A stretch of 64,000 nucleotides of DNA, taken from the NCBI RefSeq assembly GCF_017641085.1, contig NZ_JAEPPI010000003.1, positions 248,001 through 312,000 on the forward strand, in the 5' to 3' direction. Made by a program: the position numbers and the translations under genes. The notes beneath the pieces were generated by a model. The model did not search any database, was not told the DNA's origin, and saw nothing but the letters and a program-made list of their open reading frames with translations. This document shows positions 1 through 64,000 of this stretch, in pieces. The stretch's first letter is position 1. Every line of letters begins with the position of its first letter. The stretch is from Gracilimonas sp. (lineage in GTDB: Bacteria > Bacteroidota > Rhodothermia > Balneolales > Balneolaceae).

Positions 1-2
1 CC

Positions 3-377
3 TGGTACCTGATGGAGTACGGGTGGCTTTCGTTGCTGATAATTCCGCTTTTGGGATATTTAGGTTGGATGAGATATCAGGATGCAGCCCTTGGGCTTGG
101 AGATAAAATCCTAAGAATGCGTTACCGGGTAGTGTCGCGCACAACCGCTATTGTGAAAAAGAACCGGATTCAAAATGCGGAGACCAGCCAAAATCCTTTC
201 CAGGAGAATAAAGACATTCAGAACCTGACGGTGACGGCGGCATCAGGGGCCGGAGGTATGGGTTTTGAGACGGCTGACCTTAGTTCGCGGGATACTTTAA
301 AAGTGTTAAAATGGCTGATGAATGAACCTATTGAGGAAGAGGAAACCGAAGTCAGTTACCCAGCTCAAACTGAATAA
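3..377 (+). CDS. PH-domain membrane protein (YdbT/DUF304-like), C-terminal part, cut by left edge
   Basis: The reading frame is open from the left edge, so the visible 125 codons are the C-terminal end of a longer gene; the ATG at 12 is probably internal. The segment starts with a hydrophobic stretch (LLIIPLLGYLGW) followed by RYQDAALGLGDKILRMRYRV and VVSRTTAIVKKNRIQ. This arrangement is typical of the bacterial PH (bPH2, former DUF304) domains of YdbS/YdbT-like membrane proteins, and the tail (VTAASGAGG, then LKVLKWLMNE) fits the end of such a domain. The function of this family is poorly defined; some members are linked to envelope or antibiotic tolerance. The last 26 bases overlap convergently with the sensor-kinase gene on the other strand. 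The assignment rests on pattern resemblance only. Confidence 0.55.
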   Translation, partial: WYLMEYGWLSLLIIPLLGYLGWMRYQDAALGLGDKILRMRYRVVSRTTAIVKKNRIQNAETSQNPFQENKDIQNLTVTAASGAGGMGFETADLSSRDTLKVLKWLMNEPIEEEETEVSYPAQTE

Positions 378-2100
378 TAAAGCGTGTCCTTTCTCCGCTT
401 TCGATCTTCAGCGTTCCGTTTACCCTCTTAATTAGGACCCTGATCAGTGTCATGCCGAGTGAATCGCTTTGATCCGGATCAAAATCTTCGGCTATGCTGT
501 CGCCATTATTCTCAACGACTAATTCCATACCCGACCCGCTTTTCTCCAGTGAAATCCTGATGACACCTTCTTTATGATCTTTAAAAGCATGTTTGAAGGC
601 ATTATTGATTAGCTCATTGAGAATGAGTCCGATAGGTATTGCTTCATCCAGATCAATTTCAAAAGGAACCACGTCCAGTTGAATCTCAATATTCTTTTTG
701 TCGCTTGTGTAAGCATTCTTTATTTCCTCCGATAATTCCCGGATATACGCATCCAGCGGAATATTGGAAAGGGTAGAGGACTCATACAGCTTCTCGTGTA
801 CCTTGGCAATTGATTTGATGCGCGCCTGGCTGGAAGACAACAAGTCTTCAACGTCCTGGCTAACGTTATCTTTTTGAAGCTCCAGCAGGCTCGAAATAAT
901 AGCCAGGTTATTTTTCACCCGGTGATGTATTTCCTGTAACAGAACCTCTTTCTCTTTAAGCGACTCCTTAATTTGTTTGTCTTGTTTTTTCTGTGTTGAG
1001 ATATCCCGTACGCTTCCGATAATAGCCTCGGGTTTGCCATCAGAGCCGCGAACCAGTGTTCGTACATTACTGACCCATTTCCAGTTTCCTGAGCTGTCTT
1101 TAAGCCGGAACTCAACGAAAGGGAGGAATTCGTTGTCTTCAATATGGTCATACTTTTCTACAACCTGCTGAATGCGCTCCCGGTCTTTGGGGTGCATTTT
1201 TGAGAAAATGAACGAGATTCCGCCATCCAGAAATTCCTCAGGTTTATAACCCAACATGGAGGTTAAGGCCGGGCTTACGTATTTGTACTCCCTGTCTTCC
1301 AAATTCATTTTGTAAAGTACGTCTTTGGAGTTGGAAAGCACCTGCTTGAACCGTTCTTCACTCTCCCTGAGGGTTTTCATCCAAACCCTTGTACTGTTCA
1401 GAAAGCGGTAAACCAGCCAAATGCCGATTCCAATAAGCATAAGCCCAAGGGTTATCACGCTCCAGCGCAAAACAGAGTTGACAAGACGAGCCAGATCACC
1501 CATTGCAGCCGAGAACCGAACTTCTAGGTCGGTGAATTCATGATCCATTTTTTCGATCCGTGTAACCCATTCTGTTTTTTGTCCTAAACTAATTTCAGGT
1601 GACTGTATCTGAGTTCGAATGGAATCTCCAAAGTGTATGAGGTCGGTAATTTTTTCATCAGCCTCCGTCCATATGTCAATGGCAGTTTGAACTTGTGGAG
1701 TCCAGCTAAACCTTCGGAATACATTAATCATATGCGGAATGTCTTCAGGGTGGTTTTTCCCCTTGATAAATCCATCATATGCTTTTTGATAATTGTAATC
1801 GTTTTTCAGCAGCTCTTCTCGGGCAGTGCGGTCACCAAGGTTTACACGCAATGCGCTCTTAAAGTGATTAAACTCCTCTTCGTTTTCCGTGATGATATAG
1901 TTGGTGAGATGGATAACAGACTCTTTTTGAGCTTTGGTCCACATACCTTCCCCACCAACATACCCGCGTACACCGGATGTGGTATTAATGGAGATGTTAA
2001 CGATAAGGATTAGTAGTATAGCACAGACAATGCCGAACGCAAAAAGAGCAACAACTTTCTGATCTACATCCGGGCGCTTTTTACCATTCTCTAAAGCCAT
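352..2100 (-). CDS. PAS-domain sensor histidine kinase (HisKA_2 type)
   Basis: Predicted inner-membrane sensor kinase of 582 residues. Two membrane helices (about 14-37 and 212-233) enclose a periplasmic helical domain of roughly 170 residues that could be a CHASE3-like sensor. A PAS domain with its PAC tail follows at about 250-370 (KYVSPALTSMLGYKPEEF, then GSVRDIS). The transmitter begins with EIHHRVKNNLAIISSLLELQ, the HisKA_2 signature, placing the phospho-acceptor at His392, and the ATPase domain carries an N box (LNELINNAFKHA, about 494-505). HisKA_2 kinases usually signal to stand-alone receivers; no response regulator lies beside this gene. It ends inside the convergent PH-domain gene (26 bp overlap). 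The ligand is unknown. The family call is firm, the sensor-domain call is tentative. Confidence 0.9.
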   Translation of the reverse strand: MALENGKKRPDVDQKVVALFAFGIVCAILLILIVNISINTTSGVRGYVGGEGMWTKAQKESVIHLTNYIITENEEEFNHFKSALRVNLGDRTAREELLKNDYNYQKAYDGFIKGKNHPEDIPHMINVFRRFSWTPQVQTAIDIWTEADEKITDLIHFGDSIRTQIQSPEISLGQKTEWVTRIEKMDHEFTDLEVRFSAAMGDLARLVNSVLRWSVITLGLMLIGIGIWLVYRFLNSTRVWMKTLRESEERFKQVLSNSKDVLYKMNLEDREYKYVSPALTSMLGYKPEEFLDGGISFIFSKMHPKDRERIQQVVEKYDHIEDNEFLPFVEFRLKDSSGNWKWVSNVRTLVRGSDGKPEAIIGSVRDISTQKKQDKQIKESLKEKEVLLQEIHHRVKNNLAIISSLLELQKDNVSQDVEDLLSSSQARIKSIAKVHEKLYESSTLSNIPLDAYIRELSEEIKNAYTSDKKNIEIQLDVVPFEIDLDEAIPIGLILNELINNAFKHAFKDHKEGVIRISLEKSGSGMELVVENNGDSIAEDFDPDQSDSLGMTLIRVLIKRVNGTLKIESGERTRFIIQFELGN

Positions 2101-2158
2101 AAGTGCTTAATATTATTGTGTTATAAAATACCAACACAAGTAGTAAACCATAAAAAAA

Positions 2159-3829
2159 TTAACGCATCAGTTTTTTGTATTTAATGCGGTGAGGCTGGTC
2201 ATCGGTAATGCCGAGCCTCTGTTTACGATTCTCTTCGTATTCTTCATAATTTCCTTCAAACCAATACACCTGGCTGTTTCCTTCAAATGCTAAAATATGA
2301 GTAGCAATTCGATCGAGGAACCATCTATCGTGAGATATGACGACAGCACAGCCGGCAAATTCCAGTAAAGCCTCTTCGAGGGCTCGCAATGTATTTACAT
2401 CGAGATCATTAGTAGGTTCATCAAGAAGTAGCACATTGGCGCCTTCCTTCAGCATTTTTGCAAGGTGAACACGATTGCGTTCACCACCGGAAAGTTCGGT
2501 TACTTTTTTCTGTTGATCGCTTCCGCTGAAGTTGAAACGGGCTACATAGGCACGTGAATTCACTTCCCGGTTGCCCAGCTGAATAGTGTCTTGCCCGCCC
2601 GAGATTTCTTCCCAAATTGTTTTAGAAGGATCAAGAGGTCTCTTCTGGTCTATATAGCCAAGCTTTACGGTATCTCCGGTTACCAACTTTCCGCTGTCGG
2701 GTTCTTCTTGTCCGGTTATCATTTTAAATAAGGTGGTTTTACCGGCACCATTTGGACCGATCACTCCAACAATACCCCCGGGAGGCAACTTGAAGTTCAT
2801 GTCTTCAATCAGCAGGCGTTCTTCAAACCCTTTGGTCACATGATCAGCAACAATCACCTTATCGCCAAGGCGCGGACCGGCGGGGATGAAAATCTCCATG
2901 TCATCACGGCGTTTTTCGTGCTCCTCAGAAAGTAATTCCTCGTATTTGTTGATACGGGCTTTACTCTTGGCGCGTCGTCCTTTAGGGTTCTGACGAATCC
3001 AGTCCAGCTCCTGCTTAAGTGTTTTTTGACGTTTGGATTCTTCTTTCTCTTCCTGCTCCAGTCGTTTGGATTTTTGTTCCAGCCACGAGCTGTAATTGCC
3101 TTCAAACGGAATCCCTTCGCCGCGATCCAGCTCAAGAATCCAGCCGGCCACATTGTCAAGAAAGTAACGGTCGTGAGTTACGGCAATAACAGTTCCTTCA
3201 TAGCGATCCAGATGTTGTTCAAGCCAGCCAACGGATTCAGCGTCCAGGTGGTTGGTCGGCTCATCCAGTAACAAGACATCAGGTTTTTTAAGCAGTAAGC
3301 GACAAAGGGCAACACGGCGGGCTTCGCCACCGGAAAGCACCTCTACGGAAGTATCGCCGGGAGGGCACCGAAGGGCGTCCATCGCTTGTTCCAGCTTACT
3401 GTCGATATCCCAGGCTTCAACCTGATCAATTTTTTCCTGCAGCTTAGATTGCCTTTCAATCAATTTCTCAAAGTCAGCATCAGGATCACTGAAAGCAGCA
3501 TTCACTTCTTCATATTCTTTAAGCAGGTCCATGGTTTCCTGCACTCCTTCTTCCACAATTTCCTTTACGGTTTTGGAAGGATCCAGCTTGGGCTCCTGCG
3601 ACAGATACCCAAAAGTAATTCCTTTCTGAATGCTGATATCGCCCTGGTAGTTTTGGTCTTTCCCGGCAATAATTCGCAGTAGGGTGGACTTACCTGCACC
3701 GTTTAAACCCAGCACGCCGATTTTAGCTCCATAAAAGAAGGAGAGGTAGATATCTTTAAGTACCGTTTTGTTGGGTTTGTAAGTTTTGCTTACCCCAACC
3801 ATAGAAAAAATGATCTTATTGTCGCTCAA
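2159..3829 (-). CDS. ettA: Energy-dependent translational throttle protein EttA (ABC-F ATPase)
   Basis: Cytoplasmic ABC-F protein of 556 residues, almost the length of E. coli EttA. It has two nucleotide-binding domains: Walker [10 protein letters not shown] and GPNGAGKTT, signatures [16 protein letters not shown] and [15 protein letters not shown], Walker B DEPTNHLD and DEPTNDLD. A charged linker with an arm-like insertion lies between them and there are no membrane segments. EttA binds the ribosomal E site and gates entry into elongation according to the ATP/ADP ratio. The start is an unusual TTG at 3829. I keep it because residues 2-12 ([11 protein letters not shown]) align with the first strand of EttA, whereas the first ATG (3802) would cut this strand off. 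It stands alone between the sensor kinase and the ZIP transporter. Confidence 0.93.
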
Positions 3830-3950
3830 TGAAATACGTATTTATTAGAATTAATAAGATGTAAAAGGTACGAAATGCGCATTGATTTTTTGAACACCTT
3901 TCGAAATTAACTTTTGCCGGAAACCCGAAAATTTTGAAATAGTAACAAAT

Positions 3951-3981
3951 GAAAAAGGCATCGACTTTATTATCGATGCCT
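3951..3981 (-). terminator. Rho-independent terminator of the ZIP transporter gene
   Basis: A perfect 9-bp stem (AGGCATCGA at 3956-3964, TCGATGCCT at 3973-3981) with an 8-nt loop. Read on the minus strand it is followed by a run of five U. It sits 26 bp after the ZIP stop codon. Confidence 0.85.
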
Positions 3982-4006
3982 CTGGAAAATACTTTAGTAA
4001 AAAATT

Positions 4007-4837
4007 TTACCCGAGTGCTACATCTAATACCATCATCACCACAAAGCCAACCATTACACCTAAAGTAGCCAGGTCAGCATTTCCGTGAAGCTGACTTTCC
4101 GGGATCAATTCCTCTACCACTACATAGATCATGGCGCCGGCGGCAAATGCGAGTGCATAAGGGAGGATAGGCGTGATGAAAATTACGGCCGCAGCTCCAA
4201 TCACAGCAGAAACCGGCTCTACAATACCGGAGAGCTGTCCATAGTTGAAACTTTTTAATCGGCTCAGTCCATCACGACGAAGTGGCATGGAGATGGCAAT
4301 TCCTTCCGGGAAGTTTTGAATACCAATACCAATAGCCAGCGTAATAGCTCCGGCCACTGTTGCCCCGCCAACCATATCTAGGCCGAGGCTAGCTGCTCCA
4401 AAAAGAACTCCAATAGCTAAACCTTCCGGTATGTTATGCAGGGTAATGGCTAACACAAGCAGGGTGGCTCGTTTCCATTTTGTGTCCACACCTTCCGCTT
4501 CATCACGTGGTAATCCAATGTGCAGGTGGGGGACATAGGCATCACAAATTCTCAGGAAGACCCCGCCAAGTAAAAAACCAATGGCTGCAGGAACCCAGCC
4601 AATCATACCCTGTGCTTCGGCCAGTTCAATTCCGGGTATAATTAATGACCACACACTCGCTGCAATCATAACCCCGGCAGCGAAGCCCATCATACCATCC
4701 AATAGTTTGTAGTTTATGCCTTTCGTGAAAAAAACAAGAGCCGCTCCAAGCGATGTTACACCCCAGGTAAATAACCCGCCCATTAAGGCTTGTACAATAG
4801 GGTTCAGCTCAAAAAACCAGTTTGGTAAGAATTCCAT
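4007..4837 (-). CDS. ZIP family divalent metal transporter
   Basis: Integral inner-membrane protein of 276 residues with about eight helices, taking up Zn2+ or related divalent cations in this family. The metal-binding motifs of ZIP helices are clear: HNIPEGLAIGV in the middle and NFPEGIAIS two helices later, each carrying the His/Asn/Glu ligands. The loop before them has only scattered charged residues (HLHIGLPRDEAEG), less His-rich than in many ZIPs. The frame extends to a TTG at 4861, but I chose ATG 4837, which gives a start typical of the family just before the first helix. It is monocistronic, closed by a strong terminator at 3951-3981. The family is certain, the substrate is not; Zn2+ is the default expectation. 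Confidence 0.88.
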   Translation of the reverse strand: MEFLPNWFFELNPIVQALMGGLFTWGVTSLGAALVFFTKGINYKLLDGMMGFAAGVMIAASVWSLIIPGIELAEAQGMIGWVPAAIGFLLGGVFLRICDAYVPHLHIGLPRDEAEGVDTKWKRATLLVLAITLHNIPEGLAIGVLFGAASLGLDMVGGATVAGAITLAIGIGIQNFPEGIAISMPLRRDGLSRLKSFNYGQLSGIVEPVSAVIGAAAVIFITPILPYALAFAAGAMIYVVVEELIPESQLHGNADLATLGVMVGFVVMMVLDVALG

Positions 4838-4973
4838 ATTTTTTTGTTTTGAATATAACAATTTGCTTCGACTTACTAAAAATTTAGTGAAGGCTAATAT
4901 TTATGTTAAATAATTTTCAGATTAAAGGATTCATAATTTTACTACCTTATCGGTCGAACTACGACAATCAAGC

Positions 4974-5693
4974 ATGAGTAACGATATTTTAGCCTTTAAA
5001 GAACCAATCCGGGAAGGGTTGATCCGCATACTTTTGCGAATCGGCGATATAGAATGTGAAGTTGAGAATGATGCACCTGATTTCGTAGATCCACTCGAAG
5101 ATCACCCTGCCTTAACGGTTACACCCGAAGCGGACCTTAAAGATATTACCGATGCCTTTGTGGACAGTTACCCACTGGTGTTGAATAAGAGAAAGTCCAA
5201 AGAGGATAAAATAGTGTGGAATTTACCAGGGGGCGGTATTTGGTTTGATATGGAAATGGATAACGTGAAGGATGTATGGCTTACGGAATTCAGCTTTTTT
5301 ATTGAGAGTGAAAAGCCCCGATATCTTGCGTATTACATTCGTGATGTCGAACATAACATAGAGTGGCTGCAACCGGATGCCCAATCCGGAGAAATCCGGT
5401 CTTTGAGTACCTTCAAAAAGAAATTCACGCCTCCGCCGGTATCGGAGCGGAATGTGTACTCAGGGGGTGAAATTCTGAAATGTGCCGATATGCTCGGCCG
5501 CGCCATCAAGAAAATTGACATGCGCACGCAAGAGGCTCTGGTCAGGTTTAATACCGAAAAAGGAAACCTGGAACCGCTGCTCATCGGGATGGCCGAAAAG
5601 CTTGGATATACGATAAAATCTCTCGACAAAGAAGTGATCGAACGTGAGGGTGAGAAGGGCAGAAGCGTTAGCCATTCTATTTCATTGCAATAA
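4974..5693 (+). CDS. Conserved-looking hypothetical cytoplasmic protein
   Basis: A 239-residue acidic, soluble protein with no signal peptide, no membrane helix and no motif I can name. Visible features are an aspartate/glutamate-rich N-terminal third, a glycine-proline turn (NLPGGGIWFDMEMD, about 83-96), a proline-rich hinge (KKFTPPPVSERN) and a lysine-rich helical C-terminal segment. Good codon structure, a normal ATG and a strong hairpin directly after the stop argue that it is a real gene. It is transcribed divergently from the ZIP transporter and is monocistronic. No function is proposed. Confidence 0.7.
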   Translation: MSNDILAFKEPIREGLIRILLRIGDIECEVENDAPDFVDPLEDHPALTVTPEADLKDITDAFVDSYPLVLNKRKSKEDKIVWNLPGGGIWFDMEMDNVKDVWLTEFSFFIESEKPRYLAYYIRDVEHNIEWLQPDAQSGEIRSLSTFKKKFTPPPVSERNVYSGGEILKCADMLGRAIKKIDMRTQEALVRFNTEKGNLEPLLIGMAEKLGYTIKSLDKEVIEREGEKGRSVSHSISLQ

Positions 5694-5728
5694 AAAACCC
5701 GGCACTTTTGGGAAGTCACCGGGTTTAA
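5692..5728. terminator. Bidirectional intrinsic terminator
   Basis: Stem AAACCCGG (5695-5702) / CCGGGTTT (5719-5726) with a 16-nt loop, A-rich on the left and T-rich on the right. It lies between two convergent genes and can terminate both of them. Confidence 0.8.
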
Positions 5729-5752
5729 ATGCTAACAGAGAAATCCGAAGTA

Positions 5753-6874
5753 CTAACCCTCCTGTTTCCAGAAGATAATGCCTCCGGCTTGTTTACCGGT
5801 CTCTACTATATCAACACGTTCTAAGGTTTTCAGGTTAATGATATCAACAGAGCCGGGTTCGCCACCTATGCCTTCAACCGAAATAAATGCATAATTGTTA
5901 TCGGTTGAAATAGCTACACCGTGGCTTACTTTTCGGCTGTTTTTAATTTTTGCCAGTTCCTTGCCGGAGCTCAAATCCCAAACACCGGTTGCTCCTTCTC
6001 CTTTATATGTTACCACTAACAGCTTACCATCGTGGCTGACTTCGAGGTTGTACGGTGCTTTTCCGGTTTTCCATCGCTTGGTTACTTCCCATTTGTTGGT
6101 GTTGATCTCGAGAACCTCATCGGAGCCGTTGGCTGCAACGTACACCAGGGGTTTTGTTGGATGAGGATCGGCCCAGGTGGGTTTTTCAACCGGTTTATGC
6201 ATCATCTCACCATGATTCATCCCAGAGTGATCCATATCGGCCGACATTTTTCCACTCATTTTTTTGCCGGATAGCTTGAGTTTTCTCTGTACTTCAAGCG
6301 CTTCGGTATCAATTTCAATCAGTTCGTCAGTCATCATAGATACATGATACTGCCGGGTCCCTGAACTGTTAATACGTGAACCATGAGGCATAATGCCGGT
6401 TTCGATATCCGAAAGCCGGGTCATTGATTCAGGCTCAACCACTGAAACGGTACTGGGTTCCATATCTCCGTGGAGGTTGAAATTAACCACATAAAGCAAC
6501 CCCGTAGTTGAGGAAATATCCATACTGGCCGGAAACAAGCCCAGTTCGACTTCTCCAATAAACTCGTTGGTTCCGGTTTCGAACTTCCAGAGTTTACCGT
6601 AGGGCATTCCGTGGGCAATGCTTACAAACCAATGCTCTCCATCCGGGGAGACGGTGAGACCGTGCGGCCCTTCGTTTTCCTGAGGCCAGGTACCCACCCT
6701 TATGGTTTCTGCAATTTCACCCTTCTGAGTTTCACCGTCGAAATGTACCAGATGAACTTCATCGTCTGATTCTGCGGCTACATACACATAATAGTCTTGA
6801 GCATAGGAATTGGAGGTTCCCCAAAAAAGGAAGACTCCAACACACAGTGCAAATAAAGCTCTCTTAAAACTCAT
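5753..6874 (-). CDS. Secreted YVTN/YncE-like beta-propeller protein with a Met/His insert
   Basis: A 373-residue protein with an N-terminal signal peptide (residues 1-25, ending SNSYA-Q), so exported. The mature part consists of about seven repeats of the YVTN/NHL propeller type, seen as units such as VYVAAESDDEVHLV, GLLYVVNFN, PLVYVAANGSDEVLEI and YAFISVEGIGGEPGSVDII. Between two blades (about 206-226) is a low-complexity loop rich in Met and His (ADMDHSGMNHGEMMHK) that resembles periplasmic copper-binding motifs. It is 18 bp downstream of the LVIVD-repeat protein and probably co-transcribed with it. Related propellers occur with copper or nitrite proteins, but no catalytic residues are evident, so the role is structural, carrier-like or unknown. 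Confidence 0.8.
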   Translation of the reverse strand: MSFKRALFALCVGVFLFWGTSNSYAQDYYVYVAAESDDEVHLVHFDGETQKGEIAETIRVGTWPQENEGPHGLTVSPDGEHWFVSIAHGMPYGKLWKFETGTNEFIGEVELGLFPASMDISSTTGLLYVVNFNLHGDMEPSTVSVVEPESMTRLSDIETGIMPHGSRINSSGTRQYHVSMMTDELIEIDTEALEVQRKLKLSGKKMSGKMSADMDHSGMNHGEMMHKPVEKPTWADPHPTKPLVYVAANGSDEVLEINTNKWEVTKRWKTGKAPYNLEVSHDGKLLVVTYKGEGATGVWDLSSGKELAKIKNSRKVSHGVAISTDNNYAFISVEGIGGEPGSVDIINLKTLERVDIVETGKQAGGIIFWKQEG

Positions 6875-6892
6875 AGTCTTGATGATTGTTGT

Positions 6893-8881
6893 TTAGTTGG
6901 TTCCCTGCTGAGGTTTATCAACCAGTTTTATAGCCCATAATCCTGAGTTCCAGTCAGAGATGAAAATATGGCCTTTGTATGGTTGTGGCCCCCAGGTGAA
7001 GGGTGCGTTTGGTACCAGTGCATCGGGGTGAGTGGGCTCAAACTTGGCAATCTCTCGTCCCTGATCGTACAGGTTACCCATCAGCTCTCCGGAAATATCA
7101 ACGATGCGAAGGCCAGCGTTGTAGTAAGCCACAAAAAGCAGATCGTCAACTACCCAAAAGTTATGCGTTCCTGCTTCAGGAACCTGGTAACGAGCCACCT
7201 CAGTAGGTTGGTCCCAGCCGTCAAATTTGATAAAGTGAATCCACCCGGCGGCTGCAACCGGATTGCTTCTGGAAGGAAGTCCGTTCGGGAAAGCCTCATC
7301 ACCGGCAATCACATAAAAATTACCTGTTGATTTACTTTTGAATGGGAATGCGGCATGATTCCATCCACTTGGATAGGCATAGCTTCCCAACTGAACAGGA
7401 TTTTCGGGAGATCCTCCGGCGGTTCCCATTTCTCCTTCCTGGGCACCAATATCAACAGCTACCACACCATCACTCCAGTTGGAGGAATAGGCAATTCCGT
7501 CTTCAATCCAAACATCGTGGATCGAGTGTCCGGGGGTGTCAAGCTCAAAACGACCAACCGTCTGTGGGTTTTCCGGGTCTTCAATATTAATGATATCGTA
7601 ACGGCGGCCGTTATTCACAGCATATACGTGGTCTTCGTAAATAAAAGCATTGTGCACACCGCCGGTCAGTCCTTCATTATACTCAGACAGGACTTTTACA
7701 TCCCGGGGATTACTTACATCCAGAACCACCATTCCGTTTTTACGATTTGAAGCACCTTCACGAGTGATTACTCCAATGGTTCCGTCTTCAGAAATTTTCA
7801 CGTCATTAACGGTGCGGGCATCCACGCGTACAGTATCGATAGGTGTGATATTAGCCGGATCGGTTACATCCCAGAAATAGGCATCGCCGCTGGCTCCCCA
7901 TGTTCCTGTGATGGCATAGTCTCTGCCGTCCACACCTTCCCAAACCCAAAGGTCGGATGTATGAACATCGAGTACTTCTCCATGTCCTACAACTTCAATA
8001 TCCTGTTGAACATTGCGGTCTTTAACGCGAACAATTTGCTCTTCAAATACATCTCCGGAGCGAGCGGTGAGGGTAAAGATGCCCGGCTTGTTGGCTACAA
8101 ATTTTCCATTCTGAGAAACCTGTCCTTCGGCACCTTGCCCCAGGTTATCGTCTGGCTGAGCGGTGTAAGAATAGGTGATCGGAGCATCTACTTCCTTATC
8201 GTTATTGCCGAGTGCTTTAGCGTCAAAGGTGATCACATCTCCGGTTCGGACTTCAGTTTCGGTATTACCAATGGTGATGGAAGCAGTAGGATTCTGCTTC
8301 ACAGTTACATTAAGTGTGGCTTTTTTACCTTCAGACTCAGCCGTGATTTTAGCTTTACCGGGCTTTTGAGCTACCAGTTTGCCGTGGCTTACCATAGCTA
8401 CCGATTGGTTGTCGCTGGAGATCTTCAGGTCCGGATTTTCGCGAATCAGGTCCATCGCATCAATCACATGTACATTCAAATCGATGGTTGTTTTGGAGTA
8501 GATGTTTTCAGGTACATCCACAAATTCTACCTTGGCAATAGGCGGATACGGAACATTGATCTCGAACTGCTTAATCACACGCTGATCCCGCGGGCCAGAC
8601 CGCAGAACAATAGCGGAATATGTGCCTGGTTTGTTGGCTTTTACAAGTCCGCTTCTGGATACTTCCAGATCCCGGCCGTTGCGGGAATAAAACAGAAGAG
8701 TGTCGGGAAGGGCTTCACCGTCTTCGGTCATCAAAGTGGCTTTAAGTTGAAGTTCATCCCCAACTTTTACTTCAACGGGATCAGGTTCGATTACAATTTT
8801 TAAAGAGCTTGCATCCTGCGCAAAAAGAGAGGTGCTACCAATAAGCAGGATGGAGGCTAAAATTTTTAATGCTTTTGCCAT
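6893..8881 (-). CDS. Secreted LVIVD-repeat beta-propeller protein with Big2-like Ig domains
   Basis: A 662-residue exported protein. Signal peptide at 1-22 (ILASILLIGSTSLFA-Q). Residues about 25-290 form three Ig-like (Big2-type) modules, visible as repeated strands ending in LVKANKPGTYSAIV, KLVAQKPGKAKITAES and KFVANKPGIFTLTARS. From about 300 to the end a propeller of LVIVD repeats follows (WDVTDPANITPIDTV, VLDVSNPRDVKVLSEY, IINIEDPENPQTVGRF, LRIVDISGEL). LVIVD proteins are extracytoplasmic and thought to mediate binding or adhesion; catalytic activity is not known. It is the first gene of a two-gene unit with the YVTN-type propeller. The domain assignment is good, the biological role unknown. 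Confidence 0.85.
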   Translation of the reverse strand: MAKALKILASILLIGSTSLFAQDASSLKIVIEPDPVEVKVGDELQLKATLMTEDGEALPDTLLFYSRNGRDLEVSRSGLVKANKPGTYSAIVLRSGPRDQRVIKQFEINVPYPPIAKVEFVDVPENIYSKTTIDLNVHVIDAMDLIRENPDLKISSDNQSVAMVSHGKLVAQKPGKAKITAESEGKKATLNVTVKQNPTASITIGNTETEVRTGDVITFDAKALGNNDKEVDAPITYSYTAQPDDNLGQGAEGQVSQNGKFVANKPGIFTLTARSGDVFEEQIVRVKDRNVQQDIEVVGHGEVLDVHTSDLWVWEGVDGRDYAITGTWGASGDAYFWDVTDPANITPIDTVRVDARTVNDVKISEDGTIGVITREGASNRKNGMVVLDVSNPRDVKVLSEYNEGLTGGVHNAFIYEDHVYAVNNGRRYDIINIEDPENPQTVGRFELDTPGHSIHDVWIEDGIAYSSNWSDGVVAVDIGAQEGEMGTAGGSPENPVQLGSYAYPSGWNHAAFPFKSKSTGNFYVIAGDEAFPNGLPSRSNPVAAAGWIHFIKFDGWDQPTEVARYQVPEAGTHNFWVVDDLLFVAYYNAGLRIVDISGELMGNLYDQGREIAKFEPTHPDALVPNAPFTWGPQPYKGHIFISDWNSGLWAIKLVDKPQQGTN

Positions 8882-9098
8882 GTCAGGTAAAATTAGTTAA
8901 TAGATAAGGGGTTTTTATTAAGACCTGTAATAAATCAAAAAAAAGTGAGAAATGAACTATTTGTCGCCCTAAAGTCTGCTCTTTTGAGCTCATTTTTCCT
9001 TATTTTACAGAATCCTGTTTTTCGATATGACAAAGGAATTTTATTCTTGTCATTCGTTGTTCCTACCAACCAAAACCAACTCATTTTTTCTTACATAG

Positions 9099-11993
9099 AT
9101 GGACATTAATTTCGAGAAAGAAGTATTTGCCCGCCGCCACAACGGACCCACTCAGGAATCAACCCAAAAAATGCTGGAGGTCATCAAAGCCGATTCTGTT
9201 GATAAGCTGATTGATGAAACCATCCCCGAAGGTATTCGCTTAGACAAACCGATGGATCTTCCCGGGGCATTAAGTGAACATGATTTTCTGACGGAATTCA
9301 AAAAACTGGCTTCCAAAAATAAAATCCATAAGTCGTTCATTGGCATGGGCTATTACGATACGCTCGTTCCCAATGTCATCAAAAGAAATATTCTCGAAAA
9401 CCCGGGTTGGTACACTGCCTATACGCCCTATCAGGCTGAAATTGCCCAGGGCCGGCTGGAGGCACTCATTAATTTTCAGACCACCGTCAGCGACCTGACC
9501 GGAATGGAGCTGGCCAACGCTTCTTTGCTGGATGAGGGAACAGCGGCCGCGGAAGCCATGAGTATGCTGTACGGACAGCGACGAGGTAAGAAGCGTAAAG
9601 AGGCGGAAGTATTCTTTGTTTCGGAATTGTGCCATCCTCAAACCATCGAAGTTCTGCAAACACGAGCTGAACCGATTGGGGTAGAAGTGAGAGTAGGAGA
9701 TCATCACGAGCTGGATGTGACCGATTCGGAATTATTTGGAATCCTGCTTCAGTACCCGGCAACCGATGGTAGTGTGGAAGATTACACGAATATTATTGAG
9801 GCAGCACATGAACATGATGTATATGCTGTGGTAGCTGCAGATTTATTGAGCCTGACGTTACTGAAAGCGCCGGGTGAAATGGGAGCCGATGTGGTAGTTG
9901 GTTCTTCTCAAAGGTTTGGCGTACCAATGGGATACGGTGGGCCGCATGCTGCCTTCTTTGCCACCAAAGAAGATTTTCAGCGAAAAATTCCGGGACGAAT
10001 TATCGGTGTTACCCAGGATGCAGAAGGCAAGCCGGCTTATCGCATGGCACTGCAAACCCGTGAACAACACATTCGCCGGGAAAAAGCCACTTCCAATATT
10101 TGTACCGCTCAGGTGCTGCTTGGGGTGATGGCCGGGATGTATGCGGTTTATCACGGACCTGAAGGACTCAGGAACATCGCATCTAAAGTTCACGGCTTAA
10201 CCAAACTAACGAAAGCCGGAATGGAAAAGATGGGAGTCGAGGTTCAAACCAAAACCTATTTTGATACCCTGACGGTGAAGGCAGATTCAGCCAAAGTGAA
10301 AGCGGTGGCTGAACAACATGAGGTTAACTTCCGCTATGTGGACGAAAATACCATTGGCCTTTCTTTTGATGAAGCCAAGAACCTGGAAGATGCTGAGTTG
10401 GTACTTACCATTTTTGCAGAAGCCCTCGGTAAAGAGAACAGTTTTGACGTTCAGGCTGAAGCCGAACAAGTGAAAGTGGATTATCCTGAAAACCTGGCTC
10501 GCAAAACCGATTACCTGGATCACCCGGTATTTAACTTGTACCATTCGGAGCACGAAATGCTTCGATACATGAAGCGACTAGAGAATAAAGACCTTTCGCT
10601 GGTGCATTCCATGATTTCGCTTGGTTCCTGCACCATGAAATTGAATGCCACGGCTGAAATGATCCCGGTTACCTGGCCTGAATTTGGTCAAATTCACCCT
10701 TTTGCTCCCCGGAAACAGGCTGAGGGTTATACGCAATTATTTAATGAATTGAACGACTGGCTGTGTGAGATTACCGGTTTTGCGGGGATGTCGCTTCAGC
10801 CCAATTCCGGAGCCCAGGGAGAATATGCCGGATTGATGACCATTCGTGCTTACCACAAAGCCAATGGTGATGATCATCGGAATGTGGCACTTATTCCTTC
10901 ATCTGCTCACGGAACCAATCCTGCCAGTGCAGTAATGGCCGGCATGGATGTAGTTGTGGTTGATACCGACAGCCATGGTAATATATCAAGTGACGACCTT
11001 GAGGCTAAAGCTGAAAAATACAGCGACCGCCTGGCCGCGCTCATGATTACCTATCCATCAACGCATGGTGTGTTTGAACATAAAGTGAAGGATTTCTGTG
11101 AAATTATACACAAGCATGGCGGCCAGGTTTACATGGATGGTGCGAACATGAATGCCCAGGTTGGGCTGACCAGTCCCGGTGAAATCGGAGCCGATGTGTG
11201 TCACTTAAACCTGCATAAAACATTTTGTATCCCACACGGTGGTGGCGGACCGGGAATGGGCCCGATTGGAGTAGCTGAACACCTTACTCCCTTTCTGCCT
11301 TCTCATTCAGTAATTAAAACCGGTGGAGAAAAAGGGGTGAATGCCATTTCAGCAGCTCCATGGGGAAGTGCCAGCATTCTCACCATTTCCTACGCTTACA
11401 TTCGGATGATGGGCGCCAACGGGCTAACGGATGCAACGAAATACGCTATCCTGAATGCCAACTATCTGAAAGATCGTCTTAAAGATCATTATGGAATTCT
11501 TTATACCGGCAAAACCGGCCGTTCGGCCCATGAGTTTATTGTGGATCTTCGTCCGTTTAAGCAATCGGCCGGAATTGAATCCGTGGACGTAGCCAAGCGC
11601 CTGATGGATTACGGCTTCCATGCGCCAACGATGAGCTTCCCGGTTCCGGGGACGTTGATGATTGAACCTACCGAAAGTGAGTCGGTTGAAGAGCTTGATC
11701 GTTTCTGTGATGCCATGATCTCCATCCGAAAAGAGATACAGGAAATTGAAGACGGCATTGCTGACAAAGACGACAACGTACTTAAGCATGCTCCGCATAC
11801 ACAACGCGTAATTATGGCTGATGACTGGAACCGAAACTACTCCCGTGAAAAAGGAGCCTTCCCTCTGGAAGACCTCAAATACGATAAGTTCTGGCCGTCC
11901 GTTTCCCGTGTTGATGATGCCTATGGCGATCGTAATCTGGTGTGCTCTTGCATTCCGATGTCGGCGTATGAAGAAGGGATTGAAGCGGTGTAG
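9099..11993 (+). CDS. gcvP: Glycine dehydrogenase (decarboxylating), P protein of the glycine cleavage system
   Basis: A 964-residue PLP enzyme that decarboxylates glycine and passes the aminomethyl group to the lipoyl arm of GcvH. It is a single chain with both halves (GcvPA- and GcvPB-like), as in E. coli and most Bacteroidota. The PLP-binding lysine lies in [18 protein letters not shown] (11,205-11,260). Other conserved blocks are [39 protein letters not shown] and [20 protein letters not shown]. The ATG at 9099 gives the N-terminus expected for the family. GcvT, GcvH and Lpd are not in the window. The 217 bp upstream show no recognisable glycine riboswitch. Confidence 0.97.
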
Positions 11994-11999
11994 AATAGC

Positions 12000-12041
12000 T
12001 TGAACATCCAACAAGGAACATCCAACGTTGAAAGTTGAACG
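12000..12041. repeat. Short intergenic direct repeat (GAACATCCAAC twice)
   Basis: GAACATCCAAC occurs at 12,002-12,012 and 12,016-12,026, followed by the related GTTGAAAGTTGAAC. It lies in the gap behind gcvP and has the look of the dispersed TTGAACATCCAAC-type intergenic repeats I associate with Bacteroidota/Balneolota genomes; the wider family cannot be verified here. Confidence 0.4.
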
Positions 12042-12113
12042 TTTCTTGAAAACTTTGAAGGAGTAAAGGACTGACAGTCATTTCTGCGAAAACTCTGGAA
12101 GGATGTGTAAACC

Positions 12114-12746
12114 CTATTCTTTTGTAAAATCCTTCACCCCGGCATACACCGGTATATCCATGCGGTTTTGTTTGGGGACCAGAGGGCAGGAATATTTGGT
12201 GTTATACACGCAGTAGGGGTTGTATGCTTTGTTAAAGTCAATGATGACCGAATCACCGGCGGGAATCCACATTTCCAGGTAACGACCACCGCCGTAGGTT
12301 TCTGCTCCGTTGGTTTCATCCCTGAAAGGCAAGAAGAGATAGTTTTTATACTTTTCTGTTTCCCTCAGCTCGTGACTTTGAAATACATCCAGGGAAACGG
12401 GCCGGCCGTAAACGGAGAAATGAAGTTCTCCGTACTTCTCATAGGTTTTAACTTCAGAAGTGGTGGTCGGCATGTCAAAAGCCGGCTGGTTGGGGGTTCT
12501 GGTGAACTTAGCTTTGATGTAATAATCCAGGTTAATGGGGAAGTAGTCCAGCCCGGTGAATTGTTCAAAGTCTTCTTCTTTCAGCGGCGAAGTATCCCGA
12601 TTCTGAAAGGCCTGATCTAAAGAATCCTGATAGGATTTAATTTCATTAATTAAGTATGTATCCGGTTGTTGCCCCGAAGCAAAACTCATCCCGCCAAATA
12701 CTAAAAAAACGGTTAATAATAATGTACGAAAGTTCATGGGGAGCAT
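12114..12746 (-). CDS. DUF1684 domain-containing exported protein
   Basis: A 210-residue protein. Its signal peptide begins at the second methionine (12,737; MNFRTLLLTVFLVFGGMSFA), so either ATG could be used. The body contains the DUF1684 pattern: YQDSLDQAFQNRD, LKEEDFEQFTGLDYFPIN, then LFLPFRDETNGAETYGGGRY and IIDFNKAYNPYCVYNTKYSC, and finally CPLVPKQNRMDIPVYAGVK. The domain is widespread in bacteria and haloarchaea with unproven function. Its start codon abuts the stop codon of the OsmC gene (TAAATG), so the two are translationally coupled. The mature protein is probably periplasmic. Confidence 0.85.
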   Translation of the reverse strand: MLPMNFRTLLLTVFLVFGGMSFASGQQPDTYLINEIKSYQDSLDQAFQNRDTSPLKEEDFEQFTGLDYFPINLDYYIKAKFTRTPNQPAFDMPTTTSEVKTYEKYGELHFSVYGRPVSLDVFQSHELRETEKYKNYLFLPFRDETNGAETYGGGRYLEMWIPAGDSVIIDFNKAYNPYCVYNTKYSCPLVPKQNRMDIPVYAGVKDFTKE

Positions 12747-13196
12747 TTATTCGGTTACGGAACTTTTAATTCGGATGTCGGCCTCAAGGGTGCGGTGAAC
12801 CGGGCATTTCCTGGATATATCCAGAAGTTTTTCGAGCTGTTCCTGGCTTAAATCTCCTTTAACAATCAGCTCTTTTTCGATGACGTCAATCTTACTTTTG
12901 GGGTCTTCACAGTTCTGGCAGTCTTCGTCGTGGCGTTTGTTATGGCGAAGTTCAAGATATAGATCTTTCACCGGCCACCCTTTTCGTTCGGCGTACATTT
13001 TCACCGTCATAAGTGTGCATGATCCTAATCCCATCAAGAGGTAATCATACGGGTCGGGGCCCTGATCTTCGCCTCCATCCACATGTTCGGGTTCGTCGGC
13101 GAGGAGTTCATGTTTTCCCGCTGTCAACGTAGTTTTAAACTTTTCATTTTCAGGCAGGTGGGCGTGTACAATCTTCTTTGCGTTTTCTTCACTCAT
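12747..13196 (-). CDS. OsmC/Ohr family peroxiredoxin-like protein
   Basis: A 149-residue cytoplasmic protein of the OsmC fold. Both redox-active cysteines are present: one in LMGLGSCTLMTVKMYAERKG and one in ISRKCPVHRTLEADI. In the family these reduce organic hydroperoxides with lipoyl or thiol donors. An extra pair DEDCQNCED (about 79-87) could form a second disulfide or a metal site and is not universal. It is the first gene of a two-gene unit with the DUF1684 protein. The upstream 190 bp are AT-rich with a degenerate inverted repeat (GTTAAAT... and ...ATTTAAAAT) around 13,207-13,290. Confidence 0.9.
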   Translation of the reverse strand: MSEENAKKIVHAHLPENEKFKTTLTAGKHELLADEPEHVDGGEDQGPDPYDYLLMGLGSCTLMTVKMYAERKGWPVKDLYLELRHNKRHDEDCQNCEDPKSKIDVIEKELIVKGDLSQEQLEKLLDISRKCPVHRTLEADIRIKSSVTE

Positions 13197-13387
13197 TTCA
13201 GAAATGTTAAATGATGAATGTTAAATTTTAAATGACAGCATGTCTCGTTCTTGAATGAACTTAACATTTAGCATTTAAAATTTAAGATTCATAATTCCAT
13301 AACAATCATCTAATCAATTCATAACACTTGGGATAACCCATGATAACATAGGCTGGCGATCTTTGTCCCAAATAATCATCTCAGACT

Positions 13388-14203
13388 ATGAAAAGATCAA
13401 TCGATACCGTTGTAATATCTGATGTTCACCTCGGCACCATTGGCTGCCATGCTGTCGAACTGGTTCAATATCTGAATTCCATCGATCCCAAGCGAGTCAT
13501 TCTAAATGGAGACTTCGTGGATATGTGGAACTTCCGAAAATACTACTGGCCGGAATCCCACATGCACGTCATCCGTACGCTTATCACCATGATGACCAAC
13601 GGGGTGGATATCTATTACCTGACGGGCAATCATGACGAAACCTTACGAAAAGTCTCCAGCCTGCAGTTGGGTCCGCTGTTTATTAGGGACAAACTGGTGC
13701 TTGAGCTGAATGGAGAGAAAGTCTGGTTTTTCCACGGGGATATTTTTGATGTGACCATGAAACACAGTAAGTGGATTGCCAAGCTGGGCGGACAAGGATA
13801 TGAAATGTTGATCCTGATAAACCGCTGGATGAACTGGATATCTCAGAAAATGGGATATGGGAAGTTCTCGTTATCAAAAAAAATTAAAGATGGGGTAAAA
13901 ACAGCCGTCAATTTTATCGATGACTTTGAAGTGACGGCTATGGAGCTGGCCATTGACGAAGGGTACGATTATGTGGTATGCGGTCATATCCATCAACCCA
14001 AAATACGCGGGTATGAAAATGAGAAAGGATCGGTGATTTATCTCAATTCCGGAGACTGGGTTGAAAACCTGACCTGCCTTGAATATGACGGAGGAGAATG
14101 GAGCCTGTATCGTTATTCCGAAGATACCGTTTTACAAGAGAACCCAAGGATTAACCAGCTTATGAAGAGCCATACGCTTAATAAAAAACTGATGATCGGA
14201 TGA
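13388..14203 (+). CDS. Metallophosphoesterase, UDP-2,3-diacylglucosamine diphosphatase (LpxH)-like
   Basis: A 271-residue calcineurin-like phosphoesterase. All dimetal-binding motifs are in order: SDVHLG (12-17), NGDFVDMW, TGNHDE, FFHGDIFD and GHIHQP. The family hydrolyses UDP-2,3-diacylglucosamine to lipid X in lipid A synthesis, or related nucleotide-lipid substrates. Its stop overlaps the start of the following glycosyltransferase (ATGA-type, 14,200-14,203), so they form a tight two-gene operon that probably works on envelope glycolipids. Whether this is the sole LpxH of the cell cannot be told from the window. Confidence 0.85.
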   Translation: MKRSIDTVVISDVHLGTIGCHAVELVQYLNSIDPKRVILNGDFVDMWNFRKYYWPESHMHVIRTLITMMTNGVDIYYLTGNHDETLRKVSSLQLGPLFIRDKLVLELNGEKVWFFHGDIFDVTMKHSKWIAKLGGQGYEMLILINRWMNWISQKMGYGKFSLSKKIKDGVKTAVNFIDDFEVTAMELAIDEGYDYVVCGHIHQPKIRGYENEKGSVIYLNSGDWVENLTCLEYDGGEWSLYRYSEDTVLQENPRINQLMKSHTLNKKLMIG

Positions 14204-15237
14204 AAATACTTTATGGTATTCAGGGTACAGGGCACGGGCATATAAGCCGGGCACGGGTGGTGTTGCCTAAACTTAGAGAACATGCGGAGGTGGATGTGCT
14301 GGTCAGCGGTTATAATTACAAGATGAATATTGACGGAGAGATTACCTATAAAGCCCGCGGACTCAGCCTGGCTTACGACAATAACGGGAGCGTGGATATG
14401 TTGGAAACAGCGCTAAATCTTCATCCTATAAAGTTTATACAGGATATGCAGGCAATCCCGATTGAAGAGTACGATTTTGTGGTGAATGACTTTGAGCCGG
14501 TGTCGGCATGGGCAGCTAATGGAGCCGGAATTCCTTGTGTAGCTATCAGTCATCAGGCTTCATTCTTGTCAGATAAAGCTCCGCGTCCCGTTAAGAAATC
14601 GCTGGTTGCTGAACAGGTGATGAAGCACTTTGCTCCCAGTACGGCAGCTGTAGGCTCTCACTACCTGCGATACGACGACTTTATTGAACCACCCATCATT
14701 CGCCGACAAATCCGGAATTTGAACCCTGTATTGGGGAATCATATTACCGTTTACCTGCCTGCTTTCGACCACCAAAGCTTGTGTAGCATATTCAATCAGG
14801 TTCCGAAAGTGCAATGGCACGTCTTTTCTCCAAATTGTGAGGAGATTTACACGAAAGGAAATGTGAAAGTATATCCGGTTGGGAAAGAAACTTTTCTGGA
14901 GAGTATTGAAAGCTGCTTGGGCATAGTATCGGCCACCGGATTTGAAACCACTGCTGAAGCTATGTTCCTGGGAAAGAAGCTGCTCACCATTCCCATCAAA
15001 AACCAATACGAGCAGTTGTGCAATGCCGAAGCCCTTACCCGGCTGGGAGGAACGGTGGTTTACCATATAGATCAGAACTTCGTCCAAACTTTATCCCGTT
15101 GGATCGATGAGGGATTGGTATTGAATCTGCCTGAAATTTCGGATGAGGATGAGCTGGTCAACAAAATTATTATTGCTGGAACAGGAGAAGGAATAACAAA
15201 CAAGGTGCACGAAAAAGTGAGAGTAGAAGTGGCTTAG
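14200..15237 (+). CDS. MJ1255/VC2487-like glycosyltransferase (GT-B fold)
   Basis: A 345-residue soluble protein that starts with MKILYGIQGTGHGHISRA, the nucleotide-sugar-binding start of the MJ1255/VC2487 family. The C-terminal half has the acceptor/donor region typical of GT-B enzymes: GIVSATGFETTAEAMFLGKK followed by IPIKNQYEQLCNAEALTRLG. The sugar donor and acceptor are unknown. Four-base overlap with the upstream phosphoesterase implies coupled translation and a shared role, perhaps in outer-membrane lipid or glycan assembly. No terminator with a T-run was found directly behind it. Confidence 0.83.
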   Translation: MKILYGIQGTGHGHISRARVVLPKLREHAEVDVLVSGYNYKMNIDGEITYKARGLSLAYDNNGSVDMLETALNLHPIKFIQDMQAIPIEEYDFVVNDFEPVSAWAANGAGIPCVAISHQASFLSDKAPRPVKKSLVAEQVMKHFAPSTAAVGSHYLRYDDFIEPPIIRRQIRNLNPVLGNHITVYLPAFDHQSLCSIFNQVPKVQWHVFSPNCEEIYTKGNVKVYPVGKETFLESIESCLGIVSATGFETTAEAMFLGKKLLTIPIKNQYEQLCNAEALTRLGGTVVYHIDQNFVQTLSRWIDEGLVLNLPEISDEDELVNKIIIAGTGEGITNKVHEKVRVEVA

Positions 15238-15740
15238 TTGTTAAAAAAGTAGTTTGGCATTTCATATAGCCCCTCTCTGTCGTCGCCTTTGGTAAGGGGA
15301 AAGAATTCTTTGGTAGCATTCTTATCTATTCAGAAAATCGACCCATCCTGAGATATTGAAGGAACTTTGTCAGAAAATGTTTAGATCTCCTATTCTTGTA
15401 TCGGTGCTTTATATAGCAAATATAGATATGCGAATGACCGATGAACCGAGTGATCGATTTGCGAACTGTCGTGCTAATTAACCCATCATCGCGGGCCGTG
15501 ACCCGTGATCTCCTTTATCGACGTCCGAAGCCGGAAAAGGAGATCCCGCATCTCCGCTACGCTTCATGCGGGATGACATGTAATTAACGTTCTTTATTGC
15601 GAGGAGTCGGGGTTCTAATTCAGGATTAGGATGTATAATGATGAAGCAATCTCCATTAATTAAGCACCCGGAAAATAGAAGCTTTTTCTTCATTCAACCT
15701 TCATAGTAAATGACGACCTTCCGGTAACAACTAATAACAG
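15238..15740. other. Intergenic region with repeat-like hairpin, no gene seen
   Basis: About 500 bp without a convincing gene. It holds a perfect 9-bp stem ATCCCGCAT (15,543-15,551) / ATGCGGGAT (15,566-15,574) with a 14-nt loop, flanked by AGATCC and GGATGAC. The architecture resembles a dispersed intergenic repeat and partly recurs at 59,088-59,112. A weak CCCCT/AGGGG hairpin at 15,270-15,299 could serve the glycosyltransferase operon as terminator. A 71-codon open frame on the minus strand runs through the repeat and is not believed. Confidence 0.6.
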
Positions 15741-15751
15741 AGGAGGTTGTG

Positions 15752-16714
15752 ATGAAAGCCAGTCATATCTTAGTCCCTACCGATTTTTCTGAAGCTTCTC
15801 TTGAAGCGGTTAAAATGGCGGCTAAATTTGTGGAGATGTACGACAGCACCGTTGACCTCATCCACGTGATCCCGCTAATGAGCTATTACGATGAGAGCAT
15901 GCAGCATTTAGGCGTTCCGTTTGATATGGAAAAGGATCTGTATCCCAAAGTACTCAAAACAGCGAACGACAAACTGCATGAAATCGCTGAAGAATATATC
16001 CCCAAAGAGCATCGCGGACAGTTAATCAATCTGGTAGGGCGAAAGCCTTCTCAGGTGATTGCAAATAAGGCCAATGAAAGCCAGTACGATTTGGTCATTA
16101 TGAGTAACAAAGGTGGCCATGACTCAGATGAAGTTCGTAGTCATATCACCGAGAAAGTAATCCGATATAGCGAAAAGCCGGTGCTTAGTATTGGTACCTC
16201 TTTCGGTGGAAATGACATCCACGAAATCCTGGTTCCGATGGATGGTTCCGGCGACTCTGTGGCACCACTGGTTCAGGCCTTCGATTTTGCTCATGCCTTT
16301 GATGCCGGTATCACACTGATGCACATCATTGAGCCGTATTCGCTGGGTATGGAAGTGATGCCATTTACTGTGGAAGATGATACTGCCGTCTATCACTCAC
16401 TGATAAGTAACATCAACAAATATTTCGAAAAACATCCTGAGTTAGGATTCACTATCCAGCGTACCGGTGTTGATTTTGAAGACCTGCTGGTGAGAGAAAC
16501 TGAGAGCGGTTCATCATCGGTGAAAGTAGTAAGCATTGTGAAGAAAGGATTCTCAGCCCATACTGAAATCTGCGATTATGCTAACAACAGTGCAGATATG
16601 GTGATTATGAGCACCCATGGAAGAACCGGTATAGCCCGCATACTTCTGGGCTCAACCACAGCCATCGTGGCTCAGCACCTGAAAAAACCACTGATGACCT
16701 TACGCCCTGAATAA
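15752..16714 (+). CDS. Tandem universal stress protein (two UspA domains)
   Basis: A 320-residue cytoplasmic protein made of two UspA domains (about 1-145 and 150-320). The second ends with the ATP-binding pattern STHGRTGIARILLGSTTAIV; the first has a weaker equivalent (MSNKGGHDSDEVRSHITEKV). Usp proteins bind nucleotides and support survival of starvation, oxidative or respiratory stress. A strong Shine-Dalgarno AGGAGG (15,741-15,746) stands 5 nt before ATG 15,752, so this start is preferred over the GTG at 15,749. Monocistronic, followed by a clear terminator at 16,768-16,806. Confidence 0.92.
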   Translation: MKASHILVPTDFSEASLEAVKMAAKFVEMYDSTVDLIHVIPLMSYYDESMQHLGVPFDMEKDLYPKVLKTANDKLHEIAEEYIPKEHRGQLINLVGRKPSQVIANKANESQYDLVIMSNKGGHDSDEVRSHITEKVIRYSEKPVLSIGTSFGGNDIHEILVPMDGSGDSVAPLVQAFDFAHAFDAGITLMHIIEPYSLGMEVMPFTVEDDTAVYHSLISNINKYFEKHPELGFTIQRTGVDFEDLLVRETESGSSSVKVVSIVKKGFSAHTEICDYANNSADMVIMSTHGRTGIARILLGSTTAIVAQHLKKPLMTLRPE

Positions 16715-16767
16715 AAGCCGGCGCTAAGAAATTGACATTCAGGGACTACCAAAGTGAGTGAAAGGAG

Positions 16768-16806
16768 CCCGTGCATGTGAAGTAGCTTGTACGGGTTTCT
16801 TGTTTT
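16768..16806 (+). terminator. Rho-independent terminator after the universal stress gene
   Basis: Stem CCCGTGCA (16,768-16,775) / TGTACGGG (16,788-16,795), one G-U pair, 12-nt loop, followed by TTTCTTGTTTT. Confidence 0.8.
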
Positions 16807-16827
16807 GAGGTGGGATCATGATAAAAG

Positions 16828-16901
16828 TGGGCCCGGAGGGACTTGAACCCCCGACCAATCGATTATGAGTCGACTGCTCTAACCAACTGAGCTACGGGCC
16901 C
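16828..16901 (-). tRNA. tRNA with CAU anticodon, probably tRNA-Ile2 (lysidine type)
   Basis: The minus strand folds into a full cloverleaf of 74 nt: acceptor GGGCCCG/CGGGCCC, D arm GCTC...GAGC, anticodon stem GTCGA/TCGAT around loop CTCATAA (anticodon CAT), T arm GGGGG-TTCAAGT-CCCTC, discriminator A; CCA is not encoded. The anticodon arm and following TTGGTC strongly resemble tRNA-Ile2, which reads AUA after lysidine modification, rather than initiator or elongator Met; elongator Met remains possible. The gene marks the left border of the AT-rich phage-like remnant and of the metal island. Confidence 0.92.
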
Positions 16902-16956
16902 TTTTGTTAATTAAACGACGATTTACCCAAAAAATGCCTTGAACTTGAAAGCTCAT

Positions 16957-16994
16957 GTACACCAAGACGTACACCAAAGAAATTTTGTACACCA
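16957..16994. repeat. Three direct repeats GTACACCA next to the tRNA
   Basis: GTACACCA occurs at 16,957-16,964, 16,969-16,976 and 16,987-16,994 (steps of 12 and 18 bp), just upstream of the tRNA gene. They could be arm-type sites of a former integration module or protein-binding sites; no integrase gene is present. Confidence 0.5.
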
Positions 16995-17070
16995 TTGCTA
17001 CCCAGTTTTTGGCAGCTGGCGTTAATTTTTTCAATTGTGTAGATGATGTTAGGCATTCCTCGAAAGTCGC

Positions 17071-17086
17071 TTACTTAGGGAAGTAA
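17071..17086. promoter_or_regulatory. Putative repressor operator, copy 1
   Basis: Dyad TTACTT-AGGG-AAGTAA, 16 bp, located downstream of the repressor gene. It has the same half-sites and spacer length as the dyad at 17,563-17,578 in the divergent promoter region. Confidence 0.5.
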
Positions 17087-17117
17087 ATATAGGGATTATT
17101 CTCAGCTCAATTCAAAA

Positions 17118-17504
17118 TTAATTCCCTCTATTTTTAAGAAAATCAGTAAGCGTCTCAGCTAACTTTATTTGAATATCAGAAGCTTCCTTTTTGCCTTCTT
17201 CAGATTCATCGAATTGATAGTCTAAAATTTCTTTAAGTGCTAATTCAGCTCGTTCTTTTTTTGACAAATTCTTGACACTCTCCTCAAAAGGTTTTCCCTC
17301 ACCTGTAAGCAGCCAAGTTCCATTACAACCGGAACCAATAACGATTCGGGCAAGCACTTCGGAACCAGGTTTTTTTATCCTTCCACTCTTCAAATCAGTA
17401 ATTAACGAATAGTTGGAAATACCACATTTGTCTAAAAATTCTTTTGCAGAATTATATCTATTGCTAATTAAAATAATTCTTTCAGCGATCGGGTTTTTAC
17501 TCAT
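17118..17504 (-). CDS. Phage-type helix-turn-helix repressor (CI-like, short)
   Basis: A 128-residue DNA-binding protein. The N-terminal part has a degenerate HTH (AKEFLDKCGISNYSLITDLK, then GRIKKPGSEVLARI), followed by CNGTWLLTGEGKPFEES, the hallmark that links the HTH to the rest of the protein in Bacteroidota phage repressors. The C-terminal portion is a short helical tail; the S24 autoprotease domain of full-length CI proteins is absent, so it is either a naturally short repressor or a truncated one. It is transcribed away from two small genes, as in a lysogeny switch, and a 16-bp dyad lies in the shared promoter region. Confidence 0.78.
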   Translation of the reverse strand: MSKNPIAERIILISNRYNSAKEFLDKCGISNYSLITDLKSGRIKKPGSEVLARIVIGSGCNGTWLLTGEGKPFEESVKNLSKKERAELALKEILDYQFDESEEGKKEASDIQIKLAETLTDFLKNRGN

Positions 17505-17562
17505 TTTGCTTGACTTGTATTAAACTCGAAGTGTAACTTATCGTTAATTAACTAAAATTCAT

Positions 17563-17578
17563 TTACTTACAAAAGTAA
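17563..17578. promoter_or_regulatory. Putative repressor operator, copy 2, in the divergent promoter
   Basis: Dyad TTACTT-ACAA-AAGTAA between the CI-like gene (start 17,504) and the divergent gene (start 17,601). A shifted perfect dyad ACTTAC-AAAA-GTAAGT (17,565-17,580) overlaps it. Position 23 bp before the rightward gene fits a repressor or Cro-type operator. Confidence 0.6.
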
Positions 17579-17600
17579 GTAGATAAAATAATATACCCCC

Positions 17601-17861
17601 ATGTCTAATCAAATAACAGAAACTCATTATAAATTGAAGATAGCGCTGTTGGTTAGGAGAGTTGGCATCAAAGAATTCGCCAATAACTTAAGGAAACCGG
17701 ATGGTAAGATCGGGATCTCACACCAAGCACTTATAAGAGTGGCACAAGACAAAGAAAAAACTCCCTGGATCAAAAATGTGATCCATAAAACAATCAAAGA
17801 AACCAGTAAAGATTACCCAAACATTTGGGAGGAATTATTTAAAAGAAATGACACAAACTAA
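17601..17861 (+). CDS. Small Cro-like/phage regulatory protein (putative)
   Basis: An 86-residue basic protein. The segment FANNLRKPDGKIGISHQALI, then RVAQDKEKTPWIKNVIHKTI, resembles small phage or plasmid DNA-binding proteins, but no standard HTH family is certain. It is divergent from the CI-like repressor across a dyad operator, which suggests the Cro-like side of a genetic switch. It overlaps the next gene by 14 bp. AT-rich composition like its two neighbours. Confidence 0.6.
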   Translation: MSNQITETHYKLKIALLVRRVGIKEFANNLRKPDGKIGISHQALIRVAQDKEKTPWIKNVIHKTIKETSKDYPNIWEELFKRNDTN

Positions 17862-18102
17862 ACAACAGCAATTATTTAAAGTATTAAGTGGCATTGAAAG
17901 CCAACTTGAACATGTTAGGTTTTTAATAAATGACTCAGTCCCATCTAGTGATTGGATTGATACCAAAGAATTTTCAAATAGATCTACCCTAAATAATAAA
18001 ACAGTAACCAATTATGTGGGTAAGGGAGTTATTAAGAAGGCTAAAAAAATTAATGGAAGATATCTCATTCATGTTTCGGAGCTGGAATATTGGAGCAAGT
18101 AG
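17848..18102 (+). CDS. Excisionase-like/MerR-type helix-turn-helix protein
   Basis: An 84-residue protein whose C-terminal half has the winged-helix excisionase (HTH_17) pattern: DWIDTKEFSNRSTLNNKTVT, then NYVGKGVIKKAKKINGRYLI and a terminal HVSELEYWSK. Such proteins direct integrase in excising mobile elements. The overlap with the previous gene implies co-expression. No integrase or relaxase follows, so the element is a remnant or depends on functions elsewhere. Confidence 0.65.
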   Translation: MTQTKQQQLFKVLSGIESQLEHVRFLINDSVPSSDWIDTKEFSNRSTLNNKTVTNYVGKGVIKKAKKINGRYLIHVSELEYWSK

Positions 18103-18305
18103 ATAGAATCTTCTCACCAGTCAATTCAAATGCAATTAACAGATTTAACATCTTAGGTCTTGCTGCCTTAATTGTATCCAGTCGTGAGTTGAAAAGTTTT
18201 TCAAAGCGCTTAGGCTAACAAAATCAGGGCTTAAAGACAACAAGTACCTTTGCAGAACCTTAACACTGACTATACCATAATATTTGACCCGTTCGCTCTA
18301 ATTCA
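18103..18305. other. AT-rich intergenic region at the phage remnant/metal island junction
   Basis: About 200 bp with no supported gene. A short in-frame-looking stretch around 18,150-18,240 is broken by stops and may be decayed coding sequence. Nothing recognisable as an attachment-site copy of the tRNA was found here. Confidence 0.5.
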
Positions 18306-18338
18306 TTTAAGCTTAATTTAAGCAAGGGTTCTTATAAT
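18306..18338 (+). promoter_or_regulatory. TTTAAG-N5-TTTAAG box with -10, P-II/Met-rich operon
   Basis: Direct repeat TTTAAG-CTTAA-TTTAAG (18,306-18,322), 10 nt gap, then TATAAT (18,333-18,338). One of eight such promoters in the island. Placement of the repeat over the -35 region is typical for activation by an OmpR/CusR-type response regulator. Confidence 0.75.
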
Positions 18339-18407
18339 AAGATCAGTTGAAATATCAAATACCATAAAAGTGGCCCTTTAGTTTTTATTAACCCAAAGTT
18401 CAATGCC

Positions 18408-18749
18408 ATGAAGCTGTTAAAAGTTTTGATCAGACCCATTTTGCTTGAAGAAATTAGTAAAGAATTACGACACCACGGGGTCGATTGTATGATGGTATTT
18501 AAAGGAGAGGGTACTGGTAAATATATTGACCCCACCAAAGAACATGGTTCTTTGGATTTTCCAGCGATGCATGCAGAACTGGTAAAGATTGAAATTGCCG
18601 CTCACGACAAAGACGCCTCAAGAATTGCAAATATCATACAAAAGAAAGCTTCCACCGGAACTGAGGGTGATGGCATAATTTTTATTTCTTCAATTGACGA
18701 AGCTATTCGTATTAAAGATGGTACTAGAGGACCCGGTGTCTTTTTTTAA
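18408..18749 (+). CDS. P-II family (GlnB-like) signalling protein with an altered T-loop
   Basis: A 113-residue protein of the P-II fold. The second half matches the family well: VKIEIAAHD, then IIQKKASTGTEGDGIIFISS and DEAIRIKDGTRG (B- and C-loop regions). The T-loop, normally about 20 residues with the uridylylated Tyr51, is replaced by KEHGSLDFPAMHAEL, which has no tyrosine, so regulation by GlnD is unlikely. P-II relatives are known beside heavy-metal efflux genes, where nitrogen sensing is improbable. It is the first gene after a TTTAAG-type promoter and is followed by a Met-rich secreted protein and a mini-membrane protein, probably one operon. Confidence 0.88.
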   Translation: MKLLKVLIRPILLEEISKELRHHGVDCMMVFKGEGTGKYIDPTKEHGSLDFPAMHAELVKIEIAAHDKDASRIANIIQKKASTGTEGDGIIFISSIDEAIRIKDGTRGPGVFF

Positions 18750-18795
18750 AAAGATATGTAATAACTAAAAACACAATATATAAACTAACACTATC

Positions 18796-19275
18796 ATGAA
18801 AACACTTACACTTACACTTACGATTCTTCTTTTTTCTGCAGGAATGGGCTTTGCTCAACAGCAGGATATGAATCAAAAGAAACAACAGATGCAGGAAATG
18901 ATGCAGGATTCTACCATGCGCTCGATGATGATGGATCATATGGCACAAAACCCCGAAATGCGTAAGCAGATGATGCAAAAAATGATGGGCTCTATGAAGA
19001 TGGACAGCACCATGATGATGAGCAATATGCAGAAAATGATGGATAACCCTGAAATGAAAGAACGCATGCAAGCCCACATGAAGATGATGCAGTCTATGAT
19101 GCAGGATGGAGAAATGGACCACTCTAAAATGATGGAAATGATGGGCAACTCTTCCATGATGAAGATGCACATGATGTGCATGCAAATGATGCAGGGTAAT
19201 ATGATGGATGGCGAGGGTATGATGAACAAAAGAGATGGTATGAAAAGTAGCGACCATCAAAAGCATCATAATTAA
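18796..19275 (+). CDS. Methionine-rich secreted protein (putative copper/silver binding)
   Basis: A 159-residue protein with a signal peptide (1-20, ending GMGFA-Q). The mature part is low-complexity and packed with Met, with His, Gln, Lys and Asp, in recurring motifs such as NPEMRKQMMQKMMG, DNPEMKERMQAHMKMMQ and DHSKMMEMMGNSSMM. Met-rich motifs bind Cu(I) and Ag(I) in PcoC, CusF-like and CopK-type proteins, so a periplasmic metal chaperone or sponge is likely. No cupredoxin or HMA fold is visible; it is probably helical or disordered. It has a clear paralogue at 56,926-57,414 with the same motif order (QQMMEMMQDSTMRSMMM in both). The His-rich open frames on the opposite strand are shadows of the Met codons. 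Confidence 0.85.
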   Translation: MKTLTLTLTILLFSAGMGFAQQQDMNQKKQQMQEMMQDSTMRSMMMDHMAQNPEMRKQMMQKMMGSMKMDSTMMMSNMQKMMDNPEMKERMQAHMKMMQSMMQDGEMDHSKMMEMMGNSSMMKMHMMCMQMMQGNMMDGEGMMNKRDGMKSSDHQKHHN

Positions 19276-19378
19276 TCAAACTCAAAAGATAATCGGCCCA
19301 TTACCGCCAGATATATAGAGTTTAGTTTAACATAATATTTTACCTAAGAAGTTAAACCCAAAAGCACTCTCTAATACA

Positions 19379-19561
19379 ATGTATAAGCACATTCTATGGA
19401 TGATAATCGGGTGTGGGGCCGTATTTTTGTTTCTCTTCATTGCCCCGGCACTTGGTTTAAGTAAGGGAATAGCAACTGCATTAGCAATTGTTGCCATGTT
19501 TGCCTGCCATATCCTGATGATCGGTCATCACCGAAAGGGCTCAGAACCACGGAGTCACTAA
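19379..19561 (+). CDS. DUF2933-like mini-membrane protein
   Basis: A 60-residue protein with two hydrophobic helices (about 5-25 and 31-47) and a His-containing end HILMIGHHRKGSEPRSH. The pattern of two helices followed by a GHH tail is that of DUF2933 proteins, which are common in copper-resistance loci of many bacteria. Role unknown; possibly a small partner of a metal transporter. Third gene of the P-II/Met-rich unit. Confidence 0.7.
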   Translation: MYKHILWMIIGCGAVFLFLFIAPALGLSKGIATALAIVAMFACHILMIGHHRKGSEPRSH

Positions 19562-19997
19562 TACTAGTTAGTGACTTTATGAAGCAAGTGAGTCAAAGAG
19601 GAGCATTCCAAACGCTCAGTAATACAATGGCACAAATGAATCAACGTTGATGTCTTTCCAGCAAAGAAATTTCGGTAGGGTGCGTAATCTAAACACTCTT
19701 CCGAAATTCGTTGCAAAATGAACATCTATGCCAAAATACAGCCGTTTTATAATTTTACTCAGCTTTATAGTAATAGGGGGCAGAAATCAGTAATAGTAAA
19801 CGCGACCCAAGTAACTAAGTATTATGTAATGCTTGTCTGAATTGCTTCGATCTACAAATAATTAGTGGCCAAGAATTTTTACTCTTGCTGCTGTCCATTG
19901 ACCTATTTTGATCCAGCCTATCCAATCATCTTTATAAGGGTAAAGTGACGGCCACCCTTATATATAGAAGCAATATAATTGCAAAATCTCTTACCAG
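19562..19997. other. Intergenic region with a long imperfect inverted repeat, no gene seen
   Basis: About 440 bp without a gene. It contains a 12-bp palindrome ATCAACGTTGAT (19,640-19,651) and an imperfect inverted repeat with arms 19,649-19,675 and 19,701-19,726; the inner 8 bp (AATTTCGG/CCGAAATT) are perfect and the outer GATGT/ACATC pairs as well. It may be a structured RNA, a decayed transposable end or a terminator without a U-run. Confidence 0.45.
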
Positions 19998-20031
19998 TTT
20001 AAGCTTTATTTCAGCAATGCGTTTGTATGTT
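19998..20031 (+). promoter_or_regulatory. TTTAAG-N5-TTTCAG box with -10, M50 protease unit
   Basis: Direct repeat TTTAAG-CTTTA-TTTCAG (19,998-20,014), 11 nt gap, then TATGTT (20,026-20,031). One mismatch to the box consensus. Faces the small frame at 20,074 and the site-2 protease gene. Confidence 0.65.
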
Positions 20032-20073
20032 AAATTATGAACTTGAAATGTGAACCGGTTAACCCACTTTATT

Positions 20074-20205
20074 ATGGACACACTGAAAAATCTGATTCGC
20101 AATCTTGCTGATAAAGTTGACCGGCTTCTGGGCGGTGCGCAGCTTCAGGAAATTCCTGTAAGATTAGGCACTGAAAATCCTCCAGCTGCTCACATGCTAA
20201 GGTGA
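20074..20205 (+). CDS. Possible 43-residue small protein
   Basis: A short frame coding for a peptide that begins MDTLKNLIRNLADKVDRLLG (amphipathic helix) and ends PPAAHMLR. It starts about 36 bp after the predicted transcription start of the TTTAAG-type promoter at 19,998-20,031 and ends 49 bp before the protease start, which makes it the first frame of that transcript. No Shine-Dalgarno site and no known family; it could also be a leader or chance frame. Confidence 0.4.
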   Translation: MDTLKNLIRNLADKVDRLLGGAQLQEIPVRLGTENPPAAHMLR

Positions 20206-20254
20206 CTTGGATCATGTTCGACAGTTAACAACAAAAATTATAACGGTTATTGCC

Positions 20255-21328
20255 ATGAAATGGTCACTTTACATCGGAAAACCTGCCGGTATCAAGGTCT
20301 TTATTCACTGGACCTTCATCTTACTGGTCATTTGGCTCTCCTGGATGCATTTGCAACAGGGACACGGGCTTTTTGAAATATTAATCGGGCTGCTTTTCCT
20401 TGCTGCCCTGTTTGCATGCGTCACCCTCCACGAATTCGGCCACGCCCTGGCGGCACGAAGGTATGGCATCGGAACCCGGGATATCAACCTGCTTCCCATC
20501 GGCGGGGTAGCCCGGCTGGAAAGCATGCCCGAAGATCCCAAAGAGGAACTGGTGGTAGCCATTGCCGGGCCGGCTGTTAATGTAGTAATTGCAATCGGGT
20601 TGTACCTCATCATGTTGGTATTGGGGCAAAGCAATATGGAACTGAGCCATCACATAACCGGCGGTAATTTTTTGGCCGACCTGCTGGTGATCAATATTAT
20701 TTTGGTTCTGTTTAACCTGATACCTGCTTTCCCGATGGACGGTGGGCGGGTGCTCCGGGCATTGCTGGCCTTCATAATGAAAAGAAGCAAGGCCACCCGT
20801 GTGGCCGCTTCGGTCGGGCAGCTGTTGGCTATTGGTTTTGTTCTTTTCGGCCTGTTTTATAATCCGTTTCTGCTTTTTATCGGAATTTTTGTTTTTCTCG
20901 GTGCCGGGACGGAAGCTAACCAAGTAGGATTGCAGGAATCCTTGCGGGAAGTAAAGGCCAAAGATCTGATAACGACCGATTTTCATGTACTCCCCCAAAC
21001 AGCTTCCGTATCAATGGCGGCAGCCGCCTTTATGGAAAGCCGGGAACCCGAACTGGTTATAACCGATCATGAAGATCGCTTTGTGGGGCTCGTATCCTAT
21101 GAGAGGATCATCGAGGAAATACAAAAGGGGCATTTTGACAATCCGGTGGTAACCCTGATTAAAGAAGAGGTACAAACCCTGGCCCCGGGAACACTTATCT
21201 ACGAGTTAGCATCGAAGATTCAGCAATCAGGCCAGCGTGTTTTTCCAGTGCTGGATGATGGCCGGCTGGAAGGAGTCATATCCCACACGGACCTGATTCA
21301 CCTGCTGGAGCAAAATCAAGCCAATTAG
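20255..21328 (+). CDS. Site-2 protease family (M50) membrane metalloprotease with CBS domains
   Basis: A 357-residue intramembrane zinc metalloprotease. The zinc-binding motif HEFGHALAARRYG is in the second helix region, and the third ligand lies in NLIPAFPMDGGRVLRALLA, both diagnostic of M50/S2P. About six hydrophobic segments occupy residues 15-225; the last 130 residues carry two CBS motifs (VSYERIIEEI, then GVISHTDLIHLLEQ), which may sense adenosine nucleotides. The frame extends upstream to a TTG at 20,207, but the family start MKWSLYIGKPAGIKVFIHW begins at ATG 20,255. It probably cleaves a membrane-bound regulator or handles damaged membrane proteins under metal stress. Confidence 0.92.
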   Translation: MKWSLYIGKPAGIKVFIHWTFILLVIWLSWMHLQQGHGLFEILIGLLFLAALFACVTLHEFGHALAARRYGIGTRDINLLPIGGVARLESMPEDPKEELVVAIAGPAVNVVIAIGLYLIMLVLGQSNMELSHHITGGNFLADLLVINIILVLFNLIPAFPMDGGRVLRALLAFIMKRSKATRVAASVGQLLAIGFVLFGLFYNPFLLFIGIFVFLGAGTEANQVGLQESLREVKAKDLITTDFHVLPQTASVSMAAAAFMESREPELVITDHEDRFVGLVSYERIIEEIQKGHFDNPVVTLIKEEVQTLAPGTLIYELASKIQQSGQRVFPVLDDGRLEGVISHTDLIHLLEQNQAN

Positions 21329-21367
21329 CCTCTGGACACAGGCATTTAATCAGATATATTTTCAATA

Positions 21368-21400
21368 TTTAAGCTTGTTTTAAGACTCATGGTCTATCTT
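21368..21400 (+). promoter_or_regulatory. TTTAAG-N5-TTTAAG box with -10, SHOCT/nuclease unit
   Basis: Direct repeat TTTAAG-CTTGT-TTTAAG (21,368-21,384), 10 nt gap, then TATCTT (21,395-21,400). Drives the SHOCT, ATP-cone nuclease and glutaredoxin-like genes. Confidence 0.75.
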
Positions 21401-21473
21401 ACTGACAGTATCTTGCTGTGCATGCTACTGATGGCACAGCATACATTCAATAGTAACAAAACACCTTAGCACC

Positions 21474-21689
21474 ATGTTATTTGATCATCACTTTATAGGC
21501 ATGCACTGGATCTGGTGGGTCATTATCATAGTCATCATTCTCCTGGTGGCTTTTGATGTGATTCCATACAGGCCTAAAACCGACACCACCGAAGATGCTC
21601 TGGATATATTAAAAAAGCGGTTTGCCCGCGGTGAAATAGAACACGAAGAATTTGAAGAGCGAAAAAAAATTCTAAAGCAAAGTAAGTAG
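21474..21689 (+). CDS. SHOCT-domain mini-membrane protein (copy 1)
   Basis: A 71-residue protein: one membrane helix (about 10-28, MHWIWWVIIIVIILLVAF) followed by a SHOCT domain DALDILKKRFARGEIEHEEF. SHOCT domains are short helical oligomerisation modules found at protein termini. The sequence is strikingly similar to the 71-residue protein at 23,691 (same MHWIWW helix start and same FARGEIE/LARGEIE core) and related to those at 27,145 and 56,620. It is the first gene after a TTTAAG-type promoter. Function unknown; its repeated position suggests a general role in the metal response. Confidence 0.85.
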   Translation: MLFDHHFIGMHWIWWVIIIVIILLVAFDVIPYRPKTDTTEDALDILKKRFARGEIEHEEFEERKKILKQSK

Positions 21690-21715
21690 TCAACAGACGG
21701 CCTTAAAATAAAAAA

Positions 21716-22573
21716 ATGGCAACATTTAACGTAGTGAAAGCGTCCGGAGAAAGGGAACCTTTTTATGAGAGTAAGCTTCGCAATTCTCTCAGAAAAGCAG
21801 GTGCCGATCAACAGATTACAGACAAGATTATTCACTCTATCCAACGGATTCTATTTGAAGGGATAACGACTGAAAAAATATACAGAGAAGCTTTTAAGCA
21901 GCTCAGGCAATACTCAAATTCTTCGGCTGGCAGATATAAATTAAAAGAAGCCCTGCTGGAATTAGGGCCTTCCGGTTATCCTTTTGAAAAATTTATCGGT
22001 GAACTTCTAATCAGGCTCGGTTATCAAACTGATATCGGAGTTATTATTGACGGGAACTGCGTCTCCCATGAAATTGATGTTATCGCAGAAAAAGACGACG
22101 AACATTTTATGATCGAGTGTAAATTTCACAACCGAAAAAGTCATAAATGTAATGTAAAAATCCCGCTTTACATTCAATCACGATTCAAGGATGTAGAAAG
22201 AAACTGGAGGAGCCAATCCGGCCACGAAGACAAACAACACCAGGCCTGGGTAGTTACAAACACCCGTTTCACTACTGATGCCCAGCAGTATGGCAAATGC
22301 GTAGGTCTTAAACTCTTAAGCTGGGATTATCCGGAAAATAACGGACTAAAAGACCTAATAGGCCATGTAAATCTTCATCCTATTACAAGCCTGTCAACCC
22401 TAAGCAATCAAAAGAAAAAGCTTCTTTTGGAACAAAATGTTGTCTTCTGCAAGCAAATATGTGAAGACAAGCAAGTTCTCAGGAATATTGATCTTGATAG
22501 TCATACGATGAACAGAGTCCTTAAAGAAGCCATGGATATATGTAATGTTAAAAATAATTCAGTGAACAGATGA
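21716..22573 (+). CDS. ATP-cone protein fused to a PD-(D/E)XK nuclease domain
   Basis: A 285-residue soluble protein. Residues about 1-85 form an ATP-cone (VVKASGEREPFYESKLRNSL, then RILFEGITTEKIYREAFKQL), an allosteric nucleotide-binding module known from ribonucleotide reductases and NrdR. Residues about 95-210 look like a restriction-endonuclease-type (Mrr/RecB-like) fold: FIGELLIRLGYQTDIGVI, then HEIDVIAEKDDEHFMIECKF, where D...ECK is the PD-(D/E)XK catalytic motif. A nucleotide-controlled DNase is therefore likely, acting on foreign or damaged DNA. It overlaps the following glutaredoxin-like gene by 4 bp. The combination recurs in some Bacteroidota, but its role beside metal genes is unexplained. 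Confidence 0.8.
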   Translation: MATFNVVKASGEREPFYESKLRNSLRKAGADQQITDKIIHSIQRILFEGITTEKIYREAFKQLRQYSNSSAGRYKLKEALLELGPSGYPFEKFIGELLIRLGYQTDIGVIIDGNCVSHEIDVIAEKDDEHFMIECKFHNRKSHKCNVKIPLYIQSRFKDVERNWRSQSGHEDKQHQAWVVTNTRFTTDAQQYGKCVGLKLLSWDYPENNGLKDLIGHVNLHPITSLSTLSNQKKKLLLEQNVVFCKQICEDKQVLRNIDLDSHTMNRVLKEAMDICNVKNNSVNR

Positions 22574-22905
22574 ATAATTCCAATAATAAGCACATAGAAA
22601 AAAGTACAACCATCATTATTTACTGTAAGGAATGGTGTGAATATTTAAAAAAGGTAGTTAACCTCCTGCGGGAGAAACAGCAAAATTTCACCTTTATCGA
22701 TCTTCGGTATGATACATCAAAAGCTAACGAGTTGATATCGAAGCTGGGTAATCCACTGATATTACCCATACTTGAGATCAATGGTGTCTATTATGAAAAA
22801 CCATCTTTTGCAGAGGCCACGAATCAGCTTGAGTTAACCTACTGGAGGCAAAAAGTCGACCAAGCTTATTATGATAAAGAACCATCCGGGGACAAGACTT
22901 ATTAA
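22570..22905 (+). CDS. Glutaredoxin-like protein with a changed active site
   Basis: A 111-residue protein of the glutaredoxin/thioredoxin fold: strand TTIIIYCKEWCEYLKKVVNL, second strand FTFIDLRYD, then the cis-proline region NPLILPILEINGVYYEKPS. The usual WCPYC motif is replaced by WCEYL: the first cysteine is kept, the second is leucine, and an extra cysteine lies four residues upstream (CKEWC). It is thus a monothiol-like or CX3C protein rather than a classical dithiol glutaredoxin. Coupled to the ATP-cone nuclease (ATGA overlap). A redox or metal-relay role is possible but unproven. Confidence 0.75.
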   Translation: MNNSNNKHIEKSTTIIIYCKEWCEYLKKVVNLLREKQQNFTFIDLRYDTSKANELISKLGNPLILPILEINGVYYEKPSFAEATNQLELTYWRQKVDQAYYDKEPSGDKTY

Positions 22906-22940
22906 AACGGAACGAGATAGGTAGATGAATGCGGATTTTT

Positions 22941-23486
22941 TTAAGGGGAATCAACTTCATTGACCTTTTTTATGGATAAGCGGCCGAGATAAAAAATCAA
23001 AGTCGGCAGAATCATAAATTGCAATACGGGAGATAAGCCGACTTCTACGTAAGGTAGCAGTGGCATTGCATCAGAGTAGCTCCAGCTCCCGGCTGCAAGA
23101 TGTCTGAGTTCTCCCAAAATGGCCCCTATTCCACCTATAAGAACCAAAGAGATTACGTTACTGATGGTCATTCTGCCCAGCCAATACGGGTCTTTATAAA
23201 ACAGGCTAAAGGCAAAATAAAGAAGTAGTACCATCAACATATCAGCTACGGATGCCAATGCACAAAAAGAAATATGATTTAAATCATAGACATAGCCCGA
23301 ATAAAGTGGCCCTTGGGCGATCTCCCACACAAGGTTAAGAAAAAAAGCCAAGCTGCTGATTTTTAAGATGAGTTTGTTGAACACATTTTTCTCTGAGACT
23401 TTTCTTGAATAAGAGATATAACTGGCTGTAATTATGAGCAATACTACCACCGGAATAATAAACTGAGTGAGCTTTAATTCTGTCAT
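22941..23486 (-). CDS. Uncharacterised multi-pass membrane protein
   Basis: A 181-residue protein with five hydrophobic segments (about 7-25, 41-57, 70-93, 105-124 and 150-169). A conserved-looking motif FFLNLVWEIAQGPLYSGYVY lies in helix 2 and an EL(R)HLA motif in the loop after helix 4. It resembles an uncharacterised membrane family seen in other bacteria and haloarchaea that I cannot name. It is the only minus-strand gene among the rightward genes 18,408-49,290, and the upstream region carries a palindrome GTATGT-TCT-ACATAC (23,528-23,542). Confidence 0.7.
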   Translation of the reverse strand: MTELKLTQFIIPVVVLLIITASYISYSRKVSEKNVFNKLILKISSLAFFLNLVWEIAQGPLYSGYVYDLNHISFCALASVADMLMVLLLYFAFSLFYKDPYWLGRMTISNVISLVLIGGIGAILGELRHLAAGSWSYSDAMPLLPYVEVGLSPVLQFMILPTLIFYLGRLSIKKVNEVDSP

Positions 23487-23527
23487 TTTATATCCTTTTG
23501 ATTATGGATTTTTGTTTTTAGTGTAGT

Positions 23528-23542
23528 GTATGTTCTACATAC
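23528..23542. promoter_or_regulatory. Perfect short palindrome upstream of the membrane-protein gene
   Basis: GTATGT-TCT-ACATAC, 42 bp before the start codon at 23,486 on the minus strand. Candidate operator for an unknown dimeric regulator. Confidence 0.35.
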
Positions 23543-23596
23543 GCAATGGTTATCTCACATCTGAATATATCAGGAGACATAAACTTCATTCTTTGG

Positions 23597-23630
23597 TTTA
23601 AGCTTTATTTAAGGCACTTGCATCTATCTT
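23597..23630 (+). promoter_or_regulatory. TTTAAG-N5-TTTAAG box with -10, SHOCT/GAPDH unit
   Basis: Direct repeat TTTAAG-CTTTA-TTTAAG (23,597-23,613), 11 nt gap, then TATCTT (23,625-23,630). Precedes the second SHOCT gene, type II GAPDH and the methyltransferase. Confidence 0.78.
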
Positions 23631-23690
23631 ACGGATAATCGTTTAAATAACCGATTACTACATTTTTAGTTAAATAAATATTACAAAATC

Positions 23691-23906
23691 ATGTTTTACA
23701 ATCACCACTTTTTTGGCATGCACTGGATCTGGTGGATTGTGATTTCGATAGGACTCCTTTTGGTTTTTTTGGATTTGATTCCATATTGGCGCGGTAGAGT
23801 TGTACGGGAAGACGCAATGGGTATACTGACTAAGAGGTTAGCTCGTGGAGAAATAGAACGCGAAGAGTTTGAGGAGCGTAAAAAAGTTTTAAAACTAAAC
23901 AAGTAA
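23691..23906 (+). CDS. SHOCT-domain mini-membrane protein (copy 2)
   Basis: A 71-residue paralogue of the protein at 21,474. Helix MHWIWWIVISIGLLLVFLDL, then the SHOCT segment MGILTKRLARGEIEREEFEE. Both copies have the same length, the same N-terminal HHF.GMHWIWW and each is the first gene behind a TTTAAG-type promoter. Only 12 bp separate it from the GAPDH gene, so they are co-transcribed. Function unknown. Confidence 0.85.
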   Translation: MFYNHHFFGMHWIWWIVISIGLLLVFLDLIPYWRGRVVREDAMGILTKRLARGEIEREEFEERKKVLKLNK

Positions 23907-23918
23907 AAAAATACAACA

Positions 23919-24950
23919 ATGGAAAAGATCAAAATAGCCGTAAACGGATATGGCGTCATCGGAAAACGAGTGGCGGAAGCAGTAACCTTGCAAGAAGATA
24001 TGGAACTGGTGGGCATCGGTGATGTAGCTGCCGACTGGAGAATAAAGGCAGCGGCAGCTAAAGGATACGCCGTGTTTGCCAATACCGAAGAAGGCCGCAA
24101 GACAATGAGGGAGAAACATATTCCGGTAGCCGGCGATCTTGATGACCTGCTTGAGCTCGCTGACCTGGTGGTGGATTGCGCTCCCAAAAAGTTCGGTACC
24201 CAGAATGCCGAACGGTACAAAACGGCCGGTGTGAAGTTTATTGTGCAGGGCGGGGAAAAGCACGAGACGATCGGGCATTCCTTCAGCGCGGAAAATAATT
24301 ATGCCTCTGCTTTAAATCGGGAAAGTACCCGCGTGGTCTCCTGCAACACCACCTCTATCGTACGGACCCTCAGCGCATTAAAACGAGCGGGATTACTGAA
24401 TAAAGCACGTGGTACGCTGTTGCGCCGAGCTACCGATCCGTGGGAAAGCCACAAAAACGGTATCATGAATACAATGGTTCCTGAACCGGAAATTCCCAGT
24501 CACCAGGGCCCGGATGCCCAGAGCGTAGATCCCGAACTGGACGTGGTAACTGCCGCGGTAAAAGTACCCCAAACACTTTCCCATATGCATTACTGGACCG
24601 TGCAATTAACCAAAAATGCATCTAAAGAGGAAGTCCTGGAGGCTTTCGGCACTTCTACCCGAACGGCCTTTATAAATATGAGCGACGACCTTTCCGCCAA
24701 TAACGCCGTTAAGGAGCTGATGCTGGACCTGGGACGCCCGCACGGCGATATGTACGAAGTGGCCATCTGGGAAGATATGCTCAAAGTGGAAGGCGATGAG
24801 TTGTATTACGCCTACCTGGTCGATAATCAGGCCATCGTTATTCCCGAAACTATCGACGCCATCCGAGCGCTTACCGGCACCGAGTCGGATCCTCAAAAAT
24901 CCATTACCAAAACGAACCATTCGCTGGGCATTACACAGCGGTTCATATAA
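23919..24950 (+). CDS. Type II (archaeal-type) glyceraldehyde-3-phosphate dehydrogenase
   Basis: A 343-residue NAD(P)-dependent enzyme of the archaeal GAPDH class (EC 1.2.1.59), forming 1,3-bisphosphoglycerate. The N-terminal Rossmann motif is IAVNGYGVIGKRVAEAV, followed by VDCAPKKFGTQNAERYK and by the catalytic cysteine in RVVSCNTTSIVRTLSALKRA. The block LLRRATDPWESHKNGIMNT is characteristic of the type II enzyme and absent from bacterial GapA. Type II GAPDH is mainly archaeal and patchy in bacteria, so gene transfer is likely. Here it sits between a SHOCT gene and an isoprenylcysteine-methyltransferase-like gene. In arsenic loci a GAPDH can work with ArsJ; the MFS gene nearby does not look like ArsJ. 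A copper- or oxidant-resistant bypass of GapA is an alternative idea. Confidence 0.93.
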   Translation: MEKIKIAVNGYGVIGKRVAEAVTLQEDMELVGIGDVAADWRIKAAAAKGYAVFANTEEGRKTMREKHIPVAGDLDDLLELADLVVDCAPKKFGTQNAERYKTAGVKFIVQGGEKHETIGHSFSAENNYASALNRESTRVVSCNTTSIVRTLSALKRAGLLNKARGTLLRRATDPWESHKNGIMNTMVPEPEIPSHQGPDAQSVDPELDVVTAAVKVPQTLSHMHYWTVQLTKNASKEEVLEAFGTSTRTAFINMSDDLSANNAVKELMLDLGRPHGDMYEVAIWEDMLKVEGDELYYAYLVDNQAIVIPETIDAIRALTGTESDPQKSITKTNHSLGITQRFI

Positions 24951-25001
24951 ACAACACCATTTTCATTCCTAACATACATTTAATCTAAACGGAATATTCA
25001 C

Positions 25002-25673
25002 ATGGAACGAGGAATTGAACATTCAGGTGCCTGGGTGTTAGCACTTTTTGTTATCGTTATTGCGTCTTGGCTTTTATACAAATATCTGGCCCCAAAAACT
25101 TGGAGGGAGTGGATAGGAGCAGGATTGATTCAGGGCTTCATCATCGCATTGTATGCGGAGATGTACGGCTTCCCGCTTACCATTTATCTGATGGTTCGGT
25201 TCCTGGGGTTGGATAGTGGTAGTGGTGATCTAAACGCCAACCTTTGGTCTACTTTAGTGGGCGTTGGTGAAACGGGGATGATGATCTCGATGATTGCGGG
25301 CTATATCCTTCTTTTTGGTGGATTTGGCATTTTCATCCAGGGCTGGCGCCAACTGTATCGCGCCAAACAGGAAAACAGGCTTGCTACCGACGGGTTATAC
25401 GGGCTGGTTAGGCATCCCCAATATACGGGGTTGTTTATCGGGCTTTTTGGAGAGGGTGTCATTCACTGGCCCACCATATTCTCCGTAGGCCTGTTCCCGG
25501 TCATCGTTATCGCTTATGTCCTGCTTGCCAAAAGGGAAGAGAAGAAAGTGATCGAGGAGTTTGGTGAAGAATATCTCAAATACAAACGGAACGTCCCGGC
25601 TTTTCTTCCGATGAAAGGAAAATGGAAGCAGTTCATTCAACGATCAGGAAATACTGTAAACAAGCTTGATTAG
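25002..25673 (+). CDS. Isoprenylcysteine carboxyl methyltransferase family membrane protein
   Basis: A 223-residue protein with about five hydrophobic segments. The C-terminal half has the ICMT/PEMT-type SAM-binding motif: GLYGLVRHPQYTGLFIGLFG, then KREEKKVIEEFGEEYLKYKR. Such enzymes methylate membrane-associated substrates; in bacteria the substrates are mostly unknown, and members are common in metal-resistance loci. Third gene of the unit that begins with the SHOCT protein. The family is clear, the substrate unknown. Confidence 0.88.
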   Translation: MERGIEHSGAWVLALFVIVIASWLLYKYLAPKTWREWIGAGLIQGFIIALYAEMYGFPLTIYLMVRFLGLDSGSGDLNANLWSTLVGVGETGMMISMIAGYILLFGGFGIFIQGWRQLYRAKQENRLATDGLYGLVRHPQYTGLFIGLFGEGVIHWPTIFSVGLFPVIVIAYVLLAKREEKKVIEEFGEEYLKYKRNVPAFLPMKGKWKQFIQRSGNTVNKLD

Positions 25674-25771
25674 TATCGATTTACTGCTTGTTAAAAATTT
25701 TATTAGAAATAAAAAGCCTTCAACCAACAATCATCCGCCATATAAATACTTCGTAAGACTATAAATTTAAA

Positions 25772-27013
25772 ATGACAAGTAGATCATCAATACTCAGGAT
25801 TAATAAACAGATTGGCATCCTGCTGATCTGTCTGTTTCTAGTGATGATCGGCTACGGACTAACCCTTCCAATTCTTCCATTTTTTGTAGAAAAATCAGTA
25901 CGTTCAAATGAGTTATTCCTTCTATCACCGGCCGTGCATGTAGGTCTTATGACAGGCATTTTCCCGCTGATGCAGTTTATTGCTGCCCCTTTATGGGGAC
26001 GCTGGTCCGACCGTATTGGCCGATTTCCCGTGTTGACAGCAGGTATGGGCGGTTATGCACTCTCGCTGATTTTTTTTGGGTGGACTAACGACTTGGTCTT
26101 GCTTTATGTGCTTCGAATAGTAGGAGGACTATTTTCAGCCTCTGTTCTCCCCACAGTTAACTCATGGGTTACGGATCAGAGCACAGTAAAAAATAGAGGT
26201 AAACTATTGGCGTGGGTAGGTGGATCAGCTAGCTTGGGGGTAATTTTTGGACCAGTACTGAGTTCTTTCTTTATGGACGTTGGCTGGTTTACCGAATGGT
26301 CATGGAAGCTGCTGGTTGCAACCCCTTACACTGTACCATTTATATTTGCAGGAAGTTTTTCGCTGTTGGCTCTAGCAGCTTTGATAATATGGATGCCAGG
26401 TGATCCATCTCCAGTCGTAAACAATAGCAACCCCCCAAGTAAATTTGGTTTATTGAGTATTATAAAGGGGGAAATGCTCCCGATTCTTTTCTATGCACTT
26501 ATTGCACAAGCAGCATTAGCCATGTTTGAAAGTACTTATGCGCTCCATTCACAGCAAATTATGGGTTACAGTGTAATTGAAATGGGCTATATATTCATGG
26601 CTTGTGCACTCGGAATGAGTATTAGTCAGATTGGCTTTACGGGATATTTAATTGACCAATTAGGGGAAGAGAGGTTGTTGCCTATCGGATATTTTTTGGT
26701 GGGGTTAGCTCTGTTGTTTTTGATGCTGGCAAGTTCTTTTACCCTTATCATAATAGTAGTGAGCATTCTTGCGTTGGGAATGGCATTAATTAGCCCGGCT
26801 TTGGCTTCTATTACCAGCAAAATAAATAAAAATTATGTTGGCGAAAGAATGGGAATCTTGGCATCTATAAGCAGCTTGGGACTTGCAACCGGTTCATTTA
26901 TAGGCTCCGGATTGTACGTAATAAATATTCATCTTCCCTATCTCACATTTTCATTATTTCTGTTCTACGTAACATTTTACTTGGTTAAAAAAAATCTCAA
27001 CGTTATAGGTTAA
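25772..27013 (+). CDS. MFS efflux transporter (DHA1, TetA-like)
   Basis: A 413-residue inner-membrane protein with 12 predicted helices. The loop 2-3 motif of the MFS appears as GRWSDRIGRFPVLTAG, and the motif-C region as GLFSASVLPTVNSWVTDQS followed by GGSASLGVIFGPVLSS, which is typical of drug/H+ antiporters of the TetA/Bmr type. The substrate is unknown. The gene has a noticeably more AT-rich composition than the GAPDH gene before it, suggesting separate origin. ArsJ was considered because of the GAPDH neighbour, but the N-terminal sequence and motif C do not fit. Confidence 0.88.
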   Translation: MTSRSSILRINKQIGILLICLFLVMIGYGLTLPILPFFVEKSVRSNELFLLSPAVHVGLMTGIFPLMQFIAAPLWGRWSDRIGRFPVLTAGMGGYALSLIFFGWTNDLVLLYVLRIVGGLFSASVLPTVNSWVTDQSTVKNRGKLLAWVGGSASLGVIFGPVLSSFFMDVGWFTEWSWKLLVATPYTVPFIFAGSFSLLALAALIIWMPGDPSPVVNNSNPPSKFGLLSIIKGEMLPILFYALIAQAALAMFESTYALHSQQIMGYSVIEMGYIFMACALGMSISQIGFTGYLIDQLGEERLLPIGYFLVGLALLFLMLASSFTLIIIVVSILALGMALISPALASITSKINKNYVGERMGILASISSLGLATGSFIGSGLYVINIHLPYLTFSLFLFYVTFYLVKKNLNVIG

Positions 27014-27047
27014 TTGAATACTTATTCTTCAGGAGTAAGCTATAAAA

Positions 27048-27081
27048 TTTCAGCTTCATTTAAGCCTTCCTATTGTATTAT
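27048..27081 (+). promoter_or_regulatory. TTTCAG-N5-TTTAAG box with -10, SHOCT-like/NhaA unit
   Basis: Direct repeat TTTCAG-CTTCA-TTTAAG (27,048-27,064), 11 nt gap, then TATTAT (27,076-27,081). One mismatch to consensus. Faces the genes from 27,145 onwards. Confidence 0.65.
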
Positions 27082-27144
27082 TGAGTTAGACAAAAACTTA
27101 GCACCCTCTGAATAATAATTTTTTAAAAATAAAAGGAGGCACAT

Positions 27145-27435
27145 ATGTGGTTAGACTATATATGGAACATCCCACTCTTTTGGTGGTTTTTACTTGCCGC
27201 ATTCATATTATTTATAGTGGTGTCATTTATAAGACGAAAGCTGGAGAAAGATCCCTTAAAAATCCAAATGGAACATTTCTGCCGATGCTATGCCCGTGGT
27301 GAAATAAGCCTGGATGATTTTAAGGAATTGAAACATGATTTACAGGAATTTGAAAAGCATATCAAGACAACTAATATACGAAAACCAATCCCGCGTGTGA
27401 AGGCACGGAAAAACAAGAAACAACTGATAAGGTGA
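27145..27435 (+). CDS. SHOCT-like mini-membrane protein (copy 3, divergent)
   Basis: A 96-residue protein: aromatic-rich helix (IPLFWWFLLAAFILFIVVSF), then a SHOCT-like segment QMEHFCRCYARGEISLDDFK and a basic tail rich in Lys and Arg. It keeps the YARGEIS core of the other copies but has two cysteines (FCRC) in place of the usual LKKR. A strong Shine-Dalgarno AAAGGAGG stands 5 nt before the ATG. Like the other copies it is the first gene behind a TTTAAG-type promoter. Confidence 0.78.
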   Translation: MWLDYIWNIPLFWWFLLAAFILFIVVSFIRRKLEKDPLKIQMEHFCRCYARGEISLDDFKELKHDLQEFEKHIKTTNIRKPIPRVKARKNKKQLIR

Positions 27436-27440
27436 ATACT

Positions 27441-27617
27441 ATGGAATGGATAGCTGAAAACTGGTTCCTATTACTAATAACTATACTTTTCATAGTCATG
27501 CATATGTTCGGTCATGGCCATGGTGGACACGGAGGGCATGGAAGAGGACATAGCCAGAACTCGCCAGAAGACCACAACCACCCTGAAAATGACACAAACA
27601 AACATCAACATCATTAG
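27441..27617 (+). CDS. Histidine-rich mini-membrane protein (DUF2933-like)
   Basis: A 58-residue protein with a single helix (about 5-20) followed by a histidine/glycine-rich tail (MHMFGHGHGGHGGHGRGHSQ, then HNHPENDTNKHQHH). About 15 of 58 residues are His, so the tail should bind divalent or cuprous metal. I chose ATG 27,441 because AAGGTGA stands 5 nt before it; a GTG at 27,432 overlapping the previous stop is the alternative. Cotranscribed with its SHOCT-like neighbour and nhaA. Confidence 0.75.
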   Translation: MEWIAENWFLLLITILFIVMHMFGHGHGGHGGHGRGHSQNSPEDHNHPENDTNKHQHH

Positions 27618-27637
27618 CCTGACTTAAGGGAATAAGC

Positions 27638-28996
27638 ATGAAACCTTTAAAGCAAAATCCTCTTGTGATTTTTTTGGAATCCCTAAAAGGAAAGAATCAG
27701 GCAGGGGCCGGTATTGCAATTTTATTGGCAGTCATTGTCGCTATGCTATGGGCAAATTCTCCTTTAAAAGAATATTACAATGAATTTATTCATATGGAAA
27801 TTTTCATTGGGCTAAATGGAAATACCTTATCTGAGCCCTTGCTGCTGTGGGTAAATGATGGGTTAATGGCCGTATTCTTTCTATTTGTTGGTTTAGAGTT
27901 AAAACGTGAAATACTTGGTGGAAAACTCTCGAATCCCCGTAAAGCCATTCTGCCGATTGGGGCCGCCGTGGGCGGAATGCTTGTCCCTGCACTAATCTAT
28001 TCATTCTTTAATGGCAATGGCATTGGGCAAAGTGGTTGGGGAATACCAATGGCCACCGATATTGCTTTTGCTTTGGGTGTACTTTCCCTGTTTGGAAATC
28101 GAGTACCGGTTTCGCTTAAAATCTTTTTAGTTGCTCTTGCTATTGTAGATGATTTGGGGGCAGTATTGGTGATCGCAGTTTTCTATACTTCGGGAATATC
28201 TGAAATGGATTTACTCCATGGTTTCCTTTTTTTCCTGGTACTTGTAGGAGGTAACTATTTTGGAGTCAGGAGTGCCTGGTTTTATTTCATTATTGGTATT
28301 GGAGGGGTATGGCTGGCCTTTTTCTTTTCAGGTGTTCACCCTACCGTTGCCGGTATTCTTATCGCTTTTACCATCCCTGGAAAAGTAAAAATTAAGGAAC
28401 AAGATTATTTGAAAAATTTAACGATCCTTCACCGGAAATTTATAGAAACCACTCCCATTAAAGGAAGCTTCATTTCTGAAAGTCAACTGGAGATACTTGA
28501 AAAAATTAAAAGTAAAACCAATGATGCTGAAACCCCATTACAAAAATTAGAACATGGATTATCGCCTATCGTCGGCTTTTTTATACTACCTGTTTTTGCC
28601 CTGGTAAATGCGGGCATCCATATTCATGGTGATATTCTGAATACTCTGAGTCAGCAAATCAGCTTGGGCATCATGGCAGGACTTATAGTTGGCAAATTTA
28701 TAGGGATTGCTGGCTTTTCATGGATTTTAGTAAAACTAAACATTGCACAACTTGGAGAAGGAGTAACATGGGGGCAACTTTGCGGTGTGGCTTTGATTGC
28801 AGGCATTGGATTTACAATGTCCTTTTTTATTACTGATCTGGCGTTCCAAAGTGAAGAACTTAGATATATTGCCAAGCTAAGCATCCTGATTACTTCTATT
28901 TTGGCCGGTATAAGTGGCTCTTTGATGCTTTGGGTGTCCTCAAGGTCAAGTTCCCAATATCATTCTGTAAAACCGATACATAAAAATGGATTCTAA
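27638..28996 (+). CDS. nhaA: Na+/H+ antiporter NhaA
   Basis: A 452-residue inner-membrane antiporter exchanging Na+ (or Li+) for H+. The active-site pair lies in VALAIVDDLGAVLVIAVFYT (two adjacent Asp), the NhaA hallmark, and other family blocks are VNDGLMAVFFLFVGLELKRE and PMATDIAFALGVLSLFG. It is longer than E. coli NhaA (388) because of a hydrophilic insert at about 250-300 (NLTILHRKFIETTPIKGSFI region), which is common in FCB homologues. It follows the His-rich mini-protein by 20 bp. It may support pH and sodium homeostasis in a salty habitat and link to the proton-handling genes downstream. Confidence 0.96.
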   Translation: MKPLKQNPLVIFLESLKGKNQAGAGIAILLAVIVAMLWANSPLKEYYNEFIHMEIFIGLNGNTLSEPLLLWVNDGLMAVFFLFVGLELKREILGGKLSNPRKAILPIGAAVGGMLVPALIYSFFNGNGIGQSGWGIPMATDIAFALGVLSLFGNRVPVSLKIFLVALAIVDDLGAVLVIAVFYTSGISEMDLLHGFLFFLVLVGGNYFGVRSAWFYFIIGIGGVWLAFFFSGVHPTVAGILIAFTIPGKVKIKEQDYLKNLTILHRKFIETTPIKGSFISESQLEILEKIKSKTNDAETPLQKLEHGLSPIVGFFILPVFALVNAGIHIHGDILNTLSQQISLGIMAGLIVGKFIGIAGFSWILVKLNIAQLGEGVTWGQLCGVALIAGIGFTMSFFITDLAFQSEELRYIAKLSILITSILAGISGSLMLWVSSRSSSQYHSVKPIHKNGF

Positions 28997-29032
28997 TATC
29001 AACATCAATAACAAAACAAAAGGTGATTCATC

Positions 29033-29299
29033 ATGTTAAATATTAAAATTGTAAGCTGGGCAGCAGGTACTTTTACAGCAGTCAGTTTTATTTTCTGCGT
29101 TATTTATGGTTTAGTAACACCCGAAAGCGTCCACATGCATCAGTTCTTGGAAATTGTATTACCCGCCTTCGAATGGATTACGGTCGGTAGTTTCTTCCTC
29201 GGACTTATCGAGAGTTTTGCCTGGGGCGCGTACATCGGGCTGGTTTATGTACCCATTTATAACTTTTTCTACAAACGATGGGGACTGAAAACAGACTGA
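29033..29299 (+). CDS. DUF5676 family membrane protein
   Basis: An 88-residue protein with two helices (about 7-27 and 44-75) and conserved aromatic residues (GSFFLGLIESFAWGAYIGLV, then YVPIYNFFYKRWG). This matches the DUF5676 family, small proteins often found in metal-resistance loci of diverse bacteria. Function unknown. Likely part of the nhaA transcription unit. Confidence 0.8.
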   Translation: MLNIKIVSWAAGTFTAVSFIFCVIYGLVTPESVHMHQFLEIVLPAFEWITVGSFFLGLIESFAWGAYIGLVYVPIYNFFYKRWGLKTD

Positions 29300-29346
29300 G
29301 ACAATCTCTGTCCATCTGATTATATCAGGTTGCAATAAAAACATTC

Positions 29347-31776
29347 ATGAATAATATGATACCTGAGTTGCCGAAAAACCCTGGATTGGATTCTCTACGG
29401 TTAACGCGCACCCTTATTTCGCTGGCACTAATCTCGTTCGGCATGATAATATATGAGATTGTATTGATGCGCATCTTTGCGGTTATCCTGAGCTATCATT
29501 ACGTGTTCGCCATTTTGTCTCTTGCCTTGCTTGGGTTGGGTATGGGTGGACTGCTGCTGAAAAAAGGCGGGGTAATCTGGCCCTCCATCAGTACAAACAA
29601 GCTCATCCTTTCTACGGCCCTTGCTGCTGGTATAATTACCGCGCTAATCCTTTACCTCACACAGGCAGCCTCCCCTTCATGGAGTACACCAATCACCTAC
29701 ACCGTCTTATTCCTTCCGGTACTACCCTTCCTGTTTTTCGGTATGACTATCGCATCTTTTTTTCAACAAGCCCCGGAGCGGAGTTCACTGTTATACGGGT
29801 TTGACATTGCCGGTGGTGCCTTAGCTGCCCTGTTGACAGTTTCTCTGCTAAATTCAGTTCCGGCAACCACAGCGGCCTTCATTGTTGTATTTGTATTAGC
29901 GGCGGCTTCGATCATCCTGATGACAGCCGAATCGCTCAAATGGAGTACATCCATACTATGGTTAAGTACCCTTCTTTTTGCGGCAGGCGGTATCTGGCTG
30001 GCCCCTCAAGGCATACTTCCCATCAAAAATAACCAAAGCAAGGATATCAACAGGCTATTGTATGATGCTTCCGGTAACGGCCGGGTTATCGAAACAAGAT
30101 GGAGCGCTTTCGGCCAAACAACTCTTGTTGAGAACGACCAATTACCTGATGAAAAAATGATTTATGTTGACGGAGCCGCTGGCACTTCTATGTTCAGTTT
30201 TCAGGCATTGTTAAATGATTCAACATTACGAAGTGATTTGACCTCCAACTTCGGGCAATTTTTCCCATTTTACTTTTTAAATGAGAATGAAAAAGACAGC
30301 GCCCTAATTATAGGTCCCGGTGGCGGGCGAGACATATTAGTAGCTCTTTTCGGCGGCGTATCATCTATCACTGGTGTTGAAGTAAACCCGGACTTGGTGC
30401 AAATAGTCAAAGATTATGAGGATTTCAATGGCGGTTTATATACAAAACTGCCCAATGTTGAAATAGTAGTAGTTGAAGGGCGCAGTTTTATCCGAAATAC
30501 TTCTGAAAAATATGATCTCCTCATGTTGGCTCTGCCGGTAACCAAAAGCAGCCGAAGCATCGACGGCTATGCTTTAACCGAAAACTACCTGTTTACCGTA
30601 GAGGCTTTCAGCGACTACCTGGATCGGCTTACTCCCGAGGGCAGAATTATTTTTGTTACACATGGTAATGCCGAACTCTACCGGCTGTTAGGGCTGGCAC
30701 TGAAAGCTTTTGAAAAAAGAGGGATTCCCAACCAGCAAGCGATGAATCATCTCTACTCGGTTTCCAAACATAATATGCCTGCCTTAGTAGTTAAAAAAAC
30801 ACCTTTTGAAGGCAAAGACATGCAGGAAAGGCACGCTGCCCTGCATCAGTTGGGATATGATCAGGGTGACTATTTTGTACCCTTTCAGGAACAAGCCTCC
30901 TATTTGTTACCTGTTCCGAATGATTCAACTTCCACCATAGAATGGAGCATGTTTGATCAAAACCTATATGATCTTTCTGACGGAACTATGACTATGGAGA
31001 ATTTTGCTAAAAAATTTCCCCTCAATATATCTCCGGTTTATGATGATAATCCTTTCTTCTATAATTTTGATAAGACCTTACCCTCTCCCTTCCGCCAGCT
31101 CTACGGGTTGCTTGTACTTGGGCTTGGGGTGGTAGTGATGGTGGTATCAGTCAAAAAATCTCCGGATCAGGTAAAAATCGGGTTTGTCAAGCCGTTTGCC
31201 CGCCATAAGAAAATGAAGTGGTTCCTATTGGTGTTTCTGTTGCTTGGAGTAGGGTTCATGATGCTGGAAATTGCTCTTTTCCAAAAATTGTCGTTATATC
31301 TCGGCAATCCCGTCTCAGCCACTTCTGTACTATTATTTTCACTACTACTCGGAGTTGGTGTAGGAAGCTTAAGTAGTGCATGGATAACTGATCGTCTTTC
31401 ACTCGCCGTTATTTTCAGCACCATCGCTGTGTTTTTCCTTAGCCTGACCTATAACTTTTTCCTTGACAAATTTCTTGCGTCGGCGGCCTCAGTGCCATTG
31501 CAGGCTGGCTTACTCACCGGATCTATTGGTTTTGCCATGGGCTTCCCCTTTCCGCTAACCCTGAGAATGATGAATAACCATGGACTGGAGAAATTTACTG
31601 CGGCGATGTGGGGTGCCAACGGGTTGGCTTCGGTCGCAGGAGCTGTCACAGCGATGATCATTGGCATTGAATGGGGTTTTACAGAAGTCTTAATTGCAGG
31701 TGGAGGACTTTATCTATTTGCCTCTCTGCTTTTTTACTACATACCAGCATCAGGCTCACCTTTCAGGTCTAAATAA
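29347..31776 (+). CDS. Membrane-embedded spermidine-synthase-like methyltransferase-fold protein
   Basis: An 809-residue protein in three parts: seven or so helices (about 20-225), a soluble domain with the spermidine synthase/SAM-methyltransferase fold (about 235-560) and a second bundle of about seven helices to the C-terminus. The nucleotide-binding motif is SALIIGPGGGRDILVALFGG followed by ITGVEVNPDLVQIVKDYEDF. The usual aminopropyltransferase motif GGGDG is changed to GGGRD, so classical spermidine synthesis is doubtful. Such fused proteins are known from many bacteria as polyamine synthases or lipid/sugar-modifying enzymes of unknown substrate. It precedes the copper ATPase promoter. 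Confidence 0.82.
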   Translation: MNNMIPELPKNPGLDSLRLTRTLISLALISFGMIIYEIVLMRIFAVILSYHYVFAILSLALLGLGMGGLLLKKGGVIWPSISTNKLILSTALAAGIITALILYLTQAASPSWSTPITYTVLFLPVLPFLFFGMTIASFFQQAPERSSLLYGFDIAGGALAALLTVSLLNSVPATTAAFIVVFVLAAASIILMTAESLKWSTSILWLSTLLFAAGGIWLAPQGILPIKNNQSKDINRLLYDASGNGRVIETRWSAFGQTTLVENDQLPDEKMIYVDGAAGTSMFSFQALLNDSTLRSDLTSNFGQFFPFYFLNENEKDSALIIGPGGGRDILVALFGGVSSITGVEVNPDLVQIVKDYEDFNGGLYTKLPNVEIVVVEGRSFIRNTSEKYDLLMLALPVTKSSRSIDGYALTENYLFTVEAFSDYLDRLTPEGRIIFVTHGNAELYRLLGLALKAFEKRGIPNQQAMNHLYSVSKHNMPALVVKKTPFEGKDMQERHAALHQLGYDQGDYFVPFQEQASYLLPVPNDSTSTIEWSMFDQNLYDLSDGTMTMENFAKKFPLNISPVYDDNPFFYNFDKTLPSPFRQLYGLLVLGLGVVVMVVSVKKSPDQVKIGFVKPFARHKKMKWFLLVFLLLGVGFMMLEIALFQKLSLYLGNPVSATSVLLFSLLLGVGVGSLSSAWITDRLSLAVIFSTIAVFFLSLTYNFFLDKFLASAASVPLQAGLLTGSIGFAMGFPFPLTLRMMNNHGLEKFTAAMWGANGLASVAGAVTAMIIGIEWGFTEVLIAGGGLYLFASLLFYYIPASGSPFRSK

Positions 31777-31832
31777 AAAACCATCTTTCTCAGTATATCA
31801 ATCTAAATATTAATTTCAGATTCTTTAGCTCA

Positions 31833-31866
31833 TTTAAGGTTGTGTTAAGGTAGTAGGTATTATCAT
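31833..31866 (+). promoter_or_regulatory. TTTAAG-N5-GTTAAG box with -10, copper ATPase operon
   Basis: Direct repeat TTTAAG-GTTGT-GTTAAG (31,833-31,849), 11 nt gap, then TATCAT (31,861-31,866). An extra half-site TTTAG stands at 31,824. The predicted transcription start (about 31,873) lies downstream of the alternative TTG start codon of the ATPase and so helps to choose its ATG. Confidence 0.72.
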
Positions 31867-31931
31867 TGGGTAGAAACTTGAAAAAGAGGCTTGATGAAAA
31901 AGTCGAATTAAAACCTGTAACGGAGAAACCG

Positions 31932-34637
31932 ATGGCTAAGGATGTTGTATGCGGAATGGAAGTTGATAATGATTCTCCATATCAAAGTACCTATAAGGAT
32001 AAGACCTTTAAATTCTGCTCGGAAAACTGTAAAACAAAATTTGATGAGAATCCAGAAAAGTATGTTGCCAAACATCAGGACTCTCCGGCTACCTACCAAA
32101 TAACGACAAATGGTATTGAGAATATTCAATTGCCTATTGTTGACATGCATTGTGTCTCCTGTGCGACAACTATTGAAAAAGAACTCCGGAAATTGCCCGG
32201 CATTAAAAAAGCAGTTGTAAATGGTGCTACCCAAAACGCCTATGTTGAATATGAACGTTCTGAGGTTTCTGTTTCGAAAATAATAGATTCTATAAAAAAA
32301 TCAGGTTACAGAACCGGTTATGCTAAATTACGGCTTCATATTTCCGGCATGCATTGTAATTCATGCGTGTCTCAAATTGAGGAGGAACTTGTAGACACTT
32401 CAGGCATACTAAGTGTGAGTGTTGACCTTGGAACGGAGGCAGCCCTTGTAAAATATATTCCCTCAAATGTTGATTATCCTGCTCTTAAAAACATCATTGA
32501 ACGGATGGGATATCAGGTATCAGAAATTTCCCATAAATATGATGAGAACGGGAGTGATACCCAAAACACCGCAGAGGGAAATCAGGGTAGTAGTGACCCT
32601 GTAGATGAAAATGAACAGGCACGGAATAGAGAATATAAATCATTGATGTGGAAATTCATCTTTTCAGCGGTTATCTCTATTCCGGTAATGATTTTCAGCT
32701 ATCCTGATTTCCTTGGACTTCCAGACCAGTTCCAACGGGGTACCGACCTGCTGTACTGGATTTGGTTCTCCATGGGCGTGGTAACGTTGCCGGTAATGTT
32801 TTGGGCAGGCTCACATTTCTATACCGGAGCTTGGGCAGCTTTTAAAAACCGGTCGGCCAATATGCATACCCTCATTGCAGTGGGTATTACGGCAGCTTGG
32901 CTGTACTCTACGGTAGCTGTATTATTCCCGGAAATCTTTCCAACTGAAGCATTGGCTGAAGTATTTTATGATGTTACCGCTGTTGTAGTTGCTTTAGTTA
33001 ATCTGGGCTTAGCTCTTGAGATTAAAGCAAAAGGTCGGAGTTCGGAGGCTATTAAAAAACTAATGGGCCTACAGGCTAAAACAGCCCGTGTAGTACGTGA
33101 TGGGAAGGAACAAGATATACCCGTTGAAGAAGTAGTATTAGACGATATTATTGTGGTTCGCCCCGGAGAGAAGATACCGGTTGACGGGGAAATCGTGGAA
33201 GGCTCTTCGGCTATTGACGAATCGATGATCACCGGGGAATCCATCCCGGTTGAAAAACATAAGGGTGATGAGGTGATTGGCGCCACCATCAATAAAACGG
33301 GTTCATTTAAATTCCAGGCCACCAAAGTAGGCAAAGACACGGCACTTGCACAGATCGTACAAATGGTCGAGGAAGCCCAGAGTTCCAAAACACCCATCCA
33401 GCGTGTAGTGGATAAAGTTTCAGGTTATTTTGTCCCTGCTGTCATTATCCTGGCTATCGCTGCTTTCGTTGTCTGGTATCTTATAGGGCCTGCCCCGGCA
33501 CTAATTTACGCTTTGGTTGTTGCCGTTACGGTACTGATCATAGCATGCCCCTGCGCTCTGGGCTTAGCAACTCCAATTTCATTAATGGTAGGTGTAGGCA
33601 AAGGAGCTGAAAATGGTATCCTGATCCGCAGCGGAGAAGCGCTGGAGACCGCACAGAAACTTGATACCATTGTCTTAGATAAAACGGGTACCATTACAGA
33701 AGGACAACCCAAGCTGACCGACATTGTTACCGCAAACGGCTTTAGCGAGGATGAGATTCTGAATATGAGTGCCAGCGTGGAACGCGCTTCCGAACACCCG
33801 CTGGGGGAAGCCATCATAAAAGGAGCAGAAGAACGAGAACTTACTCTTCTGAACCCCATAAATTTTAACGCCGTGCCCGGTCACGGTGTAGAAGCCGAAG
33901 TGGACGGACGAAAGGTACTTCTCGGAAATGTTAAAATGATGAGAGATAACGGCATCGATACAGGCAATTTACTGGATCAAAGCACCAAACTGGCCGATGA
34001 AGGTAAAACTCCAATGTTTGTTGCAATAGGCGGAAAAGCTGCCGGAATCGTGGCCGTAGCCGACACCGTAAAAACCGATTCCAAAGAAGCTATAGCTCAA
34101 CTTAAGAACATGGGACTGGAGGTCGTCATGATAACCGGCGACAACCAGCGAACCGCTGATGCCATTGCACGCCAAGTGGGTGTGGATCGCGTTATGGCCG
34201 AAGTGCTGCCCGAAGATAAAGCCCTGAATGTGCAAAAACTCCAAAATGAAGGTAAACGAGTAGCAATGGTAGGCGACGGCATCAATGATGCACCAGCGCT
34301 GGCCCAGGCCGACATAGGGCTGGCTATCGGCACCGGAACGGATGTAGCCATCGAAGCCTCCGACATCACCCTGATCAAAGGCAGCCTGAAAGGTGTGGTA
34401 TTGGCGATCCAGCTTTCCAAGGCGACGATGAGAAATATCAAACAGAACCTGTTCGGAGCCTTTGCCTATAACACGGCCGGTTTGCCGGTTGCCGCAGGGT
34501 TGTTGTATCCGTTCTTTGGTATCCTGCTTTCGCCACTGATTGCCGCTGCCGCCATGGCTTTTAGTTCTGTAACAGTTGTTACCAATGCTAATCGGCTGCG
34601 CAAGTTCCAACCAAAATTTTCAAAAGCTAATAAATAA
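31932..34637 (+). CDS. copA: Copper-translocating P-type ATPase (P1B-1) with YHS and two HMA domains
   Basis: A 901-residue inner-membrane Cu+ (or Ag+) export ATPase. Domain order: YHS metal domain (1-47, VCGME...[10 protein letters not shown]), HMA1 with MHCVSC (C74, C77), HMA2 with MHCNSC (C142, C145), transport helices with the CPC motif (C539-P-C541), phosphorylation site DKTGT (D583), HP motif SEHPLGEA and hinge [12 protein letters not shown]. The last helices have AYNTAGLP and MAFSSVTVV, the Cu+-specific (P1B-1) determinants. A TTG start at 31,866 would add 22 residues, but it lies upstream of the predicted transcription start; ATG 31,932 has GGAG 6 nt before it. It leads an operon with a cupredoxin and three YHS-type mini-proteins. 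Confidence 0.96.
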
Positions 34638-34655
34638 ACTTAAAAGGAGATTATC

Positions 34656-35033
34656 ATGACACTTGATGAAATTTTTGTACTAATCGGTGGAATCCTGCTT
34701 ATCGCGCTTGTCGCGTGGTATTTCTGGTTTTCCAGCTCGGAGGGCACCCGTGTTCAAAGCGGTACAGGTGGGCTACAGGAAGCCCTGATTAAAGTAAAGG
34801 GAGGATATAGTCCCAATGTTATTGTAGTAGATGCCGGTAAGCCGGTGAGGTTGAATTTCCTTCGCGAAGAGACGGCCGCCTGCTCCGAGCAGGTGATCTT
34901 TCCGGACTTCGGAAAGCAGGCTACGCTAACCCCGCATAAAACCATTTCTGTGGAATTTATCCCCGATACACCTGGCGAATACGAATTTCAATGTGCGATG
35001 GGTATGCTGCGAGGTAAACTCATCGTTGAATAA
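34656..35033 (+). CDS. Membrane-anchored cupredoxin-domain protein
   Basis: A 125-residue protein with one N-terminal helix (8-25) anchoring a periplasmic cupredoxin domain (about 40-125). Likely copper ligands lie in REETAACSEQVIFPDFG and in the terminal loop GEYEFQCAMGMLRGKLIVE (Cys, Met). This cupredoxin_1 type is common next to copper ATPases, where it is thought to accept or store exported copper. 18 bp behind copA, with a clear Shine-Dalgarno AAGGAGA. Same operon. Confidence 0.9.
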   Translation: MTLDEIFVLIGGILLIALVAWYFWFSSSEGTRVQSGTGGLQEALIKVKGGYSPNVIVVDAGKPVRLNFLREETAACSEQVIFPDFGKQATLTPHKTISVEFIPDTPGEYEFQCAMGMLRGKLIVE

Positions 35034-35068
35034 ATCTATAAATCACAACCAATAACATGGAGGATACC

Positions 35069-35248
35069 ATGAAAGCACAAAACATCTGCCCTGTAATGGG
35101 ACACGAAATCGAAGACCCAACAAGCGCCCCCAGCAGTGAGTACAAGGGAACAACCTATTACTTCTGCTGCGAAAATTGCAAAACAACATTTGATGAAAAT
35201 CCCGCCGATTTTATAGGAAGCAACGGTAGCCACCATCATCATCACTAA
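35069..35248 (+). CDS. YHS-domain mini-protein with a natural His tail (copy 1)
   Basis: A 59-residue protein: a YHS/TRASH-like metal-binding domain (ICPVMGHEIE...YFCCENCKTTFDENP) and the tail GSNGSHHHHH. The cysteines C-x2-C in CENC and the upstream ICPVM are those expected for metal binding, comparable to the YHS domain at the start of the copper ATPase. GGAGG stands directly before ATG 35,069, so this start is chosen over 35,057. The five terminal His add a second metal site. Probably a cytoplasmic copper chaperone or buffer; same operon as copA. Confidence 0.85.
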   Translation: MKAQNICPVMGHEIEDPTSAPSSEYKGTTYYFCCENCKTTFDENPADFIGSNGSHHHHH

Positions 35249-35329
35249 GTACAATATTCAATAAATAACACCCCTGCCTTTGGATCTATGAGGTCGGTAA
35301 TCTTTGGGCAGGGATTTAATTTTTGCAAA

Positions 35330-35524
35330 ATGGAACATCTTAATCTAAACAAAGAGTGTGTAGTAACCGGAAAAGAGGTAATAAACCCTCAAAGCTCTCC
35401 CAAAAGTAGTGTCAATGGCAATACATGGGCGTTCTGTACTACTACCTGTAAAGAAATTTTTGACCGGCATCTGATTAAGTTTGCCGAAAAGAAGATTCAG
35501 GAAATTCAACATTATTCTATCTAA
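35330..35524 (+). CDS. YHS/TRASH-like mini-protein (copy 2)
   Basis: A 64-residue relative of the copies before and after it: EHLNLNKECVVTGKEVINPQ, then SSVNGNTWAFCTTTCKEIFD. The paired cysteines CTTTC have a three-residue spacing rather than C-x2-C, and the first motif reads ECVVTG instead of ICPVMG, so this copy has drifted. A longer frame to ATG 35,288 exists, but the neighbouring homologues start just before the first motif. Probably metal-binding; function unproven. Confidence 0.7.
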   Translation: MEHLNLNKECVVTGKEVINPQSSPKSSVNGNTWAFCTTTCKEIFDRHLIKFAEKKIQEIQHYSI

Positions 35525-35547
35525 AGTAAAAACATTGGGAGGTACTT

Positions 35548-35727
35548 ATGTCACATCATGCAATCTGTCCTGTAAGCGGTTTAACTATAGATAACCCTGT
35601 CCTTTCCCCTCATATAGAATATGAGGGCATGGAGCTATTCTTCTGTTGTCCGTCTTGCGAGGATACTTTCTTAAGAGAACCTGACTATTACATTTCTGGT
35701 CATAGATCCTTTAGTTTTTCTAATTAA
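35548..35727 (+). CDS. YHS/TRASH-like mini-protein (copy 3)
   Basis: A 59-residue protein that a length cut-off of 60 residues would hide. It reads SHHAICPVSGLTIDNPVLSP at the start, then GMELFFCCPSCEDTFLREPD. It keeps the two cysteine-containing motifs of copy 1 (ICPV and CCPSC) and is close to it in length. A strong Shine-Dalgarno GGGAGG (35,537-35,542) stands 5 nt before the ATG. With copies 1 and 2 it forms a tandem array of three diverged paralogues behind the copper ATPase and cupredoxin. Confidence 0.85.
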   Translation: MSHHAICPVSGLTIDNPVLSPHIEYEGMELFFCCPSCEDTFLREPDYYISGHRSFSFSN

Positions 35728-35844
35728 TGCACCGAAAAACCCCTATGCATTTGGTCCTGATACGGCTAATTGCATTTCAAATCATTTTGTTCTTAAAACA
35801 TTAAGGACTATTCAAATATTTTTTAAATCCTATTGGAAGTTGGT

Positions 35845-36993
35845 ATGAAAAAGGAACAAATACATATCATTGGAGCCGGCCCTGGTGGATTAGTAGCTGC
35901 TATCAATTTAGCCAAAGCCGGATTTCCGGTTACCGTTTATGAAATGTACTATGAGGTCGGTAAACGCTTTAACCATGATTTCCAGGGTATCGAAAACTGG
36001 TCAACCGAAGAAGATACTCAAGAATTTTTGAGCCGTATAGGTATTTCAGTGAATTATCTCTTTGAGTCCCTCGAAAATGTTGAGTTTTTTAATCCTTCTG
36101 GTCAAAAATACCATTATAGCATGTCACGACCCCTTTTTTATTTAATTGAACGAGGTTCTAACGAATGGAGCCTGGATCAGGGGTTGAGGCGGCAAGCAGA
36201 AGAAGCAGGAGTTCATTTTGAATGGGGAACAAAAATAACAAAGGTGCCTGAAAACGGCAGAGTAATAATAAGCACTGGCCCAAAAGGCGGTGATGCAATT
36301 GCGAAAGGAATCATTTTCTCTACAACTCATAAAAATTACTATGCGGCTTTCCTTGGTGATGATATTGCCCCACATGGTTATGCTTATTTATTGGTACATG
36401 AGGGTAAAGCTACATTTGCGACTTGTTTGTTTGAAAAATTTCCCAAGTCCCTCCATTATTTTGAAAAAGCTTTAGGTGAAATGAAAAAGCACATCATGAT
36501 AGATATACAGGATTCAAAATATTTTGGCGGTTATGTCAATTTCTCACTAAATCAAACGCTGGTTAAAAACAACCGCATCTATTATGTGGGAGAAAATGCC
36601 GGGTTTCAAGACGCCTTGTTTGGCTTCGGCATGCGCTATGCCATGCACTCTGGATATCTGGCGGCCCAAAGCATCATCGAGAATCGTTCCTATCCTAACT
36701 TGTGCAAAGAGCATATCATCCCAAAAATGGAGGTGTCGTTGGCCAACCGCTGGTTGTTTACCCGCTTGGAAGACCTGGGATATACCATTATGCTCGACCG
36801 TCTGGCAGAAAAGGACGATATAATTCCTACCCTCCGAACTCAGTATAACCCAAGCTGGTATAAAAAGATTGTTTTTCCGGTCGCCAACCGGGCTTTCAAA
36901 ACCCGGCTGGAAGACAAACAGTGTATGCACGAAAACTGCTCATGCGTATGGTGTAAGCATGGAGAGCACGACTATGCCGAAGTAGAATGCTAA
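35845..36993 (+). CDS. FAD-dependent oxidoreductase (geranylgeranyl-reductase-like) with Cys-rich tail
   Basis: A 382-residue flavoprotein. The dinucleotide-binding motif is IHIIGAGPGGLVAAINLAKA near the N-terminus, and the second FAD motif is YYVGENAGFQDALFGFGMRY (about 245-265), as in lycopene-cyclase/geranylgeranyl-reductase-like enzymes. The last 25 residues are unusual: C-x4-C-x-C-x2-C (C360, C365, C367, C370) plus a terminal Cys, a likely metal or Fe-S site absent from typical relatives. ATG 35,845 follows GGAAG at 35,835; a TTG at 35,833 is less likely. Substrate unknown. It lies between the YHS array and the Lgt paralogue. Confidence 0.82.
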   Translation: MKKEQIHIIGAGPGGLVAAINLAKAGFPVTVYEMYYEVGKRFNHDFQGIENWSTEEDTQEFLSRIGISVNYLFESLENVEFFNPSGQKYHYSMSRPLFYLIERGSNEWSLDQGLRRQAEEAGVHFEWGTKITKVPENGRVIISTGPKGGDAIAKGIIFSTTHKNYYAAFLGDDIAPHGYAYLLVHEGKATFATCLFEKFPKSLHYFEKALGEMKKHIMIDIQDSKYFGGYVNFSLNQTLVKNNRIYYVGENAGFQDALFGFGMRYAMHSGYLAAQSIIENRSYPNLCKEHIIPKMEVSLANRWLFTRLEDLGYTIMLDRLAEKDDIIPTLRTQYNPSWYKKIVFPVANRAFKTRLEDKQCMHENCSCVWCKHGEHDYAEVEC

Positions 36994-37017
36994 CATTAAC
37001 CTCATTTTTTAAAAACT

Positions 37018-37809
37018 ATGCAACCCATTCTTTTTGAACTCGGCCCGTTTACCATTCATACGGTTAGCCTGTTTCACACTGGTGGCATTCTTATAGGAAT
37101 ATGGTGGCTTTATCGTCAGGCCATAAAAAACCGCGTCGACCCTCAAAAAATAATGGATCTAGCTGTCATCGTCGTCCTCTGGGCCATTATTGGTGCGCGA
37201 CTTTTCTCTATCCTGTTCGATGGCAGCCTGCAGTGGTACCTGCAAAATCCATTGAAAATTCTGATGCTCTGGAATGGAGGCTTTACGTTCTATGGAGGTT
37301 TCTTGTTCGGACTAGGAGCCGGGATTTGGTATGTACGAAAACATGATCTGGACTTATGGCAAATTAGCGATATGGCAGCGCCCGGCCTGGCGCTGGGCAT
37401 CGCCTTTGGACGACTGGGCTGCTTCTTTTCGGGAGACAGTTTCGGCAAACCGACGGATCTTCCCTGGGCGGTTACCTTTACTGATTCAATGTCGATGGCC
37501 CCAACGGGTATCCCACTGCACCCCACCCAAATCTATTCCACGCTTGTCCTATTGGTAGTATTTGGCATTTTGCTTTGGTGGCAAAAACAGCAGCGTTTTA
37601 AAGGAGAAATCTTCCTGGTTTTTATTATGCTTTATTCTGTCGCACGGTCTTTTGTAGAAATTTTTAGAAATGATCCCCGGGGCGTTTATCTTGACGGCTT
37701 AATTTCTACCTCACAGATTATCAGCTTATTAGTGATAATACCAGCCCTGTGGCTGTATTTTACGAAACTTCGTCAAAACAGGCGTTTAAAAGTTGAACCT
37801 TCACAGTAA
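37018..37809 (+). CDS. Prolipoprotein diacylglyceryl transferase (Lgt) paralogue
   Basis: A 263-residue inner-membrane protein with about seven helices. The Lgt signature region reads AFGRLGCFFSGDSFGKPTDL, then PWAVTF and GIPLHPTQIYST, and the arginine of the GR motif is present. The Asn of the usual GRIGNF motif is Cys here (GRLGCF), as happens in Lgt paralogues, so full diacylglyceryl transfer to prolipoproteins is not assured. An additional Lgt outside the window is likely. Its place between the FAD enzyme and the complex-I-like cluster is unexplained. Confidence 0.88.
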   Translation: MQPILFELGPFTIHTVSLFHTGGILIGIWWLYRQAIKNRVDPQKIMDLAVIVVLWAIIGARLFSILFDGSLQWYLQNPLKILMLWNGGFTFYGGFLFGLGAGIWYVRKHDLDLWQISDMAAPGLALGIAFGRLGCFFSGDSFGKPTDLPWAVTFTDSMSMAPTGIPLHPTQIYSTLVLLVVFGILLWWQKQQRFKGEIFLVFIMLYSVARSFVEIFRNDPRGVYLDGLISTSQIISLLVIIPALWLYFTKLRQNRRLKVEPSQ

Positions 37810-37852
37810 TATAAATTTAACACTGATTATTTTTAAACAACTCTGATCTGAT

Positions 37853-38014
37853 ATGTTAACCTTACTCTGGTCTATACTAACATTCATTTTCTTGTATTTT
37901 ATATATCACAGGTTTAATAAACTCAAAAATCCTGTTTCTGAGATGTGGCAATACTCGAAATACAGCAGGCGAAATTTTGATTATCAACCAAATACAGCAT
38001 TTGCTGAAATGTAA
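37853..38014 (+). CDS. Possible 53-residue single-helix membrane protein
   Basis: A short frame: hydrophobic helix LTLLWSILTFIFLYFIYHRF, then a polar tail with aromatic residues (EMWQYSKYSRRNFDYQPNT). It fills the gap between lgt and the NuoA-like gene on the same strand. No Shine-Dalgarno site and no known family; it could be a small subunit of the following complex or a chance frame. Confidence 0.45.
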   Translation: MLTLLWSILTFIFLYFIYHRFNKLKNPVSEMWQYSKYSRRNFDYQPNTAFAEM

Positions 38015-38105
38015 GAGGCAGAATATGAAATTATTGAATGAATTTAGTTATTTGAATCAATTGAATATTATTGTGTTTATAAATTTATCATCATGACTAA
38101 GTAAT

Positions 38106-38468
38106 ATGGCTCCTTTAACTCAATATCTACTCCTGCTCGGCATGGGGATTACAACAGCCGGTTTAGTGTGGATGCTTTATCTTATAAAGCAGTCGCTGGG
38201 CCAAACGCTGGACGAGCCAGGCAAGGACATCCCCGCCGAAAGCGGAAACCTGGCGCCCAAACCGGCCTGGCTGCGTTATCATGTACACTACTACGGCTAT
38301 GCCCTGCTCTTTTTGGCCTTTGATATGGAGATGGCCTACATGTACCCCTGGGCAGTGGTTTACAGAGAAGTAGGCATTCTGGCCCTGCTTGACATGGGCG
38401 TTTTTCTGATGATTTTATTTCTGGGACTTATTTATACCTGGACTCAACTCGGACTCAAACGCCAATAA
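38106..38468 (+). CDS. NuoA-like subunit of a complex-I-like membrane module
   Basis: A 120-residue protein with three helices. The core region RYHVHYYGYALLFLAFDMEM followed by AYMYPWAVVYREVG corresponds to the FDxExxFLYPWA signature of NuoA, including the acidic FDME. In complex I this subunit sits by the quinone-binding cavity. It opens a compact cluster whose next gene starts directly at its stop codon (TAAATG). No TTTAAG-type box was found in front of it, so it may be transcribed from the copA promoter or its own unrecognised promoter. Confidence 0.88.
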   Translation: MAPLTQYLLLLGMGITTAGLVWMLYLIKQSLGQTLDEPGKDIPAESGNLAPKPAWLRYHVHYYGYALLFLAFDMEMAYMYPWAVVYREVGILALLDMGVFLMILFLGLIYTWTQLGLKRQ

Positions 38469-41045
38469 ATGCCAATGGAAACGACTATGAGATACGGAGC
38501 ACGAAAAGGCAAAATGAATTTTTTCCGGAGATGGATGGCAAAGTCTGCTTCGCGGGAGCTTTGCCTGTTTCCTGTCCCGGGTCCCGATATATTGCGTATC
38601 TATCAGTCTGGCCCTCTGAACGGCGAAGCACAACTGACAGCCAATCCAAGAGAAGCTAATGTTTTGCTGATTATTGGTGATATGAATCCGGATATGGCAG
38701 AACAGGCCGCTATTGTTTACGCCCAGATGCCGCGCCCGCGGGTGCTGGTGTTGGCCGGGCCGAAACATCTTGACCCACTGCCTCACCCTGATGTACACGT
38801 TGCTCTGGAAAAAGATTTTCTTCAAACTGCATTGCCTGCTGTCAGGGAGTGCCTGAGCAGTCTTGCTTGGATAGATGAGCCGGAACCATATCAGCCGGAA
38901 GCCTTGGTAAACGAAATAGAAGAAGCCGGTAAGCAGCAGGGCCATATGCACCATCATCACCATCACGGTCATGGAGATCATGGCCACGGAGATCATGATC
39001 ACTCACAGCATAGTGGACACGGTCACAGCCACGAAGGCCACGATCATTCTGCTCACAGCCATGCGGATCATGGAGAACATGAGGGACACGATCCTTCTGC
39101 CCATCAACACGGTAATGCAGAGGAAGGGCACAATCATGATCATGGTAATCACGATCACGGGCATCTTAGCGGCCATAAGAAGGAAGGGCATGATCATTCG
39201 GCTCACACGCATTCTGCTCACGAAGGCCATGACCACAGTCACGAAGATCATAAAAATCACGGTCACAGCCATTCAGGGGAAGCAGAAGCAGGGGAGTCTA
39301 AAGGCTGCCATAGAGCATCGGACAAACCCGGCCATGATCACGGAACGCATGACCATGATCACCCACAACATACCAAACACCAGCTTGAAGGGCATAGTCA
39401 TTCCCATGGCCAGCAAAGCGGAGAAAAAAAAGATTCCCATAGTGGCCACGATCACGGAGCCCACCATCATGATCATGGACACGAGCAAGAAGGTCATGAG
39501 CTCTCCGGGCATCAGCACGGCGAACACAGCCATGGCCACGAAGGACATAGTCATGAAGAACATGATCACTCTCAGCACGAAGAACACGGACATGAACACG
39601 GAGGGCACGATCATGGACATAACCATGGCGGCCATGATCACGGACATGGAGGACACGATCACGGTTCGGGCTTTATGTCGATGATAGCTATGACCAAAGA
39701 TCTTCCCCGCAGTACAGACGGGCTGCCCATGGAGTGGAGTGATGTGCAGTTTGGCCCCTTTCACCCGGGCATGCCCGGCGGGCTGCGCCTCTCTATGAAG
39801 CTGGACGGGGATACGGTTGCCGAAGCGGAAGCAGACCAAGAGCTCCCAAGCCGTAACCTGCTTGCATCCATACCTGAGGACCCTGCCGCATTGCCGGAAT
39901 ATCTTGAAGCGATCAACCCTATGGCGCCGGTTACCTACCGGTTATTGGCACAAAAAGCACTATTAAATTTTTCTGATGAAGCGGGTAATTCTGCGCTAAC
40001 CCTGTTCGAGGCAGTGCTGTTGGAAAAAGAACGAATAACCAGCCATTTGAACTGGCTGGCTGTTTTTGCCACAGCACTGGGCAGCGGCTGGATGCGCGAC
40101 CAGGCTATAAAACATTACCACCGTTTCCAAAACGGTATCGGAAATATGGAGCAGCTCTCCGGGTTTATCCGCCGGATAAAAAAGATGCCGTATCTGAAAT
40201 TGAAATTAAGTGCCGCCGTCCACAACCCCGGGGGAACGGAGAAACATAGCGAGGAAGCTGCCGGTACTCATAAAGACCATCACCACGAACATAATGCGGA
40301 CTCCCATTCAGGTCACTGCCATGAAGAAAGTGGCGAGCAGAAACCTCATGACCATGGTGGGCATGAAGGCCACGAACATGATCACGGAGCCCATGGACAC
40401 GGAGAAGAGCATGATCACCACGAAGGACACGGGCATAGTCACGAAGGTCATCAACATGGTGAGCACGATCATCATAGCCATGAAATGCATCAGCACACCG
40501 GGCATGAGACCCATGACCATCATGAACATGTTCATCACGATCATGCAAGCAAAGATGAAAAAAACAAAGTTACCGGTGCTGTGCCCGGTCAGCTGCCTGA
40601 CGATATCACAGGGCCGGTAGCCCGGGCTGCAGGAATTGAGAAAGACCATCGGTTAGAGGAAGCCGTGTATCAGCAAGCCGGGTGGACTCCCGTAACCGCT
40701 GCCGGTAACAATGCCTGGAGCCGGCTGATGGTACGGCTGGACGAAATTGAACAAAGCCTGCGATTTATAGAAAAAGCGGGAAACGATTCCGGCAAAGAAT
40801 CTTCACGAAAGATCAACATACCATCTGTCGGAATGGGGAATGGTATTGCACACATTGAGAGCCCCCGTGGTATAGTAACACTAAAATTTCATATTCATGA
40901 GGGTAAACTGGCTCATATGCACCTGACAACCCCCTCCGTGGCACTGGCGGGGCTGGTAAAGCCGGTAACCGAACAGCAGGAGCTGGCCGATGCACTGATA
41001 GCCGTGAACTCACTGGATATTTCACCCTGGGAAATTAACCCTTAA
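38469..41045 (+). CDS. Giant His-rich NuoB-NuoD hybrid without Fe-S ligands
   Basis: An 858-residue soluble protein. Residues 1-150 resemble NuoB: ANVLLIIGDMNPDMAEQA fits its nucleus, and QMPRPRVLVLAGPKHLD and EPEPYQPEALVNEI fit the places where NuoB has its cluster cysteines, but all of these are replaced. Residues about 159-398 are almost pure His/Gly/Asp/Ser (about 86 His). Residues about 405-590 resemble the NuoD N-terminus (VQFGPFHPGMPGGLRLSMKL, with the HP of the quinone site). A second His-rich block (592-697, about 39 His) follows, then a NuoD-like C-terminus (TGPVARAAGIEKDHRLEEAV; ESPRGIVTLKFH; NSLDISPWEINP). No NiFe or N2-type cysteine set exists; only four cysteines are present. 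Redox catalysis is very unlikely; metal binding is very likely. Confidence 0.88.
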   Translation: MPMETTMRYGARKGKMNFFRRWMAKSASRELCLFPVPGPDILRIYQSGPLNGEAQLTANPREANVLLIIGDMNPDMAEQAAIVYAQMPRPRVLVLAGPKHLDPLPHPDVHVALEKDFLQTALPAVRECLSSLAWIDEPEPYQPEALVNEIEEAGKQQGHMHHHHHHGHGDHGHGDHDHSQHSGHGHSHEGHDHSAHSHADHGEHEGHDPSAHQHGNAEEGHNHDHGNHDHGHLSGHKKEGHDHSAHTHSAHEGHDHSHEDHKNHGHSHSGEAEAGESKGCHRASDKPGHDHGTHDHDHPQHTKHQLEGHSHSHGQQSGEKKDSHSGHDHGAHHHDHGHEQEGHELSGHQHGEHSHGHEGHSHEEHDHSQHEEHGHEHGGHDHGHNHGGHDHGHGGHDHGSGFMSMIAMTKDLPRSTDGLPMEWSDVQFGPFHPGMPGGLRLSMKLDGDTVAEAEADQELPSRNLLASIPEDPAALPEYLEAINPMAPVTYRLLAQKALLNFSDEAGNSALTLFEAVLLEKERITSHLNWLAVFATALGSGWMRDQAIKHYHRFQNGIGNMEQLSGFIRRIKKMPYLKLKLSAAVHNPGGTEKHSEEAAGTHKDHHHEHNADSHSGHCHEESGEQKPHDHGGHEGHEHDHGAHGHGEEHDHHEGHGHSHEGHQHGEHDHHSHEMHQHTGHETHDHHEHVHHDHASKDEKNKVTGAVPGQLPDDITGPVARAAGIEKDHRLEEAVYQQAGWTPVTAAGNNAWSRLMVRLDEIEQSLRFIEKAGNDSGKESSRKINIPSVGMGNGIAHIESPRGIVTLKFHIHEGKLAHMHLTTPSVALAGLVKPVTEQQELADALIAVNSLDISPWEINP

Positions 41046-41057
41046 CAGATAGTTGTT

Positions 41058-41960
41058 ATGACGCCTTTTTTAAGCGGTTTTATGATTACCCTCCTTTTTG
41101 TGGGAGGAGTATATTTTGTAGCAGTACTGGAACGCTGCTCAATGACGGGAAACGTAAGCTGGAGCGGTCCGGCCCGGTCATTTTTGCTGCTGTTTGCCCA
41201 AGAGGAGATCAAAACCCGAAAGCACGACAAGGTGTTTTTTGAAACAGCTCCGATCCTTTTTATCGGAGTGATCTTGTTGACGATTTCCATCCTGCCGTTC
41301 AGCCGGGGAAGCGTGGTCATCGATCTGGGAACCGGCGCCCTCTTTATCAATGCGGCGCTGGTCTATATAATGGTGGCCCTGCTGATGGCCGGATGGGCTG
41401 TTAACGGCGTGTACGCCATGGTTGGCGGCTGGCGCGCGCTGGCACAGCTTATCGCCTACTCCATGCCGGTAGTAATGGCATTGACGGCCACGGTAATGCG
41501 GGCTGAATCAATGTTTCTGACAGACATCGTCGAATCCCAACAGTCTTTGTGGAATATTCTATATCAGCCGGTGGGTTTCATTTTGTTTTATATTTCGGCG
41601 CTGGCCATCGCTTTTCTTCCCCCTTTCGACCTTCCGGTAGCAGAAGGTGAGCTGGCAGGAGGGGTCTGGGCCGACCTTACCGGCGCCCGCAAGCTGTTGT
41701 TTCGTCTGGGCCGGCTTGCTTTGGTGTTAACTTTGTCGGTAGCAGTGGTTGTACTGTACCTGGGTGGATGGATGGGCCCCTGGCTGCCCGGTTTTGTCTG
41801 GACTTTTCTGAAAACCTTACTGGTAGCGGCCTCTTTTTTTGCTGTCGGTCATTTTATACCCCGCATCCGGCACGACCATCTGCTGGAATACAACTGGAAG
41901 TACGGGGTACCCTTAGCCCTTTATAACATATTTCAGGTAGGAGTAGTCTTGCTGTTATGA
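41058..41960 (+). CDS. NuoH-like subunit of the complex-I-like module
   Basis: A 300-residue protein with about eight helices, corresponding to NuoH (ND1), which connects the membrane arm to the quinone site. The conserved FDLPVAEGELAGG motif (the FDLPEAE signature) is present, as is AQLIAYSMPVVMAL. The following TEYSG of true NuoH is replaced by ADLTGARKL, so the quinone-site loop has changed. It overlaps the next gene by 4 bp. Consistent with a NuoH that no longer needs to handle quinone redox chemistry. Confidence 0.92.
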   Translation: MTPFLSGFMITLLFVGGVYFVAVLERCSMTGNVSWSGPARSFLLLFAQEEIKTRKHDKVFFETAPILFIGVILLTISILPFSRGSVVIDLGTGALFINAALVYIMVALLMAGWAVNGVYAMVGGWRALAQLIAYSMPVVMALTATVMRAESMFLTDIVESQQSLWNILYQPVGFILFYISALAIAFLPPFDLPVAEGELAGGVWADLTGARKLLFRLGRLALVLTLSVAVVVLYLGGWMGPWLPGFVWTFLKTLLVAASFFAVGHFIPRIRHDHLLEYNWKYGVPLALYNIFQVGVVLLL

Positions 41961-42475
41961 TATCTGTACAACTCATATTACTTATTATTTTTGGCCTGGC
42001 GGCTATCTGGTTTGGATGGCGCGTTTTTATGACCAGCTCTATGGTGCGGTCAGCTCTCTCACTTCTGGCGTCCATGGTGGCCATCGGCATATTATTTCTC
42101 GTTATGGAAGCCGAATTTTTGGGTGTTCTGCAAATCATGATGATGGGAACCGAAATGAGTATCATGGCCATCTTTATGATGATGTACATGATGGATCCTG
42201 GCGGGCTGGGACAGATGGATATGTATCACCAGAAAAATATCTCCATAGCAGCGGGCGTAATTGTAACCGTATTGATAGTCGGTGCTGCTCTTACCACCGA
42301 CTGGGGTACAATAGCTACTCAGTTTCCGGGGCCGCATGAGCAAAACCGGCTGCTGGGTATGGAAATTCTGAAGCGGTCGATGATGATCTTCGAAACCGCC
42401 GGGGTGACCATTCTTACCGGAATGATCGCCTCTATCGCAGTCGCTTTGTCAATTAAAAACAGCGTGGAGAAGTAA
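41957..42475 (+). CDS. NuoJ-like subunit of the complex-I-like module
   Basis: A 172-residue protein with five helices, matching NuoJ (ND6) in size and position. A conserved part is FLGVLQIMMMGTEMSIMAIF, comparable to the FLAVVQVIVYAGAVMVLFLF region of NuoJ helix 3, which carries the pi-bulge of complex I. Position between NuoH- and NuoK-like genes agrees with the canonical order. Translationally coupled to both neighbours. Confidence 0.85.
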   Translation: MISVQLILLIIFGLAAIWFGWRVFMTSSMVRSALSLLASMVAIGILFLVMEAEFLGVLQIMMMGTEMSIMAIFMMMYMMDPGGLGQMDMYHQKNISIAAGVIVTVLIVGAALTTDWGTIATQFPGPHEQNRLLGMEILKRSMMIFETAGVTILTGMIASIAVALSIKNSVEK

Positions 42476-42480
42476 ACACT

Positions 42481-42789
42481 ATGGAGCTATTAATTACAGC
42501 ACTTATTATTGCCGCCGTCCTTTTTGGTATAGGGCTCTACGGCGCCTTAAGTCAGACAAATTTGGTAATGATCATGATGGGAATTGAACTGATGCTGGGA
42601 GCAGCCATGATCAACCTGGTAGCTTTTTGGCGCTTTCTTCATCCCGACGCCTTCTCCTTGCAGATGTTTGTGCTGGTAGCCATGACTGTGATGGCTTTGG
42701 AAGGAGCCGTCGGCTTTGCCATTGCCACTCAGCGGTTCCGTACCTCGGGAACGGTTGAAATGGAAGAATCAGCAGAATTAAAAGGATAG
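42481..42789 (+). CDS. NuoK-like subunit of the complex-I-like module
   Basis: A 102-residue protein with three helices (ND4L). The motif MIMMGIELMLGAAMINLVAF contains the membrane-embedded Glu of NuoK that takes part in proton transfer (E36 in E. coli); the second acidic residue is in MTVMALEGAVGFAIA. Proton-path residues are thus kept. Canonical position before the NuoL-like gene. Confidence 0.93.
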   Translation: MELLITALIIAAVLFGIGLYGALSQTNLVMIMMGIELMLGAAMINLVAFWRFLHPDAFSLQMFVLVAMTVMALEGAVGFAIATQRFRTSGTVEMEESAELKG

Positions 42790-42796
42790 TACCTAT

Positions 42797-44683
42797 ATGG
42801 CAGCAATATTACTTACCATATTAGCTCCACTGGCGGCAAGTGCCTGGATTATCGTAACCCGGAAAAAAATAGGGTATGCAGCCTTAACCGGGGCAGCAGG
42901 CTCTCTGGCCGGTTCGATACTGCTTTTTATGGCCGCTTTGAACGGCGCTGTTACTCAACTGCAATTTACCGGGCTTCCGGGAATGCCCTTTCGCCTCGAA
43001 GCCACAGAAATGGCGGCCGTACTTGCTCTGGTTGTCGCTGTGATTACCACCTTCATTTTAGTGTATGCCATCGGGTATATGAAAGAAGAAAAAGGAAAAC
43101 TCCGTTTCTGGAGCGGCATAACGCTTTTTATGGGGGCCATGCAGTTGTTGGTGTTAGCCGGAGACTGGATCTTGTTTGTGATAGCCTGGGAGGTTATGGG
43201 CTTTGCCTCCTATTTGCTGATCGGCACCTGGTACTGGAAGAAAGAAGCTGGTGACGCCGCAAACAAAGCGTTTATTATGAACCGGGTGGCCGACCTCGGG
43301 CTCTATGTCGGGGTATTCGTGATCATTCTTGCCGGCGGGTCCAGCCAGATTTTAGCTGAACCCGTACAGGGCGTTTCTGTAGTGGGAACCCTGGCTCTGC
43401 TGCTGGCGGTAATGGGTAAATCGGCACAGGTTCCTTTCCAGAGCTGGCTTTCGGCAGCCATGGCGGGCCCAACACCTGTTTCGGCCCTGCTGCATTCGGC
43501 CACAATGGTGGCGGCAGGTATTATTCTGCTGCTTAAAGCCTTCCCTCTTTTCCCGCCGGACGCTCTTTTCTTGATCGGCTTAGTGGGAGGAATAACCATC
43601 CTGCTCGCCGGTGCAACTGCCATATTTTCCGAAGATATCAAACGTATGCTTGCCGCGTCCACCTCAAGTCAGCTTGGTTTTATGGCGCTGGCTATTGGCG
43701 CCGGGTATCCGGCCGCGGCCCTGGCCCACCTGATTGCCCACGCTTTCATGAAAAGCAGCTTGTTCCTGGGAGCCGGAATCTTTCAGCACGAAATGCATTC
43801 CACAAATTACGAAAAGCTCAAAGGCTCAGGAAAGAAACTGAAACTGGCTTTTTCAGGATTCGCCGTGTCCGGGCTGGCCCTGGCCGGGATCCCTCCATTA
43901 ATCGGCTTTTGGTCGAAGGATGCCATCCTGACGGCAGGCCTGCAGGCCGACCCGGCCTCATGGTACTTTTCCGCTGTGCTGATTGGAGCTTTTTTTACTG
44001 CTATCTATATGGGCCGCGCATTCGGAATTTTATGGAAAGGACACAGCGAACCGGAAGAAAAGCCAAAGAAACTGCCTTGGATGCATCTCGGATTTCTAAC
44101 CCTGGTAACGGCTGTTATTGCAGGCTGGTTGTTTCTGGATCCTTTGGTTGAAACGTCAGGTTTTTCCATTCCAAAAGACAACATTGCCATGATAAGCGGG
44201 CTTGGAGCTGCTTTTCTTGGTTTGGCAGCAGGCTGGTTTGCCACCGCTCCCATCTTTAAAACCCAGGTGTGGATGTTTTTCCGGGATAACTATCCCGTAG
44301 CAGGCGGCTACACCAATGTTATCGTGCAACCGTTTCAGATGCTGGCAACCGGCGCAAACCTGATCGAACAATTTCTGCTTCAATCTGTCTTTGAGATTGG
44401 CAAGGCGTTTTTAATGTTGGCGCGCTGGCTGGCCAATGTGCCGGACCGTGCGATGGCTTTTGTGATCGACCAAATCGGGACATTCAATCTGAACATCGGC
44501 CAATGGTCCCAAATAACGGACGATCGCGGCATTGTGGAGTGGATTGCCGGCTTGGTGGCATCCATCCAGCGACTGGGCCAATACGGGCGGAACATTCAAT
44601 CGGGACTGGTTCACCGCGAACTAGCATGGTCGGTGTACGGTATGATCTTAGCTTTAATTATTTTATCACTAACCTATCTGTAA
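42797..44683 (+). CDS. NuoL-like antiporter subunit of the complex-I-like module
   Basis: A 628-residue protein with about 15-16 helices plus the long C-terminal lateral helix typical of NuoL (E. coli 613). Key residues are kept: the Glu in VIAWEVMGFASYLLIGTWYW and the Lys in VMGKSAQVPFQSWLSAAMAG, followed by GPTPVSALLHSATMVAAGI. These form the Mrp-antiporter-like proton channel. The C-terminal part DDRGIVEWIAGLV, then RLGQYGRNIQSGLVHRELAW, matches the clamp region of NuoL. The subunit therefore seems able to move protons. Confidence 0.95.
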   Translation: MAAILLTILAPLAASAWIIVTRKKIGYAALTGAAGSLAGSILLFMAALNGAVTQLQFTGLPGMPFRLEATEMAAVLALVVAVITTFILVYAIGYMKEEKGKLRFWSGITLFMGAMQLLVLAGDWILFVIAWEVMGFASYLLIGTWYWKKEAGDAANKAFIMNRVADLGLYVGVFVIILAGGSSQILAEPVQGVSVVGTLALLLAVMGKSAQVPFQSWLSAAMAGPTPVSALLHSATMVAAGIILLLKAFPLFPPDALFLIGLVGGITILLAGATAIFSEDIKRMLAASTSSQLGFMALAIGAGYPAAALAHLIAHAFMKSSLFLGAGIFQHEMHSTNYEKLKGSGKKLKLAFSGFAVSGLALAGIPPLIGFWSKDAILTAGLQADPASWYFSAVLIGAFFTAIYMGRAFGILWKGHSEPEEKPKKLPWMHLGFLTLVTAVIAGWLFLDPLVETSGFSIPKDNIAMISGLGAAFLGLAAGWFATAPIFKTQVWMFFRDNYPVAGGYTNVIVQPFQMLATGANLIEQFLLQSVFEIGKAFLMLARWLANVPDRAMAFVIDQIGTFNLNIGQWSQITDDRGIVEWIAGLVASIQRLGQYGRNIQSGLVHRELAWSVYGMILALIILSLTYL

Positions 44684-44686
44684 ATC

Positions 44687-46165
44687 ATGGATTTTTCATC
44701 ATTACCATTGCTCTCAATCACTACATTCTTGCCGGTTATAGGGGCACTTGTCATTATGGTACTCCGCCCCAAACAAACCAAAACCGCCTATGGTATTGGG
44801 ATAGCCTTCGCGTCACTCACCCTGTTGGCTGCTATTATGATCTGGATACAGGGTATAGGCAGCGGTTTGTCACAAGTTGAAGAACTCAGCTGGATACCAT
44901 CCTTAGGCATAGCTTACCGGTTGGGAGTGGACGGCATTAGCTTTCCCCTGGTGCTGTTGACGGCATTTTTGTTCCTGACCTCGCTGATTTTTTCTGCAAA
45001 GATCAAGGATAGCGCCAATATCTTTATTCAACTGGTTCTGATGCTGGAGACCGCCTGTCTTGGGGTATTCCTTTCGCTTGACCTCTTTCTTTTTTACGTG
45101 TTTTTTGAAATCACTCTTGTTGGCATGTATTTTATCATAGCCAAATGGGGGCACGAACATCGCAAAAAGGCGGCTTTAACTTTCTTTATCTATACCCTGG
45201 TAGGCAGTTTGTTTCTGCTGCTGGCGTTTTTGGCGCTGTATCTTTTTTCCGATGCCAATACGTTTGACATACAACAGTTGATAACAAATCCCACCATAAC
45301 CGGACTTGCAGCTACGCTTACGTTCTGGGGATTATTTATCGCTTTTGCTATTAAAACACCGCTTTTCCCATTCCATACATGGCTTCCTTTGGCTCACACG
45401 GAAGCACCTGCTGCCGGAAGTGCCATCCTGGCGGGGGTGTTGCTGAAACTGGGCACCTATGGTTTTATTCGCTTTCCATTGCAAATGACGCCTGATGCAT
45501 TTCGTGAATTTGCACCTTACGTCATCGTTATTGCCGTCTTTACAGCGCTGTACGGGGCTTTCGTAGCCCTGGCCCAAACCGATATCAAGCGGATGGTGGC
45601 CTACACCAGTGTAAACCACATGGGGTATCTGATATTTGGTGTGGCCATAGCAGCCGTCACCACTACCACATCCGGCATGATTGCCCTGGACGGAGCGGTA
45701 CTTCAAATGATAAGCCACGGTGTGGTTACAGGGGTGCTTTTCCTGCTGGTAGGAGCTCTTCAGGATCGCACTGGTACGCGGGAAATGAACGAAATGAGCG
45801 GGCTGCTAAAAGCCTACCCGATTTTAAGCGGACTTTTTATGCTCGCGGCCTTTGCTTCTCTGGGACTGCCCGGGCTGGCTCATTTCCCTGCCGAGTTTCA
45901 AATCTTTTTAGGCGGCTTTGATGTGTATCCAGTCGCCGTCGGGATCATCATTATCGGACTACCGGTTACTACAGCCTTGTACCTGCGGGCTATTCAAAAA
46001 GTATTTTTAGGTACCCTGCCGGAAGGATTTAGCGGACTTAAAGATTTGGGAAGCCGGGAGCTGTGGGCTATTGTTCCTTTGATATTAGCTACCATACTGA
46101 TTGGAGTATATCCCGATTCCCTGCTCTCGATGATTCATGCTACAACTAATTTCTTCGGACTGTAA
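44687..46165 (+). CDS. NuoM-like antiporter subunit of the complex-I-like module
   Basis: A 492-residue protein of about 14 helices, the ND4-type antiporter subunit. Conserved proton-channel segments are FYVFFEITLVGMYFIIAKWG (Glu of helix 5), FAIKTPLFPFHTWLPLAHTE (Lys of helix 7) and LAGVLLKLGTYGFIRF (second Lys). A quinone-site contact is not expected. It starts 3 bp after the NuoL-like stop, hence co-translated. Confidence 0.95.
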   Translation: MDFSSLPLLSITTFLPVIGALVIMVLRPKQTKTAYGIGIAFASLTLLAAIMIWIQGIGSGLSQVEELSWIPSLGIAYRLGVDGISFPLVLLTAFLFLTSLIFSAKIKDSANIFIQLVLMLETACLGVFLSLDLFLFYVFFEITLVGMYFIIAKWGHEHRKKAALTFFIYTLVGSLFLLLAFLALYLFSDANTFDIQQLITNPTITGLAATLTFWGLFIAFAIKTPLFPFHTWLPLAHTEAPAAGSAILAGVLLKLGTYGFIRFPLQMTPDAFREFAPYVIVIAVFTALYGAFVALAQTDIKRMVAYTSVNHMGYLIFGVAIAAVTTTTSGMIALDGAVLQMISHGVVTGVLFLLVGALQDRTGTREMNEMSGLLKAYPILSGLFMLAAFASLGLPGLAHFPAEFQIFLGGFDVYPVAVGIIIIGLPVTTALYLRAIQKVFLGTLPEGFSGLKDLGSRELWAIVPLILATILIGVYPDSLLSMIHATTNFFGL

Positions 46166-46170
46166 TAACG

Positions 46171-47532
46171 ATGGCCACTGATTTACTGAATATTTCACCA
46201 CAGCTTATTGTTTTATCCACCACGGTTATCGTGTTATGCCTGGAAATGGCCCGATTACCCCGGGCTGCACTATGGGCTTTGGTGGTTGGCATGCTCACAG
46301 CCACCGGTGTTGCCGTAGATATGCTGGGGACAGACACAACAGCTTTTTCCACTACCTTCCGTGTTGACGCACTCAGCTTGTGGGCCGTCATCATTCTGGG
46401 GCCGGCAACCATCCTTTTTGCTTTGCTGGGCCGATCGGAGCTGAAAGATTCGGCCCGCGAAGGCACCATATACAGCCTGATGGGCTTTTCAGCCTTGGGA
46501 GCCATGATTTTGGCGGGCAGCGGAGATCTCATGTTCATTGTACTGGGCCTGCTTATTAGTACTCTTGCCGGTATGGCCATGGCAGCTCACCCAAGGAACG
46601 ACCCTTCCAGCGAAGGAGCGATGAAGTACTTTATTTACGGATCAGTAGCCGGAGCCATCATGCTTTTCGGGCTAACCTTCTGGGCGGGCCTTGCCGGAAC
46701 GACGCTGATTTCCGGGATTAACAATCCTGACTTATCCTCTTATGCCGTTATGTTCGGCTTTATTACCCTGGTAATTGGAATCGGCTATGCGGCTTCCCTG
46801 TTTCCCGTCCATTTCTGGACGCCCGACACTTTCGAGGGCGCACCCGTCTCCATAGCCGCCTACCTGTCGGTAGTTCCCAAGATAGGGGCCCTGTTTGCAC
46901 TCGCGCAGGTGGTTCGTGATCTTCCGGTTTCCCTTGTTGACTGGCCGTTGATCCTGGCCGTGCTGGCCGCGCTGTCCATGACCTTTGGCAATGTGGTAGC
47001 GCTGTGGCAGGACAATGTGATCCGGCTGCTGGCCTACTCCACTATTGCACAGTCAGGGTATTATCTGTTGGGAGTAATCGGAGTGGGACAAAGTACGCTT
47101 GCGATCGATTCAATGGTGGTTTTTGGGGTAGCATACCTGCTTATGAACGCAGGCGCTTTTGCCATTACTTTGGGCGAAGGCACCCGGCTGGACGATTTTA
47201 AAGGCATGGGAAAACGCCGGCCCTGGCAGGCGGTGGGTATGACCATTTTCCTGCTCTCCCTGGTAGGGATGCCGCCCCTGGCCGGCTTTGCCGGCAAATT
47301 TCTACTGTTTGGGGCAGCCATAGAATCCGGATATAGCTGGCTGGCGGTTGTTGCCATCCTGAACAGCGCAATTTCTCTTGCAGTTTATATGCGGATTGTG
47401 GTACCCATGTTTTTTCAGGAAGCCGAAGATGGGCAAATCAGAACTTACGCTCCGGGAACATCCTTCGTATGGATAAGCACACTTGCCTTAACGATAGCTG
47501 CGGGAATTGGCGTGCAGTGGTTTCTGGGTTAA
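46171..47532 (+). CDS. NuoN-like antiporter subunit of the complex-I-like module
   Basis: A 453-residue protein of 13-14 helices (ND2 type). Conserved segments are ASLFPVHFWTPDTFEGAPVS and LSVVPKIGALFALAQV, with the functional Lys, and ATAGVAVD-like N-terminal helices. The start codon follows the NuoM-like stop by 5 bp. With A, H, J, K, L and M the complete membrane arm is present; genes for NuoC, E, F, G and I are absent from the whole window. Confidence 0.93.
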   Translation: MATDLLNISPQLIVLSTTVIVLCLEMARLPRAALWALVVGMLTATGVAVDMLGTDTTAFSTTFRVDALSLWAVIILGPATILFALLGRSELKDSAREGTIYSLMGFSALGAMILAGSGDLMFIVLGLLISTLAGMAMAAHPRNDPSSEGAMKYFIYGSVAGAIMLFGLTFWAGLAGTTLISGINNPDLSSYAVMFGFITLVIGIGYAASLFPVHFWTPDTFEGAPVSIAAYLSVVPKIGALFALAQVVRDLPVSLVDWPLILAVLAALSMTFGNVVALWQDNVIRLLAYSTIAQSGYYLLGVIGVGQSTLAIDSMVVFGVAYLLMNAGAFAITLGEGTRLDDFKGMGKRRPWQAVGMTIFLLSLVGMPPLAGFAGKFLLFGAAIESGYSWLAVVAILNSAISLAVYMRIVVPMFFQEAEDGQIRTYAPGTSFVWISTLALTIAAGIGVQWFLG

Positions 47533-47543
47533 ATAAATAAAGT

Positions 47544-48578
47544 ATGCATACATTTTATCTTATTTTAGGTATCACCATACTCGTCGTAATTGCTTACGAC
47601 TTTTTCTATACCACGCTTTCCTTCAACGGGGCAGGATACCTGTCCCTGTTGACGAGCCGGTTCCTATCTGCTCTTTTCCTTTTTTTGAACAGGTATATCC
47701 CCCGGCGAAACGCGTTGCGCTACTCCGGGGTAACGCATATCCTTTTTCTTCTTGGAATGTGGATCGGGCTTTTATGGATCGGATTTTTCCTGCTGCTCGT
47801 CAGCGATCCCCGCTCGGTAGTAGAAGCAGGCACAGGATCTGCCGCAAGCGTTCTTACCAAGCTGTATGTAAGCGGATATACCCTTTCCACCCTGGGAGTA
47901 GGTGACTATATACCGGGTTCCGAAGGGTGGCAGATTATAATGGCCGCCTTTTCATTTGCCGGCTTTATTTTCATAACTACCGCCATGACTTATCTGATGA
48001 GCCTGACCACGGCGGTGATCCACAAAAGAAATCTCAGCCTTTTTATAGCAAACATGGGAGATACACCTGAAGAAATTCTCATCAATCTGTATTCTTGTGA
48101 AGAAGAGCATTTCATAATGTTGCCAGATTTTTCAATCAAGCTCAGGGAGATGATCAATAAACATAACCAGAATCACTATGCCCACCCGGCTGTGCATTAT
48201 TTCTACAGTACGGCAAGGGATGAATCACTATCCATCAATTTGGTAAATGTAGATGAAGCAATAACAATTTTGATTCATTATGTTGAACCAAACAGATGGC
48301 GGGAACAGGATATTGCACCGCTCAGAGACGCGATTACCAAATTTTTGGACACAGCACGCCGTCATTACCATCAAATGCCGGAAGAAATCGATAGGTTTCC
48401 GCTGGATATTGAATACCTAAAATCCAGGAATGTTCCATTAAAAGAGCATCAAGCCATGTCTTCAAATAGTTATGAAATGAATGAACGCAGAAGTTCATTG
48501 CATGGATTGTTACGTAGTAATGGTTGGAGCTGGAATGAAGTTTACCAAAAGCAATCGAACAAAAACAATTTTAAATAA
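47544..48578 (+). CDS. Potassium-channel-like membrane protein with a C-terminal soluble domain
   Basis: A 344-residue protein. Helices at about 3-20, 64-85 and 132-156 enclose a pore-loop segment VSGYTLSTLGVGDYIPG, where TLGVGD corresponds to the TVGYGD filter of K+ channels with Val in place of Tyr. The rest (from about 165) is a soluble, mostly helical domain without an obvious RCK signature. The gene starts 11 bp behind the NuoN-like gene and is likely part of the same transcript, which would link a cation channel to the complex-I-like module. Ion selectivity cannot be predicted. Confidence 0.78.
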   Translation: MHTFYLILGITILVVIAYDFFYTTLSFNGAGYLSLLTSRFLSALFLFLNRYIPRRNALRYSGVTHILFLLGMWIGLLWIGFFLLLVSDPRSVVEAGTGSAASVLTKLYVSGYTLSTLGVGDYIPGSEGWQIIMAAFSFAGFIFITTAMTYLMSLTTAVIHKRNLSLFIANMGDTPEEILINLYSCEEEHFIMLPDFSIKLREMINKHNQNHYAHPAVHYFYSTARDESLSINLVNVDEAITILIHYVEPNRWREQDIAPLRDAITKFLDTARRHYHQMPEEIDRFPLDIEYLKSRNVPLKEHQAMSSNSYEMNERRSSLHGLLRSNGWSWNEVYQKQSNKNNFK

Positions 48579-48591
48579 GCACCTATTCCTC

Positions 48592-49290
48592 ATGCGCATC
48601 ATTACTTATTTCCTAAGCATTATCCTTTTGGCGGTTTTGCTTCCGGTCCACCTCCTTCAGGCCCAACAATCTGAAGAAATGCTATTGTTTGAAATTGACG
48701 GCAACCGATACAAAAAATGCAATTATAGTAAAGAGGGAGAGTTGGAGTCATACCAAAATCTAATAGTTGGCTCTATTCAAGAAAACACCAATACCTACCG
48801 CTTGCCTGTTGAACTTTATTCCTATAATGCTGACGGTGAACTTCAGGACAGTACCAAAACTCTTTATACCTGTCGGCCGGACGAACAACAAGTGCTTTTG
48901 AATGTTTTCCCGTTTACCGACTATGGCAAGGGCAGTGAAATTAAAGTCAATTTGTTAGATTCGAAAACATTCTACCCGATTTCTCCCGAGCCCGGCTGGG
49001 AGATGAAACCTATTGAATTTGCTTTGAATATCGACAAGGGTTTGGTTGGATTTTTGGGCGGAAAAAGCAAAATTACCATCTACGAACGGCGTGTGGTATC
49101 CAACGATACCCTGCAGACCGAGCAGTATCAAATTAACTCGGGAGTAGATATTGGTGTGTATGTAATGGGCATTAAGGTGAAAGGATTTGGGTACCGTGTT
49201 ATTGAAATCATTGACAAGGACCGGGGAATTATCTGGCAAAAATTTACCAGTGAAGACGATGACAGCTATTTTGTGATCCGGTTGATTTGA
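48592..49290 (+). CDS. Secreted hypothetical protein
   Basis: A 232-residue protein with a signal peptide (MRIITYFLSIILLAVLLPVH, ending LLQA-Q). The mature part is beta-rich with no motif I recognise (VNLLDSKTFYPISPEPGWEM and GVDIGVYVMGIKVKGFGYRV are representative segments). I chose ATG 48,592 because it creates the signal peptide; the frame is open further upstream but there overlaps the channel gene. It ends the long rightward block and converges with the rhodanese gene 9 bp away. Confidence 0.72.
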   Translation: MRIITYFLSIILLAVLLPVHLLQAQQSEEMLLFEIDGNRYKKCNYSKEGELESYQNLIVGSIQENTNTYRLPVELYSYNADGELQDSTKTLYTCRPDEQQVLLNVFPFTDYGKGSEIKVNLLDSKTFYPISPEPGWEMKPIEFALNIDKGLVGFLGGKSKITIYERRVVSNDTLQTEQYQINSGVDIGVYVMGIKVKGFGYRVIEIIDKDRGIIWQKFTSEDDDSYFVIRLI

Positions 49291-49299
49291 CCCGAATCG

Positions 49300-49770
49300 T
49301 CATTCCCCGTTTTCGGTAACTGGCAGTCCCAGGGTGATCCAGTCGTGCATGCCGCCGCGGTAATACCATATTTTTTCGGCGGGATACCCTGCCTCAAGCA
49401 GCATATTGATCGCCTTTTGCGACTGCGGGCACTGCGGCCCGTTGCAGAAGAAAACAGTCGGCTTTGACCGGTCCAGCTCATCCATACGGTCCACGATATC
49501 TGAAAGGGGAATGGCAGATGTTCCGGGGATACCCACTCCATGACGCGTACCGGGAGCCCGTACGTCAACCACCGGTAGTCCCTTTTCAAGATGCTCGATT
49601 ATCTCACATTCACCGATGGTTTGTACTCCTTCGGCGGCCTGAATCGGTTGAATTTCTCCCCACGTAACATCTACTGTTACCAGTCCCTTAGTATCTGGAA
49701 TATACCGGGGAATCATTTGCATTTTTTCTCTTTGTGTGATACGCTCCAGGAACTGTTCTCCTTTGTCCAT
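49300..49770 (-). CDS. Rhodanese-like sulfurtransferase
   Basis: A 156-residue single-domain rhodanese. Characteristic blocks are LEKGLPVVDVRAPGTRHGVG and GTSAIPLSDIVDRMDEL, and the active-site loop VFFCNGPQCPQSQKAINMLL with Cys in a long cradle, ending WYYRGGMHDWITLGLPV. It could move sulfane sulfur or act in thiol/metal detoxification. First of a group of minus-strand genes with thioredoxin-like and DUF2892 neighbours, as often seen in sulfur or metal stress loci. Confidence 0.88.
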   Translation of the reverse strand: MDKGEQFLERITQREKMQMIPRYIPDTKGLVTVDVTWGEIQPIQAAEGVQTIGECEIIEHLEKGLPVVDVRAPGTRHGVGIPGTSAIPLSDIVDRMDELDRSKPTVFFCNGPQCPQSQKAINMLLEAGYPAEKIWYYRGGMHDWITLGLPVTENGE

Positions 49771-49863
49771 TCTATTTTATCTATATTTTGGGAATTGATT
49801 TTTAAATATTTCTTCCACTACTTGCTGAGAATTCTATTGGGCTGAATGCTCCTTTATGTGTCA

Positions 49864-50154
49864 TTACTCAAAGCTGTCTTTGGGAGGCAGATTTTTTTTA
49901 CCCTGGTCGAATAGTTTCAGAGAAAAAAGCATTTTAAGTTCTTGCTTAGTGGGAAGAGATTGTTCGCCCTCGCCTCGAAATACAACTTCTCCTTCAACGA
50001 TCATGTTTGGTGAAGAACGTATTTTGAAACGGGCAGCCAGTTCAGGATGTTCTTCAACATACTTTACTGTATAAGGTATATCCATTTTCTTCAATCTCAT
50101 TTCTAATTGAGGGCGATGATTGCAGTCTTTGGTTGCTAAAAGAAGTACTTTCAT
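49864..50154 (-). CDS. Thioredoxin-fold mini-protein lacking the second cysteine
   Basis: A 96-residue protein of thioredoxin/glutaredoxin fold: VLLLATKDCNHRPQLEMRLK, second strand PYTVKYVEEHPEL, cis-Pro region IRSSPNMIVEGEVVFRG. The usual CxxC is CNHR, so only Cys11 remains. It may act in persulfide or metal binding rather than disulfide exchange. Its stop is just downstream of a DUF2892 gene with 2 bp between them. Confidence 0.72.
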   Translation of the reverse strand: MKVLLLATKDCNHRPQLEMRLKKMDIPYTVKYVEEHPELAARFKIRSSPNMIVEGEVVFRGEGEQSLPTKQELKMLFSLKLFDQGKKNLPPKDSFE

Positions 50155-50156
50155 TT

Positions 50157-50405
50157 TTAAAGCTTTTGTGTTTGATGTTCAAGTTCTGATTTAGAATTTC
50201 CTTCCGTTGTACAGGGCACGCCAATACCGAATTTTTTCAATATCTCTTCGGCAAGGCACCATTTGGTAAATGCCGACTGAAACAGGTTCAATCCCACAAA
50301 CAGGGTAAACAGATACCAGTAGGGACTAACAAAGTAGCCCAGTATCAGGCTGATGGTTACAAAACTTCCTGCGACAGCTCGTATAATGCGTTCCATTTTT
50401 CTCAT
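50157..50405 (-). CDS. DUF2892 (YgaP-like) inner-membrane protein
   Basis: An 82-residue protein with two helices (about 10-28 and 30-48). The motif NLFQSAFTKWCLAEEILKKF, then GIGVPC, matches the DUF2892 domain of YgaP-type proteins, with a cysteine near the membrane. Family members accompany rhodaneses and are linked to sulfur or thiosulfate metabolism. It could start at 50,405 or, one Met later, at 50,396. Likely operon with the thioredoxin-like and rhodanese genes. Confidence 0.85.
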   Translation of the reverse strand: MRKMERIIRAVAGSFVTISLILGYFVSPYWYLFTLFVGLNLFQSAFTKWCLAEEILKKFGIGVPCTTEGNSKSELEHQTQKL

Positions 50406-50452
50406 AATATTAAGTATTTGTTTAAATTTTTGGATTAGTTTTTCATTCTACG

Positions 50453-50770
50453 TCAAACGGATTTTTCTACGTTCAATTGGTATGCATGAAGCGGATTTGT
50501 CTGTTGTTCAGTGTTCAACCGGTTATAGTGATCCACTTCCGAAAGAATCGTATCGACTGATTCCTCATTCTGAAAGGCAAAAAACAGGTGAGAATATACC
50601 ATGGTGTCTACATTGGCAAACCAGTTAGTAAGATCCGCTGTCTTTTTCCCGTTGTCGCAACGGCATCCTTGTATCTCTGTTTCGCTGTAAATAGGAATGC
50701 GTTGATTAACCAGAATTCGCCGTACTTCATCCGCATATTCTTCGATACTCAAAATAATTAGTAGTTTCAT
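50453..50770 (-). CDS. PII/CutA-like small protein (tentative)
   Basis: A 105-residue cytoplasmic protein that begins KLLIILSIEEYADEVRRILV and continues NQRIPIYSETEIQGCRC, the pattern of a ferredoxin-like PII/CutA/DUF3240 fold as found next to metal-efflux pumps. A CRC pair (about 36-38) lies where the regulatory loop of PII proteins begins. It is located behind the RND pump on the same strand (29 bp) and may sense metal or modulate the pump. Fold assignment by resemblance only. Confidence 0.55.
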   Translation of the reverse strand: MKLLIILSIEEYADEVRRILVNQRIPIYSETEIQGCRCDNGKKTADLTNWFANVDTMVYSHLFFAFQNEESVDTILSEVDHYNRLNTEQQTNPLHAYQLNVEKSV

Positions 50771-50798
50771 TGGTCTGAGGTTTAAGATTAATTTTAAA

Positions 50799-53700
50799 CT
50801 ATGTTTCCGTGTTGCTGTCTTTCAGCTGATGGGCTTTCTTTTCCACCATGTAATAAATTAGCGGAACCATCAGCAGTGTAAGGGCCGTTGAAGCTATTGC
50901 TCCGCCCATCAGAGAAATCGCCAATCCCTGGAAAATCGGATCGAACAGTATCACAAACGCTCCAATTACGACGGTACCGGCTGTCAACAGAATGGGCATG
51001 CTGCGCACAGCCCCGGCTTCAATAACCGCCTGTTTCATTGTTTCTCCTTCATTAAGCCGTATTTCGATAAAGTCAATTAACAGCACGGAGTTACGCACCA
51101 TAATACCTGCCAGGGCAATCATACCGATCATCGAGGTTGCTGTAAAGAAAGCACCCAGCACCCAGTGCCCGATGAGAATACCTACCAGCGAGAGCGGAAT
51201 GGCGATCATCATAATAATGGGTACTTTGAAATCCTGGAACCAGCCAATAATGAGCATGTAAATAATCACCAGTACAACGGCGAAAGCGATCCCGAGGTCA
51301 CGAAATACCTCGTAGGTAATCTGCCATTCTCCGTCCCACTTCAGCGTATAATCCTCCTGCATGAAGGGCTGTCCGGCAAAAATCTGATCCAGGCTGTAAC
51401 CGGCGGGCATATCAATGGCATCAATCTTTTCGCCGGTATCCAGGATGGCATAGACCGGGCTCTCGATAGCCCCGGCTACTTCGGCCGTTACATATAACAC
51501 CCGGCGCTGGTTTTTGCGATAAATACTGGACTCCAACGTATCTTCGGTCACCGTTACTAAATCTGTTACCGGAATCATAGCGCCTGAAGCCGACTGCATA
51601 TAAAGGCGGCTTAACTGCTCAATCCCGGAGCGCTCGTTTTCAGGCAGCTTTAAAACAATAGGGATATCATTGATCTCATCTTCGCTGTACAGGCGTGAAA
51701 CAGGCTGGCCGCTCAGCGCCATCCTGACCGTCTGCACCACCTGCCGGGATGAAATGCCGGAAAGCATCGCTTTTTCGGTATCCACATCCATTTTATATTT
51801 GGTCTGGGGCGCTTCCTTCATCCAGTCCACATCAACGATGCCCTCCATTTCCCCGAAGATATTTTTCACTTTACGCCCCACCCTCTGGCGCTGTTCTTCA
51901 TCCGGGCCATATATTTCGGTAACCAGCGTGGATAGTACAGGCGGGCCCGGCGGCACTTCCACCACTTTAATATTGGCGTTGTATTTGTCGCCCACCTTTT
52001 GCACAATGGGGCGGATGCGCTTGGCAATAGCGTGGCTTTGATCGCTGCGCTCTCCTTTATCCACCATGTTCACTTGTATATCCGCCACGTTCGCACCTTC
52101 ACGAAGGCCATAGCTCCGGACTAACCCGTTAAAGTTTATAGGGGCGTTGGTACCGGCATAAATTTGATAATCAAGAATTTCCGGTATTTCTTTTAAACTT
52201 AGTCCCACTTCCCGTGCCACGGCATTGGTCCGCTCCAGGGTGGTTCCTTCCGGCATATCGATGATGAGCTGTACCTCGTTTTTATTGTCAAAAGGCAGCA
52301 TTTTTACTTCCACCATACGAAATACGAAGAGCAGGATTGAGGCGAAAAGCAAAGCGGTTACGCCTCCGATAAACACCCAACGCTTGGTTACGCTTTCCAG
52401 CAGCGGTTTCATAATGCGCGAGTACCATTTATAGATACGGGTATCTTCAAGCCGGTACTCCTTGTCGGCACCGCTCTCGTCTTTTTCAGGCTTCACGTGG
52501 GGCAGCAGCATGTAAGCCAGCCAGGGAGTAATAATCAGTGCTACAATCAGAGAAAAGATCATAGCCAGCGATGCGCCAATGGGCATAGGGCTCATATACG
52601 GCCCCATCAAACCCGATACAAAAGCCATCGGCAGTACCGCCGAAATGACGGTGAAGGTAGCGAGGATGGTCGGGTTTCCTACCTCGTTAATCGCCGCAAT
52701 CGCCGCCTGCTTTAACGGAAGTTTACGCATCTTAAAGTGTCTGTGCATATTTTCAGCTATAATAATGGAGTCGTCCACTACAATACCGGTTACAAATATC
52801 AGCGCAAATAGGGTGATTCGGTTCAGGGTATAGCCGAATATATAGTAGAGAAACAGGGTGAGTGCGAAGGTTACCGGTACTGATAAAAAGACCACCAGGC
52901 CTCCCCGCCATCCCATGGCCAGCGCTACAACTATGGTAACGGCAAGTATGGCGGCCAGCAGGTGTTCCAGCAGAGAAAGCACTTTCGAGGCAGCAGTCTC
53001 TCCATAGTTACGCGTAGTCGTTACAGTAATCTCAGCCGGAATAAGGCTGCCATCCAGCATATCCACTTTTTCCTGAACTTTTTCGGCAATAAACATGGCA
53101 TCCGAACCCGGGCGCTTGGCTATTGAAAGCGTTACTGCGGGATAGGATTCTCCAATATTCATTCTGGATTTCTCCGCTTTGGCATTTCCCACCCCGTAGG
53201 AAACATATTCGGCTGGTTCTTCAGGCCCGTCGGTTACCTGGGCAATACTCTTCAGGTAAATCGGGTCGCCGCCCTGTACATCTACGACAAGGTTGCGCAC
53301 TTCGTCGGCATTGCGAAAGAAACTGCCGGTTTCTACCAGATACTGCGTGTCATTTTTATTGAATGAACCCGAGGAAAGCTCCTGATTGGCCGCCTGTATC
53401 TGTGCCGCTACCTTCATTGGGTCGATACCATAGGAAGCCATTTTATTTTTGTCGAGGGAGACCTCAACCTGGCGTGTCCGCCCGCCGTGGATTTCGGCCT
53501 GGGCTACATTCTCGATTTGTTTGATCTCCAGCGCCAGCTCATCAGCCACCCGGCGGATCTCAAAATCGCTGTACGATTTGCTCCAGAGCGTCAGCGTCAT
53601 AATGGGTACATCGTCAATGGAGCGTGTTTTGACCATCGGCGGGGTGGCTCCCTCCGGCATTTGGTCTATATTTTTCATCAGCTCGTTATACAAGCGTACC

Positions 53701-54029
53701 AAGCTGCGCTCCACATCTTCGCCTACATAGAAGCGGGCCGAGACCATGGCCTGGTCGGGCATGGAGGTAGAATAGACATATTCCACCCCTTCTATGTTGG
53801 AGAGCACTTTCTCAAGCGGTATAGAGATTCTTTTTTCTATTTCACTCGGAGAAGCCCCGGGGTAACCGATAAAGATATCAGCCATCGGTACATCAATTTG
53901 CGGCTCCTCCTCGCGGGGTGTTAAATAGGTTCCATAGAAGCCCAGCCCCAAAAAGAGCACCATTAACAGCGGTGTCAGCTTCGAGTTAATGAATGCATTT
54001 GCAATTTTTCCTGCTATTCCGGTTTTCAT
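50799..54029 (-). CDS. RND efflux transporter permease
   Basis: A 1076-residue inner-membrane pump with 12 helices and two large periplasmic loops. The N-terminal segment IANAFINSKLTPLLMVLFLG and SIPLEKVLSNIEGVEYVYS are typical of RND proteins; helix 4 has FVTGIVVDDSIIIAENMHRH with the two Asp of H+-driven pumps. The DD pattern looks more HAE1-like (drug) than the CusA/CzcA pattern, but the context (Met-rich protein, DUF302, TTTAAG promoter) points to metal export; substrate therefore open. It is encoded in an operon with MFP, TolC and three small genes. Confidence 0.93.
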   Translation of the reverse strand: MKTGIAGKIANAFINSKLTPLLMVLFLGLGFYGTYLTPREEEPQIDVPMADIFIGYPGASPSEIEKRISIPLEKVLSNIEGVEYVYSTSMPDQAMVSARFYVGEDVERSLVRLYNELMKNIDQMPEGATPPMVKTRSIDDVPIMTLTLWSKSYSDFEIRRVADELALEIKQIENVAQAEIHGGRTRQVEVSLDKNKMASYGIDPMKVAAQIQAANQELSSGSFNKNDTQYLVETGSFFRNADEVRNLVVDVQGGDPIYLKSIAQVTDGPEEPAEYVSYGVGNAKAEKSRMNIGESYPAVTLSIAKRPGSDAMFIAEKVQEKVDMLDGSLIPAEITVTTTRNYGETAASKVLSLLEHLLAAILAVTIVVALAMGWRGGLVVFLSVPVTFALTLFLYYIFGYTLNRITLFALIFVTGIVVDDSIIIAENMHRHFKMRKLPLKQAAIAAINEVGNPTILATFTVISAVLPMAFVSGLMGPYMSPMPIGASLAMIFSLIVALIITPWLAYMLLPHVKPEKDESGADKEYRLEDTRIYKWYSRIMKPLLESVTKRWVFIGGVTALLFASILLFVFRMVEVKMLPFDNKNEVQLIIDMPEGTTLERTNAVAREVGLSLKEIPEILDYQIYAGTNAPINFNGLVRSYGLREGANVADIQVNMVDKGERSDQSHAIAKRIRPIVQKVGDKYNANIKVVEVPPGPPVLSTLVTEIYGPDEEQRQRVGRKVKNIFGEMEGIVDVDWMKEAPQTKYKMDVDTEKAMLSGISSRQVVQTVRMALSGQPVSRLYSEDEINDIPIVLKLPENERSGIEQLSRLYMQSASGAMIPVTDLVTVTEDTLESSIYRKNQRRVLYVTAEVAGAIESPVYAILDTGEKIDAIDMPAGYSLDQIFAGQPFMQEDYTLKWDGEWQITYEVFRDLGIAFAVVLVIIYMLIIGWFQDFKVPIIMMIAIPLSLVGILIGHWVLGAFFTATSMIGMIALAGIMVRNSVLLIDFIEIRLNEGETMKQAVIEAGAVRSMPILLTAGTVVIGAFVILFDPIFQGLAISLMGGAIASTALTLLMVPLIYYMVEKKAHQLKDSNTET

Positions 54030-54052
54030 AATATCTGTTTCGTTCTGTGCGG

Positions 54053-55195
54053 TTACTGTATGTTTACTTTTTGTCCTTCACGAAGCGGGGCCTCAAAAGA
54101 CGATACATATTGTTCGCCCGGCGCCAGGCCTGATAATATTACAACCTGTTGCCCGCTTGTATCCCCGAGACGAACCCAGCGCAGCAGTACTTCTGAATCA
54201 TCAGTAAGTGTGTACAAGCCGGTAAGCTGCCCCCGTTCTATAATGGCAGTTTTGGGAACCATCAATAAAGAATCGGAGGTGGAGGTGAGGCCGGCTTCGG
54301 CAAACATCCCGGATTTAAGGCCGTGATTCCTGCTCAACTCCGGCAGCCTTACTTCTACCATAAACTGGCGGCTTGCCCGGCTTCCGGAAGGATTTATAGC
54401 GGATACTACACCGGCAAGCTGCTGCCGGCCGGCTGCTTTAACATCCACCAACACCGTATCATCAAGGCTAAACCGGGAAATTTCTGTTTCCGGCACTGTT
54501 ACTACCACTTTCATTCCCGTTTGCTGTTCAAAGGAAATGAGCGGCTGCCCGGGGCCTGCCAGGTCGCCTTGCGAAACCAGCTTGGCTACCACATAGCCGT
54601 CAAAGGGGGCTTCCAGCACTGTATAATCTAACAGATCATTTATTTCCAGAAGTTTACCCTGGAGTGCTTTTACATTCGCTTGTGCCGCCTCGTATTGAGT
54701 GCTGATATCATCGAATTCCTTTTGGGTGGCACTCCCTTTTTCATGCAGGGCCTTCAGGCGCTTGTAGTTGGTTTCGGTATTCTGCAGGGCTGAACGGGCC
54801 TGTGCCAGGTTCGCCTCCACCTGGTTTTTCTGTGCCTGCAGGTTATCGTCTTTAATTCGCAGCAGTACATCTCCCTTCCGGGCAAAATCACCGGCTTCCA
54901 CATCCAGCTGGGTAATCGTTCCCATCACCTTGGAACTGAGATTTACCGTATGTTCGCTTTTAACGGTTCCTGAAAAACGGTTCGATACATCCATTTGACT
55001 GCGCTTCGCCGTTTCAACGGCCACCGTAACAGGGTTTTCAGTTTCCTGAGGGCTTTCTTCCGGTGAACTGCACGCATAGGCTGAAAAAGAAAGCACTACA
55101 GCCACCGCCAATAGTTTCCCGGTTGTCGAAAATAATTTATTACTTCTCATAGTAGTACTCGTTTTGGTATTCATTTTATCTGAAAAAAAATTCAT
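54053..55195 (-). CDS. RND periplasmic adaptor (membrane fusion protein), lipoprotein
   Basis: A 380-residue adaptor. A hydrophobic leader ending SFSAYACSS suggests a lipoprotein anchor. The mature protein shows the MFP order: beta-barrel/lipoyl half-motif DVSNRFSGTVKSEHTVNLSS, alpha-hairpin (LQAQKNQVEANLAQARSALQ), lipoyl half APFDGYVVAKLVSQGDLAGP and C-terminal barrel/membrane-proximal domain. It bridges the RND pump and TolC. The start is uncertain: ATGs at 55,195, 55,174 and 55,150 are in frame; the first lies 2 bp after the tolC stop. Confidence 0.92.
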   Translation of the reverse strand: MNFFSDKMNTKTSTTMRSNKLFSTTGKLLAVAVVLSFSAYACSSPEESPQETENPVTVAVETAKRSQMDVSNRFSGTVKSEHTVNLSSKVMGTITQLDVEAGDFARKGDVLLRIKDDNLQAQKNQVEANLAQARSALQNTETNYKRLKALHEKGSATQKEFDDISTQYEAAQANVKALQGKLLEINDLLDYTVLEAPFDGYVVAKLVSQGDLAGPGQPLISFEQQTGMKVVVTVPETEISRFSLDDTVLVDVKAAGRQQLAGVVSAINPSGSRASRQFMVEVRLPELSRNHGLKSGMFAEAGLTSTSDSLLMVPKTAIIERGQLTGLYTLTDDSEVLLRWVRLGDTSGQQVVILSGLAPGEQYVSSFEAPLREGQKVNIQ

Positions 55196-55197
55196 GG

Positions 55198-56565
55198 TTA
55201 GTTGGGCAGCTCCTGTTCAAACAGCAGTTCAAGGGTTGCCATACTTATATTGTGTTGATACACGGCGTTGAGTCGCTGAAGCTGAGCTTGTGAATAGCGC
55301 GCCTCCGCACTGAGTAAATCAGAAGTTTTTTCCATGCCCTGTTCATATCGGTCGGACCGGATGCGGAGATCTTCAGCGGCCTGTTCTACAGAAGCCTCGG
55401 CAAAGGCAAACTGTTTTTGAGCCTGTTTGACAGAGCGGCGGGCCTGCTTGATTTCCATCCGGGTTTTTTGAGATTGGCTTTGATAGGCTACTTTGGCTTT
55501 TTTCAGCTCTGCCTGTGACTGCATCACTTTGCCCACCTTACTGAAGCCGCTGAACAGCTCCCATTTCAGAGTGGCACCGAGCATGTAATTTTCTCCCTGG
55601 GTACCCAAAAGAACATCGTCATTGAATTCATAGCTGCCAAACAGGTTTATACTGGGTACAAAGCTTAATTTTGAAGAACTTACCATCTTCTCGGCAGCTT
55701 TTACCCGGTACTGCAGAGCCTGCAATGTTGAATTTGAAACATCGGGATTAGCAGGTAATGAGCCAAGAGATGCTGTAGCCATATTCAGGCTGTCCGTTGG
55801 TTGAATAACAACCTCTTCGTTCATCCCCAGCAGGAAACGTAAATTTTCCTGAACCGATTGCCGCTGATTTTCTGCCTCAGATTGCCGGCTCTCCAGATCC
55901 CGGACCCGCACGGCTGCCGCAAGATAGTCAGCTTTACTGACCATGCCCTGTTCGTAAAAGTCCCGCGCCTGCCTTTCGTTCTCACGTGCAGCCTTCAGCG
56001 ACGTATTGATAACAGAAAGCCGTTCTTCGGTGAGCAGCAGTTGGTAATAGGTCTCTTTAACCTGAAACCGGGCATAGCTTTGTGTGCCCTCCAGTTGCTC
56101 TTTTGCAGCATTGAGCTGGTTTTTAACCGCACTGCGCCGTAAGAACTGATCGGGATTAAACAGAGGCTGCTGAACCTGCAGTTTTGTATTAAAATTTTCA
56201 TAGGGATCAGGGTTATTCAGAATATCCGGGTTGAAATCCGCTGCTGTAACAGCCTCCTGCTTCAATTTAAAGCCGAAAACACTCAATGGATCATTGGTGC
56301 TGATACCGGTCTCTTCCAGTGAAATCCGGGGCAAAAAGGCAGCGTTGGTCTGCCGGTATTGCGACCGTGTAATTTCGATGTCAGACTCAGCCATGAGTAC
56401 CTGGAAGTTCTCTTTTTCTGCAATTCGCAGCACATCTTCCAGGCTCATTTTGTTTATGCTTTGTCTGTTGTCCTTGTTTTGAGCCTTAAGAGGGCGAATG
56501 GCCACCGTCAGCATCAGGGATACAAATAGGGCTGTCAGCCCGGCTATGGATAGAGGATTCTTCAT
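55198..56565 (-). CDS. TolC family outer-membrane efflux protein
   Basis: A 455-residue outer-membrane channel protein with a signal peptide (about 1-28). It has the two repeated helical-hairpin halves of the family: ALQYRVKAAEKMVSSSKLSF, then VPSINLFGSYEF, then QARRSVKQAQKQFAFAEASV and YEQGMEKTSDLLSAEARYSQ, with the periplasmic barrel end. Forms the outer-membrane exit duct for the RND pump encoded downstream, with which it shares an operon (2 bp to the adaptor). Confidence 0.93.
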   Translation of the reverse strand: MKNPLSIAGLTALFVSLMLTVAIRPLKAQNKDNRQSINKMSLEDVLRIAEKENFQVLMAESDIEITRSQYRQTNAAFLPRISLEETGISTNDPLSVFGFKLKQEAVTAADFNPDILNNPDPYENFNTKLQVQQPLFNPDQFLRRSAVKNQLNAAKEQLEGTQSYARFQVKETYYQLLLTEERLSVINTSLKAARENERQARDFYEQGMVSKADYLAAAVRVRDLESRQSEAENQRQSVQENLRFLLGMNEEVVIQPTDSLNMATASLGSLPANPDVSNSTLQALQYRVKAAEKMVSSSKLSFVPSINLFGSYEFNDDVLLGTQGENYMLGATLKWELFSGFSKVGKVMQSQAELKKAKVAYQSQSQKTRMEIKQARRSVKQAQKQFAFAEASVEQAAEDLRIRSDRYEQGMEKTSDLLSAEARYSQAQLQRLNAVYQHNISMATLELLFEQELPN

Positions 56566-56619
56566 GGGTTTTATTCAGTTTATAAATTCTGTTTACTCAG
56601 ATAGGTATAGTTCGTTTTA

Positions 56620-56853
56620 TTAACGCATCAGATCCTTTTTTTTCTCTTCGTACTCTTCTTTGCCGATTTCACCCCGGGCATATCGTTCTTCCAGGATGTC
56701 TAAGGCGCTCTTGTTTAGCCTGTTATTGCCGTTGCCGGGCCAGCCGCCGGTTGATATGGCGGCCCATTTCACCAGTACCACAATTACGGCGATTATCAAT
56801 ATCCACCAGAAAATCATCATCCAACCACCTCCGAATCCGTTAAACCAATGCAT
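56620..56853 (-). CDS. SHOCT-domain mini-membrane protein (copy 4)
   Basis: A 77-residue protein: aromatic start (HWFNGFGGGWMMIFWWILII), helix to about residue 30, then the SHOCT segment ALDILEERYARGEIGKEEYE. It is related to the copies at 21,474, 23,691 and 27,145 (core ARGEI). It lies between the Met-rich gene and tolC of the efflux operon, so in this case it is internal rather than promoter-proximal. Confidence 0.85.
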   Translation of the reverse strand: MHWFNGFGGGWMMIFWWILIIAVIVVLVKWAAISTGGWPGNGNNRLNKSALDILEERYARGEIGKEEYEEKKKDLMR

Positions 56854-56888
56854 AATAATTGCTCCATTATTTTAGGATTAGGAACTGA

Positions 56889-56906
56889 CCGGGGTACTAG
56901 CCCCGG
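56889..56906 (-). terminator. GC-rich hairpin between the Met-rich and SHOCT genes
   Basis: Perfect 6-bp GC stem CCGGGG-TACTAG-CCCCGG in the intercistronic gap, without a U-run on the minus strand. It could act as a partial terminator or RNA-stabilising hairpin, so that the Met-rich protein is made in excess over the efflux pump. Confidence 0.5.
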
Positions 56907-56925
56907 AAAAATTCCTAATTATATT

Positions 56926-57414
56926 CTACTTGTGATGTTGTTCGTGATTTCCATTTCCAGACCCCTTATCGTCCTTATCCATCATGCCTTTTTGATCCAT
57001 CATATCGCCCTGCATCATCATCTGCATGCACATCATATTCATCTTCATCATGGATGAATCGCTCTTCATGTCCATCATTTTAGACTGATCCATATTGCCG
57101 TCCATCATAGACTGCATCATCTCCATGTGTTTTTGCATGCGCTGTTTCATTTCAGGATTATTCTTCATGTTTTTCATCATGGCTGATTGACCCATGCCTA
57201 CAGATCCCACCATTTTTTGCATCATCTGCTTGCGCATTTCGGGGTTTTGTGCCATTTGCTCCATCATCATAGACCGCATGGTCGAATCCTGCATCATTTC
57301 CATCATTTGTTGTTTCTTTTGGCTCATGTCAGCTTTTTTCTGCTGTGCAAAGCCGGAGCTTGCAATCAGCATCAAAGAGAACATAAGTACAAAAACTACT
57401 GTTAAACGTTTCAT
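56926..57414 (-). CDS. Methionine-rich secreted protein (paralogue of 18,796)
   Basis: A 162-residue protein with a signal peptide (MKRLTVVFVLMFSLMLIASS, ending GFA-Q). The mature part repeats the Met-rich motifs of the protein at 18,796 in the same order: QQMMEMMQDSTMRSMMMEQM, NPEMRKQMMQKMVG and QSKMMDMKSDSSMMKMNMMC. The paralogues share signal-peptide cut, motif order and a terminal His-rich end (HEQHHK here, HQKHHN there). I chose ATG 57,414, which has GGTGA upstream; a start at 57,426 would add four residues. Second gene of the DUF302-efflux operon. Confidence 0.85.
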   Translation of the reverse strand: MKRLTVVFVLMFSLMLIASSGFAQQKKADMSQKKQQMMEMMQDSTMRSMMMEQMAQNPEMRKQMMQKMVGSVGMGQSAMMKNMKNNPEMKQRMQKHMEMMQSMMDGNMDQSKMMDMKSDSSMMKMNMMCMQMMMQGDMMDQKGMMDKDDKGSGNGNHEQHHK

Positions 57415-57487
57415 AATAGTCACCATTTGTTTTGTGTTGGTTTGAAATTAAAATGTATTCGGGTACTTCAAATAAAAAATGCTGTGC

Positions 57488-57874
57488 TTATAGTTTGCCG
57501 ATCACTTTTTTCAGGTTGGCGCGCACCTGCTCGGCTATCGGCTGCAGGTTGTCATTGTCAACGGCCTGCATAGACGCCACCGGGTCCACAGCCGAAACTT
57601 CTACCGTGCCGTCTTCATGCTCTTCCACAATCACATTGCACGGCAGCATTACGCCAATCTTATCTTCCGCCTGCAGCGCCTGGTGGGCAAAGTGAGGGTT
57701 ACAAGCCCCTAATATTTTGTACTTTTTAAAATCCACGTCCAGTTTCTTTTTCAGCGTTTCTTTGACGTCGATTTCCGTCAGCACGCCAAACCCCTCATCT
57801 TTAAGGAGTTCCGTTACATCGGCTATGGCCTGTTCGTACGACCGGTTTGTTGTTTTCGAAGTGAAGTATTTCAT
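57488..57874 (-). CDS. DUF302 domain-containing protein
   Basis: A 128-residue protein of the DUF302 family: ELLKDEGFGVLTEIDVKETL, then YKILGACNPHFAHQALQAED and MLPCNVIVEEHEDGTVEVSA. Cysteines in GACNPH and MLPCNV are conserved features and could coordinate metal. The family is widespread near metal and sulfur stress genes; structure known, function unclear. It is the first gene of the operon DUF302, Met-rich protein, SHOCT, TolC, adaptor, RND, PII-like, with a TTTAAG-type promoter and a GntR-type dyad upstream. Confidence 0.9.
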   Translation of the reverse strand: MKYFTSKTTNRSYEQAIADVTELLKDEGFGVLTEIDVKETLKKKLDVDFKKYKILGACNPHFAHQALQAEDKIGVMLPCNVIVEEHEDGTVEVSAVDPVASMQAVDNDNLQPIAEQVRANLKKVIGKL

Positions 57875-57950
57875 AATATTTGATCCTTTTTGATTTCCTG
57901 GTTCTAAAATACGTTAAATATTCCTACATGTCAATACAAGTTGTTACGAC

Positions 57951-57963
57951 TTGTAATATACAA
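57951..57963. promoter_or_regulatory. Putative GntR/UTRA operator overlapping the efflux promoter
   Basis: Dyad TTGTA-ATA-TACAA, a typical half-site for HutC/TreR-type GntR repressors. It covers the -10 region (57,955-57,960) of the DUF302/efflux operon promoter. A wider inverted repeat TACAAGT-N7-ACTTGTA (57,935-57,955) overlaps it. Confidence 0.55.
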
Positions 57964-57988
57964 TCTAAAACCTTAAATAAACCTTAAA
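57955..57988 (-). promoter_or_regulatory. TTTAAG-N5-TTTAAG box with -10, efflux operon
   Basis: On the minus strand: TTTAAG-GTTTA-TTTAAG (57,988-57,972), 11 nt gap, then TATATT (57,960-57,955). Directs transcription into the DUF302-Met-rich-SHOCT-TolC-MFP-RND genes. The only box pointing left. Confidence 0.78.
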
Positions 57989-58044
57989 TTTTTACTGTTA
58001 TTTCAGATTACTTGCTTTTTCAGCCATATAACCCAAAAATCAAG

Positions 58045-58058
58045 CTTGTAAATACAGG
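58045..58058. promoter_or_regulatory. Second GntR-type dyad before the regulator gene
   Basis: CTTGTA-AA-TACAGG, an imperfect relative of the dyad at 57,951, located 57 bp before the GntR gene start. Candidate autoregulatory site. Confidence 0.4.
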
Positions 58059-58114
58059 TATGGCTTTTTAGCATCCTATTATATATATTAGCAGCAAATC
58101 GAATTAGTTTTGAA

Positions 58115-58915
58115 ATGGAAAGGTTTATGGAATTACAAGACGGCATACCATTACACAAGCAAATCAGCGACTGGCTGAGCAAACAGATTCAGGATGGCAA
58201 ACTGAAGAAAAATGAAAAACTGCCCTCCGAAAACGAGCTGAGTGATACCTTTGAGGTTAGCCGCGTAACGGTCAGGCGGGCTTTGCAGACATTGGAAAAT
58301 GAGCAGCTTATTTATCGCTGCCAGGGGCTGGGGTCGTTTGTCAGCGACCATCGTGCCCATCAGTCGTTCGCACAACTAAAAGATTTTAACGAAGAGCTGG
58401 CCGGCTCGGGTTTACAAGCTTCCTCTGAAGTGATAGCTCTGGGACAGGAAAAGGTCAGTGAAGAGATCGCTTCCATCCTGAATGTTAAAGAAGGCGCTAT
58501 TGTAGTTAAACTTGAACGTGTCAGGCTGGGTAACGGGCAGCCTATCGCTTACGATATTACCTGGCTGCCCGTATTTTATGGACAGCTTATTGAAGGAATT
58601 GACCTGGAAGAGACAACCATATTCAAGGTCTTGGAAAATGAATTTGAAATACCGGTGGATAAAGGCTGCTATCGTCTGGAGGCAACAGTGGCTGATGAAA
58701 ACCTTGCTTCCCATCTTTCTGTAGAAGAACATACGCCGTTGCTCCTGATCAACAGAATATCCTATACCATTGGCGATAAACCGATCTATTATCAGAAACG
58801 ATATTACCGGAATGACAAAATTGTGTTTGAGGTACGTACCCAAAGAGGCGGCCCAAATCAGAAGGGGACTGAGAATGTACCGGTCAATGAATTTACCGCC
58901 CACATAAACGCATAA
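58115..58915 (+). CDS. GntR family transcriptional regulator (HutC/UTRA type)
   Basis: A 266-residue regulator with an N-terminal winged HTH (about 15-75: PLHKQISDWLSKQIQDGKLK, then LPSENELSDTFEVSRVTVRR) and a C-terminal UTRA ligand-binding domain (about 95-245: GAIVVKLERVRLGNGQPIAY, then LLINRISYTIGDKPIYYQKR). UTRA regulators bind small sugars, amino acids or related effectors and usually repress the gene next to them. It is divergent from the DUF302/efflux operon and two dyads of the expected type lie between them. ATG 58,115 is used; ATG 58,127 is possible. The effector is unknown, and a GntR beside a metal pump is unusual. Confidence 0.9.
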   Translation: MERFMELQDGIPLHKQISDWLSKQIQDGKLKKNEKLPSENELSDTFEVSRVTVRRALQTLENEQLIYRCQGLGSFVSDHRAHQSFAQLKDFNEELAGSGLQASSEVIALGQEKVSEEIASILNVKEGAIVVKLERVRLGNGQPIAYDITWLPVFYGQLIEGIDLEETTIFKVLENEFEIPVDKGCYRLEATVADENLASHLSVEEHTPLLLINRISYTIGDKPIYYQKRYYRNDKIVFEVRTQRGGPNQKGTENVPVNEFTAHINA

Positions 58916-59509
58916 CAGGCGTCATTCTCCTTGTTAAGGAGAAGGCAGATGAGGCCGGGAATACTCCCGGACTCAATGAATAGCTAAGCCGGAGCCTGCC
59001 TGTTCAGGAAATGAGTCTGATTTATCCAACCCATCTGCCACCGCCAGCTACCCTCGCATGGCAGCCACCCATGCTCCGCCAAAGGCAAGATCCTTAGGTG
59101 CCTCAGGATGACGCCTTTTTTAAGTTTCGCTGCTCGATTCTACCCGTCATCAGAGGGTACTCCCGAAGAATTTTTGCCAATTAATGCTTAGGATGGTTGT
59201 TAAAGCTATTGAAATTTTAGCAGCAAAAATCTGGCTAAAGATAATTTCCGCTGCACCGTCACAGAGAAGTATTTTCTCCCAGGCATTCAGGATCAGGATT
59301 ACCAGAACAAGGAATTTACAATGGCCTGTTTTTCCCGGTATATTTCCAGTACCTGTGTAATTCCCAAAGAAGATAAGGTAATTCACAAAAAAGAAGGCAT
59401 AGCTGATTACAGTTCCAGGCTGTATGAAAACCGGCTTATTGAGCAGTCAAAAAGATGAATACGACTGCTCTGTAGAATAAAAATTAATAAGCATACCGAA
59501 TTTACGTTA
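58916..59509. other. Intergenic region with terminator and repeat-like hairpins
   Basis: About 600 bp without a supported gene. TTCTCCTT-GTT-AAGGAGAA (58,925-58,943) is a perfect hairpin just after the GntR stop and may terminate it (no T-run). At 59,088-59,112 AGATCC...GGATGAC repeats the flanks of the hairpin at 15,541-15,577. AGCCTGCCTGTTCAGGAAATG near 58,994 resembles a sequence at about 60,281. A minus-strand frame at 59,150-59,386 and a plus-strand 45-codon frame at 59,321 are not believed. Confidence 0.55.
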
Positions 59510-59539
59510 TTTTATATACACTCAATTTTATATACACTC
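59510..59539 (+). repeat. Tandem direct repeat upstream of the methyltransferase gene
   Basis: TTTTATATACACTC occurs twice (59,510-59,523 and 59,526-59,539), a 16-bp period, 32 bp before the start codon. It may duplicate a promoter or regulator half-site. Confidence 0.55.
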
Positions 59540-59570
59540 CAAACTCTGAATTCAGGCAAGAAAAAATCTC

Positions 59571-60209
59571 ATGAAACACGATTCCGGGCAAACCGAGCAT
59601 ACCAAAAAGCGATATAACACCACTTCGGCAGTGTACAACATTATGGAATGGCCGGTAGAACAACTGTGGTATAAAACATGGCGCAAAAAATTATGGAGTA
59701 AAGTCAACGGCCCCCGGGTACTTGAAATCGGCGTAGGTACGGGGAAAAACATCCCCTGGTATCCGGATGATATTGAGATAACAGGAATTGATCTTTCTTC
59801 CGGCATGCTTAAGCGGGCGAAAAAGGTATGGGCAGAAGCGGGGAACGATCGGGTAAGCCTGCGGGAGATGGATGCCCAGCAGATGGATTTCGCGGAAAAT
59901 ACCTTCGATGAAGTCGCAGCAACCTTTGTGTTTTGTTCGGTGCCCGATCCCGTACTTGGATTAAAGGAAGCCCTTCGCGTTACAAAGCCGGGTGGCAAAC
60001 TTTACCTGCTGGAGCACATGCTGTCGAAAAATACAGGCTTTGCTTCCGTTATGAAGAAGCTTGATTCTCAAATCCATTACCTGAGTGGAGTTCATATTGC
60101 CCGAAAGACCGTAAAAAATGTAGAGAAAGCCGGCTGGGAGATGGAACAGGTGCAGGAATTAACATCCAACGGGATCTTTCGGTTGATTGAAGCTGTGAAA
60201 CGTCCTTGA
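59571..60209 (+). CDS. Class I SAM-dependent methyltransferase (UbiE/Methyltransf_11-like)
   Basis: A 212-residue protein with the SAM-binding fold: motif I VLEIGVGTGKNIPWYPD (about 45-61), motif II IEITGIDLSSGMLKRA and motif IV FDEVAATFVFCSVPDP, with the later GGKLYLLEHMLSKN typical of UbiE-like enzymes. Similar enzymes methylate phospholipids (PmtA type), quinones or small molecules; FCB homologues near metal genes are common and their substrates unknown. Monocistronic behind a duplicated AT-rich promoter element. Confidence 0.87.
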   Translation: MKHDSGQTEHTKKRYNTTSAVYNIMEWPVEQLWYKTWRKKLWSKVNGPRVLEIGVGTGKNIPWYPDDIEITGIDLSSGMLKRAKKVWAEAGNDRVSLREMDAQQMDFAENTFDEVAATFVFCSVPDPVLGLKEALRVTKPGGKLYLLEHMLSKNTGFASVMKKLDSQIHYLSGVHIARKTVKNVEKAGWEMEQVQELTSNGIFRLIEAVKRP

Positions 60210-60531
60210 GCAAGTTTTGCCTATCCACTCCTGCGGCACCCAAGTTCTGTCTTTTACGCGGCAGGGAGGGGGAGGGTTTTAGCCTGCCTGTCAAAGAAAT
60301 GTATGGCGGACAGGCCGTTACTGCAAAGGCAGGGGTAGATTCGAATTGGTACAAGTAAGCCCACTTCGCCAAGGTTTTATTGAGACATAAAAGAGGTAAC
60401 ATAAGCGAGAATTCAGAATAAGTCTGACACATTCTTACTCCTGAATTCTCAATTAAATCACCGGCCCGCACATTTCGTCGCTGCGAACTTGAGCGAAAAA
60501 CCTCCATTCAGCTTCAGGAGGAATCAAAGCT
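60210..60531. other. Intergenic region between convergent genes
   Basis: About 320 bp. Contains an inverted repeat GCCTGTC (60,284 region)/GACAGGC and no gene that I can support. A minus-strand open frame (60,049-60,507) runs through part of the methyltransferase gene and is a shadow. Confidence 0.5.
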
Positions 60532-61980
60532 CTACGTCAGGTTTGAATCAGGGCGGGGTTCCTCAACCAACGGCAGCTCCACAACAAACGTACTACCTTT
60601 GCCGGGTCCGTCACTGTATGCACGGATTTTACCTCCATATAATTCTATGATTGCTTTTACCAGTGGAAGGCCCAGGCCGCTTCCGGGCTGATCCTGTACT
60701 TCCTGCTGCGTAGCACGGTAAAATCGCTCAAACAGACGGTCTTTGGTGTCACCATCAAACCCGACACCGGTATCACTGAGGTGAAGTACGGCTTTATTGC
60801 TGGATCGTTTAAGCTCCAGATTTATGGAGCCTCCTTCTGGTGTATATTTCAAGGCATTTTCCAGCAGGTTGTTGATAACCTCCTCGATATATGCTGCATG
60901 TGCCCGGACATCCAGATTAGGATCAATCTGCGGGTGAACATCTATATTCTTCTCTTGGGCATCTTTCCGGTGTTTTCCTAAGACCACTTCCGTAATGCGA
61001 CTAAAATTAACGGTATCCGGCTTTGCTCGGTGGACCGACTCCACCCTCGAAAGTTGAAGGAGCAAGTGTACCATTTCACTCATTCGTCTCACTTCCACCA
61101 GCATTCGCTCAATCGTTTCCCGGTACTCTTCGATTGATCTGGGTTTTCTAAGCATGATTTCGGCCTCACTTTGCAGGGAGGAGAGGGGAGTCATTAGCTC
61201 GTGAGAGGCATCAGAAGAAAATCTTTTTTCCCGTTCAAAACCTTGCTGAAGTCGATTGAGCATTATATTAAAGGTTTCTGCCAGGTCAGTAAGCTCGTCC
61301 CGGACCTGATAATTTACAGGTATGCGCTTATCCAGATCAGTGGCTGTAATGGATTTTGCTGCGTCGATGATGGAGGCTACAGGGGTCAGCGCTTTTTTTG
61401 ACAGCCAGTATCCCCCGAGTATAGAAAAAGCAACACTTATCGCTATGAGAAAAAACAAATACTGCCTGAACCTGGTTAATTCTTCATGAAGGGTCCATTC
61501 AAAACCAGTGAGTTCGAGCCAGCCGCTCAGGCTTCCGTTGTTATCTTTTATTGGATAGTAAAGTGTACGAGCAGGCAAAGTCTGCCACTCACTGCTGAAA
61601 GATTTTTCCTGTGTTCCATCGGGTATCTGGCGTTTAAGCGGATCTTCAACACCAGAGAAGTTTGGGCTATTAAATACAAGGTTCCCCTTTTGATCGTATA
61701 ATCGAACATACGTACCATACTCCACACCGCCTCTAAGTGCTTCATTCCTGCTGTACCCTGTCAAATCAATGGAAAGTGAATCTTCAGCTTGAATATATGG
61801 AAGCAGCTGTTCGGCCTCAAACAGCAGGTGACGATCATAATTATGGTGGATGGACTGGTGAAAGCTTTCGTACAAAAAATATCCAAACAAACTAAGCATC
61901 AAAAACAAACTTAATCCATACCATAAAGCCAGCTTTTTTGATATGGAAAGCTCATTATAAAAAGTAAAGGAGGGCTTCAT
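60532..61980 (-). CDS. Sensor histidine kinase, CusS-like
   Basis: A 482-residue inner-membrane kinase. Helices at about 16-38 and 172-194 enclose a periplasmic sensor domain of about 130 residues; HAMP at about 195-247; dimerisation domain with the phospho-acceptor His260 in SSDASHELMTPLSSLQSEAE; ATPase domain with N box EVINNLLENALKYTPEGG and G box GSGLGLPLVKAIIELYGG. The H box has HELMTP where HELRTP is usual. The organisation and neighbour resemble CusS/CopS, which sense periplasmic copper or silver. It overlaps the response regulator by 4 bp. Confidence 0.92.
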   Translation of the reverse strand: MKPSFTFYNELSISKKLALWYGLSLFLMLSLFGYFLYESFHQSIHHNYDRHLLFEAEQLLPYIQAEDSLSIDLTGYSRNEALRGGVEYGTYVRLYDQKGNLVFNSPNFSGVEDPLKRQIPDGTQEKSFSSEWQTLPARTLYYPIKDNNGSLSGWLELTGFEWTLHEELTRFRQYLFFLIAISVAFSILGGYWLSKKALTPVASIIDAAKSITATDLDKRIPVNYQVRDELTDLAETFNIMLNRLQQGFEREKRFSSDASHELMTPLSSLQSEAEIMLRKPRSIEEYRETIERMLVEVRRMSEMVHLLLQLSRVESVHRAKPDTVNFSRITEVVLGKHRKDAQEKNIDVHPQIDPNLDVRAHAAYIEEVINNLLENALKYTPEGGSINLELKRSSNKAVLHLSDTGVGFDGDTKDRLFERFYRATQQEVQDQPGSGLGLPLVKAIIELYGGKIRAYSDGPGKGSTFVVELPLVEEPRPDSNLT

Positions 61981-62705
61981 GAATCCTTGTGATCTTTAAA
62001 TAAGTCAAAGTTAAATCGGTAGCCTGCTCCCCGTATGGTCTCTATAATCTGATCATTTTTTCCAAGCTTAAAGTCATCAAGATCCTCAAAAGTATCGCTC
62101 AGTTTTTGGCGCAGGGTTGATATGGTAGCCTCTATTGTGTTATCGGATACATAGTAGGCCGATCCCCAGACCCTCTCTGCAATCTGGGTTTTTGAGAATA
62201 CGGTACCCAAATGGGTCATTAACAACTCAAGCAAAACAAACTCTTTTTGTCTCAAAGTCAGAGACATTCCTCCGACCGTTACATTATGTTTTCGTGCGTC
62301 AACTTCAATGGGCCCAATTTTAACTATTTCGGTATTTGAAATATCGGCAGACCGTCGGGATAATGCTCTAATTCGGGCCAGTAATTCATCAAAAGAAAAG
62401 GGCTTGCCCATATAATCATCGGCTCCGGCATCCAAGCCAGATACTTTATGGTCAAGATCGCCCAGCGCTGTGAGCATTAACACCGGGAAGTTCCTGTTTT
62501 CTTTGCGCCAGTGTTCCAAAATCTCTTTTCCGTCTCGATGAGGCAGTCTCCAGTCTAAAACCACCATATCGTAATCATTAACCAACCCTTGCAGTTCTGC
62601 CTCCTCGCCGTCGTGCTGTACTTCTACTACGTATCCTTCTTCCTCCAAGCCTCTTTTTAGTGAGTTTGCAAGCTGCTTTTCGTCTTCTACCAATAGTATC
62701 CACAT
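61977..62705 (-). CDS. OmpR/CusR-like response regulator
   Basis: A 242-residue regulator: receiver domain with acidic pocket (D8), phospho-acceptor D51 in VVLDWRLPHRDG and K101 in YMGKPFSFDELLARI, then a winged-helix OmpR-type DNA-binding domain (about 130-240; LTLRQKEFVLLELLMTHLGT, RVWGSAYYVSDNTIEATIST, IETIRGAGYRF). Members of this family bind direct repeats of about 6 bp with 10-11 bp periodicity, which is exactly the geometry of the TTTAAG-N5-TTTAAG boxes spread over the island. It is therefore the best candidate for their regulator. Divergent from the cytochrome c gene. Confidence 0.93.
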   Translation of the reverse strand: MWILLVEDEKQLANSLKRGLEEEGYVVEVQHDGEEAELQGLVNDYDMVVLDWRLPHRDGKEILEHWRKENRNFPVLMLTALGDLDHKVSGLDAGADDYMGKPFSFDELLARIRALSRRSADISNTEIVKIGPIEVDARKHNVTVGGMSLTLRQKEFVLLELLMTHLGTVFSKTQIAERVWGSAYYVSDNTIEATISTLRQKLSDTFEDLDDFKLGKNDQIIETIRGAGYRFNFDLFKDHKDS

Positions 62706-62805
62706 AACTATAAATTACATTAATGCTTTTTCGAAAGATAGAAATAAAGATTGGAAAACCATTATATAGTGATTCTCACCCCAGGCTGACGAATTTAAAG
62801 GCAGA

Positions 62806-62838
62806 TTTAAGGTTAATTTAAGGTTCGGAGGCTAAATT
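62806..62838 (+). promoter_or_regulatory. TTTAAG-N5-TTTAAG box with -10, cytochrome c/porin unit
   Basis: Direct repeat TTTAAG-GTTAA-TTTAAG (62,806-62,822), 10 nt gap, then TAAATT (62,833-62,838). A third half-site TTTAAA lies at 62,794. In the intergenic region next to the response-regulator gene, compatible with coordinate control of the divergent genes. Confidence 0.75.
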
Positions 62839-62907
62839 AATTTGATGTTGAACTTTACTTAAAATCTCATTCATTACTGTTTTAATGAATACTTAAAAAT
62901 CCAAGCT

Positions 62908-63342
62908 ATGATAAAAAATACATATAACTTAAGAATAGTAACTTTCTCACTATTTCTTTTGGGCTTTAGTTTATTGGCAAGTCCACAAATTATTTTGGCT
63001 CAAGATAGTTCATGGGTAGCTCCGGAAGAAGCGCAAAAATTGGAAAATACACTGGAAAAATCCGAACGGGTGCTCAAAGCCGGTAAACAGATCTTTGCCC
63101 AGCTTTGCTCGGTTTGTCATGGCAAAGCCGGAGCAGGGGATGGTGTAACTGCTGCAGCACTAAACCCGAAACCGGCAGATTTGACTTCGGAAGCCATTCA
63201 AGAGCAAACCGATGGTGAAATTTATTGGAAAATGTGGGAAGGACGACCGCCTATGCCCGGCTTTAAAAAACAACTTTCGGAACAGCAGGCTTGGGCGGTA
63301 GTACACTACATCCGTTCTTTAAACACCGATACCGATAATTAA
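62908..63342 (+). CDS. Periplasmic c-type cytochrome (mono-heme)
   Basis: A 144-residue protein with a signal peptide (about 1-31, ending ILA-Q). The heme-binding motif CSVCH (C67, C70, H71) lies in QIFAQLCSVCHGKAGAGDGV and the axial Met in RPPMPGFKKQLSEQQ. It is a small electron carrier with the cytochrome c6/c553-like layout GAGDG followed by ALNPKPADLTS. It stands downstream of a TTTAAG-type box and next to a porin-like gene, suggesting a periplasmic redox role in the metal response, for example in cuprous oxidation or as an electron donor to a terminal oxidase. Confidence 0.93.
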   Translation: MIKNTYNLRIVTFSLFLLGFSLLASPQIILAQDSSWVAPEEAQKLENTLEKSERVLKAGKQIFAQLCSVCHGKAGAGDGVTAAALNPKPADLTSEAIQEQTDGEIYWKMWEGRPPMPGFKKQLSEQQAWAVVHYIRSLNTDTDN

Positions 63343-63375
63343 TTCAATCCAAAATTTAAACAAAGAAGTTTGACG

Positions 63376-64000
63376 ATGGAAAAAAAACTACTACTGCTAG
63401 TATTTACTCTAGTGCTTTTCGCGGGTCCCGCATTAGCCCAATCCTACAACGACGAGGCAAAGGAAGACCTGGAATCCCTTAAGCCCGGCACTACCAATTT
63501 TTTATTGCGGGGATATTCACATGCCGGATTTCAATCTATTGATGGCAACAGCTCTTTTGTAAGCGGGCAATACGCCCCCATTTTAATGTGGAAACAAGGC
63601 GATAAAATTCTTTTCGAGAGTGAACTCGAAATTGAATTTGAGGGCGATGGTGTTCAGTTTGCCCTGGAGTATGCTAATATATCATACATCTTAAATGATT
63701 ATGCCATACTTAGGGTCGGTAATTTTCTGACCCCCTTCGGTACCTTTAACGACAGGATTCACCCGGCGTGGATAAACAAATTATCAACGGCACCCTTGGG
63801 AATGGGACACGACCCTGTTGGGCCAACCAGCGAATTTGGCGCTGAATTAAGAGGCGCGGCTGATCTTGGAAGTTCTAAGTTTAATTACTCACTGTATTTG
63901 TCGAATGGTTCCATACTTTCAGTACACGATGAAGATTCAACAACAGCCCCGGAAGTCAGCCTGAGTGGGTTGAACTTTGAGGATAATAATAATGAAAAGG
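63376..64000 (+). CDS. Outer-membrane porin-like protein, 3' end cut by the window edge
   Basis: The reading frame begins with a signal peptide (MEKKLLLLVFTLVLFAGPAL, ending A-Q) and remains open to the right edge (208 codons visible). Alternating strands with aromatic residues (LLRGYSHAGFQSI, ISYILNDYAILRVGNFLTPF, TSEFGAELRGAADLGSSKFN) are typical of Gram-negative outer-membrane beta-barrels of the porin/OmpL type. Substrate unknown. It starts 33 bp behind the cytochrome c gene and is probably co-transcribed. Confidence 0.75.
   Translation, partial: MEKKLLLLVFTLVLFAGPALAQSYNDEAKEDLESLKPGTTNFLLRGYSHAGFQSIDGNSSFVSGQYAPILMWKQGDKILFESELEIEFEGDGVQFALEYANISYILNDYAILRVGNFLTPFGTFNDRIHPAWINKLSTAPLGMGHDPVGPTSEFGAELRGAADLGSSKFNYSLYLSNGSILSVHDEDSTTAPEVSLSGLNFEDNNNEK

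Follow-up and report, generated by a model that had tools for sequence, protein, structure and literature searches.

The NuoB-NuoD fusion encoded in the window (the whole 64,000-nucleotide stretch of Gracilimonas DNA analysed here) is not a one-off; it serves as the diagnostic gene for a complex related to complex I (NDH-1) that is widespread and often encoded on plasmids. As judged from alignments, the gate of complex I is rebuilt in methionine in this copper-type complex, and most of the proton residues of NuoK, NuoL, NuoM and NuoN remain. Both the loss of redox function and the link to copper are well supported, and our results suggest that a respiratory enzyme was remodelled in bacteria for dealing with copper.

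The fusion protein and its operon

The fusion gene (38469–41045, + strand, ATG start, 858 aa) encodes, in order, a NuoB-like part (residues 1–158, 38469–38942), a linker rich in His, Gly, Asp and Glu with 86 His (residues about 159–402, 38943–39671), a Met motif (M403/M405/M408, MSMIAM, 39675–39692) directly 3′ of the linker and before the sequence DGL, and a NuoD-like part in two pieces (residues 409–592, 39693–40244, and residues 699–858 plus the stop codon, 40563–41045), which are separated by a second, genus-specific His-rich insertion with 39 His (residues 593–698, 40245–40562). The count of about 125 His in two insertions made in the original prediction was accurate, as 125 of the 139 His of the protein lie within the two linkers. 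Both His codons are in use (CAT 80/139, CAC 59/139), and thus the His-richness is a feature of the protein rather than of one DNA repeat. The linkers were also predicted to face the cytoplasm, which we consider right by analogy to the topology of complex I.

The proposed fusion of NuoB and NuoD is borne out by Pfam, PDB profile and profile-profile matches, although the homology to NuoB is weaker than that to NuoD. The NuoD-like part matches Pfam Complex1_49kDa (2.8e-14, at residues 713–773 in the second piece); in the PDB profile search it matches MbhL (2.5e-15) and the NuoD/NdhH subunits of complex I (~1e-14), and in profile-profile comparison it matches NuoD at 99.3%. The NuoB-like part falls below the Pfam cut-off (E 0.021), but matches NDUFS7 in the PDB profile search (3e-4, residues 56–97) and NuoB in profile-profile comparison (96.7%, 3.3e-10, across 55 columns); the two crossed comparisons, which served as negative controls, gave 0.08%. 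The predicted structures of residues 1–155 and 401–591, based on three closely related input sequences, had mean pLDDT values of only 44 and 45, and the top eight Foldseek matches of the low-pLDDT NuoB-part model, all to NuoB/MbhJ chains, were not significant (E 0.08–0.2).

The fusion gene is the second of an eight-gene operon, nuoA-BD-H-J-K-L-M-N, which contains the full membrane arm of complex I (A/H/J/K/L/M/N); from open reading frames and Pfam searches, we found no NuoC, E, F, G or I in this operon, nor in the operons of relatives that we read. All eight genes are on the + strand. NuoA (38106–38468; Oxidored_q4, 6e-25) has Met74, Met76 and Met79 flanking the acidic residues that correspond to E. 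coli D79/E81. NuoH (41058–41960; NADHdh, 7e-59) has replaced the equivalents of E157 and D63. NuoJ (41957–42475; Oxidored_q3, 6.5e-17) has 21 Met among its 172 residues, and NuoK (42481–42789) retains E36 and E72, with Gln in place of R25 and Met at 30. The key charged residues are kept in the antiporter-like subunits NuoL (42797–44683) and NuoM (44687–46165); in the third, NuoN (46171–47532), K247 and K395 are kept and E133, K217 and H305 are changed. A gene for a potassium-channel-like protein (47544–48578, +; Ion_trans_2, slightly below cut-off) directly follows nuoN and is a neighbour that is possibly part of the operon unit; its relatives are near nuoN at three other loci (L032, L036 and L037). 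The host genome also carries separate canonical complex I genes, with its single nuoF located by the canonical nuoD, and another set of antiporter-like genes elsewhere.

Loss of redox ligands and a methionine-rich gate

The ligands for iron-sulfur clusters, quinone and nickel are missing from the fusion proteins. It had been predicted that the cluster cysteines of NuoB were lost; indeed, none of 14 relatives has a Cys at the columns of the E. coli N2 cysteines, compared to 6/6 canonical proteins. Three of the four columns hold other residues (Arthrobacter has gaps at the first two) and the fourth is an alignment gap in 14/14, and only the third falls inside the confident 55-column alignment to NuoB. 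Independent of the alignment to NuoB, no column of the NuoB-like part has Cys in more than 4/14 sequences, and this part contains 0–2 Cys in 12/14 (3 in Arthrobacter, 4 in Pseudarthrobacter). The relatives do have conserved cysteines in their linkers, but these belong to HMBD motifs rather than to NuoB positions.

Similarly, among sequences with a residue at the position, the quinone-ligand His is kept in 0/15 and the Tyr in 0/14, while both are present in 6/6 canonical proteins; these are H224 and Y273 in the 596-residue E. coli numbering, which we equated by offset with H228 and Y277 as named in the portion of PMC13324432 consulted. Thus, the NuoD landmarks in the original prediction do reflect homology to NuoD, but are no sign of a functional quinone site. 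The Ni-binding cysteine pairs of group 4 [NiFe] hydrogenases are likewise missing, as the NuoD-like part has 0–5 Cys (none in the window) and no column with Cys in more than 4/16 sequences. We saw no redox genes inside the operons read, those of the relatives of the window included.

The proton path, in contrast to the redox ligands, is largely retained. We examined key charged positions that we take to be those of NuoK, L, M and N, in 16 complexes (15 for NuoH, since an intact NuoH is missing from the L038 record). NuoK E36 and E/D72, NuoL E144 and K229, NuoM E-or-D144, K234, K265 and E407, and NuoN K247 and K395 are kept in 16/16. Other positions have changed: none of the complexes keeps NuoN E133 or H305, the five Balneolaceae have Ala or Thr at NuoN K217 and two further complexes have Glu there, Glu replaces NuoL K399 in two complexes, and only two retain NuoH E157. 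Proton coupling may therefore be altered.

The NuoA/J/K junction of these complexes is distinguished by Met. For this count two loci (L058 and L061) were added to the 16 complexes (17 sequences for NuoH), and the canonical sets comprised 20 NuoA, 35 NuoJ, 33 NuoK, 6 NuoH, 4 NuoL, 5 NuoM and 5 NuoN proteins. Met is found in 18/18 copper-type complexes at eight NuoJ columns (25, 58, 66, 70, 74, 84, 86 and 138), two NuoA columns (82 and 85) and one NuoK column (30; all E. coli numbers), but in only 0–14% of the 20–35 canonical proteins, although the canonical J and K sets come mostly from one phylum. In window numbers, NuoA Met76 and Met79 are present in 18/18 copper-type and 0/20 canonical proteins, and Met74 in 16/18 copper-type proteins. 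Among copper-specific columns, 11/24 in NuoA, J and K are Met compared to 0/10 in NuoH, L, M and N (Fisher P = 0.0135); overall, Met accounts for 11/34 copper-specific columns and for 19/313 conserved columns (P = 3e-6), the 11 being included in the 19. Two further Met positions, NuoK 33 and NuoA 103 (E. coli numbers), were left out of the count because most canonical proteins also have Met there (29/33 and 16/20), and a stripe of Met on one face of TM3 was considered but is not claimed.

The changed columns include residues of the gate itself. A gate role of NuoJ TM3 and I63, and a contact between NuoJ E84 and NuoK R25, are described in the portions of PMC13324432 and PMC10212512 consulted. 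Canonical NuoJ Y59 (35/35) and I63 (34/35) are both Met in 16/18 copper-type proteins (the remaining two keep Tyr59 and have Phe63), and the E84/R25 pair is Met and Gln in 18/18. In the window, the putative methionine gate comprises Met62/63/67/70/74/78 of TM3 and an MxM (Met87/89) in the TM3-4 loop of NuoJ (42140–42223, +). Both the Met columns and NuoK Gln25 agree in 5/5 plasmids fetched later, which were chosen by NuoJ similarity. In addition, a Met-x-Met precedes DGL at the end of the linker in 14/16 BD proteins, with a fifteenth found separately.

Distribution and copper context

Relatives occur in Balneolaceae and on plasmids of actinobacteria, alpha- and gammaproteobacteria; none was found in viral contigs or phage records. 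The copper-type complexes form one clade (support 100/100) and may all derive from one ancestor. Several records were set aside: the near-copy of the window (L032) is among the 19 context loci but not in the Met or tree counts, L034 is the same locus as L033 and was dropped before counting, and Xanthobacter L042 (a truncated gene with an annotated bilirubin oxidase nearby), Vreelandella L059 and Ornithinimicrobium L060 (fragmentary or poorly annotated) are outside all counts. Two candidate relatives picked up by NuoA match, Legionella L048 and Paenibacillus L051, both proved to be canonical complex I and now serve as controls.

The linkers vary in the relatives. The first is present in 6/6 aligned Balneolaceae fusions, and His numbers in Balneolaceae range from 30 to 141; the second is a genus-level extra, found only in the four fusions from the genus of the window. 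The linkers of plasmid relatives combine His tracts with 2–5 HMBD motifs (2–3 by Pfam or motif in Rubrobacter and alphaproteobacteria, 5 by motif in Thioclava), while the window has His tracts instead. HMBD (PF19335) occurs in heavy-metal ATPases and CusB-type proteins; in the relatives it lies between the NuoB- and NuoD-like parts. Where the linker is short or absent, a His tract is often found on NuoJ, and a His-rich stretch (at least 6 in 40 aa) is present in BD or NuoJ in 16/18 complexes, with a seventeenth on an open frame. The canonical NuoL of the host reaches 8 His in 40 aa, and thus His density alone is not decisive. Rhodopseudomonas and Methylobacterium keep the membrane arm and have no BD.

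The operon in the window lies in a copper island, with a heavy-metal P-type ATPase (YHS and two HMA domains) and a cupredoxin upstream (31866–35033, +), and genes for an RND efflux pump, a membrane-fusion protein and an outer-membrane factor downstream (50799–56565, −). Also downstream is a Met-rich, secreted-looking protein (56926–57426, −) with 46 Met in 166 aa and no Pfam match. An FAD-dependent oxidoreductase gene lies upstream in the window, and a 36% relative is near the Paracoccus operon.

Copper marker genes are near 13/19 copper-type loci and 0/8 canonical loci (P = 0.0014; the eight include both halves of the host's complex, L055 and L056), but these counts are not independent, since the markers were derived from the same loci, the neighbourhood is common to the window, L032 and L035, and metal genes are abundant on plasmids. 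The neighbours across loci are a CopA-type oxidase, CopB, a copper-type ATPase, CueR and a cupredoxin, and multicopper oxidase genes are close to several loci. CopB is on the same contig, 3–34 kb away, in 5/5 Balneolaceae carriers; within 112 genomes, it is present in 4/4 carriers and 19/108 others (P = 0.0014), and G067, the fifth carrier with CopB, is outside this set. Among markers, L046 has only DUF305, and five of the 19 loci (L033, L039, L049, L058 and L061) have none in the stretch examined; the L033 genome has MCO and CopB ~35 kb away, and the annotation of L061 includes a copper oxidase and a CusA/CzcA pump. The later plasmids (L102–L106), which are outside the context count, have a heavy-metal ATPase within ~5 kb flanks in 3/5, and none in L103 and L105.

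Proposed function and alternatives

At somewhat less than even chances, we propose that the product of the operon is a descendant of complex I that moves Cu(I), probably outwards, by coupling to protons and without redox chemistry. We infer that the complex binds Cu(I), transports it, and does so in a particular direction. The electron-input module would be reduced to a single NuoB-linker-NuoD scaffold devoid of Fe-S and quinone ligands, and the cytoplasmic His tracts (HMBD domains in relatives) would gather copper ions. The Met motif at the linker end and the MxM of the NuoJ TM3-4 loop could then hand Cu(I) on to the junction of NuoA, J and K. Here, methionines would make up the equivalent of the complex I pi-bulge gate, and Cu(I) passage would be coupled to proton movement via NuoK, N, M and L. 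The most likely direction is export to the periplasm driven by the proton motive force, after which the multicopper oxidase, CopB and the RND pump could take the copper over. With a copper ATPase and RND exporters already next to the operon, the need for yet another exporter is not obvious.

The original suggestion that a proton channel here bears a gate for metal appears to be right. Copper might, however, only switch proton flow through NuoL/M/N on or off by binding at the gate, so that the cell answers copper stress through its pH or membrane potential, and not cross the membrane; the Met columns do include the gate residues connecting the E-channel, BD resembles a sensor arm, and the potassium-channel gene near nuoN could balance charge. 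We consider this unlikely, as the Met columns extend beyond the gate (NuoJ 58 to 74, the loop at 84/86, 25 and 138, NuoA and NuoK) and thus look like a path rather than a single site, and a reservoir of 125 His is large for a sensor. Very high and variable His numbers and several HMBD motifs would suit a buffer or chaperone for metal in the cytoplasm, with a vestigial membrane arm serving only as its anchor, but such a role is improbable given that all seven membrane subunits and most key charged residues persist in 16 complexes (NuoH not being intact in one record), and that two lineages keep the arm without BD.

The metal itself was left open in the original prediction (Zn, Ni, Co or Cu); copper is the most likely choice because of the copper-island context, the HMBD domains and the methionine gate. 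His-rich tracts are typical of Zn and Ni proteins, but Cu(I) and Ag(I) are the ions preferred by Met thioethers, and the neighbours are copper genes, making a Zn, Ni or Co system very improbable. There is little to recommend an ion pump driven by Cu(I)/Cu(II) chemistry in place of NADH and quinone, with no Fe-S cysteine set, no quinone ligands and no redox gene in the operons read to serve it, even though multicopper oxidase genes are near several loci, the proton residues are kept, the upstream FAD-dependent oxidoreductase is a conceivable electron partner, and Eddie et al. suggested such a pump for Marinobacter in the portion of PMC8233155 consulted.

If it is a transporter, and more tentatively still, the complex could represent a new class of metal transporter: a redox-free complex I with a methionine gate, which has passed from phylum to phylum, often on copper-resistance plasmids, and in which Cu(I) either powers the proton relay or is powered by it. 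Such a complex would be an unrecognised component of plasmid-carried bacterial copper resistance. The coupling of quinone chemistry to distant proton pumps in complex I has long been disputed, with the NuoA/J/K gate at the heart of the argument; a naturally occurring complex with the pumps and gate but no electron path or quinone site would be a direct test of coupling, and, with the gate rewritten in a metal-binding residue, addition of a metal ion could show what moves.

The copper-type complex differs from each system it resembles. Like complex I, it has NuoA, H, J, K, L, M and N homologues, most proton-path residues and a NuoB + NuoD scaffold, but it lacks C, I, E, F and G, the N2 cysteines and quinone ligands, and adds the methionine gate, putative metal-binding linkers, copper islands and, often, plasmids. 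Among solved structures, the NuoD part best matches MbhL (6cfw_L) of the Mbh/group 4 [NiFe] hydrogenases, from which the family differs in its gene set (A-BD-H-J-K-L-M-N) and in having no conserved Ni or Fe-S cysteines. Mrp antiporters consist of MrpA-G without NuoA/H/B/D, while the window operon has NuoA, H and BD. Ehr (energy-converting hydrogenase-related) complexes are also complex I-like assemblies without a Ni site; comparing by description, we know of no Ehr complex with a copper link or a His/HMBD linker.

Our literature search found nothing on the NuoB-NuoD fusion, its linkers or the Met gate. The closest precedent is the NuoADHJKL operon of Marinobacter atlanticus, which, in the portion of PMC8233155 consulted, lies in a copper-resistance cluster and is expressed together with the copper genes. 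This operon probably belongs to the same family, comparing by description rather than sequence, although that portion reports no NuoM/N, NuoB part, metal-binding linker or Met gate, and its authors propose the use of copper redox energy, which differs from our non-redox reading. In addition, the portion of PMC8478169 consulted mentions 'hydrogenase genes' in the copper island of an Alteromonas plasmid, which are possibly the same complex.

Architecture and redox losses of the fusion complex

The NuoB-linker-NuoD fusion protein (BD) is encoded at window positions 38469-41045 by an 858-residue open reading frame, as originally predicted, and its two His-rich insertions lie at residues 159-401 (86 His) and 593-698 (39 His). 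The NuoB-aligning part spans residues 1-158, the first insertion is a linker of His, Gly, Ser, Glu and Asp, and NuoD-like pieces (residues 403-592 and 699-858) border the second. The proposed homology to NuoD is firm (Pfam, 2.8e-14; PDB profile, 2.5e-15; profile-profile, 99.3%), and that to NuoB, weaker in single-sequence methods, gains support when profiles are compared with each other (96.7%, 3.3e-10 over 55 columns); crossed NuoB/NuoD controls scored 0.08% in both cases. In NCBI annotation the product of this gene goes by 'heavy metal-binding domain-containing protein' or by 'hypothetical protein'. Among relatives, BD length ranges from 861 down to about 290 aa, falling lower only in L053 (late annotated start) and L058 (insertion element); BD is missing in Rhodopseudomonas and Methylobacterium, in which nuoH directly follows nuoA.

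The BD gene is second in the operon nuoA-BD-H-J-K-L-M-N, in which gene ends overlap or nearly touch and no C, E, F, G or I gene is found. In a search that covered subunits A-D, F, H and J-N, the host genome (G000) was also found to have a canonical copy of each, with A-D, F and H on contig C1 and J-N on contig C3. This canonical complex I is split over two distant loci, A-H at L055 (G000:C1) and J-N at L056 (G000:C3:725-741 kb). When window 38500-41999 was compared in 500-base steps with the DNA of L035 (genome G005), the flanks were 92-100% identical and the BD and nuoH genes only 69-83%, as if these two genes alone had been swapped by recombination. For Rubrobacter marinus, NuoH (L038:14366-15141) is annotated as short fragments, so the gene may be broken or the record may contain a sequencing error.

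The loss of the N2 cluster cysteines, predicted from the window's protein, holds for complexes of its kind (copper-type): an aligned Cys occurs in none of 14 sequences, every one of which has a gap at the fourth column, and in 12 of the 14 the whole NuoB-like part contains just 0-2 Cys. The NuoD quinone His is kept in 0/15 and the Tyr in 0/14, while all six canonical references keep the cysteines, His and Tyr. NuoA E81 is kept in 16/16, and its D79 position holds Asp or Glu. NuoH has lost E157 in 13/15, and NuoK, L, M and N retain most of their proton residues (changes at NuoN E133, K217 and H305 and at NuoL K399). With redox ligands lost and proton residues mostly kept, the complex resembles, judging from its residues, proton machinery that runs without electrons.

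Putative metal-binding elements and methionines at the energy-coupling gate

A His-dense stretch (at least 6 His in 40 aa) is present in BD or NuoJ of 16 of 18 complexes; five canonical complexes have at most 4, except for 8 in the host's own NuoL. In Arthrobacter the tract is rich in Met/His/Asp, and in Pseudonocardia a long GEH-repeat tract lies upstream of the annotated BD start (L053:11228-12631). That start is probably too late, and the open frame adds both the tract and a NuoB-like part. Linkers of Rubrobacter and alphaproteobacterial relatives carry 2-3 heavy-metal-binding domains, HMBD (5 by motif in Thioclava). In complexes with a short BD, or none, NuoJ bears the His tract, as a TM3-4 loop insert or a C-terminal tail. 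Because the TM3-4 loop is described as communicating, at the junction of the arms, with the TM1-2 loop of NuoA (PMC10212512), and the C-terminus would lie on the same, cytoplasmic side given five helices, the element appears to occupy the same place in all variants. The His number in Balneolaceae varies from 30 to 141, as a reservoir would show.

Set against their canonical counterparts, 18 copper-type complexes show 34 copper-specific columns (at least 90% in copper-type, at most 15% in canonical). Met accounts for 11 of 24 in NuoA, J and K and 0 of 10 in H, L, M and N (p 0.0135), for which the canonical sets are small. The 11/34 is unexpected because Met occupies only 19/313 conserved columns overall (p 3e-6; the 11 included in the 19). 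NuoJ, with identity to the window down to 25%, nevertheless has Met at 8 of 17 conserved columns. Its pi-bulge Tyr59 (35/35 canonical) and gate residue Ile63 (34/35 canonical) are each Met in 16/18 copper-type complexes. When E. coli complex I is in its closed state, NuoJ E84 and NuoK R25 are reported to form a pair (PMC10212512, Table 2); these are Met and Gln in 18/18 copper-type complexes, and NuoJ 84 is Glu in only 11/35 canonical ones. All these positions lie around the path D79A - TM3J - E36K, which has been described as the energy-coupling gate (PMC13324432). Five later-fetched plasmids, found through NuoJ similarity and kin of rows already in use, show the copper-type residues at NuoA 82/85, NuoK 25/30 and every one of the ten NuoJ columns considered, and 3/5 have Met at NuoA 80. 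The Met columns could be inherited from a single ancestor.

Copper context and distribution

The operon flanks are a copper island, with a P-type ATPase (YHS and two HMA domains), a cupredoxin, an RND pump, membrane-fusion protein, outer-membrane factor, DUF302, sensor kinase and cytochrome c, and a multicopper oxidase and CopB just beyond the window edge. Copper marker genes lie near 13/19 copper-type and 0/8 canonical nuo loci (p 0.0014), a count in which the markers were drawn from those very loci, three of them have a neighbourhood in common and metal resistance is over-represented on plasmids. In a set of 112 related genomes, CopB occurs in 4/4 carriers versus 19/108 others (p 0.0014, uncorrected for kinship), 27, 19, 34 and 3 kb from the fusion; a fifth carrier, G067, has it on the contig of its fusion at a distance of about 3-4 kb.

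Also in the window are a small secreted-looking protein of the island (56926-57426, minus strand; 46 Met/166 residues, no Pfam match), an FAD-dependent oxidoreductase (35833-36993; a 36% relative, L039:7402-8544, lies close to the copper-type operon of Paracoccus), and an ORF with 50 His/181 residues (18724-19269, minus strand) that may merely be antisense of another coding stretch.

A 180-residue NuoD query identified same-genus or same-family carriers at 92, 79, 51 and 49% identity, its other matches being canonical-type NuoD (23-28%); two named MAGs carry relatives at 98 and 92%. The window NuoJ matched in only 3 of 394 genomes drawn from the phylum (E ≤ 1e-8), and thus the copper-type complex is rare there. 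Numerous relatives sit on plasmids: tblastn with the BD protein of locus L036 covered 12 of 30 hit records at 78-85% (9 at 80% or more), and two NuoJ searches combined gave 31 candidates among 72,556 plasmid records. Matches include Rubrobacter, Paracoccus, Sulfitobacter, Roseovarius, Nitratireductor, Halomonas, Acuticoccus, Arthrobacter, Pseudonocardia, Gordonia and Mycobacterium; plasmids of M. avium, M. intracellulare and M. paragordonae (H113-H118) carry the actinobacterial form of NuoJ. In a concatenated A-H-J-K-L-M-N tree, 18 copper-type complexes all fall on one side of a 100/100 branch from five canonical ones, with the program flagging unequal letter composition, and long branches within the canonical rows; these two groups make up the whole tree.

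A proposed role in copper handling

We consider it very likely that this is a non-redox complex dedicated to copper, and Cu(I) is probably bound at the Met gate. The architecture, the residues lost and gained, the genomic context and the clade are observations, from which copper binding, transport and direction are deduced. In the reading we favour, the linker and Met motifs would collect Cu(I) in the cytoplasm and hand it to the gate, where its passage would be linked to protons moving along K, N, M and L. As the direction we tentatively propose export, powered by protons flowing in, because it fits a resistance island; such proton-coupled Cu(I) export is a reading we hold at slightly less than even chance. 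Its main rival is a proton gate operated by Cu(I), with copper itself not transported. According to Eddie et al., a complex I-like NuoADHJKL operon interrupts copper genes in Marinobacter atlanticus and, jointly with them, is more expressed when cells are on an electrode at 160 mV; the authors suggest that it uses energy from copper redox chemistry (PMC8233155). By that published description, the operon resembles the window's in being complex I-like and amid copper genes.

A potassium-channel-like gene (47544-48578) lies directly 3' of nuoN and may have a charge-balancing role; it has relatives in three other loci (L032, a near-copy of the window, L036 and L037), and in Acuticoccus (L050) and Pseudarthrobacter (L058) the annotation places potassium-channel genes immediately 5' of nuoA.
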